Below are positions 1 to 64,000 of a DNA stretch of 64,000 nucleotides, in pieces; within the stretch, counting starts at the first letter, position 1; the number at the start of each line of letters is the position of its first letter. The notes under the pieces are model-generated. The model saw only the letters and a program-made list of their open reading frames with translations, was not told the origin of the DNA and ran no database searches. The stretch spans positions 5,786,336 to 5,850,335 of the forward strand of contig JASSKH010000019.1 of NCBI GenBank assembly GCA_031763025.1, in the 5' to 3' direction. The translations under genes were made by a program, and so were the position numbers. Source of the stretch: Macrocystis pyrifera. Taxonomy: Eukaryota; Sar; Phaeophyceae; Laminariales; Laminariaceae.

Positions 1-390
1 CAACTAAATGGAAAGGAATCCGTTCGAGGTTTCCAATGCGCACTGGAAAACCGTCTTTTTGTCGTTCTTGGGACTGAAATATGTTTAGACGTAAAAAGGG
101 TCACAAAAAATGTCAGCGGTCGTTATCTGGGAAAAACGAATCTTTAAGAAACTAACCAATAAGCGCGTGGGAAAGAATGGACACGTCACGAAACAAAACC
201 CTTCAGATGGTATCATATACCACGTACCAGGTACCAGGGTATGTCATGTATGGTACGAGAGGAGCTGCAGCGTGTGACTCAAAAAGGGCGGAGCAGCACA
301 CAACAAAAACACCACGACGAGTGCTTGAGCAGCAGCGCACAAACCGGCGCGTGAGCGTGAGGAGGAATTACTTGTGGACCCTCCGCCTCG
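1..390. other. Unassigned leading sequence
   Basis: I see no recognisable protein, RNA gene or repeat in this stretch. Short open frames occur but have no family motif. It may be upstream of the weak exon candidate beginning at 391. Confidence 0.4.
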
Positions 391-636
391 ATGGCTGACA
401 ACCTGCAAGTGCAGCCCCTACCGGGCCTGGTTGAAGGTGGATCTGCTGATCCTGATGCGGCTGCTGGCGCTACTGACCCAGCTGCTGCTGCTGCTCATCC
501 TGCTGCTGCTGCTGCAGCGGTTCAAGATGTTGCCATCCACAGCCATCGAGCCCGGTCGCGGCTGTCCCACGCCCCCGCGATGCCACGGCGGACAACAGCA
601 TTCCCTCGGCACACGATCGCCGACGCCTTGTGGACA
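391..636 (+). CDS. Possible first exon, Ala-rich (weak)
   Basis: An ATG at 391 opens a frame starting MADNLQVQPLPG, followed by an alanine/proline-rich tract encoded by GCTGCTGCT triplets at about 480-520. A GT follows ACA at 637 and could be a splice donor; the frame stays open to 732. The product is not recognised. Other plus-strand exon-like pieces lie at 1341-1582, 2111-2777 and up to 3157, so one multi-exon gene is possible. The Ala tract is microsatellite-derived and may have no coding meaning. Confidence 0.2.
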
Positions 637-732
637 GTACGACCCGTACGCTGCAGATATGCCTCCCGATTCGCTTGGATATTTGTTTTCCTTTTTTTGC
701 CCTTGGGCGAGGTTCGTTCTGGTGTTTTTTAA

Positions 733-1340
733 TGATTCCCCATCAAGAAATTGGTTGTCATGGTACAGGTCCCGAAAACGTGACTGAAAAGGCGTTCTCT
801 GCGGATGCTATGTCGATTCGAGCGGGGTTTGTTTTGCTGTATGCCGCACATCCCAATGCAGAGTATGACTATGTCTACCCACCACTCAAAGCACACCATA
901 GAGCAAGAGGCAGAAAAAACAGAAAAAAACATGTTTCTCCGCACCTTTCAGTCTGTAAAGACGTCAATTTGTACTCCTGACTGAAAAAAGCATGGGATCC
1001 GAAGGGTATGTGCCCTGTGTGGGGTGTCAGGATGAGGTCAAGACCGGCTCCATCTCCACCTCAGAGAAATATCAGATACAAGCTCACTACGCATCCGCAC
1101 TAAGACCAAGTAGTTAGGGGTATGGCGGTAGTTTTATTTTTTCAGAATTTTTTTTTGGCTGGTCCGTTCGAATAGCCTGCCGTTTTTTTGGGTCAAAACA
1201 GGCCTCCAGTCCCGCCCCTAACTGTGTGGCATAGTACATTCGATCGTCGAAGATGTCAGCGTCGTTTTGTCTGTAAGTCATTGCTATCTTTGTGTACGAT
1301 CGTTGCTTCATCCGTGCCCCGGCCACTTTTTTGTGTTTCC
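733..1340. other. Unassigned, possible intron
   Basis: No recognisable feature. It ends in a pyrimidine-rich stretch and TTTCCAG just before 1342, which looks like a 3' splice site. Confidence 0.3.
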
Positions 1341-1361
1341 AGGTACAAGAACTAAGCCTTG

Positions 1362-1622
1362 ATGAGGAACTTGTTCGAGAGGCTTCACGCCAAGTTTGTG
1401 AGGGAGTACGGAGGCGATGTGGCGTGCGCAAAGGCCCTTATGGGTCGGTGATCTTCAGCGACGACTGGTGTGGAGGGGTATTACGCCCACGACGGAACGC
1501 AGACCAGTCACAGCCTCCTGCTACGTCCGGAGTGGCCCCGGGAGGTCGTCAACATGTTCTTGTTTTTAAAGGTCAGCCGTGAAAACCGCCTAGTTAACTG
1601 CTCAACAGGTAAAGAGCGATAA
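1362..1622 (+). pseudogene. Tyrosine-recombinase-like relic
   Basis: The frame starting ATG at 1362 reads MRNLFERLHAKF, then REYGGDVACAKALMG, then SSATTGVEGYYAH. This resembles the C-terminal half of a tyrosine recombinase: a basic region, a GGD helix, LMG(H)SS...TT, and a tyrosine-containing end. A TGA at 1449-1451 falls exactly where the conserved GH would be, and a TAA ends the frame at 1620-1622. An overlapping frame (1341-1582) is fully open but has no family look. Cryptons and other YR elements are the likely source. Identification rests on motif similarity only. Confidence 0.35.
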
Positions 1623-2110
1623 GCAGTGGCCAACAAGTCCGCCCGCTAGTGTATCGCCTCGCGCACGGTGTCAACAGTCGTGAACGATTTCGAACGTGTA
1701 CTTTTGGGCTCGCGTGTTGTCAGCGTTTGACATAGTACGTTGTTAGGGCACGCTGATGACCTCTGCACAACGATCGACGGCGCCCAGTACCCAACAAAAC
1801 TACATGGAGGTATCGTTATCCCGCGTATTAAAATTGAAATCGTACGGACTATCAATAGTACGGTCCATAGGTTGGTTGAAGGTTTCAATAACCCAACTGC
1901 TTGAGAGCGTCGGAAGACTGTAGTTGACACCGAAGCGTCGATAATAAACTCTGAATACGGCGAGCCCCCTCCCCCTTGGGGGGGGGGGTCTGACTGTTTC
2001 GCTGTGACCGCCGTCGAGGTACGGGGTTTTCAGTGTTAGAATGGACCCTTTCGAATACTAGACCCTAGCATTATTTCTGTACCCTTTGACCCCATCGCTA
2101 TCTGCAGCAT
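1623..2110. other. Unassigned
   Basis: No recognisable feature apart from a C/G homopolymer block at about 1966-1990. A pyrimidine tract followed by CTGCAG at 2102-2107 could be a splice acceptor for the next open frame. Confidence 0.3.
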
Positions 2111-2860
2111 TTGCCAATCGTGCTCGTCACAGACTTGATGTGCCGTATTGGACCCATTGCAGCGAAGAAGCGCAAAGCGGTCAAGGATGAAGGAGCCGTT
2201 CCACGTATAGGGCTAAACGGCGACGTCGATATCCCGGCACTATCGGCATTGTCGATCGGATGTCCTGAAGGGTTGACAACCAGCGGACAGGAGCGTGGGG
2301 AGCCTGTGCCAGAAACAGAATGCACGCAAGACAACACGTACAATGCGTGGCGCCTAGCCTCTGTTGACCCGCCTGTACAGCGGTTCACTGACTTCCACAT
2401 GCTCCTCTACACTTCTCTATCCCAAGCGCAGGAAGCGGGAGTCTTTGACGCGGCTGATATCGTAGTCCTTGCCGACGAGACCTAGAGTGCGTTGCGACGG
2501 CGGGGCCGGTATTCCGTTGAACTGTTCGAGGTGGTGTCAGTGCTTCACGCTCGTCTTACGTCGTTCCTAGACGGGGGTCGAGTACCTGAGGCCGATGTAA
2601 GGAAGAATACTGCTAGCCGAGACTTCCTAAGAGACGTACTCGCCACGGCGGTGGGGTCGACGACCGGCGCGGCACCGACACTCCCCGCCTTCTACAGAGA
2701 GGCCCCTCAGCTAGATCCCGATGAAGATGTCGTTTCGAAGTCAGCTGCGGAGCTAGCTAAGGTGGCATACGCCGAGGTGGGCTTCTTTTGTTTTTCTTCC
2801 TTGTTTCGTGTTGTTGCTGACCGGGACCGACTGGATCGTCGAAGCACTCTTCTTGTGTAG
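2111..2860 (+). pseudogene. Hypothetical exon with in-frame TAG
   Basis: One frame runs from about 2111 to 2860 interrupted only by a TAG at 2483-2485. Composition is protein-like on both sides (for example FTDFHMLLYTSL before the stop and ELFEVVSVLHARLTSFLDGG after it). A GT donor may lie at GAG|GTGGGC near 2777. A further plausible plus-strand exon ends at about 3157 with a good donor (AG|GTAAGT). I do not recognise the family. It could be a decayed host gene or transposon ORF. Confidence 0.3.
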
Positions 2861-3159
2861 AGTGCGTCGAGGTAAAGTTATTTTGTCTTTTGTGTGTGTG
2901 CTTACCCGGTAGTCGAATAAAAAAAACCTTCGTAGAAAAAACACACCCAAGCTACACGAACTCAACGCCGCGTTACACCTTCGAGCACTATCATCGCATC
3001 GTCTGACGTTTTCGTCGTGTCCTCTTGGTCTTGTTGGGATGGGCGTGTCAACCTGTTTTGTTGTGGCGGGCGTGTGGACTTCCATGAACCAGGCCAAGGA
3101 GGACTTCCTTACGACGAAGCTACAGCCGGCGGACGATTCGAGGAAAGCACTAGCAGGTA

Positions 3160-4366
3160 AGTTGAAGGCCGGCCATGCGGTGAAGTAGAGATTGTCTGTG
3201 ATGCCCAACGAAAGCGGTAACGCCAGGTTAAACATCCGTATTACCATTGTCATTTAGTGCATAGAGTTTACATGATTTTGTAAAACGAAGAAACTTCAGA
3301 CGTAGAATACGCCGATGTTAACATATATTCGGACATTTGGGGGGAGGGGGTTACGCAGAAATTCTGTCTTACCACGAGTGATCGCGGTAATCGCGCAGTC
3401 CTAAACAAAAAGCGGGCACTATTCAGGGATATAAGTCGTCGAGTCTAGAAGGTGGTGCCGCCGCACGTTCACGACCCAAAACACTTTTTGAAGTTGTTAT
3501 ATTTAAATTCCGGAATGAAACCAGGAGGATGATATATATTTTTTGTAAATGCGGGAATATCCCACGCCGACGTCGACCAAAGATCATCAAAGTGGGGCGT
3601 TTCACATGGCGACACGGCCTTAAACTTCTCGGGCGACTTCATTATTCGTTTCACGAATGTCATGTTAACTAAATTTCGCACATGGAATGACTGATGCGTC
3701 AATAATATGTGTTTGCCCACCAAGTATGACACCTATGATGCTCTTGACTACTCATTGCGACTATGTGACGGTACGTGGAACTATGCATATGTTTGGTTGA
3801 GATAACGCGTGTCGACTGGTCCAACGCTGATGTCGCAGTGTACTAATTTGTTTTGTACGTGCCGTTCCTTTGAGGGGAGTGATTTGGCGGGGGGGGGGGG
3901 GAAGGTGTATGCTTTACCCTTTTTCCGACGAATAATTCATTGTTAGGGCAGCGTACAACTTGGGCCGGGCGTACAATTGCACGCCTGCCGGTGTGCGTCA
4001 CAGTGTGAATCGCGGGCGTCATCCTACTTTCGTTTTCCTCAACTGCCCCTCGCCCCGCCCCCCGCCAAGTCATTTCGAGGTCGAAATGAAAGCCAACTAA
4101 AACGAAAACATCTGACACAATAGAATCAAACAACATGGAAACGTTCCTAGAAGGTGCACCAGGGGTAAGTAGAAAACGTGTGTTAAATTCACAGGTCTTT
4201 CTCTCAATATAGTCGTGGCCATTGCATCCAAAATAAAGCTGGGGCGGTAAGCCTGATTCGGCCTGTGAATTAAATAGCATTCCTGTTCAATGGTACTCAC
4301 TAGGACATAATCTACTGCGATAAGCTCCCCATGGGCGTATTTTTGCTTCTCGGCTGATTTATTCCA
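3160..4366. other. Unassigned
   Basis: No convincing coding frame. There is a G homopolymer run at about 3889-3901. Small ORFs on both strands are uninformative. Confidence 0.4.
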
Positions 4367-4996
4367 TTGCCTTCTGCCGCGTTTTATCCACTTCGCGCTT
4401 TGCGATCAGGAGCACCATTTGGAGCGGACGTGTATCGCCCGAAGGCCCTACAAATTTGGGCCGCCAATGGGAATCCCGGGATGAGCGCGAATAGGGAGGG
4501 CAAGGTAGATGGATTCGGCATCTCCTTCAACATCACACCACCAGAGGATCGTCCCGAGTCAACGTCACGCGTTCCGCATCCGTACAACGGAGCAGTTGAG
4601 GGACCTTATTTCGGTCCCGATGCATTGCACGACGGCAATCACGGCGCTGCTTGCCGCGAGAAGTACTGTGGCCTCCATTCTTGCGCACAGCTCAACGGAG
4701 TGAACCTCAATGCGCATGAACAGAATCATTCGAAGAAGAAGAGATACTTGCGAATGCTCAATACCATGGGCTTTGACCGGTTCACGTTTACGTTAACCCT
4801 CATAAATGAGAGGGAAAATGAACGTGTCAACCGGAACTCTTTGGACACCACGGTCGAGCATTTCCAAAGCCACCCTCACTATACTTTGACTCCTTGCCAA
4901 ATCCATCTGTATTGGCTCGGCCGCTGCTGGTGCGACAAGCCACTACGCCGATGGTTTACTCAGTCCGGTATTGTACGTCTGGGTTTCATTGAGTAA
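4367..4996 (+). pseudogene. KDZ-type transposase C-terminal fragment
   Basis: The 209-residue open frame lacks an ATG at its 5' edge, so it is a fragment. Residues near 90-150 read GNHGAACREKYC, then LNGVNLNAHEQ, then RMLNTMGFDRFTFTL. This matches the pattern of Kyakuja-Dileera-Zisupton (KDZ) transposases near their last catalytic acidic residue: an H/C-rich segment, L-x-G-V-N, an E-Q pair, and an aromatic helix ending N-x-M-x-x-x-R-F. KDZ enzymes are DDE-type transposases. The E-Q pair is intact; no upstream catalytic Asp region is seen in the window. An HMM search would settle it. Confidence 0.5.
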
Positions 4997-5600
4997 GATA
5001 TATGCCTGTAGAGCATCACGCGGCGAAGGTACCGCATACCGGCGACGTTTTTCCGTCCTTGTACCTCGTAAAACCTGTAAGTATTGCTCCTATGTAGGTG
5101 CTTGAATGCCCGGATTGTTGGAAGACAACGCGCGCGGAGGAGACGTAGGACGTTAGGGTGGGTAATGGGGGGAGGGGGTGGATGGTTATGGTTGGTGGTG
5201 TTGAGATGGGTGTTGGGGGTAGGGGGTTGGGGACGGGGGGAAGACTCTGTTCCTCGAATCACATGAGTCTGAGGCCTGCGCGTTTCATGATTGTCGTGCT
5301 TCACTTTCCTGGCAGTTCAGTTGCGCCCTCCCGGAGATGGGGGAGGACCCCCCGGAATGGTTAGTGTTAACCCCAAGTTGAAGACGGCTTTGTCTTGCGG
5401 GGATGTTATTCGCGTCACCGTCGTTGTGCTTCCGTGATGAAGGTGTGTTTCTTCACGGGGTCTGAAACCACAAGTATACCGGGTGTAATGTAGGGTTGCG
5501 GATAGTACGCCCAGTTATGTATACCTATGCCTTTCATTCTAGCATCGCCTTTGCAGCGTTGTTTTAATTTATCTACTATAGCAATCTAAAAAGCCACCAT
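4997..5600. other. Unassigned with G-rich block
   Basis: No gene seen. The segment 5158-5246 on the plus strand is extremely G-rich, with four or more runs of at least four G separated by 1-3 bases near 5214-5240. It could form a G-quadruplex. Confidence 0.4.
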
Positions 5601-7385
5601 TACGCAAGCCCTCCAGGACAAGGTTTTCCGCTGTCGAAAAACGTCGTTGCGATGCACCTGTAACGATAAACCGACAGCAGCTGTGCTTTCAACGACGATT
5701 GTACACATACGATGCTCGTTTCACCAAAAGACACTCTCCCACAGGTCGTTTCAGCGCGTATACAGCTTCGCAGTGGGTCAAACGCGTCTCTTTTCCTTAC
5801 CCTTACGCAAGCCCTCTAGGACAAGGTTTTCCACTGTCGAAAAACGTCGTTGCGACGCACCAGTAACGATCAATCGACAACAGCTGTGCTTTCAACGACG
5901 CTTGTACACATACAATGCTTGTTTCACCAGAAAAAAAAAAACGCTCCCACACGTGGTTTCTACGCGTATACAGCTTCGCAGTGGGTCAAAAGCGTCTCTT
6001 TTCCTTACCCTTACGCAAGCCCTCTAGGACAAAGTTTTCCACCGTCGGAAAACGTCGTTGCGACGTACCAGCAACGATAAACTGACAACAGCTGTGCTTT
6101 CAAAGACGATTTTACACATACAACGCTTGTTTCACCAAAAGACACACTCGCACACGTCGTTTGCGCGCGTATACATCTTTGCAGTGGGTCAAACGCGTCT
6201 CTTTTCCTTACCCTTACGCAAGCCCTCTAGGACAAGGTTTTCCACTGTCGAAAAACGTCGTTGCGATGCACCTGTAACGATGAACCGACAACAGGTGCGA
6301 TTTCAACGACGATTGTACACATACGATGCTCGTTTCACCAAAAGACGTGCTCTCACACGTCGTTTCCGCGCGTATACAGCTTTGCAGTGGGTCAAACGCG
6401 TCTCTTTTCCTTACCCTTACGCAAGCCCTCTAGGACAAGGTTTTCCACTGTCGAAAAACGTCGTTGCGATGCACCTGTAACGATGAACCGACAACAGGTG
6501 CGATTTCAACGACGATTGTACACATACGATGCTCGTTTCACCAAAAGACGTGCTCTCACACGTCGTTTCCGCGCGTATACAGCTTTGCAGTGGGTCAAAC
6601 GCGTCTCTTTTCCTTACCCTTACGCAAGCCCTCTAGGACAAGGTTTTCCACTGTCGAAAAACGTCGTTGCGACGCACCAGTAACGATCAATCGACAACAG
6701 CTGTGCTTTCAACGACGCTTGTACACATACAATGCTTGTTTCACCAGAAGACACGCTCCCACACGTGGTTTCCGCGCGTATACAGCTTTGCAGTGGGTCA
6801 AAAGCGTCTCTTTTCTAATAAAAACCCTTACGCAAGCCCGCTAGGACAAGGTTTTCCACTGTAAAAAAAACGTCGTTGCGACGCACCCGTAACGATAAAC
6901 CGACAACAGCTATGCTTTTAACGACGATTGTACACATGCAATGCTTGTTTCACCAAAAGACACGCTCCCACACGTCGTTTCCGCGCGTATACAGCTTTGC
7001 AGTGGGTTAAAAGCGTCTCTTTTCCTTACCCTTACGCAAGCCCTCTAGGACAAAGCTTTCCACTGTCGAAAAACGTCGTTGCGACGCTCCAGTATCGATA
7101 AACTGACAACAGCTGTGCTTTCAACGACGCTTGTACACATACGCTTCTCGTTTCACCAAAACACACGCTCCCACACGTCGTTTCCGCGCGTATACAGCTT
7201 TGCAGTGGGTCAAACGCGTCTCTTTTCCTTACCCTTACGCAAGCCCTCTAGGACAAGGTTTTCCACTGTTGAAAAACGTCCTTGCGATGCACGTGCAACG
7301 ATCAACCGACAACAGCTGCGCTTTCAACGGCTCTTGCACACATGCAATGCTTGTTTCACCAAAATACTTAACGACGCTTGCACTC
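5601..7385. repeat. 203-bp tandem array, about nine units
   Basis: The marker TACGCAAGCCCTC recurs at 5601, 5804, 6012, 6215, 6418, 6621, 6829, 7034 and 7236, giving a unit of 202-208 bp, most often 203. Units starting near 6215 and 6418 are almost identical, implying recent unit duplication or gene conversion. The unit length is not a multiple of three and the ladder of overlapping ORFs inside it changes frame between units, so it is not protein-coding. Units carry A-run and TAATAAAA length differences (near 5931 and 6817). It is minisatellite- or satellite-like. Confidence 0.9.
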
Positions 7386-8119
7386 GTGATAATAGTGCGA
7401 ACGGCGGTGAGTAGAATGACGAAAGAAACTACCGTTTTAACCTTTTGTTTTGTTGCGGATGAAATAACTTCGGATCGTTGGGCATCACTGTCCCCCTCAA
7501 TTTTTATTATTAATAGTATGCTTGCCTTCCTACAATATAGCGTAGAGGACATTCCAATTTGCGTAGCCTTGCACAATGAGTAAAACAAACAAAATAGACG
7601 AGAAATCAAGAAATACGCACGCTAACAAAAAAATGCAAGGCGCTTGGAAAATCGGGCATGTTTTCTGTTTTTTATCCACGTATTTTGCAGGCACGGGCGT
7701 CCTTCAACAAGTTTTCCAGTGTCCCGGGCGGTCACGAGCGTAAACTGCCGTTACTAGACATGAAACGCCTACAAGGGGCATTCAAACGTACACAACTACG
7801 CTCAAGTTTTGGGGACATAAACGTTGGACTCGGGGTCATACTTCGTATACAAATTTCTCGCTGCATACTTCATATACAGGTAGGTGTTAAGATTTCAGTA
7901 CAGGACCAGTAGTAGTAAAAGGGGCCCTCGCGCTTTAGAAGAGTTGTATCCCGTTCGTCTACTACGTTTACTGTAGCCGACGGATCGTACCCGGACCTAT
8001 CACTAGCCATCAGGGCACAATAATTGCTAATAATACCCGCCGGGTAATTGGGAGATTGGAGCCGGGTACCTGACTACCGGGTACCTTTGTACCCCAAATA
8101 CCCGCGTACCCGACAACAG
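7386..8119. other. Unassigned; GGGTACC-rich end
   Basis: No recognised gene. From about 8036 to 8110 the sequence carries several CGGGTA/GGGTACC motifs directly before the microsatellite. Similar motifs recur at 11810-12245. Confidence 0.35.
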
Positions 8120-8735
<616 letters not shown>

Positions 8736-9043
8736 GCCGGACCCCTCGTTACGTGCTGCGTCTGCAGCGGCGGATGCTCTATGCGGACTCCGCTTCATCG
8801 GCCGATAACCCAGCGACGAGTGGTTGCGTTGGCGGGAGTGTGCGCACGAGTACGCTCGGCACTCCCGAGGATTGGAGGCGCAACGAACTCGTCGAAAGGG
8901 GGAGCTGTACCAGAGGGGTTGCAACCCGGCGGTTGATGGACGTGTTTCGCCACGGGGCGGGACGCCATCTGGATAGCAAACGGAGTGGGTCGTGACAATG
9001 GGATCCCGCCGGACCTGGGCGGGAGCGGGTTGATCCACCTAAG

Positions 9044-9211
9044 GTGTTGCAGCGTGAGAGCCGATGGGCGTCCGATGCGTACATGGCGTATGTTCGCAGT
9101 CACGGAAAGGATGCCAGTTGGGTAGCGGACGTTATGGCCCACGAAGGGATGAGCGGTGGGATCCAGCCGGGCCAGGGCACTGAATGGGGGCGAGTTATAA
9201 TTCACTCTTAG
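9044..9211 (+). pseudogene. Tyrosine recombinase C-terminus
   Basis: The frame 9044-9211 ends at TAG and reads VLQRESRWASDAYMAYVRSH, then KDASWVADVMAHEG. The pattern Q-R-x-x-R-W-x-S-D-A-Y-x-x-Y is the nucleophile region of YR-type recombinases, where the second tyrosine attacks DNA. Upstream codons in this frame hit stops at about 9031 and 9040, and no earlier catalytic R-H-R part is clear, so this is a fragment. The sequence from the microsatellite edge to here (8736-9043) is GC-rich and may hold more of the same decayed gene. Confidence 0.45.
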
Positions 9212-9563
9212 AGGTGAACAGGCAGAAGTAAATAATGGTGAAGTGTGTTATCACATGCGTTCCCTACGAGATTGCAAGTGGGACGGGGAAGGGGTCGTAA
9301 GAATACATCAGTAAATAGGGTCAACTCCCATGTGTGATGGAGGCTGGCGTCGAGAGTTCTGTGTCGCCAGTTGGGTTGGGAGTTGACTCGAGTATACGGA
9401 TGTTAGCACGGGGTTGCCGTTGGGGCAGCCCCGGGGGGGTCACCCCTTCTCCAACCCCCCTTTCCGGGCGGGGGGTTGCGCATTAATATAATACAACTTC
9501 GAAAGCAAAGTGCAAAGCAGAATTCAACATTCTCGGAAGAATGAGAGAATGTGAGTTTTGTAC

Positions 9564-9795
9564 TGTAGCCAAAAGATACCAAGCCGTGGAGGTTTCAGTG
9601 TAATCGCATGTGTGAGTGGAGCAGTGGCCGGGGATCCTGTGTGATGTCCCCTAGCCACCTGGCTCGTGGTCCGATGAGGATCACTCCGTGATAATACAAG
9701 CTCTAAGAACAAGACTTACTGAGTGCGAGGCCAGCGAGACTGGTGGAGTCCCTCGCTGGAAGCCCTCTTGCTGATATCATCTGGCAGAGGCCATA
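9564..9795 (+). repeat. 5' LTR of the non-autonomous element
   Basis: It is 232 bp, starting TGTAGCCAAAAG and ending GAGGCCATA. By eye it is identical over its whole length to 11012-11243. Confidence 0.92.
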
Positions 9796-10002
9796 ATATC
9801 TAGATATTCTCGGAACTTCTGTTGGAGGAGTTTTCGGCTGCGGAGTATTGGGTCACAGCTGGGAAGGCAGTTGGCCCGTTGGACGGATCGAAACGGCTTG
9901 AAGCGCACAGCAGGGGAGGACGCTCCGGGAGCTGGAGGACGCACAGGTCAGGCGGCAGTTTCTCCGTTATTACAGTAGAGTCCAGGTGGACTGCTGTGGA
10001 TT

Positions 10003-10674
10003 ATGGCGCACACGGCAAGCACGCCGCTGGTGGTAGGGGAGTCTCTGACTCCACCGAAATACGGAGAGGTGTGGACCGAGCAGGCCTCTCGTGTTTTTTA
10101 CGCAGCGTACCTCGATTATGAGGAACGGCTGCAGCTCGCCAACGCTCAGGGGGTGGTTCAGCACTCCAAAGTGAGCATGGGCCAGCTTATCCCCAATTAC
10201 ATTCATCGGTGTTTTGAGGGATTTTACAAGCATCAGACTACGATGACCGCCTCGGAGTTGTTGGACGCTGTTAGGCAGCACGCTGGTTACACAACCACCA
10301 GCAACAGATTTGACACCTCGCGGGCGGCAGCGGACTTGCGTCGCGTTCTCTCAATGAGGCGCGATGAAAAGCAGGGCGGTGAAACATCCGTCAAAGACCG
10401 CGCGATGATGGTAAACTCCGCTATGGAAAAGTATTTTGCGGAGAATCACGCGGTGCATGCCATGTACCGCGCGCAGGACCGTTCGTGGTTGCCCGGACCG
10501 GCGGAATTTGTGAGCATGGCGTTGGTGGATGGCTTATGGCCGTCCGAGTTCAAAAAGTACGTAAAAGGTCAGCTAACGTACGCTGCAGGGTGGAAGAAGG
10601 ACCCGGCATTGGTCATGGACCAAATTTTTTCGTTTACGATTTTATGCGGATGCGACGTTGAACGTCACCGCTGA
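10003..10674 (+). CDS. Gag-like protein of the LTR element
   Basis: A 223-residue frame from ATG at 10003, starting MAHTASTPLVVGESLTPPKY. It is helical, with conserved-looking segments such as YEERLQLAN and RCFEGFYKH. It has no zinc knuckle, and the C-terminus (about residue 205 onward) is a frame-shifted tail. Being the only large ORF between identical LTRs, it is most likely the capsid-forming Gag. A +1 frame change near the T run at 10625-10630 joins it to the chromodomain frame, where protease, RT and integrase core have been deleted. Confidence 0.7.
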   Translation: MAHTASTPLVVGESLTPPKYGEVWTEQASRVFYAAYLDYEERLQLANAQGVVQHSKVSMGQLIPNYIHRCFEGFYKHQTTMTASELLDAVRQHAGYTTTSNRFDTSRAAADLRRVLSMRRDEKQGGETSVKDRAMMVNSAMEKYFAENHAVHAMYRAQDRSWLPGPAEFVSMALVDGLWPSEFKKYVKGQLTYAAGWKKDPALVMDQIFSFTILCGCDVERHR

Positions 10675-10933
10675 TCTGAAGGATGTTTTCCAACATTCCT
10701 TTGCGCAGGGTGAATGCCGCATGAATGCTTTGGTGCATGTGGCCGAAGATGATGCCAACGAGGTGATTGTCTTGGTCGATTGGGATGGTTTCGAAGCAGA
10801 GGAGCGCACGTGGGAGTCTTTGCGGTCGATTTATTCTGCTGCGCCTGAATTCGTCGTGAAGGAATTGCGCAAATTACGGATGACCCGTGCGCTCAAGATT
10901 AAAATTGCTTCAGAGTTCAGCATTGATTTGTGA
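10658..10933 (+). CDS. Integrase C-terminal chromodomain remnant
   Basis: The frame (open from at least 10628) reads RFYADATLNV, then EVIVLVDWDGFEAEERTWES. The V-x-W-x-G-F-x-x-x-E-x-x-W-E pattern is a chromodomain, and the preceding FYAD...NVT segment is typical of the extreme C-terminus of stramenopile Ty3/gypsy integrases. In intact elements this domain steers integration by binding modified chromatin. Here it follows Gag directly in the +1 frame, so it may be made only by frameshifting or not at all. It marks the right edge of the internal deletion. Confidence 0.75.
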   Translation: MNVTADLKDVFQHSFAQGECRMNALVHVAEDDANEVIVLVDWDGFEAEERTWESLRSIYSAAPEFVVKELRKLRMTRALKIKIASEFSIDL

Positions 10934-11011
10934 TTTGCCGCATGCGATTTCGTCTTGGTTTTTTGGTTTTGTCAAGCTCGTTCGTGTCGAGTGAACTCGC
11001 TTTGGGGGTGC

Positions 11012-11243
11012 TGTAGCCAAAAGATACCAAGCCGTGGAGGTTTCAGTGTAATCGCATGTGTGAGTGGAGCAGTGGCCGGGGATCCTGTGTGATGTCCCCT
11101 AGCCACCTGGCTCGTGGTCCGATGAGGATCACTCCGTGATAATACAAGCTCTAAGAACAAGACTTACTGAGTGCGAGGCCAGCGAGACTGGTGGAGTCCC
11201 TCGCTGGAAGCCCTCTTGCTGATATCATCTGGCAGAGGCCATA
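11012..11243 (+). repeat. 3' LTR of the non-autonomous element
   Basis: It is identical to the 5' LTR (232 of 232 by eye), which indicates a recent insertion. Confidence 0.92.
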
Positions 11244-11538
11244 GTACGTACGTAAGAAGTTCAAGCCAATCAGATGACTGCGGTGATTCATGGTAGCATG
11301 AATCGTAGCCTTTGGTAAACAACTAGTTTGAGTCAAACTAGTCTCACACCTTGGACCTGTAGCTCTGCCTCCGCATCACTGCGCTGATACGTGTAGGTTG
11401 CGGCTACGTACCAGACAAGGTGTGTTTACCAAGGGCTACGATTCATGCTACCATGAATCACCGCAGTCATCTGATTGGCTTGAACTTCTTACGTACGTAC
11501 AAAACTCACATTCTCTCATTCTTCCGAGAATGTTCTGC

Positions 11539-11619
<81 letters not shown>

Positions 11620-11660
11620 TAATAACAATAATAACAACTAATAACAATAATAACATATAA
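11539..11660. repeat. AAT microsatellite
   Basis: AAT repeats with AAAT and AAC interruptions directly follow the right end of the MITE. Confidence 0.95.
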
Positions 11661-11809
11661 TACACTGGTAAAACACGTGTCACCGATCAGTTAATATATC
11701 CCTCGCCATACGTCCGAAAAACGAAAGAATTTATTTTGATGACCACAGAATGACAGGATACTCAACACGCACACCCAAACATTTTTGCCAAAAGGCGAAG
11801 GGTTCAGAC

Positions 11810-12250
11810 GTGGATACCCGGGTACCCGACATGAGCGGGTACGTATGAGCGGGTACGCGGGTATCCGATATCAGCACGTACATGTATCTGGGAACCGGGC
11901 ATGAAAGGGTATCCGAGTGGACGCGATATCAGCACGTACATGTTCCTGGGAACCGGGCATGAAAGGGTACCCGAGTGGACGGGGACCCGGACACCCCACA
12001 TATTGTCGTCCGGGGTTAGGTGTGTGTTCCGCGTGGATTCCGTGTTCGGTGTGCTACTTGATGGTTACCACGCCGGTGAGAATTTGTCGTTCCACCTGTC
12101 TCGTACCGCTTTTACACAGCTTTTTCATACAATTTCACCTGGTCAACAGCGCTGCTGTATGTTGTCCGGGTAGACGGGTCCCCGGGTGTCTGCACTATAC
12201 CCGGATTCGTGTGCCTGAAATAACGGGTACCCGGCGACGGGTACATACTA
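11810..12250. repeat. GGGTACCCG-rich repeat block
   Basis: Many copies of CGGGTAC/GGTACCCG occur. A duplication of about 59 bp has the marker ATATCAGCACGTACATGT at about 11869 and 11928. Both ends carry inverted GGGTACCCG motifs, so this may be a degraded element with subterminal repeats. No coding is seen. Confidence 0.6.
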
Positions 12251-13825
12251 TACTGAAAAAAAACGTTATAAACGTGCAAGTATGGCAAAAAAAGAAGGAA
12301 GTGTGGCAATTTTTTTCACAAATACTGCGGAAGACAAAAATATACCAGTCTGTAATAACATATATATACAATGTTGTACTCTATTCCTACTGCTGCTGCT
12401 GCCTGCTGCTGCTGCTGCCTGTTGTGTAGCTAGCTGGTACCATCACGAGACATTGATTTATACAGCAGCAGCAAGTACAAAATGAATACATACCTCATCT
12501 TTACACCGCCAACTACCAAGTACGAGGCACCATAGATATACTTATAGATATCTCAACCTCTGAGCCTGCTCGGTTGGTACATCCCTGGCCTCTCAGAGCT
12601 CCCACTTGGGAATCGCCTCCGTTTATTACTTGCCGGACCGTTCCAGCGAGTATTTGTTTTCTCCATTTCTCGTCGTACTACTTTCGGTTATTCTCTCCTT
12701 TTTTCTTCTTTAATTTCGTGTGCGTGCGTGTACTCCGAGCACGGTTGCGCGGGCGAACCCGGCACCGTCGCCGGTGTCAGCGGATGCTGGCGAGTAGAGG
12801 GGGAGTTGTAAGGAGCGCGGTCGCTGCTTTCGTGCCTAGGCGTCGCGTGTGCCTCGAGACACCAGGGACGCATCAATAGGCTCTGTCTGGCCTCCATTTG
12901 TGATTTTGGATAGAGTACATACGAGTATTTAAGGTGCGTTCGGGATTGTAATATAATATTCAAGCGGTGCTTATTTTTGCGACCGGGCTCAGAGTCACAA
13001 GAGGGAGGTACCCCGAATGAGCACCAACATTTGTCGAGCTTGCGTCGAGGTCCACGGTGAGCACCGGGCTTCACGCGAGGCGGGCGACGGGGCTCACTGT
13101 GGAAGAGAGGGAGGGAAGCTTTACCCGGACTGAATCGGTGGCGAGATGGTCGCGAGAGGGGCGGGCGGCGTACGAGGCTGAGAGAGAATCTCTGCTGTAA
13201 GATTTTTTCTTTTTTCATTTTTTTCTTTTTGTGACTGGTGTAAGGTGTTCCACTCAAGCAGTAAGTTATTACACGAAAGGGGACGGGGACTTTATTTTCT
13301 TTTAGAAATTGTCGGTTTCATTTTCATTGTTTTTGCTGTGTTGCTGTGCCGTTCTGTGCTTTGTCTTTCGTACATACGACGAGTACACAGACACAGAGCA
13401 TTTCGAAAAAGAAGAAAATAAGTACCCTACCTGGGGTATGTACGTATCTACGACGTGCGAGCGAGCGTAGCGCAAAACCGCCCGCGACGCGAAGCATATG
13501 TGGCGTCCGAGCTGTTTTCTCCTGAAGCACGGCGGCGGGACTCTTGGCATTATCAAGTCGCCACAGTTTGCAGCTAACTACAGGGGCCATAAAAAAAACA
13601 ATATTCAATCATGGACCTCTGTCCGCTTCGCATAATTTGATGTTTCCTTCCTGAGCGAGCGTAGCGGGCGGCGTAGGCCGCCCGCGGAGCGAAGTGCCTT
13701 GTATGTATTATGGGTGTGTGCCTGGCATGTATGTCTTGCGAGGTACTACAACAACAGCACAAGAGACAGTATGTATTATTACGAGGTATAACGTAAAACA
13801 GCACAAGAAACAACAGCCGTCGACG
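12251..13825. other. Unassigned
   Basis: No convincing gene. There is a CTG/CTGCTGC microsatellite at 12390-12420. Two similar imperfect hairpins contain GAGCGAGCGTAGCG...CCGCCCGCG...GCGAAG at about 13460-13495 and 13655-13695. ORFs on both strands show no family motif. Confidence 0.4.
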
Positions 13826-13833
13826 CAAAGTTC
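13826..13833. repeat. 8-bp target site duplication (left)
   Basis: CAAAGTTC is repeated exactly at 15756-15763 on the other side of the element. Confidence 0.85.
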
Positions 13834-15755
13834 CACACCTCGGATAACGTAACACCTAACGTTTTATGTATGTTAGGTGTCAGCGAAAAAAAAACACGTA
13901 ACAATACGTTACTACGTACGTTAACTACTTTCTGGATTTTGTGATAACATAGTGTTAGTGTGTTATGATGTTGGCGGACGATCGCGTAACATTTTGTTAG
14001 AGTGTTACCTTGATCTCGTACTGACCGCAGTATATGTGTTACGGTGTTAGGGTTCTCAGCCCATAGCGAGTAACACTATGTTAGCGTGTTAGCGGAATTC
14101 CTGGTGGCTATCGTAACACACGTTAAAGGGGGATAACGTACATGGTCACTTAAACGATAACATTATGTTACCGTGTTAGCGACATCGGCCCGTAGCGAGT
14201 AACGTTATGTTAGTGTGTCAGCGGGATTTTTCGTGCTACCGTAACGCCCTTTCGACGGATAACGTACACGGCCATATAAACGCGTACATAACACTATGTT
14301 AGTGTGTTAGTGAAATTCCTAGGGGCTATCGTAACACACGTTAGAGAGATGGCGTGTATGGTCAATACGTTAACATTATGTTACTGTATCAGCCGCAGCA
14401 GCAGTCCGTTTCGAGTGACGTTATGTGAGGGTATTATTACGGAGTCTTGCTACCATAACAACATAACATACGTCAAACGGATAACGTATATGATCGATAA
14501 AACACTATTAATAGCATTATGCTAGTGTTGTTAACTCGTATGCAATATATGTAGTGACACAAGTTAGTAGATAACGTACACCCCCAATCTAAAGTCAACA
14601 ATATGTTACTGCCGTGTTGCCTCGTACGTGCCAGTGTGCAGATTACGTCATAGATGGAGAACGTAATGTGTTATAGATGGATAACGTACTGGCGGGGTTT
14701 CCACAAAGAAAAATGAGGCGTTTTTTTTTTGCGGGGATCCCTCCTAAATATCCCCTGTTTTGGGGTTTTAAAATATGGAGGCGTTTTTTTACCGGAGATA
14801 CCATGCTATCCTCCCCTCCGGGGATATTTTTGTAGATATCCCCTCTTGGGATATCGGCGAAATTGGATAACACGGCTACGCTATGTTACTCCCACACGCC
14901 CGCTTTACCACTAACACAGGTAACACATGTTATATCTCGGGAAGATCCAAAGGGTAACGTAGTAACATTACGTTAGAACGACTTCGGCCCCAACGGTAAC
15001 TCAGTAACATAAAGTTAGACCCGGATTGGATTTTATGGTAACACGGTAACGGAATGTTACCATCAGATCTTTACTGACGGTAACACCGTAACATAATGTT
15101 ACAGGGACTTCCGCATTTAGGCTAACATCCTAACATAATGTTACGTATGGGCCGGCTAAGACTGTAACGTATCTAACGTACGTTAAGTGTTACGTTATCC
15201 GACCCTAAGGCAATCAGATGGGGGGTCCGGATAACGTAGTGTTAGTAGTGCTGGTCGTTGCATTATGTTACGTTAGTGTGTTATCTGTAACACAATGTTA
15301 TGTGTTAGTTAGTAGTGCTGGCGAACATGGTAACGTTATGTTAGGGTGTTATGCAAAACACTCCTCCCAAGGGTAACATAATGTTATTGTGTTACGTCTA
15401 ACGCTGCGTCGACAATAACATTATGTTATCGTGTTAGTAAATATGCGGATATCGATATGAGAATGTTAGAGTGATAACGTACGTGTTTGGTCAAAGCCTA
15501 ACACTGTGTTACGGTGTTAGTTCAAGGACTGATCACGGCATAACATAATGTTACTGTACCAGAGCTGGACGAGACCAAGCAGCAATATAACGTTAAGGCT
15601 CGTGCACGTTCGTGGGCTTCCAGTTAACACTGTGTTACTGCGTTACCGTGATCGCTCCTCTAGTGCTAACACTATGTTAGTACGTTACCACGTTCCTGTG
15701 TTAGGCCCCATAACGTAGATAAGTGTTATCCGAGTGTTACGTTATCCGAGGTGTG
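13834..15755. mobile_element. hAT-like non-autonomous element with phased palindrome array
   Basis: The element is 1,922 bp. The ends are inverted copies starting CACACCTCGGATAACGTAAC, and it is flanked by an exact 8-bp duplication. An 8-bp duplication suits hAT (or P-type) transposition. The interior holds no ORF with family motifs but is filled with variants of TAACATWATGTTA, a 13-bp palindrome, usually followed by GTGTTA. Clear copies start at 13945, 13987, 14071, 14158, 14200, 14289, 14371, 14963, 15005, 15047, 15089, 15131, 15288, 15331, 15374, 15416, 15499, 15541, 15625 and 15667, mostly 42-43 bp apart or twice that. A T/G-rich segment at about 14690-14868 interrupts the array and looks like a later insertion. 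Confidence 0.88.
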
Positions 15756-15763
15756 CAAAGTTC
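15756..15763. repeat. 8-bp target site duplication (right)
   Basis: CAAAGTTC matches 13826-13833. The pre-insertion site would have read GACGCAAAGTTCTGC. Confidence 0.85.
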
Positions 15764-17231
15764 TGCATTTCAGAGTCTCATTTCACGCACCACAGACCAG
15801 GTACAAATATGCGTACGAGATACCACATGCAAATGTACCTGTCTGTGTGGTGTGGTATTCCGAAGTACAACACATCGATAGATATGAAAGACGACGACAG
15901 CCGTCGACGCAAAGTCGAAAACGAACACACACCACGCTCTCCGTGCGAGTACAATAAACATTTATTTTCGTGTGTCGTTGGTTGACTGCACGCACACACT
16001 AAGGGCCTTCGCTTGGACACGTACAGTAGAAAAAGAGGACCTCTACACTAAGGACAGCCAGCGGGCTCAGTGGTAGCCGTGGTTCGAAGGAGAGCGATAG
16101 AGCTCGAGCGATAACAGCGTAGTTGTCCGAGCAGTTAGTTGTCCACTGGTTACCCAGCCTATAGCAAGCCACAATGGACCGGAATAATAACAGCGTTTTG
16201 ATAATACTGATCGCCTGTGTACCTCCCTCGGCCTCCCGACTGCTATGCCGGAGCGATGCCGAAGCTATCCACTGCACGGTATGTGTTGCCTGCTTACACG
16301 AAAAGGGGGGGTAGAGACGTAGATTGACGATACCTACGAGGCCAGGTAACCAGCAGCTAGCAGCGCTGTACAACACGCTGCAACTGGCAGTCCGCATGAG
16401 TACCAATTGGTTCGGAATGTAAAACAAGAGCCAATCAGCTAGAAGAACCTCTCTAGAGAGAACCGCAAGTGTCTCAAATCCTGGAAGCCTACCTGCCAAA
16501 CACGAGTCGCAAGAGGTCCCCTAGCAATCTGGGAGAAGGAATCTTTAGGTTGGTAGGCTGTTCAGGTATTTTGGTTCCTGTTGGGATCAATGTACGGGCG
16601 AAAACCCTACCCAACCCCTGACTTTAACCCTAACCCTAACCCCAACCCTGACCCCAAACCGAAGAAAATATATCACAGGTGCGTGTTTATTTGTCTTCTT
16701 GTTCTTTGTTCTTTCCACCCGTCGACATCCAGCACAACAACCAGTCAGTGTCCGTGCCGATTCTTGAATTCCCGGGAGATACGATACGAATACAAGAAGT
16801 AATAAGTTCTGTGGTCACACAGCAGTACATATTTTTCGTCTTCAAATTATTTTGCCGGATTTCGAGGTGGAAATACCAGGATACACACGACAAAATCCAG
16901 TACCTGGTATTTGTTACAGGTGTGTCCGTACTGCTGGGCTGTCTGTGTTTTTCAAGAGCAGGATATGATCAGATGATGCCAAGAATATTTGCGGTTATGA
17001 GATTCACCAACGATGGCGTATAGGTACTGTATAGGTGCAGCATGCAGCAACAGTAGTAGATGTTCGTTTGTGTTGGTTCAGCACAAATGTTTTTTGCATG
17101 ATGCATCGCAGATATGACGACTGCAGGTGTTGCTGAGCTCGCGCCTCATTACCACCAATTACTAGTAATAGTACATTCGCCCACACCTTGCTTTTCTGAG
17201 CGTATACGTAGTATGATATATTGTAATATAA
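15764..17231. other. Unassigned; short telomere-like tract
   Basis: No gene is recognised. At 16620-16652 the sequence has degenerate CCCTAA/CCCCAA/CCCTGA repeats resembling a short interstitial telomeric tract. The segment CAGCCGTCGACGCAAAGT at about 15897 repeats the left flank of the preceding element (13814-13831). Confidence 0.4.
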
Positions 17232-17234
17232 TAA

Positions 17235-18033
17235 GGGCCGTTCCTAACGAACCGAAAAAAAAATTACGATTCGTGATTTTTAGGCATGCCAAAAGATCAC
17301 GATCCGTGACATTTCAGTTCTAACGAAAAAAGCGAAAAAAAAAAAACGTCGCGTTTCGTGATATTTTCAAATAGTTAAGAGTTCTGATATTTCAAACCCA
17401 ACGTTTTTTGGGGGTGTGGAGCAAACTCTCGAGAGTGGGGCACGGCCAGGCCGGGCTGGGCCGTCCGCACTTGGCCCAGCCCGTGACATATTCGAATCGC
17501 GGGCCGAAGCCTGACCCAGCCTGCGAGATTCCAACTTCACCGGCCGTCGGCCAAGCTCGTTTCGCGAGATTCCATCTCGCAGGCCGTCTGCCCAGCCTGG
17601 CCTGTGACATCCCCAGGTCATTTTCGCGTTTACCTTCCAGCAGTGGCTCCTCCTCCTGGAAATCTCGAGGCCACAACCTCTTCGTTAGCCCGCGCCCAGC
17701 GGTGTCTTTGGGTAGCCGCCCGTTGTCCACAAGCGGCGTACGAAGCAGAGTCTGCCATGCCCCTATGCCGACCATCGGGCACCGTTGGTGCACGTGGGTT
17801 GCGTAGTGCCTTGATCAGGCGTATTTTGAGACACGACAAATGTCACGAATCGTGATTTTGTTTTTTTTAGGGAAAAGCTAGAAAAATTGGCGTCATGAAT
17901 CGTGATTTTTTTTTTTGTTGTGATTCACGACAAAAAAATCACGATTTTTTTTGTTGTGATTCACGACAAAAAAATCACGATTCACGACAAAAGTGTCACG
18001 AATCGTGATTTTTTTGTTCGTTAGGAGTGGCCC
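17235..18033. mobile_element. PIF/Harbinger-type non-autonomous element
   Basis: The ends are inverted: GGGCCGTTCCTAACGAAC on the left, and on the right the complement GGGCCACTCCTAACGAAC. A TAA duplication flanks both ends (17232-17234 and 18034-18036). GGGCC ends and a 3-bp TAA duplication are diagnostic of PIF/Harbinger. Both subterminal regions carry repeated inverted ATCACGATTCGTGA-type motifs (17260-17360 and 17838-18015). The GC-rich middle (17430-17800) has internal repeats such as GCCCAGCC...GTGACAT. No transposase frame is present. Confidence 0.85.
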
Positions 18034-18083
18034 TAAGTTGTGTATGTTTATTTTCCACTTCTGTCTTTTTTTGTAACGACCAG

Positions 18084-18351
18084 TGTTCGTAGAGTCCAAG
18101 CCTGGATGCCCTGACCACCACGTGGTCTGATGAGTTTCTTTATAGTCGTTGTATTAGAGGACAGAGGAGGGGAGAGAGAGCGGAGCCTAGCTCGTAGCTC
18201 GGAGCATAGAACGGAGCAGAGAACGGAGCAGAGAACGGAGTGCTCAAACTCTCCTCGTGAACACACGGCATAGTTCATAATAACGCCTGCGAAGATATAC
18301 GCAACCCTCTACAACTTGTAACCGTCGCTGCTGGAACGATCCAAACGAACA
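18084..18351 (-). repeat. 3' LTR of the copia element
   Basis: It is 268 bp and bounded by TGTTCG...CGAACA. It contains three GAACGGAGCAGA-type short repeats at about 18210-18240. Confidence 0.9.
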
Positions 18352-18656
18352 CCCTCCCTGGCTCTTCACAGCAATGACGAGACCGAAAAGACATTCAAGA
18401 CTTGCTAGGACCTAAGAACAGCCAACGACAGTCCCGCAGGAGGAAACCCGGCCGCCGGGTCAAAACCCCCTGTATAACACATACACTCCAAACCATTGCA
18501 CGTGAAACAACGGCCGCATTCCAAACGATGACCATGGCCAGAAAATAAAATTCCAAGCGGTGCCCTACTCCCCCATGCCCCTCAAAGTAGCGCAGGGTTG
18601 GCGACCTGACAACTTATTCCTCGTATCACTCAAACGTGGTACTTATCGAATAATGC

Positions 18657-19451
18657 TCATACCCCTCGCTCATCCTCCAAAGGCAGATTCAACAAGAACC
18701 TACGATGAGACTTAAAAGGGGTCGCAGCAAGGGATTTCGTCAAAATATCCGCGTGCTGCTCTTCCGAAGCTACGAACTGAATATCGATCTTCTTAGCACG
18801 AAGTAGCTCTCTGACAAAATGAAAACGCACGTCGATATGCTTACTCCGAGCAGAACTAAGAGGGTTCTCAGCCAACGCTATGGCCCCCTGGTTATCCTCG
18901 AAAACCCGGACACATGATCCGCTTAGCTCTGGACAGATAAACGACAACACCGCGCCCGTAAACAAAGCTTCCTTCACCACTTCACCCAGGGCGACATACT
19001 CTGCTTCTGCTGTCGACAACGTAACACACCTCTGCGTGCTACTTGCCCAAGTGACGGCCGCACCCCCTAGAGTAATTACCGTCCCCGATACCGAGCGCCT
19101 ATCCTTCGACTTATCCGCATAATCAGCATCACTATACGCAGTCAAATCCAAACCCGAGCCCCGTACAAAACTCAATCCCATAAACCTGGTCCCGTGGAGG
19201 TAAGCCATAATCTTCAAAACTGCCTTCCAGTGGCTCTCCGTTGGGTTGTGGGAGTGGCGCGCCACAGCACGCACAGCGTTCGAGATGGCCGGCCTCGTCA
19301 TGGTCGACAGCCACATCAAGCTGCCCACAGCCTCCCTGTACGGCCAGCCTCCTCCAAGTTGAGTTAACACCAAAACGATTTTGCATGCTCTCAATGAACG
19401 CCTTCTGCGTAATCTCCAATGTCCCCAGTTCCCCGTCGCGTTTGAAAGCAC
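18657..19451 (-). pseudogene. Copia RT end and RNase H
   Basis: The frame holds the copia signature YREAVGSLMWLS near residue 38, then RNase H with YSDADYADKSKDRRS (Asp108), STAEAEYVAL (Glu149), FEDNQGAIALAENP (Asp186) and the closing SKHIDVRFHFVRE...HADILTKSLA block. RNase H removes the RNA strand during reverse transcription. The first 30 residues are out of frame: a one-base shift near 19365 separates this frame from the RT frame upstream. The downstream end, near DILTKSLAATPF, looks complete. Confidence 0.93.
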
Positions 19452-19640
19452 AATCAGTGTACCAAGTCAGTTCGCCGAGGTTATTCGTGGGAAATTTCAT
19501 AGCTAGCACGGCATGGAAATCTCTGCATGTCTCATCCGGTCCTGCGATCACGATGTCATCTACATGAACGGCCATGATCAGTTCTCTACCTTGCCATTCA
19601 CAACCATGCGAAACACACACGGGTCAGACCTACACTGCTA
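19368..19640 (-). pseudogene. Copia reverse transcriptase fragment
   Basis: Part of the RT palm remains. AVHVDDIVIAGP carries the catalytic Asp-Asp pair, followed by FPTNNLGELTWY and ITQKAFIESMQNRFG. Just upstream, DPCVFRMVVNGKVE is in another frame, so a second frameshift lies near 19575. Fingers and the first catalytic Asp are missing. It runs into the RNase H frame after another shift. The enzyme is not functional. Confidence 0.9.
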
Positions 19641-20029
19641 CGGACTGTGGGGGCGGTTCTACGTCTTCCGGGAAACCACTCGGCATGCACACGCTCAACT
19701 CCCCTTTGTTCTCCACAGCAGGTCCTCCGGCCATCAAAGCCACTGCGTCCTCCGTCGTCCAGGACGTACGGTCCAGCACACTCCCAGGCTTCGTCCACGA
19801 CTCGTACGCTCCCGCAAGCAGCGCGTCTGCTGCTCCTTCATCCACCATTTCCTTGTGCACGGCAGGTTCACCCTCCAGGCGTTGGCTCTGACCTCGGGTC
19901 CGGCCCCGTACTGTCGGGAGGAGCCGGCCCCAGCTGCTGAGCTCGTGTGCGGTCCTCCCCGACAGGACCGCGGGGGGATCCTCACCGTTCCTTTGGACGG
20001 TGTCGGAGGCTGATGCTGCGCCCGGGTCG

Positions 20030-20395
20030 TTTCCGGCCCTCCCTGTTGGGACCGAGGAGGCGTCCACGGCGCCCCCTTGAGACGAACCTATCGTCTCGGC
20101 TGTTTCGGCCCTTCCTGCCGGGACCGAGGAGGCGTCCACGGCGCCCCCTTGAGACGAATCTATCGTCTCGGCTGTTTCGGCCCTCCCTAACGGGACCGAG
20201 GAGGCGTCCACGGCACCCCCTTGAGACTAATCCATCGTCTCGGGTGTTTCGGCCCTCCCTGCCGGGACCGAGGAGGCGTCCACGGCGCCCCCTTGAGACG
20301 AACGCATCGTCTCGGGTGTTTCGGCCCTCCCTGACGGGACCGAGGAGGCGTCCACGGCGCACCCTTGGGACGAACGCATCGTCTCGGGTGTTTTT
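20030..20395 (-). repeat. 72-bp tandem repeats in the gag-pol linker
   Basis: CGTCTCGG recurs at 20092, 20164, 20236, 20308 and 20380. On the minus strand each unit encodes 24 residues of the type DASSVPAGRAETPET. The reading frame is kept across units except for one stop at about 20227. Confidence 0.92.
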
Positions 20396-20443
20396 CGCCG
20401 CCGGCCTCGCCGGCGGCAGGTGCCTGCTTTGCGGTTCAAGGCG

Positions 20444-21598
20444 TCACACGCCCAGTGGGACGCTTCCGCCCACAACGACGTCGTGGCCGGGAGTTTCGCG
20501 CCAGGAAAAAAGCTCTTCTTTCGATGAGGGGCAGACATCAGCAGCGTGCCCCAGCCCGTTGCATCGACTGCATCGATCCGTGGACGTGGGACAGGCATCG
20601 GCAGAGTGCCCGCGTCGCTGGCATCGACTGCATAGCTTCGCCGTGCACTCGCTCCTCCAATGGCCCTTCTTGCCACACTTATGACACTTGCCCACTGGAG
20701 TACTTCCGCTGGCGGCTTTGGCGCTGCTGCCATTGCCACCAGCAGCCGCGGCCGAGCCACCACCGTCCTCGTTGGTGCCTCTACCGCGTCGTCCGTGACC
20801 CCGTCGTCCACCTTTTTTTTTGCCATTTCCTCCACCTTTCCCGCGACCACCGCTACCGCCGCCGCCGCCGGCGTACATGGCATGGCCTGCTTGGCCAGCG
20901 TTGGACCCCTTCTTCCTGTTTCCAGAAAGTCGGTAATGCCGTTCTCGAACAGCCTTGATGATGTCATCTCGGCCGATGCTGTCACGTGATGCCAGGTTCC
21001 GAGCCTCCAAATCGTATTCAGCGCCAGGGTATGCACCCCATCCTCCTGTCCTCCCATACTGGTCTGGATGACCCCTCGGTGGGCCAACCTCGACAGGCAA
21101 CGCAGTTCCTCCGCGTCCAGTTGTTCCCAATTCTGGCAAGGTGCCCTCACGCAAATTTGTCTCTTCTTGTTCTGCTGCAATATCCCTTGCCAGGCCTGCA
21201 GCAGCAGCAGGGATCTCTCTCACAGCATTGGGTACTGTCCTTTGTGGGCTCTTCCCTACAGCAGCGCTACCCCCGGCGCTGCCGGACTCCGATCGACCAA
21301 CGCCTGCTTCAACAGCAGCAGTAGTCTCTCGTACTTCAGCAGTGCGTACTGCCCCTCTTGGGCTTTCCCCTACAGCAGTGGTTCCTACCTCTGCTGGACT
21401 TTCTCCTACAGCAACGCTGCCTTCAGCGCTGCCTGGCTCCGATCGACCGTTGTTCCTCATGAACTCGGCCATCATTTCCCTCATGGCGTTCAGCATCGAC
21501 GCCTCCCTGTTCTCCATCGCCAGCTTGACCTCGCGTCGCAGCGTTTCAACGTCACTCCAAGAATCGTGCTCTTCTTGAGCCGATCCCTTCGAGAGCAT
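20444..21598 (-). CDS. Copia Gag with three zinc knuckles
   Basis: A 384-residue frame. The N-terminal part is a charged, repeat-like helix region with GESPAEVG-type repeats. A Gly-rich stretch follows, then three C-x2-C-x4-H-x4-C knuckles near the C-terminus (CHKCGKKGHWRSEC, CSRCQRRGHSADAC, CSRCNGLGHAADVC). Knuckles package the RNA. The usual copia gag N-terminal capsid motifs are not obvious, so the N-part may be rearranged. The frame ends at 20444, while the neighbouring frame carries on into the 72-bp repeats, so a frameshift lies near 20450-20530. Confidence 0.88.
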   Translation of the reverse strand: MLSKGSAQEEHDSWSDVETLRREVKLAMENREASMLNAMREMMAEFMRNNGRSEPGSAEGSVAVGESPAEVGTTAVGESPRGAVRTAEVRETTAAVEAGVGRSESGSAGGSAAVGKSPQRTVPNAVREIPAAAAGLARDIAAEQEETNLREGTLPELGTTGRGGTALPVEVGPPRGHPDQYGRTGGWGAYPGAEYDLEARNLASRDSIGRDDIIKAVRERHYRLSGNRKKGSNAGQAGHAMYAGGGGGSGGRGKGGGNGKKKGGRRGHGRRGRGTNEDGGGSAAAAGGNGSSAKAASGSTPVGKCHKCGKKGHWRSECTAKLCSRCQRRGHSADACPTSTDRCSRCNGLGHAADVCPSSKEELFSWRETPGHDVVVGGSVPLGV

Positions 21599-21641
21599 CG
21601 TGGGCTTCTTGTACCAGACCTCAAACGTTCAAGTACACTAG

Positions 21642-22262
21642 TGTTTTCATAGAGTCCAAGCCTGGATGCCCTGACCACTACGTGGTCGGATGAGTTTCTT
21701 TATAGTCGTTGTATTAGAGGACAGAGGAGGGGAGGGAGAGCGGAACCTAGCTCGTAGCTCGAAGCAGAGAACGGAGCAGAGAACGGAGCAGAGAACGGAG
21801 TGCTCAAACTCTCCTCGTGACAGTAGTGGACAAAACTTGATAGTAGATCTTCCTGGGGTAGCTAATTAGGCACTCTGATTAGCTAGGGGTATGTTCTACG
21901 CGGCTTAATCAACTTTCGAGTCTTTCCCAGCCCGAGCATCCCGAGTCATCATCTCGGGTCAACCTAGAGTCTTCCCAAGCTCAGCATCCACGCCGACCGA
22001 GCCAACCTAGAGTCTTAACAAGCACAGCATTCCAGCACTGACCACTGGCATAGGGTTCGGGTTCGGGTTCGGGTTCGGGTTCGGGTTCGGGTCGGAGGGT
22101 CGGCTTCAGGCGTCCAACACAAAACCCCCATAAAGATCTACTGTCAAGGTCTGTCCGCCCCTCCCTCGTGAACACACGGCATTATTCATAATAACGCGTG
22201 CGAAGATATACGCAACCCTCTACAACTTGTAACCGTCGCTGCTGGAACGATCCAAACGACCA
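21642..22262 (-). repeat. 5' LTR of the copia element, split by a MITE
   Basis: LTR sequence is at 21642-21820 and 22172-22262. Without the inserted MITE and one 8-bp duplication it is 270 bp and matches 18084-18351 with scattered differences. Confidence 0.9.
21821..22163. mobile_element. hAT-type MITE inside the copia LTR
   Basis: The element is 343 bp, flanked by an exact 8-bp duplication CCTCGTGA (21813-21820 and 22164-22171). The ends are imperfect inverted repeats of about 29 bp starting CAGTAGTGGACAAAAC, a hAT-like terminus. It carries a telomere-like GGGTTC tract (22055-22092) and CCTAGAGTCTT repeats. The intact LTR at 18084-18351 gives the empty site. Confidence 0.88.
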
Positions 22263-22339
22263 ACCAGTACATTCATCCACCTGGCTTTTCTGAACGTATA
22301 ATATGATATTGTAGTTACTTGTGTGTATTTACCCAAGGT

Positions 22340-23240
22340 AAAGAGTTTGGGCACGCTCACGTGTGGCGTGCGTTCACACCTCAACATTTCACAGCTACTC
22401 CCAGTAGTTCGGAGTAAAGCAAAGTATGTTCGAGAGAATACTGCTCTTATTATCGTAGGTATATTACTTCGTACACTCGCAGTATTTCGGGGCTTTTGTA
22501 CTCGATACTGCGAGTACTCGCAGTATTTTGAGGTTCTGTCGAGATACTATACTTCGTATACTTTCGGGCTCGCACTAATGCGGGGTTCGCTACTGCTGCT
22601 GGCGTGCATACCCCCTGTTGTGCTTCAAGTGTCTCGGGGTTCTGTACCGCGGGTACTACAAGTATTCTAGTCTACACAGTAGCAGTATTTCGTCCGTTGG
22701 TAGTGTTCGTACTGCTACTTCTGCGAGACTCAGTACTCGCAGTTAGTTATGAAATACCCTCAATATGCCCAGTATACTTGGAGTGAGTATCATGTATACT
22801 TCAACCGTCTGTGCACCGCGTCGACAATTCTCAGGCCCAGCGTTCGGCACCAAACACACCTAGATGGCGCCACACGAGTGGGAGTTGGAGCAAACCCCTT
22901 TAGCCGGAGACAACTTGAGTACTTCAAGCAGTCTGGCAGTATTTCGAGATGCATACGCATTTGCGAGGAATATATATGCATGTACTGCGAATACTCTCAG
23001 CATCTCGAGGCTCTGTACTGCGCATATTACCTTTACTCCAAGTGTTTCGTGTTTCGATACTACTGCGGGTACTTACTTTCTTCCTGTATTCTCGGGATTC
23101 GGTACTGCTCACACTCTCATTACTCTCAGTATTTGGGCCTTCTCAGCGCTGGCAATATTTTTGCCGCCAGTACTGCAATACTCAGTGCTCGGACTACGAT
23201 TTGTTCTCGCCGAGCATTTATCTGTGAAACCTTGATGTTA
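22340..23240. repeat. Degenerate GCAGTATTTCGGGG-type repeats
   Basis: Short diverged units (GCAGTATTTCGRGGYTCTGTACTGCG and variants) recur at about 22479, 22519, 22628, 22683, 22936, 22995, 23039, 23085 and 23127. Spacing is irregular. ORFs in several frames here are by-products. Confidence 0.6.
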
Positions 23241-25011
23241 CCCTGAGCACCAAGAAACATTTATTTTGGGGGAACATATATATATACATCGTACCAGTAT
23301 GTATGTGCTGTACCTTACTCAACCGGTCACAAAGTATTATGGCGCAACCTCGACGTCGCGCAACTTTTTTGTATGAATTAGTCGTCGCGAGTCGGCTGGA
23401 TCAATATATCCACCTATCGCTACCCTATTTTATATTATTGTAGTAATCGTCCCACACTTATTCCGCGAACAGCAGTATAATAGTCTGTCCTCAAAAATAT
23501 GTAGTGTGTGTCTTCACGTTAAAATGATGGGTGGATGCAGGTACTACTTCTACACAAGTGTGCAGGGTTGCATACGAATATTATTTCGCTCTTGCGCCAC
23601 TCCCCTATTCATGCGGCACCTCCCGGAGGGGAACCTTGTATATATATACATATATATTTCTCAAAATAGGTGAATCATTTTTCTTCAGGGAGTATTTTAT
23701 AGCTGGGTAGTCTACATAAAGCAATACAAAATGATACATTTATTTTCCCTCAATTATTTATTTTCCGGATTCGGGGAGACGAAATCAACAAATCACCCAA
23801 AACATGACCTGCAGCTCGACATGGACTGTTCGCGTTAGAGATCCATTTCGCGGCGGTAGGGGTTCTTGCACTTATTGCCTCAATATCGTCTGACCGGTTG
23901 AGTTATCCAAGTGCAGTAGTTGCTGCCGGTTACAGGGATACTTTAGCTCGTCTCGGGACTACAGTAAGTCATACAACAAGTGTTCGTCGAGTTGCTCGGA
24001 ACATCTTTTTCGAACTCATGGTCCGGGTGAGCTACGTATTGAGCTGCTCACACGAGGAAATATCAGAAAAAGCCAAGAAGCCGCCACCCCTACCGTGGCA
24101 TTGGTCGATCCCGACTAGCATATCTATGCGCCAGTCCCGAAAAATTATACAATTGATGATGCTAACCGGTACAGTAGTTGCTCACGTGAGGGAGTTCAAA
24201 CCGGTCAGAACATACTGAGCCAAAAAAGTGACGAAACCGTACGTGCCGTGGGATGGGTCTTGATGACACGTAGTCTATATACCGACAGCCGACACGAAAC
24301 GCGCATCGTGCGAACACGGCGACAGAGGCCGCGGTGTGACAGAGACGAAGAGCCAACAAACTACTGCTGTAGGCACAAACCAAACACAGCGCGCGCGCGG
24401 GCAACCGGGGTGATGGCTTCACGCGTATACGCGAAATCCTGACAGCGACATTGCCGCGCTATGAATAAGTGGCGCGAGCAAGATAAGAGAATGGAGCCGA
24501 AGGGACCGATAGAAGAAAATAGAGAGAAAAGAGGCCCACTGCACTACGGCTGTACTTCGACGTACTGGTAGAAACTGTATTGCCAAGCAGGATTTGAGTC
24601 GCGGAACTTCGCAGTGAGCGGAAGCAGTGCGATGGATGTGTGAGGCGGGGGGCGAGGCCATGGGGATCGATGAGTACAGCTCTTCAGCGTATACACTCGG
24701 CACAAATACTCATATATATATATATTGAATTCCTGACCGGCACTACTTCCGGACTCCCACCCCCGCCCCGACCGTTTTATGGTTTCGAGATGTCACCATA
24801 AGTACAAGCTTTCACAGGCACAAAGAAATGTGCCGCACTGCCAGTTCATATATTAGCAATGAGGCGTGCCCAGACCGTACGTTTCCCACCACCAATTTCG
24901 TCCGAGACGACGAGGTATTCTGCCCTCCAACTGCTAGCTGAAATATGACATGGGCGGTCGGGTATCACATAAACAGCATAAAATCGTGGGCATTCGTGAT
25001 GCCGGGGATGG
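23241..25011. other. Unassigned
   Basis: No recognised gene. There is a TA-rich tract at 23638-23660 and (TA)n at 24712-24723. The motif TTCGGGGAGACGAAAT at about 23770 is the reverse complement of a motif that occurs twice near 58685 and 58745, marking a dispersed repeat. Confidence 0.4.
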
Positions 25012-25745
25012 GTGTCAACCATTCCCCCAGCGGATCACTTAATGTCAGTGGGTCTGACCAGGAAAAAGCTAGCTCTAAAAAACAAGGTGGGACATGATAG
25101 ACGTCTAGAGTTATACACGCGGTTGATCGAAGGGATAGGAATGAAAACGTATTTCCACGGCCCAGTGAACTTCGCGAAAACACTGAAAGTGCGAATCACG
25201 GATAGGAGACCCAGACTTGCCAGAAATACGAAAGAGGTATACCGGTAGCCGGGAGGAGGAGAAAGTAGGCACACAGATGTTCCCTCGTTGCAAAGCAATA
25301 CGAGGGTAGAAGTCACAAAGTGGAAGAATGTGAACTCTAGAAGGAGGAACGGAAGGTGTTAGAGAAGGAGATGAGGAAAATAGAAGAACGTGACCTAGAG
25401 AAGTTTGGTATACCAGGTACTGTCACGGGGGACCATAGTGAATAGGACCTACGGTATGCACTAAAACCTGTATATTTACCTATTTCTAGTCACAAAATTT
25501 GGTCCCATTTGCTATGGTCCCCCGTAAGAGATAGGGAGAGAGAGAGAACACGTTCTCTACCCTAGAAAACATACGGTAGCCACAGGCGGTGAAACAGGAA
25601 GGGGATCATAGCAGCAAAACGTCTCAATGAAATACATGGAATCAACGTGATGAGCGCCCAACAGTTGGAGGCACCTCTATTAGGAGTAGGAACGGTGCTC
25701 CGTCTCGGAGGGGATGCGCTGTCAATGGTCAAACGACTAGGGTGA
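25012..25745 (+). pseudogene. LINE ORF C-terminal remains, split by a MITE
   Basis: The open frame 25012-25248 includes LTRKKLALKNKVGHDRRLEL, then YTRLIEGIGMKTYFHGP. In shifted frames follow SREEEKVGTQM (about 25247), EMRKIEERDLEKFG (about 25366) and, after the MITE at 25425-25525, PQAVKQEGDH and SIRSRNGAPSRRGCAVNGQT (about 25577-25735). From memory, unverified, this resembles the tail of reverse-transcriptase proteins common in brown algal genomes. Frameshifts and stops show it is dead. No RT core lies upstream. Confidence 0.6.
25425..25525 (+). mobile_element. CGGGGGACC MITE, copy A
   Basis: It is 101 bp with inverted ends CGGGGGACCATAG...CTATGGTCCCCCG. The same family is at 33767-33866 and, inverted, at 52647-52744. 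It interrupts LINE coding remains. Confidence 0.85.
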
Positions 25746-28700
25746 AGAAAGCCGAATGCGTACGCCCCTCTCCCCCGTTCCGGAGGGCCGGATCTGGAAG
25801 AGAGTGCTACTCCAGTCTGTGCTTTCCTGCGGGATGAGCGAACGGGACTCCCCCTGTTCGATCCTTATGGGAGGCGGACAAACGACAGATGTTCTGTGGC
25901 ACGCACCTTCCGCATGGAGTGCCCAAACACCGACGAAGTCTAGATATCCCTGAGCCAATCAAAGTTACAGGCGTTCTGAACACCTTTCGGGAAACAATAA
26001 AGGACGCAAGGTCACACATACTCTCTGTCGACGAGTACACACCACGCGTATTTTGACGTTCCCAAAGGCTCTTAACTGTAGAACGGCCTGTGGGTTTCCC
26101 GCCTTCTACTTGGATATCGAAAAAGCGGGCTACCGTTCACCCGTGTGGCTGGGTAGACGGAAGGATGACAGGCCTAACCACATGGGCTAGTGGACAAAAC
26201 CAAGGCGGACAAGACACGCCACGTCGGTTGTCGCGGAGCAGAGAATCACGAGCTGAACGTGCGCGTGCCACTCGTTTCACCAAACGTAGCTGGGGTCACA
26301 CTCCGTACGCAGCACTTTGGTTTCGCGCGTTGCGCATGATTCTGTCCAGTTGAACCGAGCGCAGTTATGGCCACACTCGGCTGCTCGAGGTTTGATTCAT
26401 CCCTTGTGGCTGCATAATGTTGGGGTCAGGTTGTGTAGATACTTCGTGATGTGTAATCGCTTGTTTCTGTCGGTATTGTACTTTCAGTACGTGAGAGGGG
26501 AAATTAAGGCCGCACAACATGCTGCACAGGCTGCCGTCGCGTGCAGTTTTAGGAGGGACGCTGTTGAGCCCATTTGAGGTCTGGGAGGGAAAACACTAAG
26601 TAGACTCGATACGGTGCCTATGGCGACGGTGCTGGCACTGCTACCATGCTACTTTGGGGTGTTTGGGTGCAGAAACAAGGCAACTGTTAACCATTTCCCC
26701 GGTGCGCGACAAACTTACCATCAATCGTGGATAAACCTTGTCCACGAATGTGATTGAAATCTAAAGAAATGTGGTACGGAGTGTGACAACCATCGAGGCC
26801 TCTTCCTTGAGGCGCACGCCAGCGACCTGTTGTTTCATCTCGCTGTGGGTCGCCCCAATGACTGTGGCGAACGGGAGGACATCCTGTCCAAGGAGCAGCG
26901 TGGTGTTCAATCACAGCGCTCGGTGGTCGACACGATGTCCGTGGTAGGGCGTGTGCCGGAACTAGCAAGGGCATTTCGCTTTACATACTCTTCATCGGGG
27001 TCACCAAATTCTACGATTCCAATGAACGAACCCTTCTGTAGACTTCCCCAGTCCGCTTGGACGTACCCCCGAGAATACTCGCGGTCATCCCTCATTCCTC
27101 GGCGGTATGCAAGCATGCGTGCGGCTGGATGATGGCGTTAACACGGACATTTACGACGCTGAGCGGGGTCTTGGACAAGGTTTGTGATCACGTCACTGTC
27201 GTTCAACATATTTTCTACACGGGTGCTGCACGTGGTTGAGATGCGCTTCCTCGCGGATGCACTCATCGTGGACAATATGGCGCAACTCCCACGAATGAAG
27301 GAGGAAGGAGAGGAGCGAGCATGACGCGGACCGTGAATTCCGACTCGAGTAGAAGAGCAGGAGGAGGGGCATTCGGTTCGAGGAATGTTGTACCCTAACA
27401 ACCCGGGCCTTCTATCGTGGTCGCGGCGGTTGGGCGTAATGTCTCTAGGAGGCGCGTACAACGTTACGGATAGCACCTGAGTTATCTGAGACTTCTGTCT
27501 TGAGGAGCTCCATGTCTCACCCGAATATATAAATTTGCGGGATGTTTCCTCGGTTGAGGCGCGCCGTCAACGGGCAACAATCCAAACACAAAGTTATACT
27601 CGTGTCGTAGAACACGTATAAAAAACACGGCCGAACCGGGGGTCATGTGCGAGTCATGTGCGAGCAAACGAAAGACGCGGGGAAGGCATCGCTCACCGTT
27701 GCTGCAGTCGGTCGGGTGTTGACACAAGAATCTCGAGAGTGTGTGCACTTGGGGAGGGGCTGTCCGCGCAGGGCTGCGAGTACAGACATCGAGCTCAGTC
27801 GTAAGATCGTTGTGTTTACGAAGGGGGCCTGGTCATGAGCTCATGGAAATATACGACCACCGAGTCGTCCGCTTGTGGTGAAGTTGCGGCTGCCTTTGAA
27901 AGCCGGGGAGATCGAAACTCTCCTGGATGGATGCGTCACGTGAAGCCCTAGAATGATTCACGCCGACAAGTTACGAAGGACTCACACAATTCCCTGTTCT
28001 TTAGATACTTTGACTGGCGGAAAGGGAATCGCGACGACTGCACCCAATACTAGGCCGAGATTCCCGTCCAGACAGGCTCCCACTGCAACGAGGCGATGGT
28101 GCCCAGGCGTTGGACATCGTTCGTAGGGGTGTCGTTGCGTGTATGGGAGAGGGACCACCTGCCGAAGAGCGCGCTATTTAGACAGTTCGTGAGGAATAGA
28201 AGGGTGCACCGGGAGACAGGATAAGGAGTGGTGGGTAGTGAGGCCCTAGCCTATGATTGTTTGTAACGGCCATTGCCCGCAGGGGTGGAGTGCCTAAATG
28301 TCGATCTATCTGCAGGAGTTCGGCATCAAGCATCGAAGGATGGTACGAAACATAAAGGAAGGTCGGGAAATAGCGCACGCGAATCGAGGACCGAGCAAAT
28401 TCCATACGGGGATGGCATGACGGGGACGTGGGAAGACGTGCATCGAGAGGCCAGGGGGGAGAGGGGTCCTACCAGCAAGGCGACCGAACCGCTCTGGCCT
28501 CGACTCACAACGCCCCCCATGGAATTTGGGTCGCAAGTCGCAGACGCAGACAATCGTATACCTGGTGGGTTTCGCCGGCACTACGATGTGCGGCTGGCGT
28601 AGTCACTTGTCTAGGTGCTGTACGAGCGTCTGTATTATGTGGGACCGCTGGCACAAAATAGCACACGACCAACATAGTGGAACACCAAAATCAATTAAAA

Positions 28701-30665
28701 ACTTCGCCCTATTGTATACCAAACATACAAAAGTAAGTGCAGGCACACATCGTTGCGACAGAACCCCTGCAGTACGCCAGGTGACCAACTCTAGACGGCT
28801 TGCGACGAAACAAGGCCCGCGAGCTAGCGCTAGCCCTTTTCCATGCCGAGTTGGTCGGAATTCGTAACCTCGTAAAGTTTGATGTGAACATATGAGCAAG
28901 CGCGTACATACACCCTTTACAGGCGGACTTGATAAGTACCGGACACCTGATACCAGAAGCCTGTGCGCACCCTTCCATGAAGAGCTATTATTGAAGGCCA
29001 CGGCGGAACTCTCAGGAAATATCCTGTCAAGTAGGTGCGCGTACACGTTTCATCAAAGTATACAAACGGCAGTGAAATAGACTAAAGGGTTGCAAGCATG
29101 ATCTTTTGGTAGATAGAAGACAAAATCCTGAGATAAAAAAAACATAACGATAATATTTTGCCTCTTTTGGTCTTTTTTTGGCCAAATAGCCACATCAGAC
29201 GGCACCGTAACTTTCATGTCCGCACTTTCCCGTGTACGTCCGCTAAAGGGTTCAAGCAATCCGCTAGGGAATCAGCGAACGTTTGGTTAAGCCGTAATTT
29301 CATTGGTGATGTAGTCGTGGTTAGGACTTCGTCGAGCAAAGGGACCCTAATCTCCGTTTTGGTGACTTTTTGGCGCTGCTGGTTCGCAACTTTGAGCTCA
29401 CAAAGTCACCTCGCGGCTCGTTTCTGGCCGCCTGCCACTCGCTGCAGTCTGGTCCACCTGGCGTTCTCATACACATCGTGAGGACCGTGGTCTAATTTGG
29501 CGTGCTGGGGTTAGTTGTGAGGATCGGTAGCTCCCCGCAAGTCAAATCTAAACGCCGAGGTGGGCGTTGTTTTTTATATCGTTCTGTTTGTTCCCCAATA
29601 TCCTAATTAATACGACTACGGCAGCACCCCAAAGTGGAGAAGTAGACACCTGCCATGAGAAAGCGGATGGAAAATCTGAAAAAAATCAGAAAGAGCTGCT
29701 GTAGAGAGATGACAAGCCGAGCTGATGAAACCGCTCTCTGTTGAGGCACGACCCAGTCGCAGATCCAAGACCAGCGTTTCAAAATAGCGGCGGGACTGAC
29801 AGCGCCGAACCAACATGTATTATATAGATCCCAGAGTCACCCCTAAACGAGGTGGCTAAAATTCTCCGTGACCCGAAGGCGAAAAAACTGCCTCGAGGTT
29901 CCCGCTCGGACTCGGATTTTTTTATGGATGTCATGCCGGTCATATCACTATCTCGACTGGCGCTGAGGTTGGGGGCGTCGCTTTCAGGCCCTTAATTTTT
30001 CAGCCTCTCAGCGTCGTTCACCCGAGAGACTACTACGACTCTGTACTGCACCCTGGTATTCCTTTTACGCTTTTTATTTCCCCCATATTCACCGCCATGC
30101 ATGATACGACTGTTGGTTATTCTTCGCGGACCAAAAAATGTTATGATACTCCTAGTCTGCGCCACGGGCGCACGAAAAACACGAGTCGACGCCCCACTTT
30201 TTTTTTTCGAGTCCCAGACAGGGAGGGGGTGGGGGGGTGTACTCGATAGGAGAGATGTACTCGATCTCATGCATGGCCGTAGTCGTATGACCACAGACCC
30301 TCGCATCCCTACAATGCCGGGACGGAGCATGTCGGGTTTTCACCGACCAGGCAGACGTTGCTTGCACCAAGCGCGAAGCGCCGTGAGGTGTCCGGCGAGT
30401 CGCATGAAGGGTGAGCTGCATCCTACTAAGAACCGTTTGTGAGGCGGATTTGCATATGGATGACAGCTTCAATGAGTTAGTTTAATTTCCGGTGTTGCCA
30501 CTTCCAGAGACAGCAATGGGAGTCAGGGAGGGGGGGGGGGGGGGTTACCAAAATAAAGGAGAACAAAACTGAAAAAAGGGCATGTATATTTATCTTCTGA
30601 CAAAATCTCCCAACCCGCTATTTAATAATAGTGTGTTTTCAATGTCGACGAGTGAGTGTGGCTCC
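25746..30665. other. Long stretch with no recognised gene
   Basis: This holds many short ORFs on both strands, none with a family motif I can name. Some frames look protein-like (for example minus strand 26907-27116, ending TDIVSTTERCD, and plus strand 28273-28602), and may be decayed transposon or gene pieces. No tandem arrays are seen. A G homopolymer run lies at about 30530-30544. Confidence 0.4.
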
Positions 30666-30669
30666 GTTT

Positions 30670-30815
30670 TTTCTCTCTCTCTCTCTCTCTTTCGTGTACC
30701 CCTGATCTCTGCGCCGACAAAAGGTTTGCACGTATTTTGTGTGCAATTTTGAGTGAGGTAAATAACCTCTCGCCGGGTGGCTTAAAAGTGGTAGGGGTAG
30801 GGGTAGGGGTAGGGG
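30670..30815. repeat. CT microsatellite and GGGGTA tract
   Basis: (CT)n is at about 30673-30690, and four or five GGGGTA units at about 30790-30815 resemble a short telomere-like array. Confidence 0.75.
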
Positions 30816-30839
30816 TGGGTTTCGGCCATGGTTTCACGA

Positions 30840-31165
30840 TGGAAATACCCATACCAATAATATGTGGGATCGTTCATGGGGTTTCCCATGAACAGTAAGT
30901 ACCCTAGACATATGCCATGGTACCCCACATGGACGGCTTCGCTTCACGGAAGGTGTCATGGTACGTGTACTTTGGGGCCAACCAATGAAGATGCCATGAT
31001 ATTTCCCGCAGAACGTACCACGGGGGACCATGCCATGGTATACCATTGAAGTTTGTCTTTGTGGGTTGACCCATGCACGGAGAGTCCGCGCTGGCATCGT
31101 CGGGCACCGTGGAATATATCACGAACAAACCATGGCGCGCTCCATGGTGCGCCATTAGTATGACC
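30840..31165. repeat. CCATGG-rich block
   Basis: Repeated CCATGG and near-palindromic CATGG/CCATG motifs occur at short, irregular spacing. The same style recurs at 31990-32400 and 53470-53850. No protein is recognised. Confidence 0.6.
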
Positions 31166-31170
31166 AAAGG

Positions 31171-31950
31171 TCAGGGCACTTTTGTGTCCTTGCTCAGGTT
31201 CGCCTGTTGAGCCGATACTCGTTGGTACTCACTCTCACGTGTGTCGTCCGCTTAGGGATAGAAGAATAGCAGCTTTACTCCTTTCGTGCACGTGGAGAGT
31301 GGGACCAAAGCTCGTGCCTCGCTGGGAAAACCACTGGTTTTTCATGTAAGATACGCCTCCCATGTACTACAAATACGATCCCAACACCTGAACCCAGGTA
31401 ACTACCGGACTATCAGCCTCATTCAAAGCAGTACCATAACACTAGCCCACTCTGATGAGCCGTATATGCAGAACTATGGGAAGTTAATGGAAACCCCGAT
31501 TCCACGAACTAGATTATGAGTCGAAGATGCGGCTCCTCAAAACCTGCTCCCACACCTCTGAACGGCAAATTGTAACGAAGCCGGCAAGGTACGTCGTAAA
31601 ACGAGAAAGAGAGGAAGGCCTAACCTTAAGGGACTGGAATAAATCGTCAGCAAAAGCCATCGCCATGCCATGCCACCCGTTCGCGATGGCTTTCGCTGAC
31701 GATTATTCCATTTCGTTAAGGTAAGGCTTTCCTTGCTTTCTTTCTTTTTTTACGTACCTTGCCGGCTTCGCAACCTTGCCGTTCAGAGGTGAGGGAGTGG
31801 ATTTTGAGGAGCCGCATCTTCGACTAATGTTCTAGTTCGTGAAATCAGGGTTTCTTTTTATACGCCTCCCAAGTACTACAAATACGATCCCAGTGCCTGA
31901 ACCCAGGCAATTACCGGGCTTTCAGCCAGATTCAAAGCAGTACCTCAACA
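31171..31950. mobile_element. Relic of a gypsy-related LTR element, inverted core
   Basis: 31171-31441 aligns by eye with the LTR of the 38-51 kb gypsy element (shared CCTTTCGTGCACG, CAAGTACTACAAATACG and GAACCCAGGTA blocks). The following bases match that element's 3' untranslated region (CTAGCCCACTCTGA, GCCGTATATGCAG). About 31489-31670 then returns as an inverted copy at 31680-31857, making a large hairpin, followed by a partial LTR at 31861-31950. No coding remains. Confidence 0.75.
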
Positions 31951-31994
31951 CCATGGACTAGACCACGTGTCTCGTGAATGCCGCGGAATGTGCC

Positions 31995-32590
31995 ATGGCG
32001 GACACCATGGACACATAGACTGCCGCGTCATGATACATGCCATGATGCACATCATGTACCTATGGCCATTGGGCTGTACCATGGTAGGTATAAACCGTGG
32101 TCGACTATGGGTTGACCTATGGACGGGTGTATGAACCGTCCAACAAAAAGGGGGCTCTCACAGGGTACGAAAAAATGCAGGTTGCAGGTGCGACTCTCAT
32201 ATATATATAGCATATGTATACTAGTGTTGGATATCGAAACCATGAACGTTTCGGTACGATAAGGCCAAGATAACTTCGATAACGATAACGATAACACCAT
32301 GGACATATGGACTGCCGTGCCATGATACATGCCATGATGCACATCATGTACCTATGGCCATTGGGCTGTACTATGGTAGGTATAAGCCATGGTCGACTAT
32401 GGGTTGACCTATGGACGGGTTTATGGACCGTCCAACAAAAAAAGGGGGCTCTCACAGGGTACGAAAAAATGCAGGTTCCAGGTGCGACTCTCATAAGTAT
32501 AATATATGTATACTAGTGTCGGATATCGAAACCATAAACGTTTCGGTACGATAACGCCAAAATAACTTCGATGACAATAACGACAACGAT
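31995..32590. repeat. Tandem duplication of about 295 bp
   Basis: Two consecutive copies share ACACCATGGACA, CATGATACATGCCATGATGC, GGGCTCTCACAGGGTACG and end with GTGTYGGATATCGAAACC. The end motif is also found inverted at 34555-34571 and may be the terminal repeat of a hAT element. Confidence 0.85.
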
Positions 32591-33002
32591 AATCATCGTT
32601 ATCGTACCGATAATCCGGGAAAGTCGATGACGATAACGATAACGATAATGTAGGCCAAAACCGGCGCAAACGACCCTTTTTCATTATTTGTGGGGTCGCG
32701 TCATCACCACGAGGACCCGTAATACAAGTGAATACAACACCAGCAGAAGTTCAGGATCAACGTGCTCCAGGTTGTTGTTCTCAGATTAACTCATCGCCAC
32801 AATACAATGCAGACAAGCTCCCATAACTAACTCTGGAGTGGAATAAATACCTCGGTAGACATAAAATAACCATAGAATATCACATGATAACTGAAGCACA
32901 TGTACACCTCAGACATAAATAAAAGTGAGGTCCGCGCATGTACGTGTCAGATACATGCGGCACGCTGTACAAGTCGGCACAGAAACCGAGAAGACCACAT
33001 AC

Positions 33003-33342
33003 TTTTTTTTTTTTTTTTTTTTTTTTTTTATCATCACTTTTACTTTCCAGCCCAACTCGTAGGAGGTTGTACCCTCAGCGATCTTCTGGACAAGCCGTGG
33101 TCACAGGTGTCGTCACCTTTCCCCCCCGGTACGTGCCTTTGTTTTTTGTCGCGCATAGGGTTCAGCATTCCCACTGCTCGTCGATTTTCATCGAATGTAG
33201 CTAACTCACGCTCTCGCGCTTTCGGCTAATCATCTTTTTAATGCAAGAAAAAGTCCCTACGAGCATGCACTCGGTGAGACTTGAACCCACGAAATTGATC
33301 TTGATAGGCACGCGGACCACCTACCAACCCACCGGGGACGCC
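33003..33342 (-). mobile_element. tRNA-derived SINE
   Basis: On the minus strand a tRNA-like head (33342 to about 33260) has an A-box-like TGGGTTGGTAGG (about 33332-33321) and a B-box GGTTCAAGTCTC (about 33287-33276). GTGGG and CTCAC can pair as a T stem around TTCAAGT. A unique body follows, ending in a 27-base poly(A) tail (T run on the plus strand, 33003-33029). The acceptor stem does not pair, so it is not a working tRNA gene. Pol III would transcribe it from the internal boxes, and a LINE would supply reverse transcriptase. Flanking duplications are not clear. Confidence 0.72.
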
Positions 33343-33766
33343 ATGCTGCGAAGAAGAAATGGACAGGATGAAAAAAACAACTCGACGTCGAAAAATCGAA
33401 ATCAAAATCGGGGAAAAAAACAAGAATCGAAAAGAGACGAGAGATAAAAAATTCAATTCAGGCAAGAAAGCAAGAAATCAAGAAAGGAAACACACGAGAG
33501 AATGCGCATGTTTTCGCAGATTGCAGGCTCGCACACTACGCGAGGGGTGTAGAACAGAGATAAGAACAAAAGGACAAAGATACGTACTCCGCTACTAAAA
33601 ACACCAGCACCAGTGAAGCAAAACAGAGACTAATAGACAACAAACACGATGGAAGACAGGTATTGGCTACCAGGTATACCGGGTATTATTGTGTATTGTG
33701 TAACATGTACATGAAAAAGAAAAAATACACCTGACTGATCAGGTTTATCATGCTGTATTACTATTG
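33343..33766. other. Unassigned, A-rich
   Basis: Purine-rich sequence without recognised coding. CCAGGTATACCGGGTA motifs lie near 33670. Confidence 0.35.
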
Positions 33767-33866
33767 CGGGGGACCATGGTAAATATAGGGCCTACGGTAC
33801 ACACAAAACCTATACATTTCCCTATTTTTACCAACAGTGTTTGGTCCTATTTACTATGCCCCGCCG
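33767..33866 (+). mobile_element. CGGGGGACC MITE, copy B
   Basis: It is 100 bp, in the same orientation as copy A, sharing CGGGGGACCATGGTAAATA, CCTACGGTA and TTTGGTCCTATTTACTATG. Confidence 0.85.
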
Positions 33867-34028
33867 TAATAATAGTAGAAGATAATATGTATAGTAGCTG
33901 TTAAGTACCAGGGCGCAACGACAACCACAGCTCAACACAAAATGTACATAATGCAGCACAATGCCATTCGGAAGAACTTGCATACGTACTCACGAACCCA
34001 ACTGTCGCCGCCACACAAAAACAAAAAA

Positions 34029-34370
34029 TCACTTGTCCTTCCTGCCGAGCGCCTCCTGCGAGATTCCGCTTGACCATGCCAATCCGTGCAAACCATCCAA
34101 AAACACGAGGGCATCGACAGTGTCATATCCCAACCTATTACGCTTTTTCGTCACGACATTCCCAGTCGCTGAGAAAACGCGCTCAGACGCAGCCGACGAA
34201 GCGAGAATAGCTAAATACTTCTTGGCCAATCTAGCCAGGGTTGGGTACGCAAAATGGTGCCGGCCCCACCAGCTCAAGTCGTCCTCCCCGATGCTCTCGT
34301 CGTCTTCAAGCCCCTTCTGAAGCGTGAAGCATTGAAGCTCATGCTCGATCGCCTGCATCCTTGCTGTCAA
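34029..34370 (-). pseudogene. hAT transposase C-terminal dimerisation domain
   Basis: The 113-residue frame includes SWWGRHHFAYPTLARLAKKY, then LAILASSAASERVFSATGNV, then KKRNRLGYDTVDALVFLDG. This is the hAT-family dimerisation domain (W-W, Y-P-x-L-x-x-L-A-x-x-Y-L, S-S-x-x-S-E-R-x-F-S), which packs hAT transposases into oligomers. The RNase-H-like core with its catalytic residues is absent: upstream (above 34440) the sequence turns into TATCG-rich terminal repeat. This is a truncated relic. Confidence 0.9.
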
Positions 34371-34439
34371 GGACAGCGGCGGGGCGATAGAGGTCTTGTT
34401 GCCGTGTCCCCTGTCCCCCGTGGAGGCGTTCAGCCTTTT

Positions 34440-34572
34440 TTCGTTTTATCGTATCGTTATCGTTTATCGAATTATCGAAACTAATATCGAAATACCGAAC
34501 TTTTTTTGGTTCGATAAAAAAAAAATTATCGAACGATATATCGAAAGTTTCGGTACGATATCCAACACTACG
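34440..34572. repeat. TATCG-rich terminal segment of a hAT relic
   Basis: Repeated TATCGAA/TTCGATA motifs end in CGATATCCAACACTA (34557-34571). This is the inverse of TAGTGTTGGATATCG at 32222-32236. The pair probably forms the terminal inverted repeats of the hAT element whose transposase tail is at 34029-34370. No 8-bp duplication is visible, so the boundaries are tentative. Confidence 0.55.
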
Positions 34573-34740
34573 TAACGTATATACATATATAGTATACGCG
34601 TACGTACGTCAAGCGTACCTACGAGTATCTATTTTTGTTTCCATGCACGAGCTGGTTCAAATTCACCCCCCCCCAAAGCATTATAAATAGTCATCCAGTG
34701 TCCAGGGCATTTTTTGGAGATGTACCTGAAATTTGGCATA

Positions 34741-35607
34741 CAGTCGGGTGCCCTCTATAGTGCGGGTATGTGCCAAGCCAAAATACCCGCACTATAGCGG
34801 GCACCCGCACTATATGATTTCGGCCCTGAATAGTGCGGGAAGGCGCACTATTCGGGTCCTCAGAACCCTATATAGTGCGCCTTTCCGCACTATTCGCGAA
34901 ATCACTAGGATAAAGTACGGCATGGGGTATGTACGCAACAAGCGAGGGGACAGAATAAGATGTGCCCTTTGTAGTAGGGTGTAGGCGCCTGCGGTTGTTC
35001 GTGGGTGAGAGTAGAACACAGCGCAGCGGTGAAACCACATCCGTCCATCGTAGAACAAATCACAGCATACACTTGGTCCATGACATGTACTGGTACATCG
35101 CGAGAGCATGCTGTGTGCGAAGGTACGTCTCAGCCCGTGCTGTTGCTCCAATCCATTGTACGTTGAATGCCCTTGAATTATTTTTAATTATTGAGAGGAT
35201 AAAATTTTAGCATTTTAGGAGCCAAGCGCTTCATGTAGAAAATGGAACACACCCGCACACACAACCGAGGAACACCTTTGAACAACTTTCATAGCCACCC
35301 AGAACTCCCGCCTATACCCACCCACAGATGTGAAAAGCGGCAGAGTTCGCCTGCTGCACATGGCATCGTGTACGTCTCCTCTTCTCGTGGACTGTAGGGG
35401 TATGCTGCTGTGATGCGGTAGGGGTAAGGTGTGTGTGTGTCGAGAATTTTTGTGAGTTTGTCCGCACTCAGAGCGAACTGACGTCAGAACCCGCACTATA
35501 GAGGGTCTGAAAAGGGACCAAAACCGCACTATAGAGGGGTCCAAGTTGTGCCAAGCGATTTCACCCGCACTATAGCGGGCACCCGCACTATAGCGGGCTC
35601 CCGACTG
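34741..35607. mobile_element. Pogo/Tc1-mariner-like non-autonomous element
   Basis: It is 867 bp and flanked by TA on both sides (34739-34740, 35608-35609). The ends are inverted and start CAGTCGGGTGCCC / CAGTCGGGAGCCC. Both subterminal regions repeat CCCGCACTATAGCGGG-type palindromes (34760-34895 and 35485-35600). The middle (34900-35470) has no recognised transposase. Confidence 0.82.
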
Positions 35608-35609
35608 TA

Positions 35610-36112
35610 CATGTTCTATGAGCTCCTGCCAGAACCCGTTACCAAATGCATGCTTAATATGTTGTATTTGTTTGGCCAATTATTTTGTTTTCGTATTTTT
35701 TTGGAAATTTGGGTCGTAAGAGATCCACAGTTTGTTTCCGGCGGAACAAAAACGAAACAAAACCTTCGCCAACGGTTTAGCGGGGGCTCATAGAACACAC
35801 GTGACATGGTTCAGGGCCAATCTCCGAAAAACGGCGTGGATATTTTGACTCATGTGCGGTATAAGTGCCAACAAAATGTGGCGTTGCCTCGTAATTACTT
35901 TTTTTCAGAATATTTTCAACTTCTGGGGTTAAAAGCGACTTAGTAGTGGTCCTACTCAGTCAGTTCTTCGAGTATTTTCGCGATTATTTCACAAGACAAT
36001 GTCATGTCGACAGTACGCACACCCGTAACAGTACCGGCTTTGTGGTGCCGGCTGCCCGCCATGGCAGCACCGGTGGAATCGCTCGGCACCTACGGGATTA
36101 GCCAATGTGGAA
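35610..36112. other. Unassigned
   Basis: No recognised feature in this stretch. Confidence 0.4.
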
Positions 36113-36137
36113 GTGCTTACTACTACTACTACTGCTG

Positions 36138-36173
<36 letters not shown>

Positions 36174-36240
36174 ACTGCTACGACGACTACTACTACTACT
36201 ACTGCTACTACTGCTACTACTGCTACTACTGCTACTACTG

Positions 36241-36286
<46 letters not shown>

Positions 36287-36315
36287 CACTACTGCTACTA
36301 CTACTACTACTTACT
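36113..36315. repeat. TAC/TGC microsatellite
   Basis: About 200 bp of TAC triplets with TGC and GAC interruptions. Poly-Leu, poly-Thr, poly-Tyr and poly-Val frames here are artefacts. Confidence 0.95.
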
Positions 36316-38228
36316 GCTGTTGTTTGTTCCTGGAATCGGGTTGTGCCGGGAAAATACCCCGAAAAAAGACGGGTTCGTCCTACGGAAACACCCTTCTACT
36401 CAAGAACTACTGCTGCTGTATTCTTACTATTCACGATACACCATTTGGTCGCTATCGACAGCCCTAGACCATTAATAGCAAGAAACAAAACGGCCCATGA
36501 CGCCCTCTTCCGCTGTTCTTCACCATCAGTATGATACCAAATACCAGGTACCTCGTACCATTATGTGACTCTCAAGTAGATTTTGCGATCGGCATTCATT
36601 CGTGGCGGCCAAAATTTTGGGGCGATGCTTGAACAAACTGGTCTTCGTTTTTGCCACACAGTTTGTGTGGTCGTTGATACTTGTACTACTGCTGTAAAAT
36701 ACGGTACGCACACACCTGGTATGCTATGCGTCAAACGCTTGATGTAAGGGATATTATACTCACACGCGTACAACATAGCGAAATAACCCCCCCCTCCGAG
36801 CACAACGCTGCGGAGAATGCAGCATGCAGCATGCCCCTTACTCTGTACTTCCTGGTGAACATATTGCTGTAGGATTAGCATATACGAGTATCAGTGACGT
36901 ATATAAATATGCATGTACAATTAGTAAACGTTTGTTTCATTTGCCTCCCGACAAGGTGGAGGGCAGTATTATTGATTCTGAATGGGATTGCCGACACGAC
37001 TCGTCGACTATCATGCCTTACCACCAATCCTGTCCAAGCAACTCTCCTTCCCTGCGTTTACTCAATTGAATACGCACTACCGCCCTCTAAGCAATGACTG
37101 CACCTGCTACGATATCATCACCGGGTTACACATTGCTATGTATCTCTTCGCCGTGCGTCCTACTCAGCGTCTACATTCCACCCCCACGCCATGGAAAGTA
37201 ATCTGCCCTCCTCCCCCACCCTTCTCCCCCTTGTGGCACAATAAACTTTGACGAGAGAGTTGAAGAATGAGTGTTTGGTTCTCGATGTCAGTTCGCGCTC
37301 CATACGTACGCGTATGCAGCAACCGCGGAGTAACCTTGTGAGCAGGATCCCTTACGTACAAAACAGCACGCGCGTGTGGTGTCCACCGTCCGTCATCCGA
37401 ACACGGTGCCTGCCACGAAATAACTTTGTAGCCGCGGCCAGTGCACACAAATCTCGCTGAGTAACGTGGTGCTCCGTACACACAAAATCCCCGTGGAGAC
37501 CGGATCCCGCCCAACCAGTTCCGCTTCGTCCCGTCATAGCTGGATCCCGTCCCAACGAGTACCGCGGCAGCCGGATTCCGCACAAACAATCTCGTCGCGT
37601 CTCGTCGCGGCTAGGTCCCGTACAAACTACGCCGTTGTGTCTCATGGTGGCTGAACCTCGTCCCGAGGAAAGTCCTGTCAATTCGTACTCGACATGCTCT
37701 CCCATGCACAACCTCTGCGTAGGACCCGAAATAGTCAGCCTTTTCATTCTGAATGAATAGTGCCCTGCACATATTGTCCGAGGTCAATGAAGCAATAATT
37801 CAAACAACGTCGCACTGAACGGTTCTCTATGGTAGGGGTGAGCATAGAAGCTGCTGTGCTCCATGTATCACGAGTGGCGAATGCATTATCGTCGGATCGT
37901 TTCTGCAGCAAGCTAATAATGCCCGCAAGCCTTTGTTCTGTACGTTGGACAGCGGTGCAACGTTTGTTGGGAAAGGCCGAGATGTTGAGATGTCTACCAC
38001 GTGTACGAGTACAAGAAGCAGATGCCTTTGAAGATCATTTTGAAGAATATTGATGGGATTGTCGTGGTAGTATAGCTACGTACGGGCAATTTACTGACGT
38101 TGCCCCTCCGGAGAGCGAGATGCCCAGAGACTTACAGGGTACTGATGTGTGCATGACTACATGCTCAAAAGAGCGCCATAGAACGGTAAGAAGTATTTTG
38201 TATTGAGGGTTAATGTTAAGATCAAGCT
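36316..38228. other. Unassigned
   Basis: No secure gene. The frame 37829-38053 (+) contains SVRWTAVQRLLGKAEML, faintly like the central part of hAT transposases, but too short to call. 37480-37640 is rich in CCCGT/CCGCG motifs with loose repetition. Confidence 0.35.
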
Positions 38229-38490
38229 TGCGGGACACTTTGTATCCCTGGACAGGTCTGCCTTTTAAGTCGGTAAACATTGTACTCACATGTGTTGTTT
38301 GCTTAGCTATAGAAGAAGAGCAGTTTTATTCCTTTCGTGCACGCGGAGACTGAGACCAAGCTCGTGCTCCTCTGGAAAACCCCTGGTTTTCCATCTAAGA
38401 TACGCCTTCCAAGTACTACAAATACGTTCCCAGTGACTGAACCCAGGTAGTTACCGGGCTTTTAATCTCATACAAGACAATATCTTAACA
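38229..38490 (-). repeat. 3' LTR of the gypsy element
   Basis: It is 262 bp; on the plus strand it starts TGCGGGACAC and ends TCTTAACA. It differs from the 5' LTR by about six substitutions and one indel (roughly 97% identity by eye). Confidence 0.92.
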
Positions 38491-39055
38491 CTAGCCCACT
38501 CTGAAGAGCCGTATATGCAGAATTATGGGAAATTCGTGGAAACCCCGATTCCACGAACTAGAACATGAGCCGAAGATGCGGCTCCTCAAAACCCACTCCC
38601 ACACCTCTGAACGGCGAGGCAACGAAGCCGGCAAAGTACGTAAAAAAAATGAAGGGAAGACCTAGCCTTAAGGGGCAGGAAGAAATCGTCGATGAAAGCC
38701 GTCGCCATACCGCCCGCACGGGGGGGGGCGAGGAAGATGCACGGAAAAGCGAAAAGTGCGTGCGGGAACGAAAAGAAAAATAACACGGAAGACGACAAGA
38801 ACCATCTAAACCCAGTCCACAACTCTGAAAGCATGTCCTGGGCCGCAAGTGAGCGGCCGAGTGCCCAGACCAGTCCCAACGCTGGGCGGGGGTGGTAGGC
38901 AGGACAGAACGCGCAAAAACACATGCCCAACCCAGTCCAAAAAAATAAAAACACACACACACCAGAAACATATCGGGCAGACAAAAATTCATCCCCCAAA
39001 GTCCAGGAAGACGACAACAAAGAAATAAATAACGAGTGCAGTCAAGAAGCGAAAA
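38491..39055 (-). other. 3' untranslated region of the gypsy element
   Basis: This stretch lies between the integrase stop and the 3' LTR. About 38491-38690 is shared with the hairpin relic at 31442-31665, which shows they are the same family. No coding is seen. Confidence 0.7.
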
Positions 39056-41998
39056 TCAGCTGTCCACGGCGGCACCTCGAGATTCACCTACGTTACGCTG
39101 GACCCCCCGTGTAAACGCGCTAGCCAAGTGAATTTGCAGACACCAAGAACCTCGTACAGCTCTCGTCGAAGTCGTGTAGCGCGCCGGAGAAAGAGGAAGC
39201 TTGATTGGTCCCGGGGCGTCCAAAAATCGAACCAAATATACTCCATCCGTCGGTGTAGTTGCGCTGATTTTTCCGAGCCACCACAGACTGTCGTCGCCCT
39301 TGTACCAAACGTGGGCCCCGTTGGGAAGTACAGTGTTGCTGTATCGGCGGAGCCAATCGGCGTGCGATACGCAACCATAGTCAGGTGCCAGAAACCGCTC
39401 GCCGTTACTCCGAGAAAGCTCCCGTTGTGCCGCGCCAATTCTCATTCGGCGACACAGGCGGTTGGTTTGGCGGTGCTGGTTCGGGGTGCCGGCCCAGTAG
39501 CGCAAACTTGCGTGGTGAGAAAGCTGAAGGTCCATTTCCCGTTCCCAGGATGGCCGGGAAAGTCCCTTCCAGTGCGTCTCGTACATCACCGCGATGACGC
39601 CACCTCGACCTCTAACCGATTGATGTCCAGTAATCTTTTCCACTTCGAGTTGTTCAAGAGGGGTCGAAACGTCGTCCTCGGTGACGTGGTACGGAGGGGA
39701 TTTCTTGGAGAAATTGTTGAGCACGTATTGCGTCAACCCCGCCGGCAAATACTTCGGCATGTCACCACGGTCGTGGGGGTTGGCACAGGGCTTGCAGCGT
39801 TGAGCAGATACGCGCCGGCGAGCCTCGGCGCCGGGCATATCGGAAGGAAGATCCAAATACAGGAGCTTTGCTCCGAGAGGAGATCCATCCGGGGTGTCCG
39901 CTGAGGAGCAGGGGCCAACTGCGAGAACTTTGTAGGGGCCCGTCCAGTTGAGTGAGAGTTTGGCCTTGAGGACCTTGGCGTCCGTGTCTGGTTTCGCGCC
40001 CCGGCGGATGAAGGCCGCCGTATTGTACACCCACACCAAACCACCAACGTCAAATTTGGGGACCGGACGCAGAGCGTCGGAGAGGGCGGAGTTGCGGCGG
40101 TTCACGCGAGCGACAGTGAGGGTGTGGTGTTCTCGAACGATGTCGTACGCGCGCTGCTGGCGATCCGTCGCCAAGTCGCAGTAGGCGAGGTGGTCGCGGG
40201 CCAAGCTCTGGTGGCCGGCGACTCCAGCACGTTCGAAAATCGTGAGTGGGAGGCGTGGGAGCCGACCCATATGTACCTCGTTGGGAACCAGACCCGTGGC
40301 GGCACTGACGGAATTGTTGTACGCAAATTCGACGTGAGGGAGCTGTTCATCCCAGTTGTTTTGGAGCTCGTTGACGACCATTGCCAACATCTGGACCATC
40401 GTGTGGTTTACACGTTCCACCCCACCGTTGCCGTTTGGGTGGTAGGAGCTGGTGGCAATTTTTCGAACCCCGAGAAGCTGATCTATGGCGTTCGAAAACT
40501 TGGAGCAGAACTGGAAGCCGTTGTCCAAGAGGATGCTGCGCGGGCACCCCCAAAGAGGGATATACCGGTTGATGAGAATGTTAGCCGTGCCCTCAGCGGT
40601 GAACTCGGCCGCTGTGACGGCGTACATGTCAGGTCGGCGGCTGAAACGATCAGTGAAAAGAAATATGTAGGTATTACCTCGACGCGTCACCGGGAGGGGG
40701 CCGAAATAGTCGATGCTGACGGCGATGCCGGGCCCTTCTGGCAAGGGCAACGTGACGGAGGGCCACCGGACTGTCTGCCGCGACGTTTTCCGTGCCTGGC
40801 ACTTTAAGCAGTTGCGTAGCCACCACCGGGTCCAGATGCTCATGCCGATCCACCAGTAGAAACGTTCGAGCATACGTAGGGTGCGCGCGGTTCCTAGGTG
40901 GCGGGAAGCCGTAGAATGGCAAGCTTGCATGACCCAGGGGCGCATGAGCAGCGGAACATAAATGCGAATAGGCTCGTCGTTCAATAAGCAGGCCGTACGA
41001 CCCACTGGGCGTGGCGTATCCAACGCAGGTGGGGGAGGCGGCTGTCGGACAAGTAGAACGATGCCCGCGTCAGGGGTGTGCAAGCGGCCTTTGGTGGCCA
41101 GCTCTTGAACTTCCGAAAAGGGAGGGCGCTGGTGGGTAGGGAAACCTGATAAAAAGTCGTCTGGCAAAACTTCCGGTCGGCCAAGGGCTATGTAGCGCAT
41201 GGCGGCATTGCACGCGGGCTCAGCCTGTTGTTCCCGAGCCCAATCGGCCTGCGAATAGCGCGCTGCGGAATCACCGAACTGAAACTCGGCAGCTGCGCCG
41301 AGGGCGTCCAAGGCGATCGAGGTGACGGGAGGTGCGTCAGTTGGGGGCGGAAGTCGTAAAAGAGGAGTTCTCACGGGCTCGGTGCGGTCGCGGCCGGACG
41401 GGATGGGTACCGTCGGGACGGACGAGGCGGCAGGGGTCGGGGCCAAAACGACGGGTGCGGGCGGTCTCGGCCGTAGGGCTCGCAACGGGGTGGTAGCACG
41501 CCGGGCTGATGGTCTAGGGGTCCCGCCGGGCCCGAAGCCATAATCAACGGCAGGCGGCACAGCGCCAGTGGCGGCGGCTGTTCGTCGACGCGTCCGCGAT
41601 GAGATGCGGCCTGAAGACGGCAAAACGTTCGGAGGCGCCGGGTTGCCAGGCGGCGATGGGGTAGACGCGGCCGGATCAGTGATCACGGCGGAATCTTTTC
41701 CCTGTAAAGTGCTCGTCGGGGGAGGAGCATGCTGGGCGACAATCGTCGCTGCAGCGGGGGCTTTCGCAGAGCCCTGGCATGAAAGGGAAGACGCGGCCGG
41801 AGCAGTGCTCACGGCGGAATCTTCGACCTGTAAAGTGCTCGTCGGGGGAGGAGCGCGCTGGGCGACAATCATCGCTGCAGCGGGGGCTTTTGCAGAGCCC
41901 TGGCCTGAGAGGGAAGACGCGGCCGGGGCAGTGCTCACGACGGGATCTTCGACCTGTAAAGTGCTCGTCGGGGGAGGAGCGCGCTGGGCGACAATCAT
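39056..41998 (-). CDS. Gypsy integrase with chromo- and Tudor-like tail
   Basis: A 980-residue frame. Residues 1-120 are 42-residue repeats of a Pro/Ala/Thr linker. The zinc-binding domain has His361, His367, Cys397 and Cys400. The catalytic core has Asp430 (SIDYFGPL), Asp492 (LLDNGFQF) and Glu528 (GGVERVN), exactly DD35E, so the active site looks intact. Residues about 785-835 are chromodomain-like (YETHWKGLSRPSWERE). Residues about 892-945 (GAHVWYKGDDSLWWLGKIS, then GVYLVRFLD) look like a Tudor/Agenet-type barrel. Integrase inserts the cDNA; the tail domains probably guide it to chromatin. The frame is cut off from RNase H by a TAG at about 42024 and a frame change upstream. Confidence 0.93.
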   Translation of the reverse strand: MIVAQRAPPPTSTLQVEDPVVSTAPAASSLSGQGSAKAPAAAMIVAQRAPPPTSTLQVEDSAVSTAPAASSLSCQGSAKAPAAATIVAQHAPPPTSTLQGKDSAVITDPAASTPSPPGNPAPPNVLPSSGRISSRTRRRTAAATGAVPPAVDYGFGPGGTPRPSARRATTPLRALRPRPPAPVVLAPTPAASSVPTVPIPSGRDRTEPVRTPLLRLPPPTDAPPVTSIALDALGAAAEFQFGDSAARYSQADWAREQQAEPACNAAMRYIALGRPEVLPDDFLSGFPTHQRPPFSEVQELATKGRLHTPDAGIVLLVRQPPPPPALDTPRPVGRTACLLNDEPIRIYVPLLMRPWVMQACHSTASRHLGTARTLRMLERFYWWIGMSIWTRWWLRNCLKCQARKTSRQTVRWPSVTLPLPEGPGIAVSIDYFGPLPVTRRGNTYIFLFTDRFSRRPDMYAVTAAEFTAEGTANILINRYIPLWGCPRSILLDNGFQFCSKFSNAIDQLLGVRKIATSSYHPNGNGGVERVNHTMVQMLAMVVNELQNNWDEQLPHVEFAYNNSVSAATGLVPNEVHMGRLPRLPLTIFERAGVAGHQSLARDHLAYCDLATDRQQRAYDIVREHHTLTVARVNRRNSALSDALRPVPKFDVGGLVWVYNTAAFIRRGAKPDTDAKVLKAKLSLNWTGPYKVLAVGPCSSADTPDGSPLGAKLLYLDLPSDMPGAEARRRVSAQRCKPCANPHDRGDMPKYLPAGLTQYVLNNFSKKSPPYHVTEDDVSTPLEQLEVEKITGHQSVRGRGGVIAVMYETHWKGLSRPSWEREMDLQLSHHASLRYWAGTPNQHRQTNRLCRRMRIGAAQRELSRSNGERFLAPDYGCVSHADWLRRYSNTVLPNGAHVWYKGDDSLWWLGKISATTPTDGVYLVRFLDAPGPIKLPLSPARYTTSTRAVRGSWCLQIHLASAFTRGVQRNVGESRGAAVDS

Positions 41999-42170
41999 CG
42001 CTGAAGCGGGGGCTTCTGCAGAGCCCTAGCCTGAGAGGGAAGACGCGGCCGGAGCAGTACTCACGACGGAATCTTCGACCTGTAAAGTGCTCGTCGGGGG
42101 AGGAGCGCGCTGGGCGACATTCAACGCTGCAGCGGGGGCTTCTGCAGAGCCCTGGTCGCCCCCGGAGGTT
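41691..42170 (-). repeat. 126-bp in-frame tandem repeats in pol
   Basis: Four units, with markers at about 41691, 41817, 41943 and 42069, each encode 42 residues including APPPTSTLQVEDS. The unit closest to RNase H has TAG where the others have CAG (SG*GSA against SGQGSA), a C-to-T change on the coding strand. Confidence 0.93.
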
Positions 42171-43335
42171 TCGACAAAAACCGAAGCGAAAGCGGCGTTG
42201 GCAGAGGGTGAAAAATCCCCCAAGCCCGGACGGCGGTCGACGGTGGCGACGGAGGCAAATACACAAGCGACGAATCTCCCCGAAGGAGCACAGAGAGGTC
42301 GTCAATCCTCATACGTGGCCCGTGTGTGCGAAAATCGCGAAAATCCGAAAAGGCGAGAGGTAGCCCACCCAAGACGGCACTTTCACTGCGGGACACCAGC
42401 CCACCCAAACCGACACCAGGGGTCGGCGAAGAGCGCGTGCGAAGCCCGCAGGCTCGGATGAGGAAGATACCACCGTCCTCGACGGGGTTGAGGCAGCTAG
42501 ACCCACTGCGGTCGTGTTCTGTGGCGGGCTCTGGCAAGCGGGAGAGAAAGTCGGCATTTCCGTTGGCGCTGCCCTTGCGGTACTCGAGGGTGTAGTCGAA
42601 CGCGGTGAGGAACTCGAGCCACCGCTGGACTCGCGCGTTGTGGTCCCCTACTTTGGCGATACTCTCAAGTGCTTTGTGATCCGAAAATATTCGAAACTTC
42701 GTACCCCACAGGTAACCTCGGAGTCGTTTGATAGCCCAGACAATGCTGCCAGCTTCCAGGTCCACCAGTGTCCAGTGCCTTTCGGAATCGAGGGTAGCGC
42801 GGCTAATATAAGCAATGGGCCGTACCGAACCGTCCGGTTGTTCTTGTTCGAGCGCGGCAACGAAACCGTCGGTGCAGGCGTCGCAGTACACGTGGAAGGG
42901 GCGGGAGCCGTCGGCTACGGCATCCCAGTCAGGGAAGACCAAAATCGGTGGGGCCGCGAGCTCGGCGAGGATCTGGCGGACGATAACTTCCATAGCCGGC
43001 GTGAAGACATACTTGACCCCCTTCCGGAGAAGGGCGGTGAGAGGACGTATCCGTTTAGACAGGTCGGGCAGGAATTTGCGGTAATACCCTACGCCGCCCA
43101 TCAGGGCGCGGACCTGCTTGAGGTTCTTGGGCATGGGCATTTTCAGCAAGGCCGAAAATGTTTCCGCATGAGGGCTTGTACCCGCGGGCGAAATAGAGTG
43201 CCCCAGAAAATTGGCGTCCGTGGCGCCGAGGCGAGCCCTCGAGGGGGAGAGCTTGAGGTTGTGTTTGCGCAGGCGTTCGAAGAGGGCTCGTATCGTCTTG
43301 ACGTGGGCCGTCGGGTCAGAGTCGAAAACGATCAC
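42121..43335 (-). pseudogene. Gypsy RT thumb and RNase H
   Basis: The frame continues the RT palm from the YLDD catalytic motif (encoded at 43347-43336, in this frame just before the first Met). It includes FLGHSISPAG, GYYRKFLPDLSKRI and PPILVFPDWD, then RNase H with Asp152 (VYCDACTDG), Glu194 (DLEAGSIVWA), Asp219 (FSDHKALE) and Asp262 (GNADFLSRLP). All four acidic residues are present. The N-terminal RT half is in another frame, and the linker to integrase is in a third frame, with the change near G/T homopolymers at about 42210. Confidence 0.93.
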
Positions 43336-43976
43336 ATCATCAAGGTAGGCCGCCCTTGTGCCAGGCCTTTAATGACTTCGCTAATCACTTTGACGAACCA
43401 GCCAGGCGAAGCACTGCTGCCTTGGGGCATGACGAGCCACTCGTAAAGGCCCGTGGGAGTGCAGAACGCCGTAAGAGGGACGGTGTCCTTGTGCGCGGTA
43501 ATCTGGTGGAACGAGGAGACCAAATCGAAGAGGGAAAACACCCGTCCCTTCCCCAGGGAGTCGAGGACTTGGTCCACGCGAGGGATGGGCAGCTGGCCGA
43601 GTTTGCTGATCTGGTTGAGTTTTTTGTAGTTCACGGTGATCCGAACGCCTCCAGACTTCTTCGGGATGACCACCAGCGGGCTCGAGTACGGAGAAGTCGA
43701 GTGCTGGATCAGACCTGCCGCTAGGTACTGATCCAAGGTGACCTCCACTTCCTTGGCCAGGATGGGGTTGATGCGGTGCGGCCTGGACGTGACAGGAGCG
43801 CTTCCTTCCGGGACCGAGATCACGAAAGGCATCAACGAGCAGGAACCAAAATCCGACTTGGACTTCGAGAAAACGCCAGGAAATTCGCAGAGAACGCCCC
43901 CCAGCTGTTCAATGACCGCAGGGGTCCAGCCTGTGCCGTGGAGATCAAAAGCCACCTCCCGCAGATGCGTCGGCAA
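43332..43976 (-). pseudogene. Gypsy reverse transcriptase, fingers and palm
   Basis: It contains SPYSSPLVVIPKKSGGVRI, then NYKKLNQ, then FSLFDLVSSFHQI with the first catalytic Asp at residue 151, then FCTPTGLYEWLVMPQG. The frame runs into a stop four residues after QGR, because a base appears to be missing between about 43348 and 43355, immediately before the YLDD motif. RT is therefore split exactly at its active site. The protease frame upstream is different, with a long C/G run at about 44063-44073 as the likely slip point. Confidence 0.93.
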
Positions 43977-44025
43977 GCGTGCCCAGACGCGCAGGAACGA
44001 AGCGCGCTATTCTGAGGTCAAACGC

Positions 44026-45762
44026 TCAAGCAGTGCAGGCGAGGGCGAGGCTGGAGCTGCGAGGGGGGGGGGCAGTAACTGCTGAAACCGGACACACCTC
44101 ACCTAGTCCGGAGGGAGGGCTGGGGGCTCGGTTGTCCTGCTGCAAAACGTCCAGCGGGACGCTCAGCAGTGGGGCGTGGGCGACGCCGAGGACATCCACC
44201 GGCTCGAGAGCCGCCACTCCAACGAGGGGAAGAACCTGTCGTCCGGAGGAGACGAAGTGCTCCTCGATCGAGGGTAGGTCGGGCTGGGGCATCATGTCGA
44301 CCAAGTAGTGTCCAGTGAGGGCCGGGGAGCCATCGCTTCGAACCAAATTAACAGCAAGCAGCTGGGGATCGCCGGACAGGGTGACGCCTGCTGCGCCCTC
44401 GTAGCGTAGATGGAAGCCTCCGCCCGAAGCGGCGGAGTCGATGGCGTACACGGACATGCCTGTCGGGGCGTGGTGAACTAACTCCAGCTCGCCAAAAACG
44501 CGTTGATCAGACGGCCGAGGTGGCAGAGAGCGGTAGGAGCGGCTATTAAAGCGCATCCAGCTGTCACGTCCTAATAGTACAGCATGCTGCATCACTGAGG
44601 GGGGGACCACGCAGGCCCAAACTGGGAGGGAGGAAGTAGGCTCATTTTCTCGAAAAAATTGGACGCTCAGGCGCACACTCGTCGAAGTCTTCAGAGGGGC
44701 CGATTCGCCAAAACCCCCCCAAGAACGAGGGGCACCTTTCTGCTCGCACGCGAGGGATGCCGCACCAACCGAGTGCATGCGATCCAAAACATCGCGTCGG
44801 ATGAAAGTCTGCGGGGAGCCAGTGTCAAGAAGCGCCACGCAACCAAAAGGTGCAAGAACGCCAGCTCTGCTGTGAATCGCGATTTTGGTTGTAAAAGAGG
44901 CGTCATCGAGGGTAATGGTGCCCCCGACGAAGCAGGGGCCGTGTTCTGGCAGCGCGAGGGAGGGGTCGACACTAGGTGCGACAGCCAAAATCTCGGGGCT
45001 GTGGTCAGCCGGCGCGTTAGAACAATAGGTCGAAAACTCCTCCACAGGAGGACCTGGGCAAGTGCGGGCCACGGCCAAAGGGCGGGACGGCGCTGGTGTA
45101 ATCTCATGAATGCTGTCAGGTCTGGTTGGGGTGCAGAATTGATGAGAGCAGGCGGGGTATGATCGGAGGGTGTCGCGAACGGCGGAAAGAGCTTTACCGA
45201 GCAAATTTTTTCCATGCCACCGAGAGGGGTCGTGAGCTTGGGGGTCGTCTGCCCGCAGACCGATGCTCCACACGGCATCAAAAGGGCTGGCTTCAGCCAA
45301 AATTTTGGTGCCAGTGCTCAATAGGTGCTGCTTCATGACCGGGTTCTGCGAGAATTTGGCAAAATTACCAGCAAGGACGGCGTCTTCCCGAACACGGTCC
45401 CAGATAGCGCAGTCGAAGTTATGCACGCCTCCACCGAGGCGTTTGTGCTCGCGTGGGCCTGGCGAGGCCATAATCCGCTCCGCTATGCCGTGGTCCTGGA
45501 AAAGGCGAGCCTTTTAAGCCATCGTATACTGCTCCGCGCAGGAATATGATACATCGTCGACGACAAAAGACGAGGGGGACCACTGCGAAAAATAAGAGGG
45601 GGGCTGCCAGAACAGTACCACCCGCTCCGTTGTGTACTCGAGAGTAGGGTCAAAAACCGACGGTGCCGAGTCCTCGGTGGCCGCAGTTGCGGCGTGTGGG
45701 GGGGGGAGTGGACTTCTCTGAGAACGCTGAGCCCCTGGTGCACGAAACGAGTCCGGTTCCAC
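44026..45762 (-). pseudogene. NADAR (YbiA-like) domain fused to aspartic protease
   Basis: One frame from 45762 to 44026 is broken only by a TAA at 45511-45513. The NADAR domain spans about 45624-45165 (some 153 residues, the normal size): FSQWSPSSFVVDDVSY, SCAEQYTMA, then after the stop KARLFQDHG, PREHKRLG, FDCAIWD, NFAKFSQNP, LAEASPFDAVWSIGL and WHGKNLLGKAL. The invariant E, W, EASP-x-D and N residues are present. About 115 residues later CVALLDTGSPQTFI (Asp at 44826-44824) is the retropepsin-type protease active site, which would cut the polyprotein. NADAR enzymes cleave N-glycosidic bonds in ADP-ribose-type or riboflavin-precursor substrates; its role in this element is unknown. Confidence 0.85.
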
Positions 45763-45909
45763 GTATACTGACTCTGTGCCACCATTGCCCGTAGGTAAAA
45801 AATCGCCAGAAGGTTCTCTTGCTGCGCCCGATGATCTCTGTCCTGGACCAAAGGGGGCAGGGGGCTCTGAGCTCGTTCTGCTTGACGAGAGCTGCGATTC
45901 TTCCGAATT

Positions 45910-46622
45910 TTACGGGTATGCTGTCCGGTTGATCTGACCGGAGGCCGTGGAGTCACCACTGGCTCGACGGACAGTGCCAGGTTTTTCCTGTTCCACTGGA
46001 GCCGAAGGAGCGCTGCGCTCGTGGAGTGGCGTGCGCGAAGACGAAAGAGGGCCTGCAGACCCTGTAGACGTCTTCAAGAACGGTGCTCGGGTGGGGGGCA
46101 ACAAAGGGTCCACCGGAGAGGGCTTCCGTCCTGTAGACCTGGTGGGGAAGGGGGACGAGGTAGCTAATATTGTCGACTCCTCCTTAATAGGAAAAAGGGT
46201 GGAGCGGCCACCGTTATTGCGAGGAAACGCCGAGTCGAGCTTCAACCGAGATCTCGGAGTTTCGGCGTTTGCCTTCCCGCACCTCAAACCGACCGCCACC
46301 GCATGGCCGGGAGGTGTAGGAGGGGGACACCCTCGCTGAAAAAAAAAACACGCGACCGCGCGACACCCGTCGTGTTGCGCGGTGCGTGGGTTGAGAGAGA
46401 GGCGTTTATCGCGCCTGCTCTCGTGCCCAGGTTGAGGGGAGCGGCGTTTGAGGCGCGGGCTCCCGACGTCGGGGAAGGCGCCCGAGGGCTCCCCGGAGAA
46501 AGCAATGGAGCTGAGTCGCTGCGTCGGTCCGAAGTACGGAGTAACGCGCGGGGCGGGAGCGGAGTACTGAGCGAGCCTGGGACGCGAGCATCTTGTGAAA
46601 TCAAGGTTTTTTCTCCCGACAA
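45910..46622 (-). pseudogene. Gag-pol linker with overlapping frames
   Basis: Frame 46622-46284 continues the Gag frame, and frame 46299-45910 (open further upstream past 46380) is the NADAR/protease frame. Both are Pro/Ser/Arg-rich linker. A run of ten T on the minus strand (46348-46339) lies in the overlap, and slipping back by one base there moves the Gag frame into the pol frame. A TAA at about 45910 interrupts the pol frame. It could be a frameshift signal or plain indel decay. Confidence 0.5.
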
Positions 46623-46667
46623 TGCTGGCGGCGAGCGGCCAGGAGAAGCCGATTCGCCGTCGACCTG

Positions 46668-47309
46668 TCAGTTACCGGCCCGGAAGGTGCCTGGCTGGCG
46701 TCCATTCGGGTTTCCGCCCGAGGTATGCGAGGCACCGTAGCGAACTCCCGAGACGGGAGTCGGGGCGGAAGGGGTAGGGGCGGTCGAACCACCATGAGGG
46801 CCGGAGTGAGACTGCTGGTGTCCTCGTGCCGCGTGTGTATTGTAGCCGTCACCTTGTCTGTGTTGCTGACCCTGGTCGTGATGTTGTCCACACAAGTGGC
46901 CGGGACGAAGCCTGTGTTTCTTCTGGTTGTATTTGTTCGGTCGTGAATTGTGCTCGCGGCGGTGTCTGATCATGCGTTCTTGCCAACGACGGAACGCCTC
47001 GCCGTCGTCGCCGAGCGTTCCGAGGTCGGGGTTCAAGATACCACTAAGGTTTAAAAAGGGATATCTACACTGTCGAAGAGAGTGTGTGTCTTCGTGACAG
47101 TTTAAACAGCGCCCTCGGTTTTCGCTGAGGGCAGCTGCGCGAGCGGAAGATGAAAGTAGGCCGCTCCAGAGGGGAGGGTTCTCGGTCTGGATGGACATGC
47201 AAACGGCGTGAACTTCGGCATAGTGGTGTTCTTCAAGGGGCCAGCAGTTGGAAGAGGTGTCAAGCCACGGGTCGAGGTAGTCAGGGATGGATTTGTGGAC
47301 ATTCATCAC
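46668..47309 (-). pseudogene. Nucleocapsid part with zinc knuckle
   Basis: A 213-residue frame in phase with Gag. The knuckle is CLNCHEDTHSLRQC, with Cys68, Cys71, His76 and Cys81, the standard C-x2-C-x4-H-x4-C RNA-binding motif. A His/Gln/Ser-rich basic tail follows. It is separated from the capsid part by an in-frame TAG at 47415-47417 and ends at a TGA at 46668-46670. Confidence 0.82.
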
Positions 47310-47414
47310 AAGCGGATTATTGCGCGATCCCGTTTGCCTAGAAGGCGACTGGGGAAACGTCCGGCCCTGGCCGCGACCGATATTGGCGGGCCGGGGCCCC
47401 GACGTGGCGGATGA

Positions 47415-48578
47415 CTACGCACCCGTCGAAGAAGCAGGCAAATAAAAATATTTTTCGCCGTTGACGGCAGGTGTCTTATTATTCGCAAGAGTCTCGAAAG
47501 CTAACCACATGACATCCAAAGTGCCGAACGGCCTCGATACCGTAGCCAAAACTCCCGGGTACAGCGTCGGCATCAAGCTAGGGTACTGCTCGTTCACTGC
47601 CATCCGAACTACCTCCAAAACGACCTCCACTCCCGGTGCCAAAACATGCTCAGTCCCCGTCGCTGCAGACACCACCCCTCGCAATGCACGACTAAAATCG
47701 CAAAAAGGGGTCCCGTTAGCCACGCCAAAATTATCCAACTTGGTGTAGCTGGCCCCCGTGTTGGTGCGGTCGAAGTGGTTGCTCAGCAACCTCAGGAGGA
47801 GCGTGAACGCCTCCGGTCCCGACGATCCTGCTGCGAGGGCGCGCGACACCTGTTCAAACAAATCATCCATCAAGGTAGTGAGAGGGGCGGTCGTAGGCTT
47901 GTCAGGCGTGATGGCGCGCGCGAAGGATTTCTTGAGAGGGTACTCCCAACCGGGGATCCAATTAGTAGAACTAAGGCCTTCATGGCTGCCATCGTTGCAC
48001 ATCATGAGAATATCACAGGAGGAGGCCTTGACCGAACGCGTGAGTTGCTGCGCGGCCTTCGTTGTGGAGAAGGCGAGTGGAAGGTTCTCCGCTGGGGCCC
48101 TCGTCTCGGCGGCCTGACTGGTCTTGGAGGAAGCAGCAGCCCGGGCAGCCCGCAGCGCTTCACTGGCTCGAGATATGGAGTCTCGGGCGCAAGAGGCGGA
48201 GCGAGCGGCTTCCCCGGAAGCCGTGGCGGCAGCCGTGGCGACGGCGGCGGCGGCCGTGGAGGCGCGGGCGGCAGCTGCAGCCGCGAGCTCGGCCGACACA
48301 CGCGTCTGCGCCCGACGACTAGCCGTTGTCGCCGAGGCAGCCCCAAGGGCCTCGGCGGTGGCCAAAGCCTGCTCGGCCGCGAGGACGTCGGGGTGGGTGC
48401 CCGCGGAACCCGGAGCCCGCGCGGCCGCGGCAGTGTCGGCCTGGCCGGGCGCGGGGCGTTCGGCGGTTGTCGCCGCGTCGAGGCTCGGATGGGTGGCCCA
48501 ATGCTGGATCACGACCGCCTGCTCCTGCGGCGAGAGGGAGGTCCACGCTCCAGGCAGTTGAGGGGGGCGCCTGGGCAC
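47415..48578 (-). CDS. Gag capsid-like protein of the gypsy element
   Basis: A 387-residue frame. Residues 60-170 form an extremely Ala-rich, probably coiled-coil segment. Residues about 180-380 look like a folded capsid (SCDILMMCNDGSHEG, WIPGWEYPLKKSF, LDNFGVANGTPFCDFSRALR). It ends at a TAG beyond which the same frame remains open to the zinc knuckle. By position and composition this is Gag. No closer family assignment is possible by eye. Confidence 0.75.
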   Translation of the reverse strand: MPRRPPQLPGAWTSLSPQEQAVVIQHWATHPSLDAATTAERPAPGQADTAAAARAPGSAGTHPDVLAAEQALATAEALGAASATTASRRAQTRVSAELAAAAAARASTAAAAVATAAATASGEAARSASCARDSISRASEALRAARAAASSKTSQAAETRAPAENLPLAFSTTKAAQQLTRSVKASSCDILMMCNDGSHEGLSSTNWIPGWEYPLKKSFARAITPDKPTTAPLTTLMDDLFEQVSRALAAGSSGPEAFTLLLRLLSNHFDRTNTGASYTKLDNFGVANGTPFCDFSRALRGVVSAATGTEHVLAPGVEVVLEVVRMAVNEQYPSLMPTLYPGVLATVSRPFGTLDVMWLAFETLANNKTPAVNGEKYFYLPASSTGA

Positions 48579-48945
48579 TGTCCGGGTCCTCGGCCGCCGG
48601 TCCTGCGTCCTTCTCGGTAGCCAGCCGCTCGTCTTCTGAGTCAGGGGGTTCGAAGTCCACGGCGTCGTCCAGAGTCGTGGGGCCCGCGGGCTCGGGTGTC
48701 CTCGCTCCCGAAGAGGGGGAGGAGCCGTAAGTCCTCAGGCCGCTGGGAGACCTGGCTGGGCTGGGTGATCCCTCCCATGCTTTTGTTGTCCGTGACATAC
48801 TGAGGCGGGGGCGGACGGAAAACACCGGGGCAAAGGGCGACACCGGGGCAGGGGGGGGGGCACCGAGGCAGGGTAGGACGGGAAATGGCGGTTCTCAGGG
48901 TCGTGGCGGGTAGAAACAGCGGCGGCAGGAGCTGCAGCTTGTGCT

Positions 48946-50499
48946 TCAGCAACTTGTATAGCTGTGATAAGGCCTGGCGCGCCATTCGGCGGGCACTACG
49001 AGCACTTGGGGAGCGAGCCTCGACCCTAGGTGGTGTCGTGATACTCTATCAAAAGCCTCGTCCCCTCTGGCAGCAGTATTATAACTCGCATCGGAACGAG
49101 AATGCTCAACCGGATCGCCGCGGGTAGCTACAGCAGTGGGCACGTCGGTACTGGAGGGCCTATCAAAAACACCATCCACTTGAGCAGCAGTATTAAAACT
49201 CGCATCGGAACGAGAATGCTCGACCGGATCGCCGCGGGTAGCTACAGCAGTGGGCACGTCAGTACTGGAGGGCCTATCAAAAGCATCGTCCTCTCTAGCA
49301 GCAGTATTAAAACTCGCATCAGGACGAGAATTCTCAGCAGAAACGTCGCGGATAGCCACAGTAGCGGGCACTCCGGTACTGGGGGGCCCATCAAAAGCAT
49401 CGTCCTCACTAACAGCAGTATTAAAACTCGCATCAGGGCGGGCATTCTCAGCAGAAACGTCGCGGGTAGCCACAGTAGCGGGCACACCGGTACTGGGGGG
49501 CCTATCAAAAGCATCGTCCTCACTAACAGCAGTATTAAAATTCGCAGCAGTAGTGGAATTTCCAGCGGAATCGGCGTGGGTGGTTACAGCAGCGGCAAAA
49601 AGGACGCAATACTGAAATCCAGTGTGCTATCTTGTGGGCGAGGAGCGGGAAAAAAATCGCGAGCGGCCGTGGTGCTCCCTCTATCAGCAGCCTGAAAACT
49701 CGAACCAGCTTTGTAATTTCCACGATCTCTGTTTGTAGCCCCTAATAGAGCAGCGCGGGAAGCAGGCTCAACAACGAAATCCAGTGTGGCATCGTGTGGC
49801 CGCGGCACGGAAAAAAAATTCAGGAGTGGCAGCATCACTCGTGGTCATCCTACGGGTACGAGCAGAGTCGGACAACAGTGGAATGCGAGGCGGAAAAACA
49901 GTCTCAAATACTTTCTCACCTGGCCCAGAAGCAGGTAGATCCAGCGGCGAAGAGCGCAACTGGGATGCCTGCAGATCGCTGCGTCCAGGATTGTCCGACG
50001 TGCTCCGGCCCGGAGCAGACGCAGCTGGCTCCACGGGCTGGCTGGGTACGCGCTCAGCGGAACGGGGTCTTCCAGGTGGCTTGGACAGCAGAGGGCACGA
50101 GCGGGGAGACAATGCTGCAAGACCCAAGGCCTGGCTGGTGGCGCGCGTCACGCGCTCTAAGGAGCGGGGGCGTCCAGTTGTCTTGGGCGGCAGAGCTCGC
50201 TCAGCCGAGCGAGGAACAGAAGGGGTCTTGGATGAGGTCCGTCTGGCGGAGGCTGCTCGGGCCCCGTCAGGGGGCTCCGGTCGAAGCTCGTTCTCCTCAT
50301 GGTCTGTTGTACAAGGCGCTCGATCCACGTCGTTCTGATGGGGTTCCTGCCTAGACTCGTGCTCCACTTGTTGGTCTGTTATACAAGACGCTCGATCCAC
50401 ATCGACGGGCCTTGGGCGGTTGGGCACTGAGGGGCCCTGGGCCTCAGTGGCTCGGCCACCGTGAGGGGAAGCAGACCTTTCCACCTCTTGAGTCTCCAT
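48946..50499 (-). pseudogene. Repeat-rich N-terminal leader ORF of the gypsy element
   Basis: An ATG at 50499, about 130 bp inside the 5' LTR, starts METQEVERSASPHGG and a 243-residue Arg/Pro/Ser-rich frame to 49768. After frame changes the 179-residue frame 49485-48946 follows, made of 114-bp repeats. This is probably the disordered N-terminus of the Gag polyprotein. No enzyme motif is seen. Confidence 0.6.
49040..49560 (-). repeat. 114-bp in-frame tandem repeats in the leader
   Basis: TATCAAAA-type markers at about 49047, 49161, 49275, 49389 and 49503 give a 114-bp period. Each unit encodes 38 residues including SRPDASFNTA and EDDAFDRPSST. Confidence 0.92.
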
Positions 50500-50632
50500 C
50501 GTGCAGTGGCCGCAACAAACTTACTCAACAACAATAGGAAAGCAAACAAAAAAAAAACAGTGACAAACAACGCAAACCGACAAAAAAGCGGAAAGTTCTA
50601 AGCCGAAGACGCCACTTGATAAGATCAACGGT

Positions 50633-50895
50633 TGCGGGACACTTTGTATCCCTGCACAGGTCTGCCTTTTAAGTCGGTAAACATTGTACTCACACGTGTT
50701 GTTTGCTTAGCTATATAAGAAGAGCAGTATTATTCCTTTCGTGCACGCGGAGACTGAGACCAAGCTCGTGCTCCTCTGGAAAACCCCTGGTATTCCATCT
50801 AAGATACGCCTTCCAAGTACTACAAAATACGTTCCCAGTGACTGAACCCAGGTAGTTACCGGGCTTTCAATCTCATACAAGACAATATCTTAACA
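50633..50895 (-). repeat. 5' LTR of the gypsy element
   Basis: It is 263 bp and matches 38229-38490. A TGGCGTC lies 18 bases inside the element on the minus strand, but I cannot assign a primer-binding tRNA. Confidence 0.92.
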
Positions 50896-50900
50896 TCAAG

Positions 50901-52646
50901 GCTACGCTATTAATAGCACCTAATTAATCGCCTCATGATCCCCGAGATTCCGGTTACTCTAACATCTACCAGTAGAGGATTCGTTGGAACAGGAGACAAA
51001 TCGCTACTGTATTTTAGCACGCTGCTTTTAGAACTTCGGTTGGTTCGTGCCTGCCGTGACACAAGATGGTTTCATCGCAGCAGCTTGCGTTTTTTTTGTC
51101 GAGATTGCTCCCACGCAGGTTCTCATTAGAGGCCTACGAGTCGACTTTTGAGGTGCTGCAGTATAGTGGTCAAAATTGGTAGAAATTTGAGGTGCACAAA
51201 ATGATACAAGAACCACAACCCCCAACAGAACGTTTGCGCTTCACCTAAGGACAGCTACAGCTCCTCACAGGATACTACAGCCCGCGAAATTGAGGGATGC
51301 TCTTGGTGGGATGTATGCGAGTATCGTGTGCGCCAGCTGGCAGTCGTAGGCACCCAGAAGCGACTCACGAGGTGTTATGGTGTACTCGAAGTGGCGAGCG
51401 AGTAGCACAAAAGACTCAAAAAATCGTTTTAAGTGTTTCATTCACGTTCGGGAGCATAGCACAACGGCAACACATCACCGATGAAAAAAGGTCCGCGTCA
51501 CAAAAAAAAATCTGTTCTCCAGGCGGATGATATACTTGTTCTTGGATAATCGTCGAATATCCTGCGGGGAACAAAACTACGTTCCAATGACAGGTAATAA
51601 TATTAATATATATATTACAGTAGTATTATAGTACGTTTATAAGAATAGTGGTTGCGAATCCCTTAGTCTGTTTGCAAGCCGTATGCATACGTCGCCCCCA
51701 AAAAAGCCTACCAGGCATTAAATACTACCAGTGCCTACGTGACGACGCCTGAAGCATTCCTGACGGTACTATTATTGCGTCCCGTTAAAGCTATAGGCTC
51801 GTAAGCTACCACTGATGAACAGCTGATCAGAGTATACATTGGCAGCTACACGAAACTTCTCCCAACGCACGGACTAGAGGGGAACAATTCGAACTAAAAT
51901 AAGTGCTGTCGTACCTGTACGATATTTCATACCAGCACAGCAATCCGCAGTTAGTTGTACTCGGTTGTGTTGCCAGTAATAGTGTACGGCAAGGAAGTGA
52001 CTTTAGGTAGAAATAACAGTTGGATTCTAACGCAAAGCGAGCATACTTCTGTGCATACAAATGTTGTCCCCGGTCGGTGATTTGTCAAAAATCTCGGTGA
52101 TTTATCGAAAATCTTGTTCGCTCTCCACAATCTCCCGATACTGGTATTTTTGTATATGGTACAAATCTACTCTATCTAGTGCATTGCTACTTTTTGGCGT
52201 AATAGTAATAGTACACGTATATACCTGGTATGTTAGTATACCAATATGTAGTAAACCCTAGAGTAGAGAGGGGTGCTGCCGCTGCTGCAGCAGGAATCTC
52301 GACGTTTGCGCGTATATCGATACCTTTGCCCAACCGTGGTGCTCACAGAAAAAAAAAAAATATCAGTACCTTTTAGGGGGAGCTGTCCTCTCTCGCCAAC
52401 ACCTTTGATGCTACCAGTGAGGTCTCCGGTGCCGCGAATCTTTCATATGCCAGGTACGTATCAGGACTGACTCAGTTGCTCCAAGTGTCGTTCGTCTAGG
52501 GTAGTACCAGATCCGGTCGTCGTAAAATCTATTGTGTCTAAACGTCTAAACGAACGTCTCTAGTTTACCCGTTTCCACCGGGCAGCACCAAACAGTCGTA
52601 AATACCAACTACGGAAGTCTGTTTTTTTTTGTAGACTACACTATTA
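50901..52646. other. Unassigned
   Basis: No recognised gene. There is TA-rich sequence near 51600-51620. Short ORFs lack motifs. Confidence 0.4.
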
Positions 52647-52744
52647 CGGGGGACCATAGCAAAGAGGACCAAATATTGTTACTAAAAAAGGGTAACATAT
52701 AGATTTTTATGCGTACCATAGGTCCTATTTACTATTGTCCCTCG
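52647..52744 (-). mobile_element. CGGGGGACC MITE, copy C (inverted)
   Basis: It is 98 bp. Its reverse complement aligns with copies A and B (AGTAAATAGGACC, CTATGGTAC). The flanks are TA on both sides, suggesting a 2-bp TA duplication of the Tc1/mariner (Stowaway) kind. Confidence 0.85.
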
Positions 52745-53158
52745 TAATATATGTTGGGCTACTTCATTCAGGCAACGTAATGCTTCATTAGAGGGAACTA
52801 TCTGTCGAGCTGCTTCAGCCACCTGACTGGAATAGCCCAATCGAAGGCATGCAAGGGTCAGTCTTGAAGCAGTAGCACGTGGCGAGGGGAGGGGGTGGGC
52901 CCCGGATGTCAAAATGCCGACGAGATCGGGTAAACAAGCCCCGGACCACAATATTTTGTTCTTTGTAAAAGTAGGAACTTCTCTACCGGGTGGGCTACTT
53001 CCGTCACACCGCTCGTAATTCCCTCTAGTGAACCTAAACGACACGGCGTCACCCACCCAGAACGTGGCGGCAACAAAGCGCGCACCCCCACCATCACCTC
53101 TGTTAGAAGCTTTTGCTGTATTTACAAAATAATGCAATGACGACTGGGTTGTTCCCAT
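52682..53158 (-). CDS. Hypothetical 158-residue ORF ending in a MITE
   Basis: The ORF starts MGTTQSSLHYFVNTAK, includes FWVGDAVSFRFTRGNYERC, and takes its last 20 or so codons and stop from MITE copy C. The family is not recognised. It could be a decayed coding fragment whose 3' end was replaced by the MITE, or chance. Confidence 0.22.
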   Translation of the reverse strand: MGTTQSSLHYFVNTAKASNRGDGGGARFVAATFWVGDAVSFRFTRGNYERCDGSSPPGREVPTFTKNKILWSGACLPDLVGILTSGAHPLPSPRATASRLTLACLRLGYSSQVAEAARQIVPSNEALRCLNEVAQHILRGTIVNRTYGTHKNLYVTLF

Positions 53159-53159
53159 T

Positions 53160-53455
53160 ACTCAAAGAACAATCTACTTTTATACGAGCGTGGATAGAGT
53201 AGTACGAGCATGGCTTGGCCTCTTCTGCTCATCATTATATTAGCGCATGACTCGCACTACACACGGGATCGAGAAGAACGGGCGCCAATTGACACGCTGC
53301 CAAGCAGCTTTGAAACCCTTCGACTCTTTTGAAGCTGCCTCTTGTGGCGTAATTCTGAGCCAGTCAGCAAACGTATAGACGGTCAGTCGACCTATCCCTC
53401 AAGATGCCAGATGCAATTCGGCCCCGCACTCCGTCTTTTGGTGCCTTCGCTTGAG
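53160..53455. other. Unassigned
   Basis: No recognised feature. Confidence 0.35.
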
Positions 53456-53459
53456 ATAT

Positions 53460-53850
53460 GTACATCATTGTCTTTTTTCGCGACATGCCGTGGCATGCTG
53501 TGGTACCACCTGCGGCAATACCTTCCACGGCGTATTCCGCGGCATACCACGGAACCTTCCACGAATCTCCACGGCATACCATGAGACCCCGACCCTAACC
53601 CTAGCCCTAACCCCAACCCCGACCCTAACCTAGGTGCCGTGGACATTGGGGTGCCGTGGGGGTTGCCATGGCATGCCGTGGGGTTGCCATAGAGTGCCGT
53701 GGCGGTAGCCGCGTGACTGCCATGGTACTACCCATGGCATGTCTTGGCAACCCCCACGGCGTGCCATGGAATCTTTTGCCACTCCATGGGATGCCGTGGT
53801 GACGCCATGGTACGCCATGGGCGGTACCATGGCAACGTCACGGCATGCCC
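53460..53850. repeat. GCCGTGG/CCATGG block with telomere-like core
   Basis: Dense GCCGTGGCATGC, CCATGGCAT and inverted copies surround a CCCTAACCCTAGCCCTAACCC-like tract at 53586-53632. The left half (CCACGG) and right half (CCGTGG) are roughly inverted, so this may be a degraded palindromic element. Confidence 0.6.
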
Positions 53851-55929
53851 ACAACAAGGTCGAATAGTGTAGAACCCTGCTTCGCTTGGATTCATGGTAA
53901 CGGTTTCCCGCTGGATGATACCGGCATACATTTCCGTCAGAGGCCATGTGCGTCGTCACAGAGCAAGAAAATATTGCAAATGCGCATATCTGATTGTACT
54001 GCCCAGTCTGTGTTGCGGATCCGGCCGCACAATGGGACGCATGTAGTCACTTCATTTCGCCCAGGTAGCGTGTACGTACGAATTCTATTCCCTCCTCGCG
54101 AGTGGTTGTTCGGGGCTTTAAAATAGAGTGTCAGGGATGCATGCCTATGACAGAAGGCTCGGGCGGCGTAGGCTATGCACACAACACGAAGAGCGCGTGC
54201 GCGCGGAACTAGAAAACTACCCTGTGTACAATATTTTAATGTGCTTCCTTGCCAAGGGTCCGTTTACGCAGTACCGGCCATTTTGAACACGAGAAAGAGA
54301 AGGGTGGGCGGGTTATAGGGCGATCGCCCTTTACCTTTTGCAATACATTTGGCTACAGTGGGATGTAGTCGTAGGGTTTCTGATGTTTTCGTGAAGTGTG
54401 CTTGATCGCATGCGATGGTCGATGGCCGCGCCGGAATAATTCGCGTTCGTGTACATCAAGCAACTCAGCGTGGCTGTTATTTCGGAACCTAAAACCGACG
54501 TACTAAACTGGCATCACAAAAGGTGCATGCAATGCCGGGAAGGGGCAGTCGCTATAATGAGCATATGTATTGCTTCAATACGCCCAGATTTCAATACGCT
54601 GAAGAGAAACATCACTACTTGGCCTAGTGAACTCAAATTGGCCGTCTCTACGGCGTCATTGTAGGCGGTTTGCAGCTTGCTGATCGACACCTTTAAGACG
54701 CGAGCCCCACTGAAGCTGCCTTCTTGCCCTTTCCCTGGCGATGATGGGGTTTGCTGAGAAGAGATCCTGAGACAGGAAAATAAGGGCAGGAGAGCCGGCG
54801 CGGCGTGCAGGAATAAGGCCGAACTTTGATTAGGTCACCATACGGCGTATACGAAGGAATATTGAGTGGTACACGCCAGGGGGGTAGTGAGTTACGAATA
54901 CAATGAATATCGGGGAAAAGGTAGCACTGTGCTAATCGAAACGCCCGAGTAAACAACTTCACGAGTAACGAGGCACTGGCTCCTACTACTGTCGAACGGG
55001 AGGAAGCGCAATCTTACTTTGGTACAGGAGGGACAGCCCTCGACAAGGCCACAGCGGCCTGCTGATCTGTAGATATTGATTGGTATATCGTTCAACACAT
55101 CGGAAACGAACGAGTCGCGCGCGGAAGGTGCATACATGGCTGTTTCACCCTCATACCAGACAACACGAATACAGCGCGCCTTCAGAAATAAAAAAAATCC
55201 GCGGAAGATGGTCACGGCATACCTATGCAGTGTGGTTCGGAGACCATTCCCAGCTTACGGTACATTCGGCGTCCACCGTTTAGTGGATCCTGCACTCTAT
55301 GGGTTGCGAACTGGCATCCCGCGCAGTAGCGTGTTGGGTATGATATACGTTCGCTACGGTGGTTGCTTCTGCAAAGCGACGCGGCAATCGTCAGACACTC
55401 GCGGAAGCAACCGTCAGCTTGCAGAAGCGCTCGAGCTGGGGTAGGCCATCGACCCCGGAGGGGGCAACGGACCTCCTGTGAATTGCGCTCGCGGCAACAC
55501 CCTGGAGCAAGGTGGCTAGGAATCCAACAGCAGTGACCGGTGACGCGGGCTGCGGTAGCATGCGTCTTGAGCAATATGTCTACAAACGCTGGTTACTTTC
55601 AGTGCCCGGCGATGCGAACCGTCGTACCGTGGCGGACATACAAGCAAAGGACGCCCATTCATCCTAACATAACGAGCACTGAAGAACGGCAGGGTGGGAT
55701 TCCCAGAAAAAGAAAGGAAAATCATGAGCCGTTGCACTGAAGTTACTGTAGTGTGCCGCAGAAAGCACCCTCTCCGAAACAAGAGATAGGAGAAGCCCGC
55801 CCTCACCAACATCCTCCGTTTCTTAGTACAGCACAGTACTTACCGAATGTGTCTTGCACAGCAGTGTCGCAGCGAGGCTCCACCCTTCAACGCCCCAGAA
55901 AATTGACTGATCTTGGGTGTAATCGAAAG
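53851..55929. other. Unassigned
   Basis: Several ORFs of 80-122 residues occur on both strands, none with recognisable motifs. Confidence 0.4.
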
Positions 55930-56378
55930 ATGCATTTATAGGCGACGCGCCCATACAGGAGGCGGGTACGAGACGGCTGCGTGCTCGTCTTGAGTTGCGG
56001 TACGACCTGCGTCGTCTGTCTATATATCTGTCCCGCCGCTTCGATGACGAGTGGTGAGGTCTGGTGTGCCTGATTCGGTGTCCGCAGCAGCATGGTCTCC
56101 GTTTTAGTTTCGGATACGGTGAGGCCTGCTGCTTCGAAAACGGTCACAATGACTGTCATCATCTTCGCAAGGCCTTCCACCGACTCAGACACAATGCCTG
56201 CATCGTCCACGTACAGCATACCCCATGCTGCCCTCCGTACGCAAGTTAGTGGGTCAACCTTCACCCCGTCCTCGCCGAGGTCCTCCTCGAGGTGAACATT
56301 TTTGGAGCCATCAAGTAGACACATGGCTCGAAAGCGGGTGGTGTCCGCAGCAGGAGTGGGGCTGCAAGGCTGGAGCAC
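55930..56378 (-). pseudogene. LINE reverse transcriptase fragment
   Basis: The frame reads VHLEEDLGEDGVKVD, then RRAAWGMLYVDDAGIVSES, then KMMTVIVTVFEAAGLTVSE, then KTETMLLRTP and VIEAAGQIYRQTTQ. Y-V-D-D is the catalytic motif C of a non-LTR reverse transcriptase (usually YADD), and the following helix and E-A-A-G-Q-x-Y segment are typical. After TTQ the reading degenerates. Motifs A and B and the endonuclease are missing. From memory the closest relatives are in brown algae; this was not searched. Confidence 0.9.
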
Positions 56379-57492
56379 CTGCAGGCGTTTCCTCGCGTCT
56401 TTTTACCTAGTACGACTCCCCGTTGTCGACCCCAGCCAAAGGGATTGCCTTCACAGCTCTTCTGGTGCCACTCCAAGTCGATGGGCGTCGTGGGTGCCAC
56501 ACCGGGGAAGGGTCTAGGAAGGAACGGAGTCCGCACCTGACTATATAGCGCGCGCGTACGAATGTTGAGACGCGCTATTATAGTGTGCAGCGCATGGACA
56601 CCACGCGCTCCATACGGCTTATGTCGGCAACAGCGACATCGATCAACAGCGTGAATAAGTAATGCGACGTCCATCTTGGAGGTCTTAGGTAATGCGATAG
56701 CTACGTTTTTCTGCTGGATATTTAAGCTTATTCTACAGATACTGGCACAGGTGTGCTGTAGTATTGTCACATATTCAGCCCCCCCCACACATGCAGTCAG
56801 AATCCATAACATATGCTGGCTGGCATGCAGCGCGATTCGTTCCATCCATCGTTCGGCCATGCGCCTTTCCAATCGCGAGCACGCGCTCGCCTTCCGGCGC
56901 GTACCCCTCGAGATTCACGGTGTTGATCGAACGACCTCGTTTTGCTTGCGCCCATGCGGCGGTGGTGGGTATGGCATCGTCTCCATCCCGCGACCGCCCC
57001 TGCCTCGCGCGTTTTCCACTATTGCCCTCGCGATTGACTACTGGCCAATGACTCCCTTGGATGCTACCAGGGTCGCGAGACGACAATACTTACTACAGCA
57101 GTCTCGATTTCCAATTGATTTCGGCCAGTACCATTTCGCGCACTCAAACAGAAGATCGACACGTGAGGGCCGGGGTTCACAAGACAATCGAAAGTTGGTT
57201 TGAAATTCGCGCTGAAACCAGCGGTTCAAAACTTTTCCGCTGCGAAAAATTATCCAAACCCCATCCATGCTGTACGTTAATATCAGCGAGAACAGACAAT
57301 AGACAAGGGCTTTGTGGTGCAATGATACATCCGATCCGCACTTCCATATTACGTTCCGTGCCGACTACGGGTGCCAAGTGTTTCCACTTTTACACGTGTG
57401 CCGTGTACATCCATCCGTGGTAGTTGTCTGTGCAGTGAGAGCAGTGATATTCTTACGATATATAATATGTTTGCCTTTGGTTGTTCGCTATT
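56379..57492. other. Unassigned
   Basis: ORFs up to 203 residues occur on both strands, but they overlap each other and lack motifs. Confidence 0.35.
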
Positions 57493-57539
57493 ATAAAGGG
57501 CACTACTACTACTTCTACTGCCACTACTATTAATACTAT

Positions 57540-57594
<55 letters not shown>

Positions 57595-57604
57595 GCTACT
57601 ACTG

Positions 57605-57635
<31 letters not shown>

Positions 57636-57847
57636 AGTACCTGCTACTCTACAGCAGTAGCTGCTACTACAGCAGTAACTGCTACTACTACTACAGCAGT
57701 AACTGCTACTACTACTACTACTACTACTATTAATACTACTACTGCTACTACTGCTGCTACTACTACTACTACTAATACTACTACAGTAACTGCTACTATA
57801 GCAGTAACTGCTGCTCCTACTGCTACTACTACTACTACTACTATTAA

Positions 57848-57888
<41 letters not shown>

Positions 57889-57895
57889 TACTACT
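57493..57895. repeat. TAC/TGC microsatellite
   Basis: About 390 bp of TAC triplets with CAGTAACTGCTAC and ATTAATAC interruptions that recur, so part of it is higher-order repeat. Confidence 0.95.
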
Positions 57896-58254
57896 AGTGC
57901 TGTACGACGTACTGCTCTGCGGTAGAAGTGCGGCGTATCTCTAAAACAGAGACGCCAGAGTCGGCAGGCGTACTGCGATATACTGCTGTGGTCAATGGCA
58001 ACGACGGCATTGCCAATGTTTCACCCCATGTCAATGACTACTGTACTGCTGCTGTCTGTGTACCTAAATCCTAGCTTGTACCTTGGGTATATCATCATCG
58101 TCATCGGTTCTCACCAAATATGCCAGGAAACATGTCAAGCGAGGATAAACGTGCGCTGTCAAGGGTGCAGGACCGGTTGTTCAACACTAAAAGATAATTA
58201 ATTTGGGGTCAGTCAAGGCATGTGAAGGCAAAGTTGCTGTCTGTCAGGGTGTGA

Positions 58255-58345
58255 AAGCAAGTGTTGTTCAATGGGAATGACTCTGGTGTTCAATGGGAAT
58301 GACTCTGGTGTTCAATGGGAATCATTCCCATTGCTGGTGTTGTTC
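58255..58345. repeat. Short tandem repeat, 24-bp unit
   Basis: GTTCAATGGGAATGACTCTG-type units occur about three to four times, the last ending in an inverted ATCATTCCCATT. Confidence 0.85.
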
Positions 58346-58475
58346 TCACTCGCCTAGACAGGAGTTGCATCCCTCCTTACGAGCAATATTGGCCGGGGGT
58401 TAGGGGAAATATACAGCAGACACATATTTCACCACTCATCATCAGCTGTCAGGTCCAGGACCCGCGGGAGCAAGC

Positions 58476-58538
58476 ATGAAGGTCGCAATCGTCGGGGGTG
58501 GGTCCAGTGGACTTACTGCAGCTAAAGCCTGCATCGAG
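58476..58538 (+). CDS. First exon of an FAD/NAD(P)-binding flavoprotein
   Basis: ATG at 58476 begins MKVAIVGGGSSGLTAAKAC, a beta strand followed by G-x-G-x-x-G and an Ala-rich helix: the N-terminal FAD-binding Rossmann fold of flavin monooxygenase-type enzymes. After 21 codons comes GAG|GTGATC, a plausible splice donor at 58539 in phase 0. The expected next part (a GG-x-W segment) is not found nearby, and repeats fill the next kilobase, so the gene may have a long intron or be truncated. Such enzymes oxidise small organic substrates using NADPH and oxygen, but one exon cannot fix the substrate. Confidence 0.6.
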
Positions 58539-58683
58539 GTGATCAAAATGTATCCCTTCATCATGAGCTTGCTTACTTACTTGTTCGCCGTCTGCCTCTA
58601 AAAAATCTTCAACCCTTTGTAAAGAGCTACTGTAGCTGCAGAGAAAGAATTGGTGCTGCAAATAACGATTGACCTTAGACACA

Positions 58684-58765
58684 TCCCGTTTCGTCTCCCC
58701 GAATTAAACCCCCCCCCCCCCTCTCTTCCAAAACCGTGATCCCATTTCGTCTCCCCGAATTCGGG
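58684..58765. repeat. Direct repeat TTTCGTCTCCCCGAATT
   Basis: Two copies at about 58686 and 58745 flank a C-run. An inverted copy is near 23770. Confidence 0.75.
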
Positions 58766-58788
58766 AAAAAAAAAGGGGGTTTTTGCTA

Positions 58789-58931
58789 AAATCAGGTATA
58801 CCTGGCCACTTTCGTGCCAAAACCAGTTACATACTGAAATCAAGTACAAAACACACCCCAGGAGCCCTGCTATTGGCCAAGCTGACATTGTAACTGATTT
58901 TGGCACGAAAAGGCCAAGGTACACCTGATTT
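58789..58931. mobile_element. Short hairpin MITE
   Basis: Inverted arms of about 42 bp (AATCAGGTATACCTGGCC... and its imperfect complement at 58890-58931) enclose about 60 bp. There is no coding. It sits in the presumed first intron of the flavoprotein gene. Confidence 0.75.
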
Positions 58932-59060
58932 TTTCTACTCTGTCTTGCTTTCAACTGATTTTGGCCAACTTTGAACCTTTCAGAGAGGCCATACCTACAC
59001 TGTGTTTTCTCTCCGTATGCGTCTGCCTTCCCTCGGTTGAAATTCTTCTGTATTGACGTA

Positions 59061-59082
59061 TAAGGGCCGTTCTAATCGAAGA
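59061..59082 (+). repeat. Possible Harbinger end
   Basis: TAA followed by GGGCCGTTCTAATCGAAG resembles the end of the element at 17235. No matching right end was found, so this may be the left terminus of a degraded PIF/Harbinger element that includes the next two entries. Confidence 0.5.
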
Positions 59083-59249
59083 GTCAAAATTTCCAAATTT
59101 TCCAAATTCTTGATCTGGATTTCCTGAAAAATGCGATGGGCATTCTTATCGAGGGCGGAGTTGTTTTGTCGTGATTTTCCATATTTTTTTTAAAACGACC
59201 CCCACTACCACACAACACCAGCCGGCACTCTCGTCGTCACAGAGCAAGC

Positions 59250-59573
59250 ATGAGCCAATCAACCCCAAGGCCACAGAGGAAAGCACCTAGGCCATGTAGG
59301 TTTATGCAACCTAGCGATAACAGCGATGACAAGGCCACCGCGGGCCCAAGCCGGGCGGTGATGCCTGGTTTTTCAGGTAGAACCAGCGGGGCGAGTTTGG
59401 CGCCAAGCAGTAGAAGTGAACACGACAGCAGTAACAACAGCTACGCAAGAACGAGCAACTCGGTAGCATGCCCACCTCTGGGGAAGGAGGAGGCAAAAGT
59501 GGGCCAGGATATGCTGTCGGGCGGCGGTGCTGGGAGCGCGGGGAGCTTGGCCGACAGCAGCAACAGCAACAGC

Positions 59574-59607
<34 letters not shown>

Positions 59608-59882
59608 GCAACAGCAGTTGGGAGGATCGACGGGCCGGGAGTAGAGATATACTACGTGGGTTTTTCGATCGCAATCAAGCAACAGCAACAGAAAGGATAC
59701 TGGTGCACACCTTTACCAGCTTCAAAATCGTTCACTGCGGCAGCAGTACTCGTCCCATGTCCCGGTTTGCCACGGATAATTGCTCTTGTATTGGCAAGCT
59801 AGATTTCTGTTGTAAAGCTGCTGCACATGCAGCTGCTAGAGCAGGTTCATTATTGTTGCTGCTAGCCACGTACGGGTTCTAA
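59250..59882 (+). CDS. Ser/Asn-rich ORF, unknown
   Basis: A 210-residue frame from ATG at 59250 (MSQSTPRPQRKAPRPCRF), with a Ser/Asn homopolymer tract from an AGC microsatellite at about residues 100-125. No domain is recognised after the tract. The N-terminal 90 residues have coding-like composition. It lies between a Harbinger-like end and a convergent Harbinger transposase fragment. PIF/Harbinger elements often carry a second (Myb-like) ORF, but no Myb motif is visible here. Confidence 0.3.
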
Positions 59883-60134
59883 CGCTGCTGTCGTACGAGT
59901 ACAGCTGGGTTCGAGCGACAGCGCGAAGGTTACACACAACTCACACACACCTGGTATACAGAAACGGGGTTTCATACCACGTGTACGTGTATCAGGTTTC
60001 ACGACTTCTAGCTTTGCCGCACAACGTTTCGCAGTGTCAGGTGGCGTGCAAGGTGCTCGTAGTGCGTCCAGATTGTATACAGCACCAGTTGCGGTGCAAG
60101 ATACCAGAGGCACCCAAACTACTACACACGGAGA

Positions 60135-60650
60135 CTATGCTAGATGAAAGTCGACCCAAGACAGCGATAACGACGATAACTGAGAGGTGAGCAAGAAGTG
60201 GCGCCAGCGCGCTACAAGGAAAGCACAACACACACACGAAACAGTCGTATCAAGCTCACGTCCATAGTGCTCGTCTTTTTCAAGGACTGGGCGGAGCAAG
60301 TCGGCGAGCTTCGCGAAACTCTCTTCAGGCATCCGAAAAGTCCTCCGGAAAGCTTTCCGGCGACGGAGGTCTTCCCTCAGCTCTGCCCACGAGAGCCGGT
60401 ACGGCTCATGGATCGGCGATCGTCTCTTGGGAACATGTGGTGTAGCTCCTGCTGTCATGAACATGCCCAGCACGACGAGAGCAGCAGCGTCGTCGTGCTG
60501 GATCGCCTTCAGCATGTTTCTGCGCCTCGCTTCTGGAAAATTATAGGGGTTAAATCGTTGTCTCGTACGACTCAATGACGAGTCCTCCGGAGACCCGGAC
60601 CGCTTCCTTCCACCTTCCATAATATGTGACCTCCCTGGCCAACGTCTCAA
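60135..60650 (-). pseudogene. PIF/Harbinger transposase N-terminal fragment
   Basis: The frame starts MRRWPGRSHIMEGGRKRSG and contains ELREDLRRRKAFRRTFRM, then PEESFAKLADLLRPVLEKDE. The pattern F-R-R-x-F-R-M-x-x-x-x-F-x-x-L-x-x-L-L-R-P-x-L is the helical segment before the DDE core of Harbinger-type transposases. After HYGRE the expected sequence stops, either at an intron or a truncation, and no DDE core (DDE_Tnp_4) is seen below 60135. It is related in class to the GGGCC elements in this window. Confidence 0.65.
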
Positions 60651-63309
60651 GCTACCCGCTTGTCCCAGCGTCGAGCGACGGCGCGGGGGTATTTGGGTTA
60701 CTGAAAAAATAAAAAATTCGAGTTTTCAAGTAAAAAATGGGCAATGGGCACTCGATGGGCACCGATGGGCATGTTGCCCATTTTGCCCATTCGGTTTAAT
60801 ATGATACTTACAATTTCTCCAGCGATTGTTTTTAATAATCCCTGAAATGTTAGAAAAATTACGACATGCTTATCACACTGGATATCGTCGTATGATATAG
60901 GGCCCAAAAAAACTCTCAACTGCCACACTTCGTGGGTTCTTGCCAGGCCTGACCTCGTGTCCTTCGCTGGGCCAAAGTGGCCCAGTTGTGTGCAGACCTG
61001 TGTTCAGACTTGTGTCTGCGTGTACTATGTTGTGTGTTGCTGTGCAATACGCTTTTGCACAAAGCAAAACACGACTAACTCTCGAAACACCGCCGTATAG
61101 CATGGATTTGCTGTATAAATATGCGCTTCAGGGCTGGTTACAACGTCGTACAGCAGTAGCAGCACTCCTGCAACACTCCACTCTTCTGCTGTAGGTTTGT
61201 CTGCGTGTTGTACCAGGGGAAATATTGTCAAAGAGGGTCCATCATCGCCCTCTTTTGGTCAGTAGGCGTAGGTACAGCAGTAATAGAAATGGAATAAGTG
61301 GTGGTGCATTATTAATACGAAATGCTGTGGTAATGCCTATTGGTACAACCACCGTAGTGAAAAATACGACGGTAGGTACGCCTATAGTAGCAGTAACAAG
61401 AGTAGTGGTAGCATTTCTAACAGATAGTACTTTCCTCTGCGAGTATGACACAGGAGTACCTTTCATATGTACAGTATGCGTTGAGTATGATTAGCAGTAG
61501 GTCGTAGTTTTCTCATAGCACTAAAAGACACAGGAGGAGGAGTACAATCAATATGATAATGATGCCCCCCCCCCCCTCGCAGAAAAGCTGCTGCGCTGCT
61601 ATGCATTGTAGCCACATGACATAATCAATTAAAGTGTGATATAAACTGAACACGACGGTGTCCAACCGCTGGAGAGTTTGAAAGGAGACCAGGCCCACGG
61701 GCTACCGTGTGCATGCCTGCTTCTGTGCAACCGGTGCTCGTTGGAACCGGTGCTCTGCAGGTGTCGCACTGATAAAAATAAGGCATGGACGGAGCTATCT
61801 TCCGGCACGGACAAACGAGCACACTGACAGACACACAACAGCAGTCAAACACTAAATGGAGGAAGCCTCACGCACGCCGCTATGAAGAGGCGTTCAAGCC
61901 AAAGGCATAAAACGGCCTTGGTCGCTGCTCTCCCTCGGCGTTAACTCGTCACAGCAGTTTATTAGTGTGATCAGGTGGTTCGTTCGCCGTACGACAAAAC
62001 GCAGAACTGACTTCAATGGAACAAACAGTGCCTCTATTCTCAAACAGCATTGTACTCCCTGCAACAGATACGCGCGTACACACACATGAACACATTCTGC
62101 ACAACAGTAGTACATATAGTGGTAGCAGGGTAAGAGCTACGTATACAATACCGTACATTAATCATCACAACGAAGCAGCACGGCGTAAGAGTGAACGCCA
62201 AACACCCCAAACAACGAATATATAAAACACGCCTCATCGACAACACGCCTCATCGACAAAAGCACATACCAGATATCATCCAACCAGTAACAATACCCGC
62301 AAGAACTACTCGCTAGAACGAATCAAAACAGGAACAACATGCCGCGTCCCTTCCTATACATCACATACCCACAAATAAGCGATATAAAACGCATCACAAC
62401 AAGCTCATTGGGCATATACATAGTACTGGCATACCTTTAATTTTCTATGTACAGCATTTAAGCAGCCAATACCCAACCGACATCGCCTGCAAAATTCAGA
62501 TGGATGCAAGCCCTCTACACTACCCGGAGCTTCCCCCCATGCTACGTCCAAGACTATCCGTTCCGTGGGCTTGGGTAGGCTGGATTGCAAAACCTCAGCT
62601 CCCGCCACCACCCCCACCCCTGCCCCCGCCGCGCTTCTCCCCACACCACCCTCTGCAGAGGTCTCGACTGACTGGAAACGCCACTCTCAGCGCCACGCCT
62701 GCTCCCGCCCCCGTACCCGATCCTGCCCCCGCTCCCACCCCCGTCCTAATCTCAGTCCCAACATCCGTGCATGCCGCCGCTTGTCCCTAGCCGTTGCAGC
62801 AATACGGAGCGTTCCGTCCATGACAAGAACAAAAATCCGGCATGCGGCATGAATCCCAGGTGCATGAAGTCCTTGCCCTCTTTAACGATCGCAAACGAAA
62901 ATGTAATGAGAAGGAAGGAGCAAAGACAGTTAAAGAATTAGATAGAGGTAAAGCAGAATGAGCACAGAAGGGAGTAAGACCACGTGCATAGATTCCCATT
63001 TTGTTTCGGTTTCCCTTGGTTTTCTTTTTCGGGGAATGTTTTGTTTCTCAGTGTTCAACGTTGAAGCTCATGCCGCACATTGTCGGATGGCGAACGCAAT
63101 CACAAGAACTACAAACAAATCCGCATGACGCGTTTATTCAAATTGCCGGCGTCAACGATCTACTGCGGAGACCAGCTGAAAGTTCAGAAACATTACCCCA
63201 ACAGCGGCAACAAGAGTAGAACATAGCAAAACACCCGTCATGCAATGAAAACGATGTAAGAAAGCTTTCGCAGCGTTGCTGTTCAACAGGCACCCTGCGT
63301 ACTTCTCAC
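60651..63309. other. Unassigned
   Basis: No secure gene. ATGGGCA repeats with an inverted TGCCCAT copy lie at 60735-60795. A CAG/TAG-rich imperfect repeat lies at 61265-61420. A Pro/Ala-rich frame at 62500-62790 arises from CCCCCGCC repeats. Confidence 0.4.
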
Positions 63310-63452
63310 CTTTTGGTCCCCGGCCTTGAAGTGGGTATTTACCACGGCGCCATGGAAGGTGTAGAGATCAGAGCCCCACGGCTGAACTTCCACGCTGGCT
63401 ACGTAGTACTTGCCGCCAACTCGGCTGTTGCGTTCAACAGTCCGTTGACCCT
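63310..63452 (-). CDS. Possible internal exon, minus strand
   Basis: Between an acceptor-like TTCTGTTCGTAG (ending 63453) and a donor AAG|GTGAGAAG (63309), one frame reads GQRTVERNSRVGGKYYVASV, then EVQPWGSDLYTFHGAVVNTH, then FKAGDQK. The composition is that of a folded beta-rich protein. I do not recognise the family. Neighbouring exons are not identified, and the plus-strand frame over the same bases is also open, so the call is tentative. Confidence 0.35.
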
Positions 63453-64000
63453 CTACGAACAGAATTTACCTTGTCAAGTCCCTGGGCTCTTGACCTGCTT
63501 AACGCGACGTTGCAATAACAGGGTGTGTTTATTTGGTAAGAAAGCGCAGTTGTCAGAAGGGGGGGTGGAAGGGGTGCGAAAGGGGACGACAGGAGAAGGA
63601 GAAAAATAGTAGCACCTCTTTTGTTCACCTACACAAAGACAAACCGGAGTTGGAATATGAAATAAAAGACTCTAACCCAAATTCGACCAAGGGAACACTA
63701 CGCAAGCACCGCATTAAAAATGGGGCGAACACGTTGCGTAGAATTCCACCTGAGTGTCACCTTCCGTTTCCCTCTCTCGGTCCATGAGCCCCTCCGATGC
63801 ATCGTTCTGCTTGAAGACGCGGAAGGGAAGCTTGGCCAAAGACCACCTCGCGATTTTACGCACCCGCGTATGACTTTACATACCTGCGTAAATAGATAGA
63901 ACAAAATCGTATGGCGTGTTGCGTAGTGGTTTCTCCATGCAGCCAGCAACAACGCTTACGGGACGCACGGACACGACGATTGCACGCGATCGGAGAACCG
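63453..64000. other. Unassigned trailing sequence
   Basis: No recognised feature. It may hold intron and upstream exons of the possible minus-strand gene. Confidence 0.35.

Follow-up and report, generated by a model that had tools for sequence, protein, structure and literature searches.

Does the NADAR domain encoded on the minus strand of this locus belong to the retrotransposon in which it sits, and, if so, where did the element obtain it and what might it do there? We addressed these questions in the window, by which we mean the whole 64,000-nucleotide stretch of Macrocystis pyrifera DNA analyzed here, and among natural proteins related to it.

The element and its NADAR domain

The domain lies within a Ty3/gypsy-type LTR retrotransposon. 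This copy, recent yet defective, is 12.7 kb long and runs on the minus strand from 50895 down to 38214; all features of the element given below are on this strand. The 5' LTR (50617..50895, with ends TGTTAAGAT...ATCTTAACA) and the 3' LTR (38214..38490) were delimited by blastn against each other; they are 279 and 277 bases long and identical at 269 of 279 positions, with 2 gaps. The outer flanks of the LTRs read TTAA and TCAA, and there is no clean target-site duplication. Paired LTRs, together with the order protease, reverse transcriptase (RT), RNase H, integrase, identify the element as Ty3/gypsy. Scans for bacterial-type promoters and terminators in the LTR and for tRNA genes in the 64-kb window found none.

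Read from 5' to 3', the element comprises Gag, a long leader, NADAR, the protease region, RT, RNase H, integrase, and a weak chromodomain-like stretch. Upstream of gag lie five overlapping copies of a 114-bp tandem repeat (48932..49615; repeat family D3, spacing 114), and five overlapping copies of a 126-bp repeat (41533..42281; repeat family D2) lie between RNase H and integrase. Gag is represented by two ORFs that share one frame and have an in-frame stop between them. The N-terminal part (47415..48578) had no Pfam match at E 0.1 and was recognized by eye, unaligned, from its likeness to the Gag of the natural ORF P0287; the C-terminal part (46668..47309) carries one CX2CX4HX4C zinc knuckle, also called by eye; Pfam gave no zinc-knuckle match. 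The retropepsin-like protease region (44446..44934) contains a DTG motif in translation (44818-44826). The Pfam search of this region returned no protease match; the assignment is supported by the fold of a sister protein, P0007, which resembles retropepsins and Ddi1. The first part of RT occupies 43332..43976 (RVT_1 at about 43356-43667, E 6.4e-15), and the following ORF, 42121..43335, holds the remainder of RT followed by RNase H (RT_RNaseH at about 42598-42906, E 1.4e-30). In the integrase ORF (39056..41998), Pfam identified H2C2 (about 40784-40954, E 6.3e-13), rve (about 40454-40732, E 1.7e-5, 25.4 bits against a cut-off of 32.6), and, as a weak match, the chromodomain-like stretch (about 39524-39646, E 0.042, 14.2 bits against a cut-off of 25.1).

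The NADAR domain, at about 45163..45630, is recognized by Pfam model PF08719 in both of its pieces and by tblastn with natural sister proteins. Translation and Pfam bear out its placement in the initial annotation, between the Gag zinc knuckle and RT and in the same frame as the DTG motif: in the minus-strand translation of 45762-44026, the NADAR-like stretch and then the DTG motif are read in one frame. The same annotation had described the domain as full-length with its invariant residues present, and both descriptions hold in part. The single stop between the start of NADAR and the protease (45514-45516) falls inside the domain and splits it, but the two pieces jointly cover nearly the whole profile. 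The piece after the stop (45165-45513) matches positions 48-162 of the 163 in the profile at E 7e-37 (127.6 bits), which makes the PF08719 search of 45762-44026 that had been suggested as a check clearly significant; the piece before it (45517-45762) matches positions 2-46 at E 0.0016 and, on its own, with 19.1 bits, is below the curated cut-off of 35.1. A comparison with solved structures matched the larger piece to the Phytophthora NADAR 8bau (E 1e-12). In the residue numbering of this ADP-ribose-bound protein, used throughout, the window copy retains E43, K50, K75, W89, R93, E125, D130, and W133, but has G at the position of R79. The PF08719 match and the glutamate at the E125 position assign the domain by sequence to the YbiA subfamily. 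We also considered whether it could be a DarT1-associated NADAR antitoxin and rejected this identity, which needs D where the window copy has E.

RT and integrase of the window copy are in frames other than the NADAR-protease frame. With these frameshifted regions and the stop inside NADAR, the copy is defective despite the little divergence between its LTRs, and it cannot make the protein.

The window contains other repetitive sequences. A remnant of another LTR element occupies 18657-21598 on the minus strand, where Pfam model PF00098 (CCHC zinc knuckle) matches ORF 20444-21598 and ORF 18657-19451 looks by eye like the end of a Copia-type RNase H, with no Pfam match. A weak RVT_1 match at 55887-56378 on the minus strand (E 5.6e-5, below the cut-off) is perhaps a LINE remnant, and ORF 60135-60650, on the same strand and with no Pfam match, resembles by eye a PIF/Harbinger-type transposase in its N-terminal part. 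A long ACT/CTA-type microsatellite lies at 36086-36329, and an ORF at about 8010-9038 consists of long single-residue runs, that is, of trinucleotide repeats.

NADAR and protease in natural relatives

The intact ORF 45471-44026 was used to search approximately 5.8 billion proteins; 8000 candidates were scored, of which 143 were related to the query at E <=0.001 (the best 120 of the 143 were used). Two further searches with parts of NADAR gave 428 matches (the best 120 of the 428 were used) and 64 matches at E <=1e-5. Of the 293 proteins gathered in this way by similarity, 237 have a NADAR match, and 69 have NADAR followed by a protease motif in one ORF, at a spacing of 105-148 residues; the protease motif precedes NADAR in none of the 293. 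In tblastn, the NADAR-protease stretch aligned in one piece with P0007 (52% identity over 531 columns), P0026 (45% over 552), and P0018 (43% over 555). P0287 continues the arrangement upstream, with a single open frame that takes in Gag and its knuckle (by eye), the leader, and most of NADAR (profile positions 2-136 of 163). Downstream, NADAR occurs together with RT and RNase H in P0271, P0282, and P0286; a search for the protease motif downstream of NADAR found it in none of these predicted proteins. All three are from Ectocarpus sp. CCAP 1310/34, so at least part of the lineage is brown-algal.

The initial annotation had recommended a search for sister copies and had raised the prospect of a host exon trapped in this copy only. 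Sisters with an uninterrupted NADAR-protease frame do exist, and for this reason the trapped exon fails as an explanation. It is ruled out, as is chance resemblance, by the 69 natural NADAR-protease ORFs and the match at E 7e-37; we found nothing in favor of either and give them next to no credence.

NADAR is a conserved part of Pol in these elements and retains its ADP-ribose-binding and catalytic residues. In the alignable rows of the 69 linked ORFs, E43 is kept in 38 of 39, K50 in 55 of 55, K75 in 55 of 57, R79 in 53 of 58, W89 in 56 of 60, E125 in 65 of 69, D130 in 61 of 68, and W133 in 65 of 68, counts that are biased towards conservation because the proteins were gathered by similarity. 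They agree with a separate count made on 50 of the initial 120 proteins. Two positions depart from this pattern: at R93, which contacts phosphate in 8bau, 35 of 60 linked sisters have C and 18 have R, and D86 is not retained among the linked ORFs, so that ligand binding may differ. The variable R93 position, along with the G at R79 in the window copy, distinguishes the Pol domains from the NADARs of Phytophthora nicotianae (8bau) and E. coli (YbiA, 2b3w), neither of which is a retroelement protein.

This variability, which leaves the pocket less than frozen, could be taken to mean that the fold is kept for binding (to RNA, to ADP-ribose, or in particle assembly) without catalysis. However, E43, K50, E125, D130, and W133 are nearly invariant, whereas the adjoining linker is not: when the window copy is compared with 15 of the 120 proteins, those with long ORFs, identity is 53% in NADAR, 47% in the protease, and 52% after the protease, but 24% in the NADAR-protease linker. 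We therefore regard a binding-only domain as improbable. NADAR is conserved at a level similar to that of the element's own protease, and the two also vary together: their distances correlate with r 0.968 over 31 rows, a value that 0 of 999 permutations reached, and with r 0.763 when only 8 separated rows are considered. Such co-variation is as expected from long joint inheritance. These samples, too, were gathered by similarity and lean towards conservation.

The initial annotation knew of no described LTR retrotransposon with this domain, a claim that has to be withdrawn: Dinatale et al. 2025 (PMC12477816) report one NADAR-bearing Gypsy lineage in Ectocarpus, for example Gypsy-12_Ec32, and NADAR in a Gypsy polyprotein is thus already in print. 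That paper was the only one on NADAR in retrotransposons among the literature matches listed (titles and starts of abstracts, with most subscription journals outside). By the published description, the window copy seems to represent another family of this kind. Gypsy-12_Ec32 is reported to have a C-terminal chromodomain (PMC12477816), and the window element has the weak chromodomain-like stretch at E 0.042. Ectocarpus P0271 is on another tree branch than the window copy, whose nearest row is P0206 (an ENA protein, 77% identity). To this, the present analysis adds the constraint on single residues, the inheritance of NADAR together with the protease, the affinity to algal genes, and a protein that joins NADAR to integrase.

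Origin of the Pol NADAR

Among the matches listed, the closest named stand-alone relatives of the Pol domain are three brown-algal proteins, P0123 (Ectocarpus sp. 13), P0124 (Pylaiella littoralis), and P0126 (E. fasciculatus), which are 56-58% identical to the P0007 domain. They are 227-248 residues long and, unlike the Pol proteins, have no retroelement Pfam domain; the catalytic residues of P0123 are the same as those of the Pol NADAR. All three share an N-terminal cysteine-rich motif, PGCSxPC...YC, that has no Pfam match.

Phylogenetic trees were built on several samples. In a quick tree of 137 proteins and the window copy, limited to NADAR matches covering at least 125 query positions, a starred set (96) of 37 rows holds 22 of the 23 Pol rows together with P0123, P0124, and P0126. 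A careful tree of 52 rows, from which 9 of 22 Pol rows were dropped as near copies and in which 38 of 115 others were kept, places the Pol rows and two short rows of unsure kind on one side with weak support (78/62) and unites Pol and algal genes in a branch at 91/92, with the rows taken as bacterial outside. A further tree included 14 of 80 viral loci (15 were chosen by hand, and L008 was dropped for an internal stop). Here, the Pol rows minus P0018 group with the algal genes at 92/91, within a wider clade (91/94) that also contains Chrysoparadoxa P0128 and Pylaiella P0283; none of the 14 viral rows or of the 11 rows taken as bacterial belongs to the Pol-algal clade or to the wider one.

Part of the row labels were assigned by hand. 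Ten short rows were labeled as Pol ('retro'): P0121, P0133, P0139, and P0149 after inspection of their sequences, and P0134, P0143, P0150, P0162, P0176, and P0206 from their position in the quick tree only, so that for these six the label is circular with respect to their clade. P0122 and P0173, first labeled 'ambiguous', were later counted as 'retro' in the topology test and in the tree with viral rows. Of the 11 rows taken as bacterial, 3 have bacterial names (P0159, P0181, and P0193), and the others were so assigned by tree position and source.

With brown-algal genes as the closest named stand-alone relatives, capture from the algal host is favored over bacterial transfer, with moderate support. 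It is favored rather than shown: a tree that forces the Pol rows together with the rows taken as bacterial is 6 log units worse and is not rejected (p-AU 0.212), the branch that joins the Pol rows is weak (78/62), the careful trees star no branch that unites Pol with algal genes, the divergent long row P0018 shifts between trees and leaves the clade once viral rows are added, and some labels come from position only. Horizontal transfer from bacteria is the origin suggested in PMC12477816, whose authors found blastp matches outside Ectocarpus to be almost exclusively bacterial, and the p-AU value leaves room for it. A virus could also have been the donor: NADARs occur in IMG/VR contigs, at up to 53% identity to the algal query, and in 661 phage records, at <60% identity to P0121. 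On the other hand, the closest named stand-alone rows are brown-algal, the rows taken as bacterial stay outside the Pol-algal branch in two careful trees (91/92 and 92/91), and the viral rows do so in the one that includes them. On this evidence, we consider a bacterial or viral origin possible but doubtful.

Candidate roles

NADARs hydrolyze guanine-ADP-ribose in DNA, and those assayed also reverse it in RNA, while being inactive at phosphate ends (PMC11543638, PMC11833690, PMC11125620, PMC9503650, PMC9303266, PMC11481870). In the same group of papers, the E125 position is described as E in the YbiA type, D in BC4488, and H in phage types. The DarT1-associated antitoxins, which form the BC4488 subfamily and act on guanine-ADP-ribose, thus belong to the same superfamily but have D where YbiA-type and Pol NADARs have E. 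The conserved YbiA-type residues of the Pol domain and the published activity on guanine-ADP-ribose are both in keeping with a removal of ADP-ribose from cDNA or RNA. From these activities and from the anatomy of the element, in which the putative enzyme is joined to protease and RT, the likeliest role, by analogy, would be to free the guanines of template, primer, or cDNA from ADP-ribose, a reading that we hold tentatively, at rather less than an even chance.

The sequence of events that we propose is as follows. An ancestral element would have taken NADAR from a NADAR gene of its algal host; Pol with NADAR would be incorporated in the particle, and the domain would act there as an N-glycosidase that strips ADP-ribose from guanines of the element RNA, the single-stranded cDNA, or the packaged primer tRNA. 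Such erasure would reverse ADP-ribosylation, by the host or under stress, that otherwise blocks reverse transcription or integration. Taken as a whole, this proposal is plausible while falling somewhat short of an even chance. Against it, brown algae are not known to direct an ADP-ribosylating defence at retroelements. Should the Pol domain prove to erase base ADP-ribosylation, it would point to a eukaryotic defence by nucleic-acid ADP-ribosylation that retroelements can reverse, and eukaryotic NADARs, described in print as having unclear roles, would gain a substrate and a role. The conserved natural copies make the idea directly testable.

Embedded NADARs have been described elsewhere, in the polyprotein of animal positive-strand RNA viruses, together with the polymerase (PMC11543638 and the group of papers cited with it), and in ORF1 of oyster Tx1 LINEs (PMC12477816). 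Both have an RNA genome or intermediate, as does the Pol element, but they are other element classes and are likened here by description only. In PMC12477816, processing of RNA intermediates is proposed, a role that is also in the sense of SNA-3; in the Pol element, this would mean that NADAR processes the transcript (at a cap or NAD-cap, or in a step linked to splicing) and erases no adduct. A caution in print goes with this reading: one site is without a YbiA homologue, and folding could be affected. However, the passages covered contain no cap or NAD-cap activity of any NADAR, and the assayed NADARs are inactive on phosphate-end ADP-ribose. We consider transcript processing unlikely. Destruction of small molecules, either riboflavin intermediates or signals derived from NAD or ADP-ribose, as house-cleaning or anti-signaling in the particle or the cell, draws on E. 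coli YbiA, which works on reactive riboflavin intermediates, and on phage NADARs, argued to act on soluble ADP-ribose derivatives. Yet the same authors favor macromolecular targets for the polyprotein NADARs of eukaryotic RNA viruses, and the Pol NADAR is likewise within a polymerase polyprotein, which makes a small-molecule target quite unlikely in our view.

A NADAR was also found in another position of what looks like an LTR-type element. In P0293, which comes from a JGI metagenome and is 738 residues long, NADAR (residues 102-248, E 3e-40) lies directly upstream of integrase H2C2, rve, and a C-terminal domain (p58_C); it retains E43, K50, K75, E125, D130, and W133. In both trees that contain P0293, its NADAR is outside the Pol clade, on a long branch of unsure place, with metagenome rows in one tree and beside a viral contig in the other. 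Judged by its sequence, P0293, known from one ORF, is probably a separate capture. No relatives of P0293 or of the window Pol were confirmed among viral contigs, and no description of NADAR adjoining integrase was among the literature matches listed, with the same coverage of titles, abstract starts, and journals as above. The brown-algal gypsy elements and the P0293 element, considered together with the oyster LINEs and the RNA viruses, raise the prospect of repeated evolution: base ADP-ribosylation may restrict some eukaryotic retroelements, and a particle-borne eraser would then have evolved more than once, with NADAR gained by the brown-algal gypsy elements from their host and by the P0293 element from another source. 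We offer this as speculation, with clearly more doubt than confidence.

Two of the gathered proteins combine NADAR with a second domain for ADP-ribose removal and may be regarded as double erasers. In P0289, NADAR is fused to a microbial PARG catalytic domain, and in P0285, according to precomputed domains only, it is fused to an ADP-ribosylglycohydrolase.
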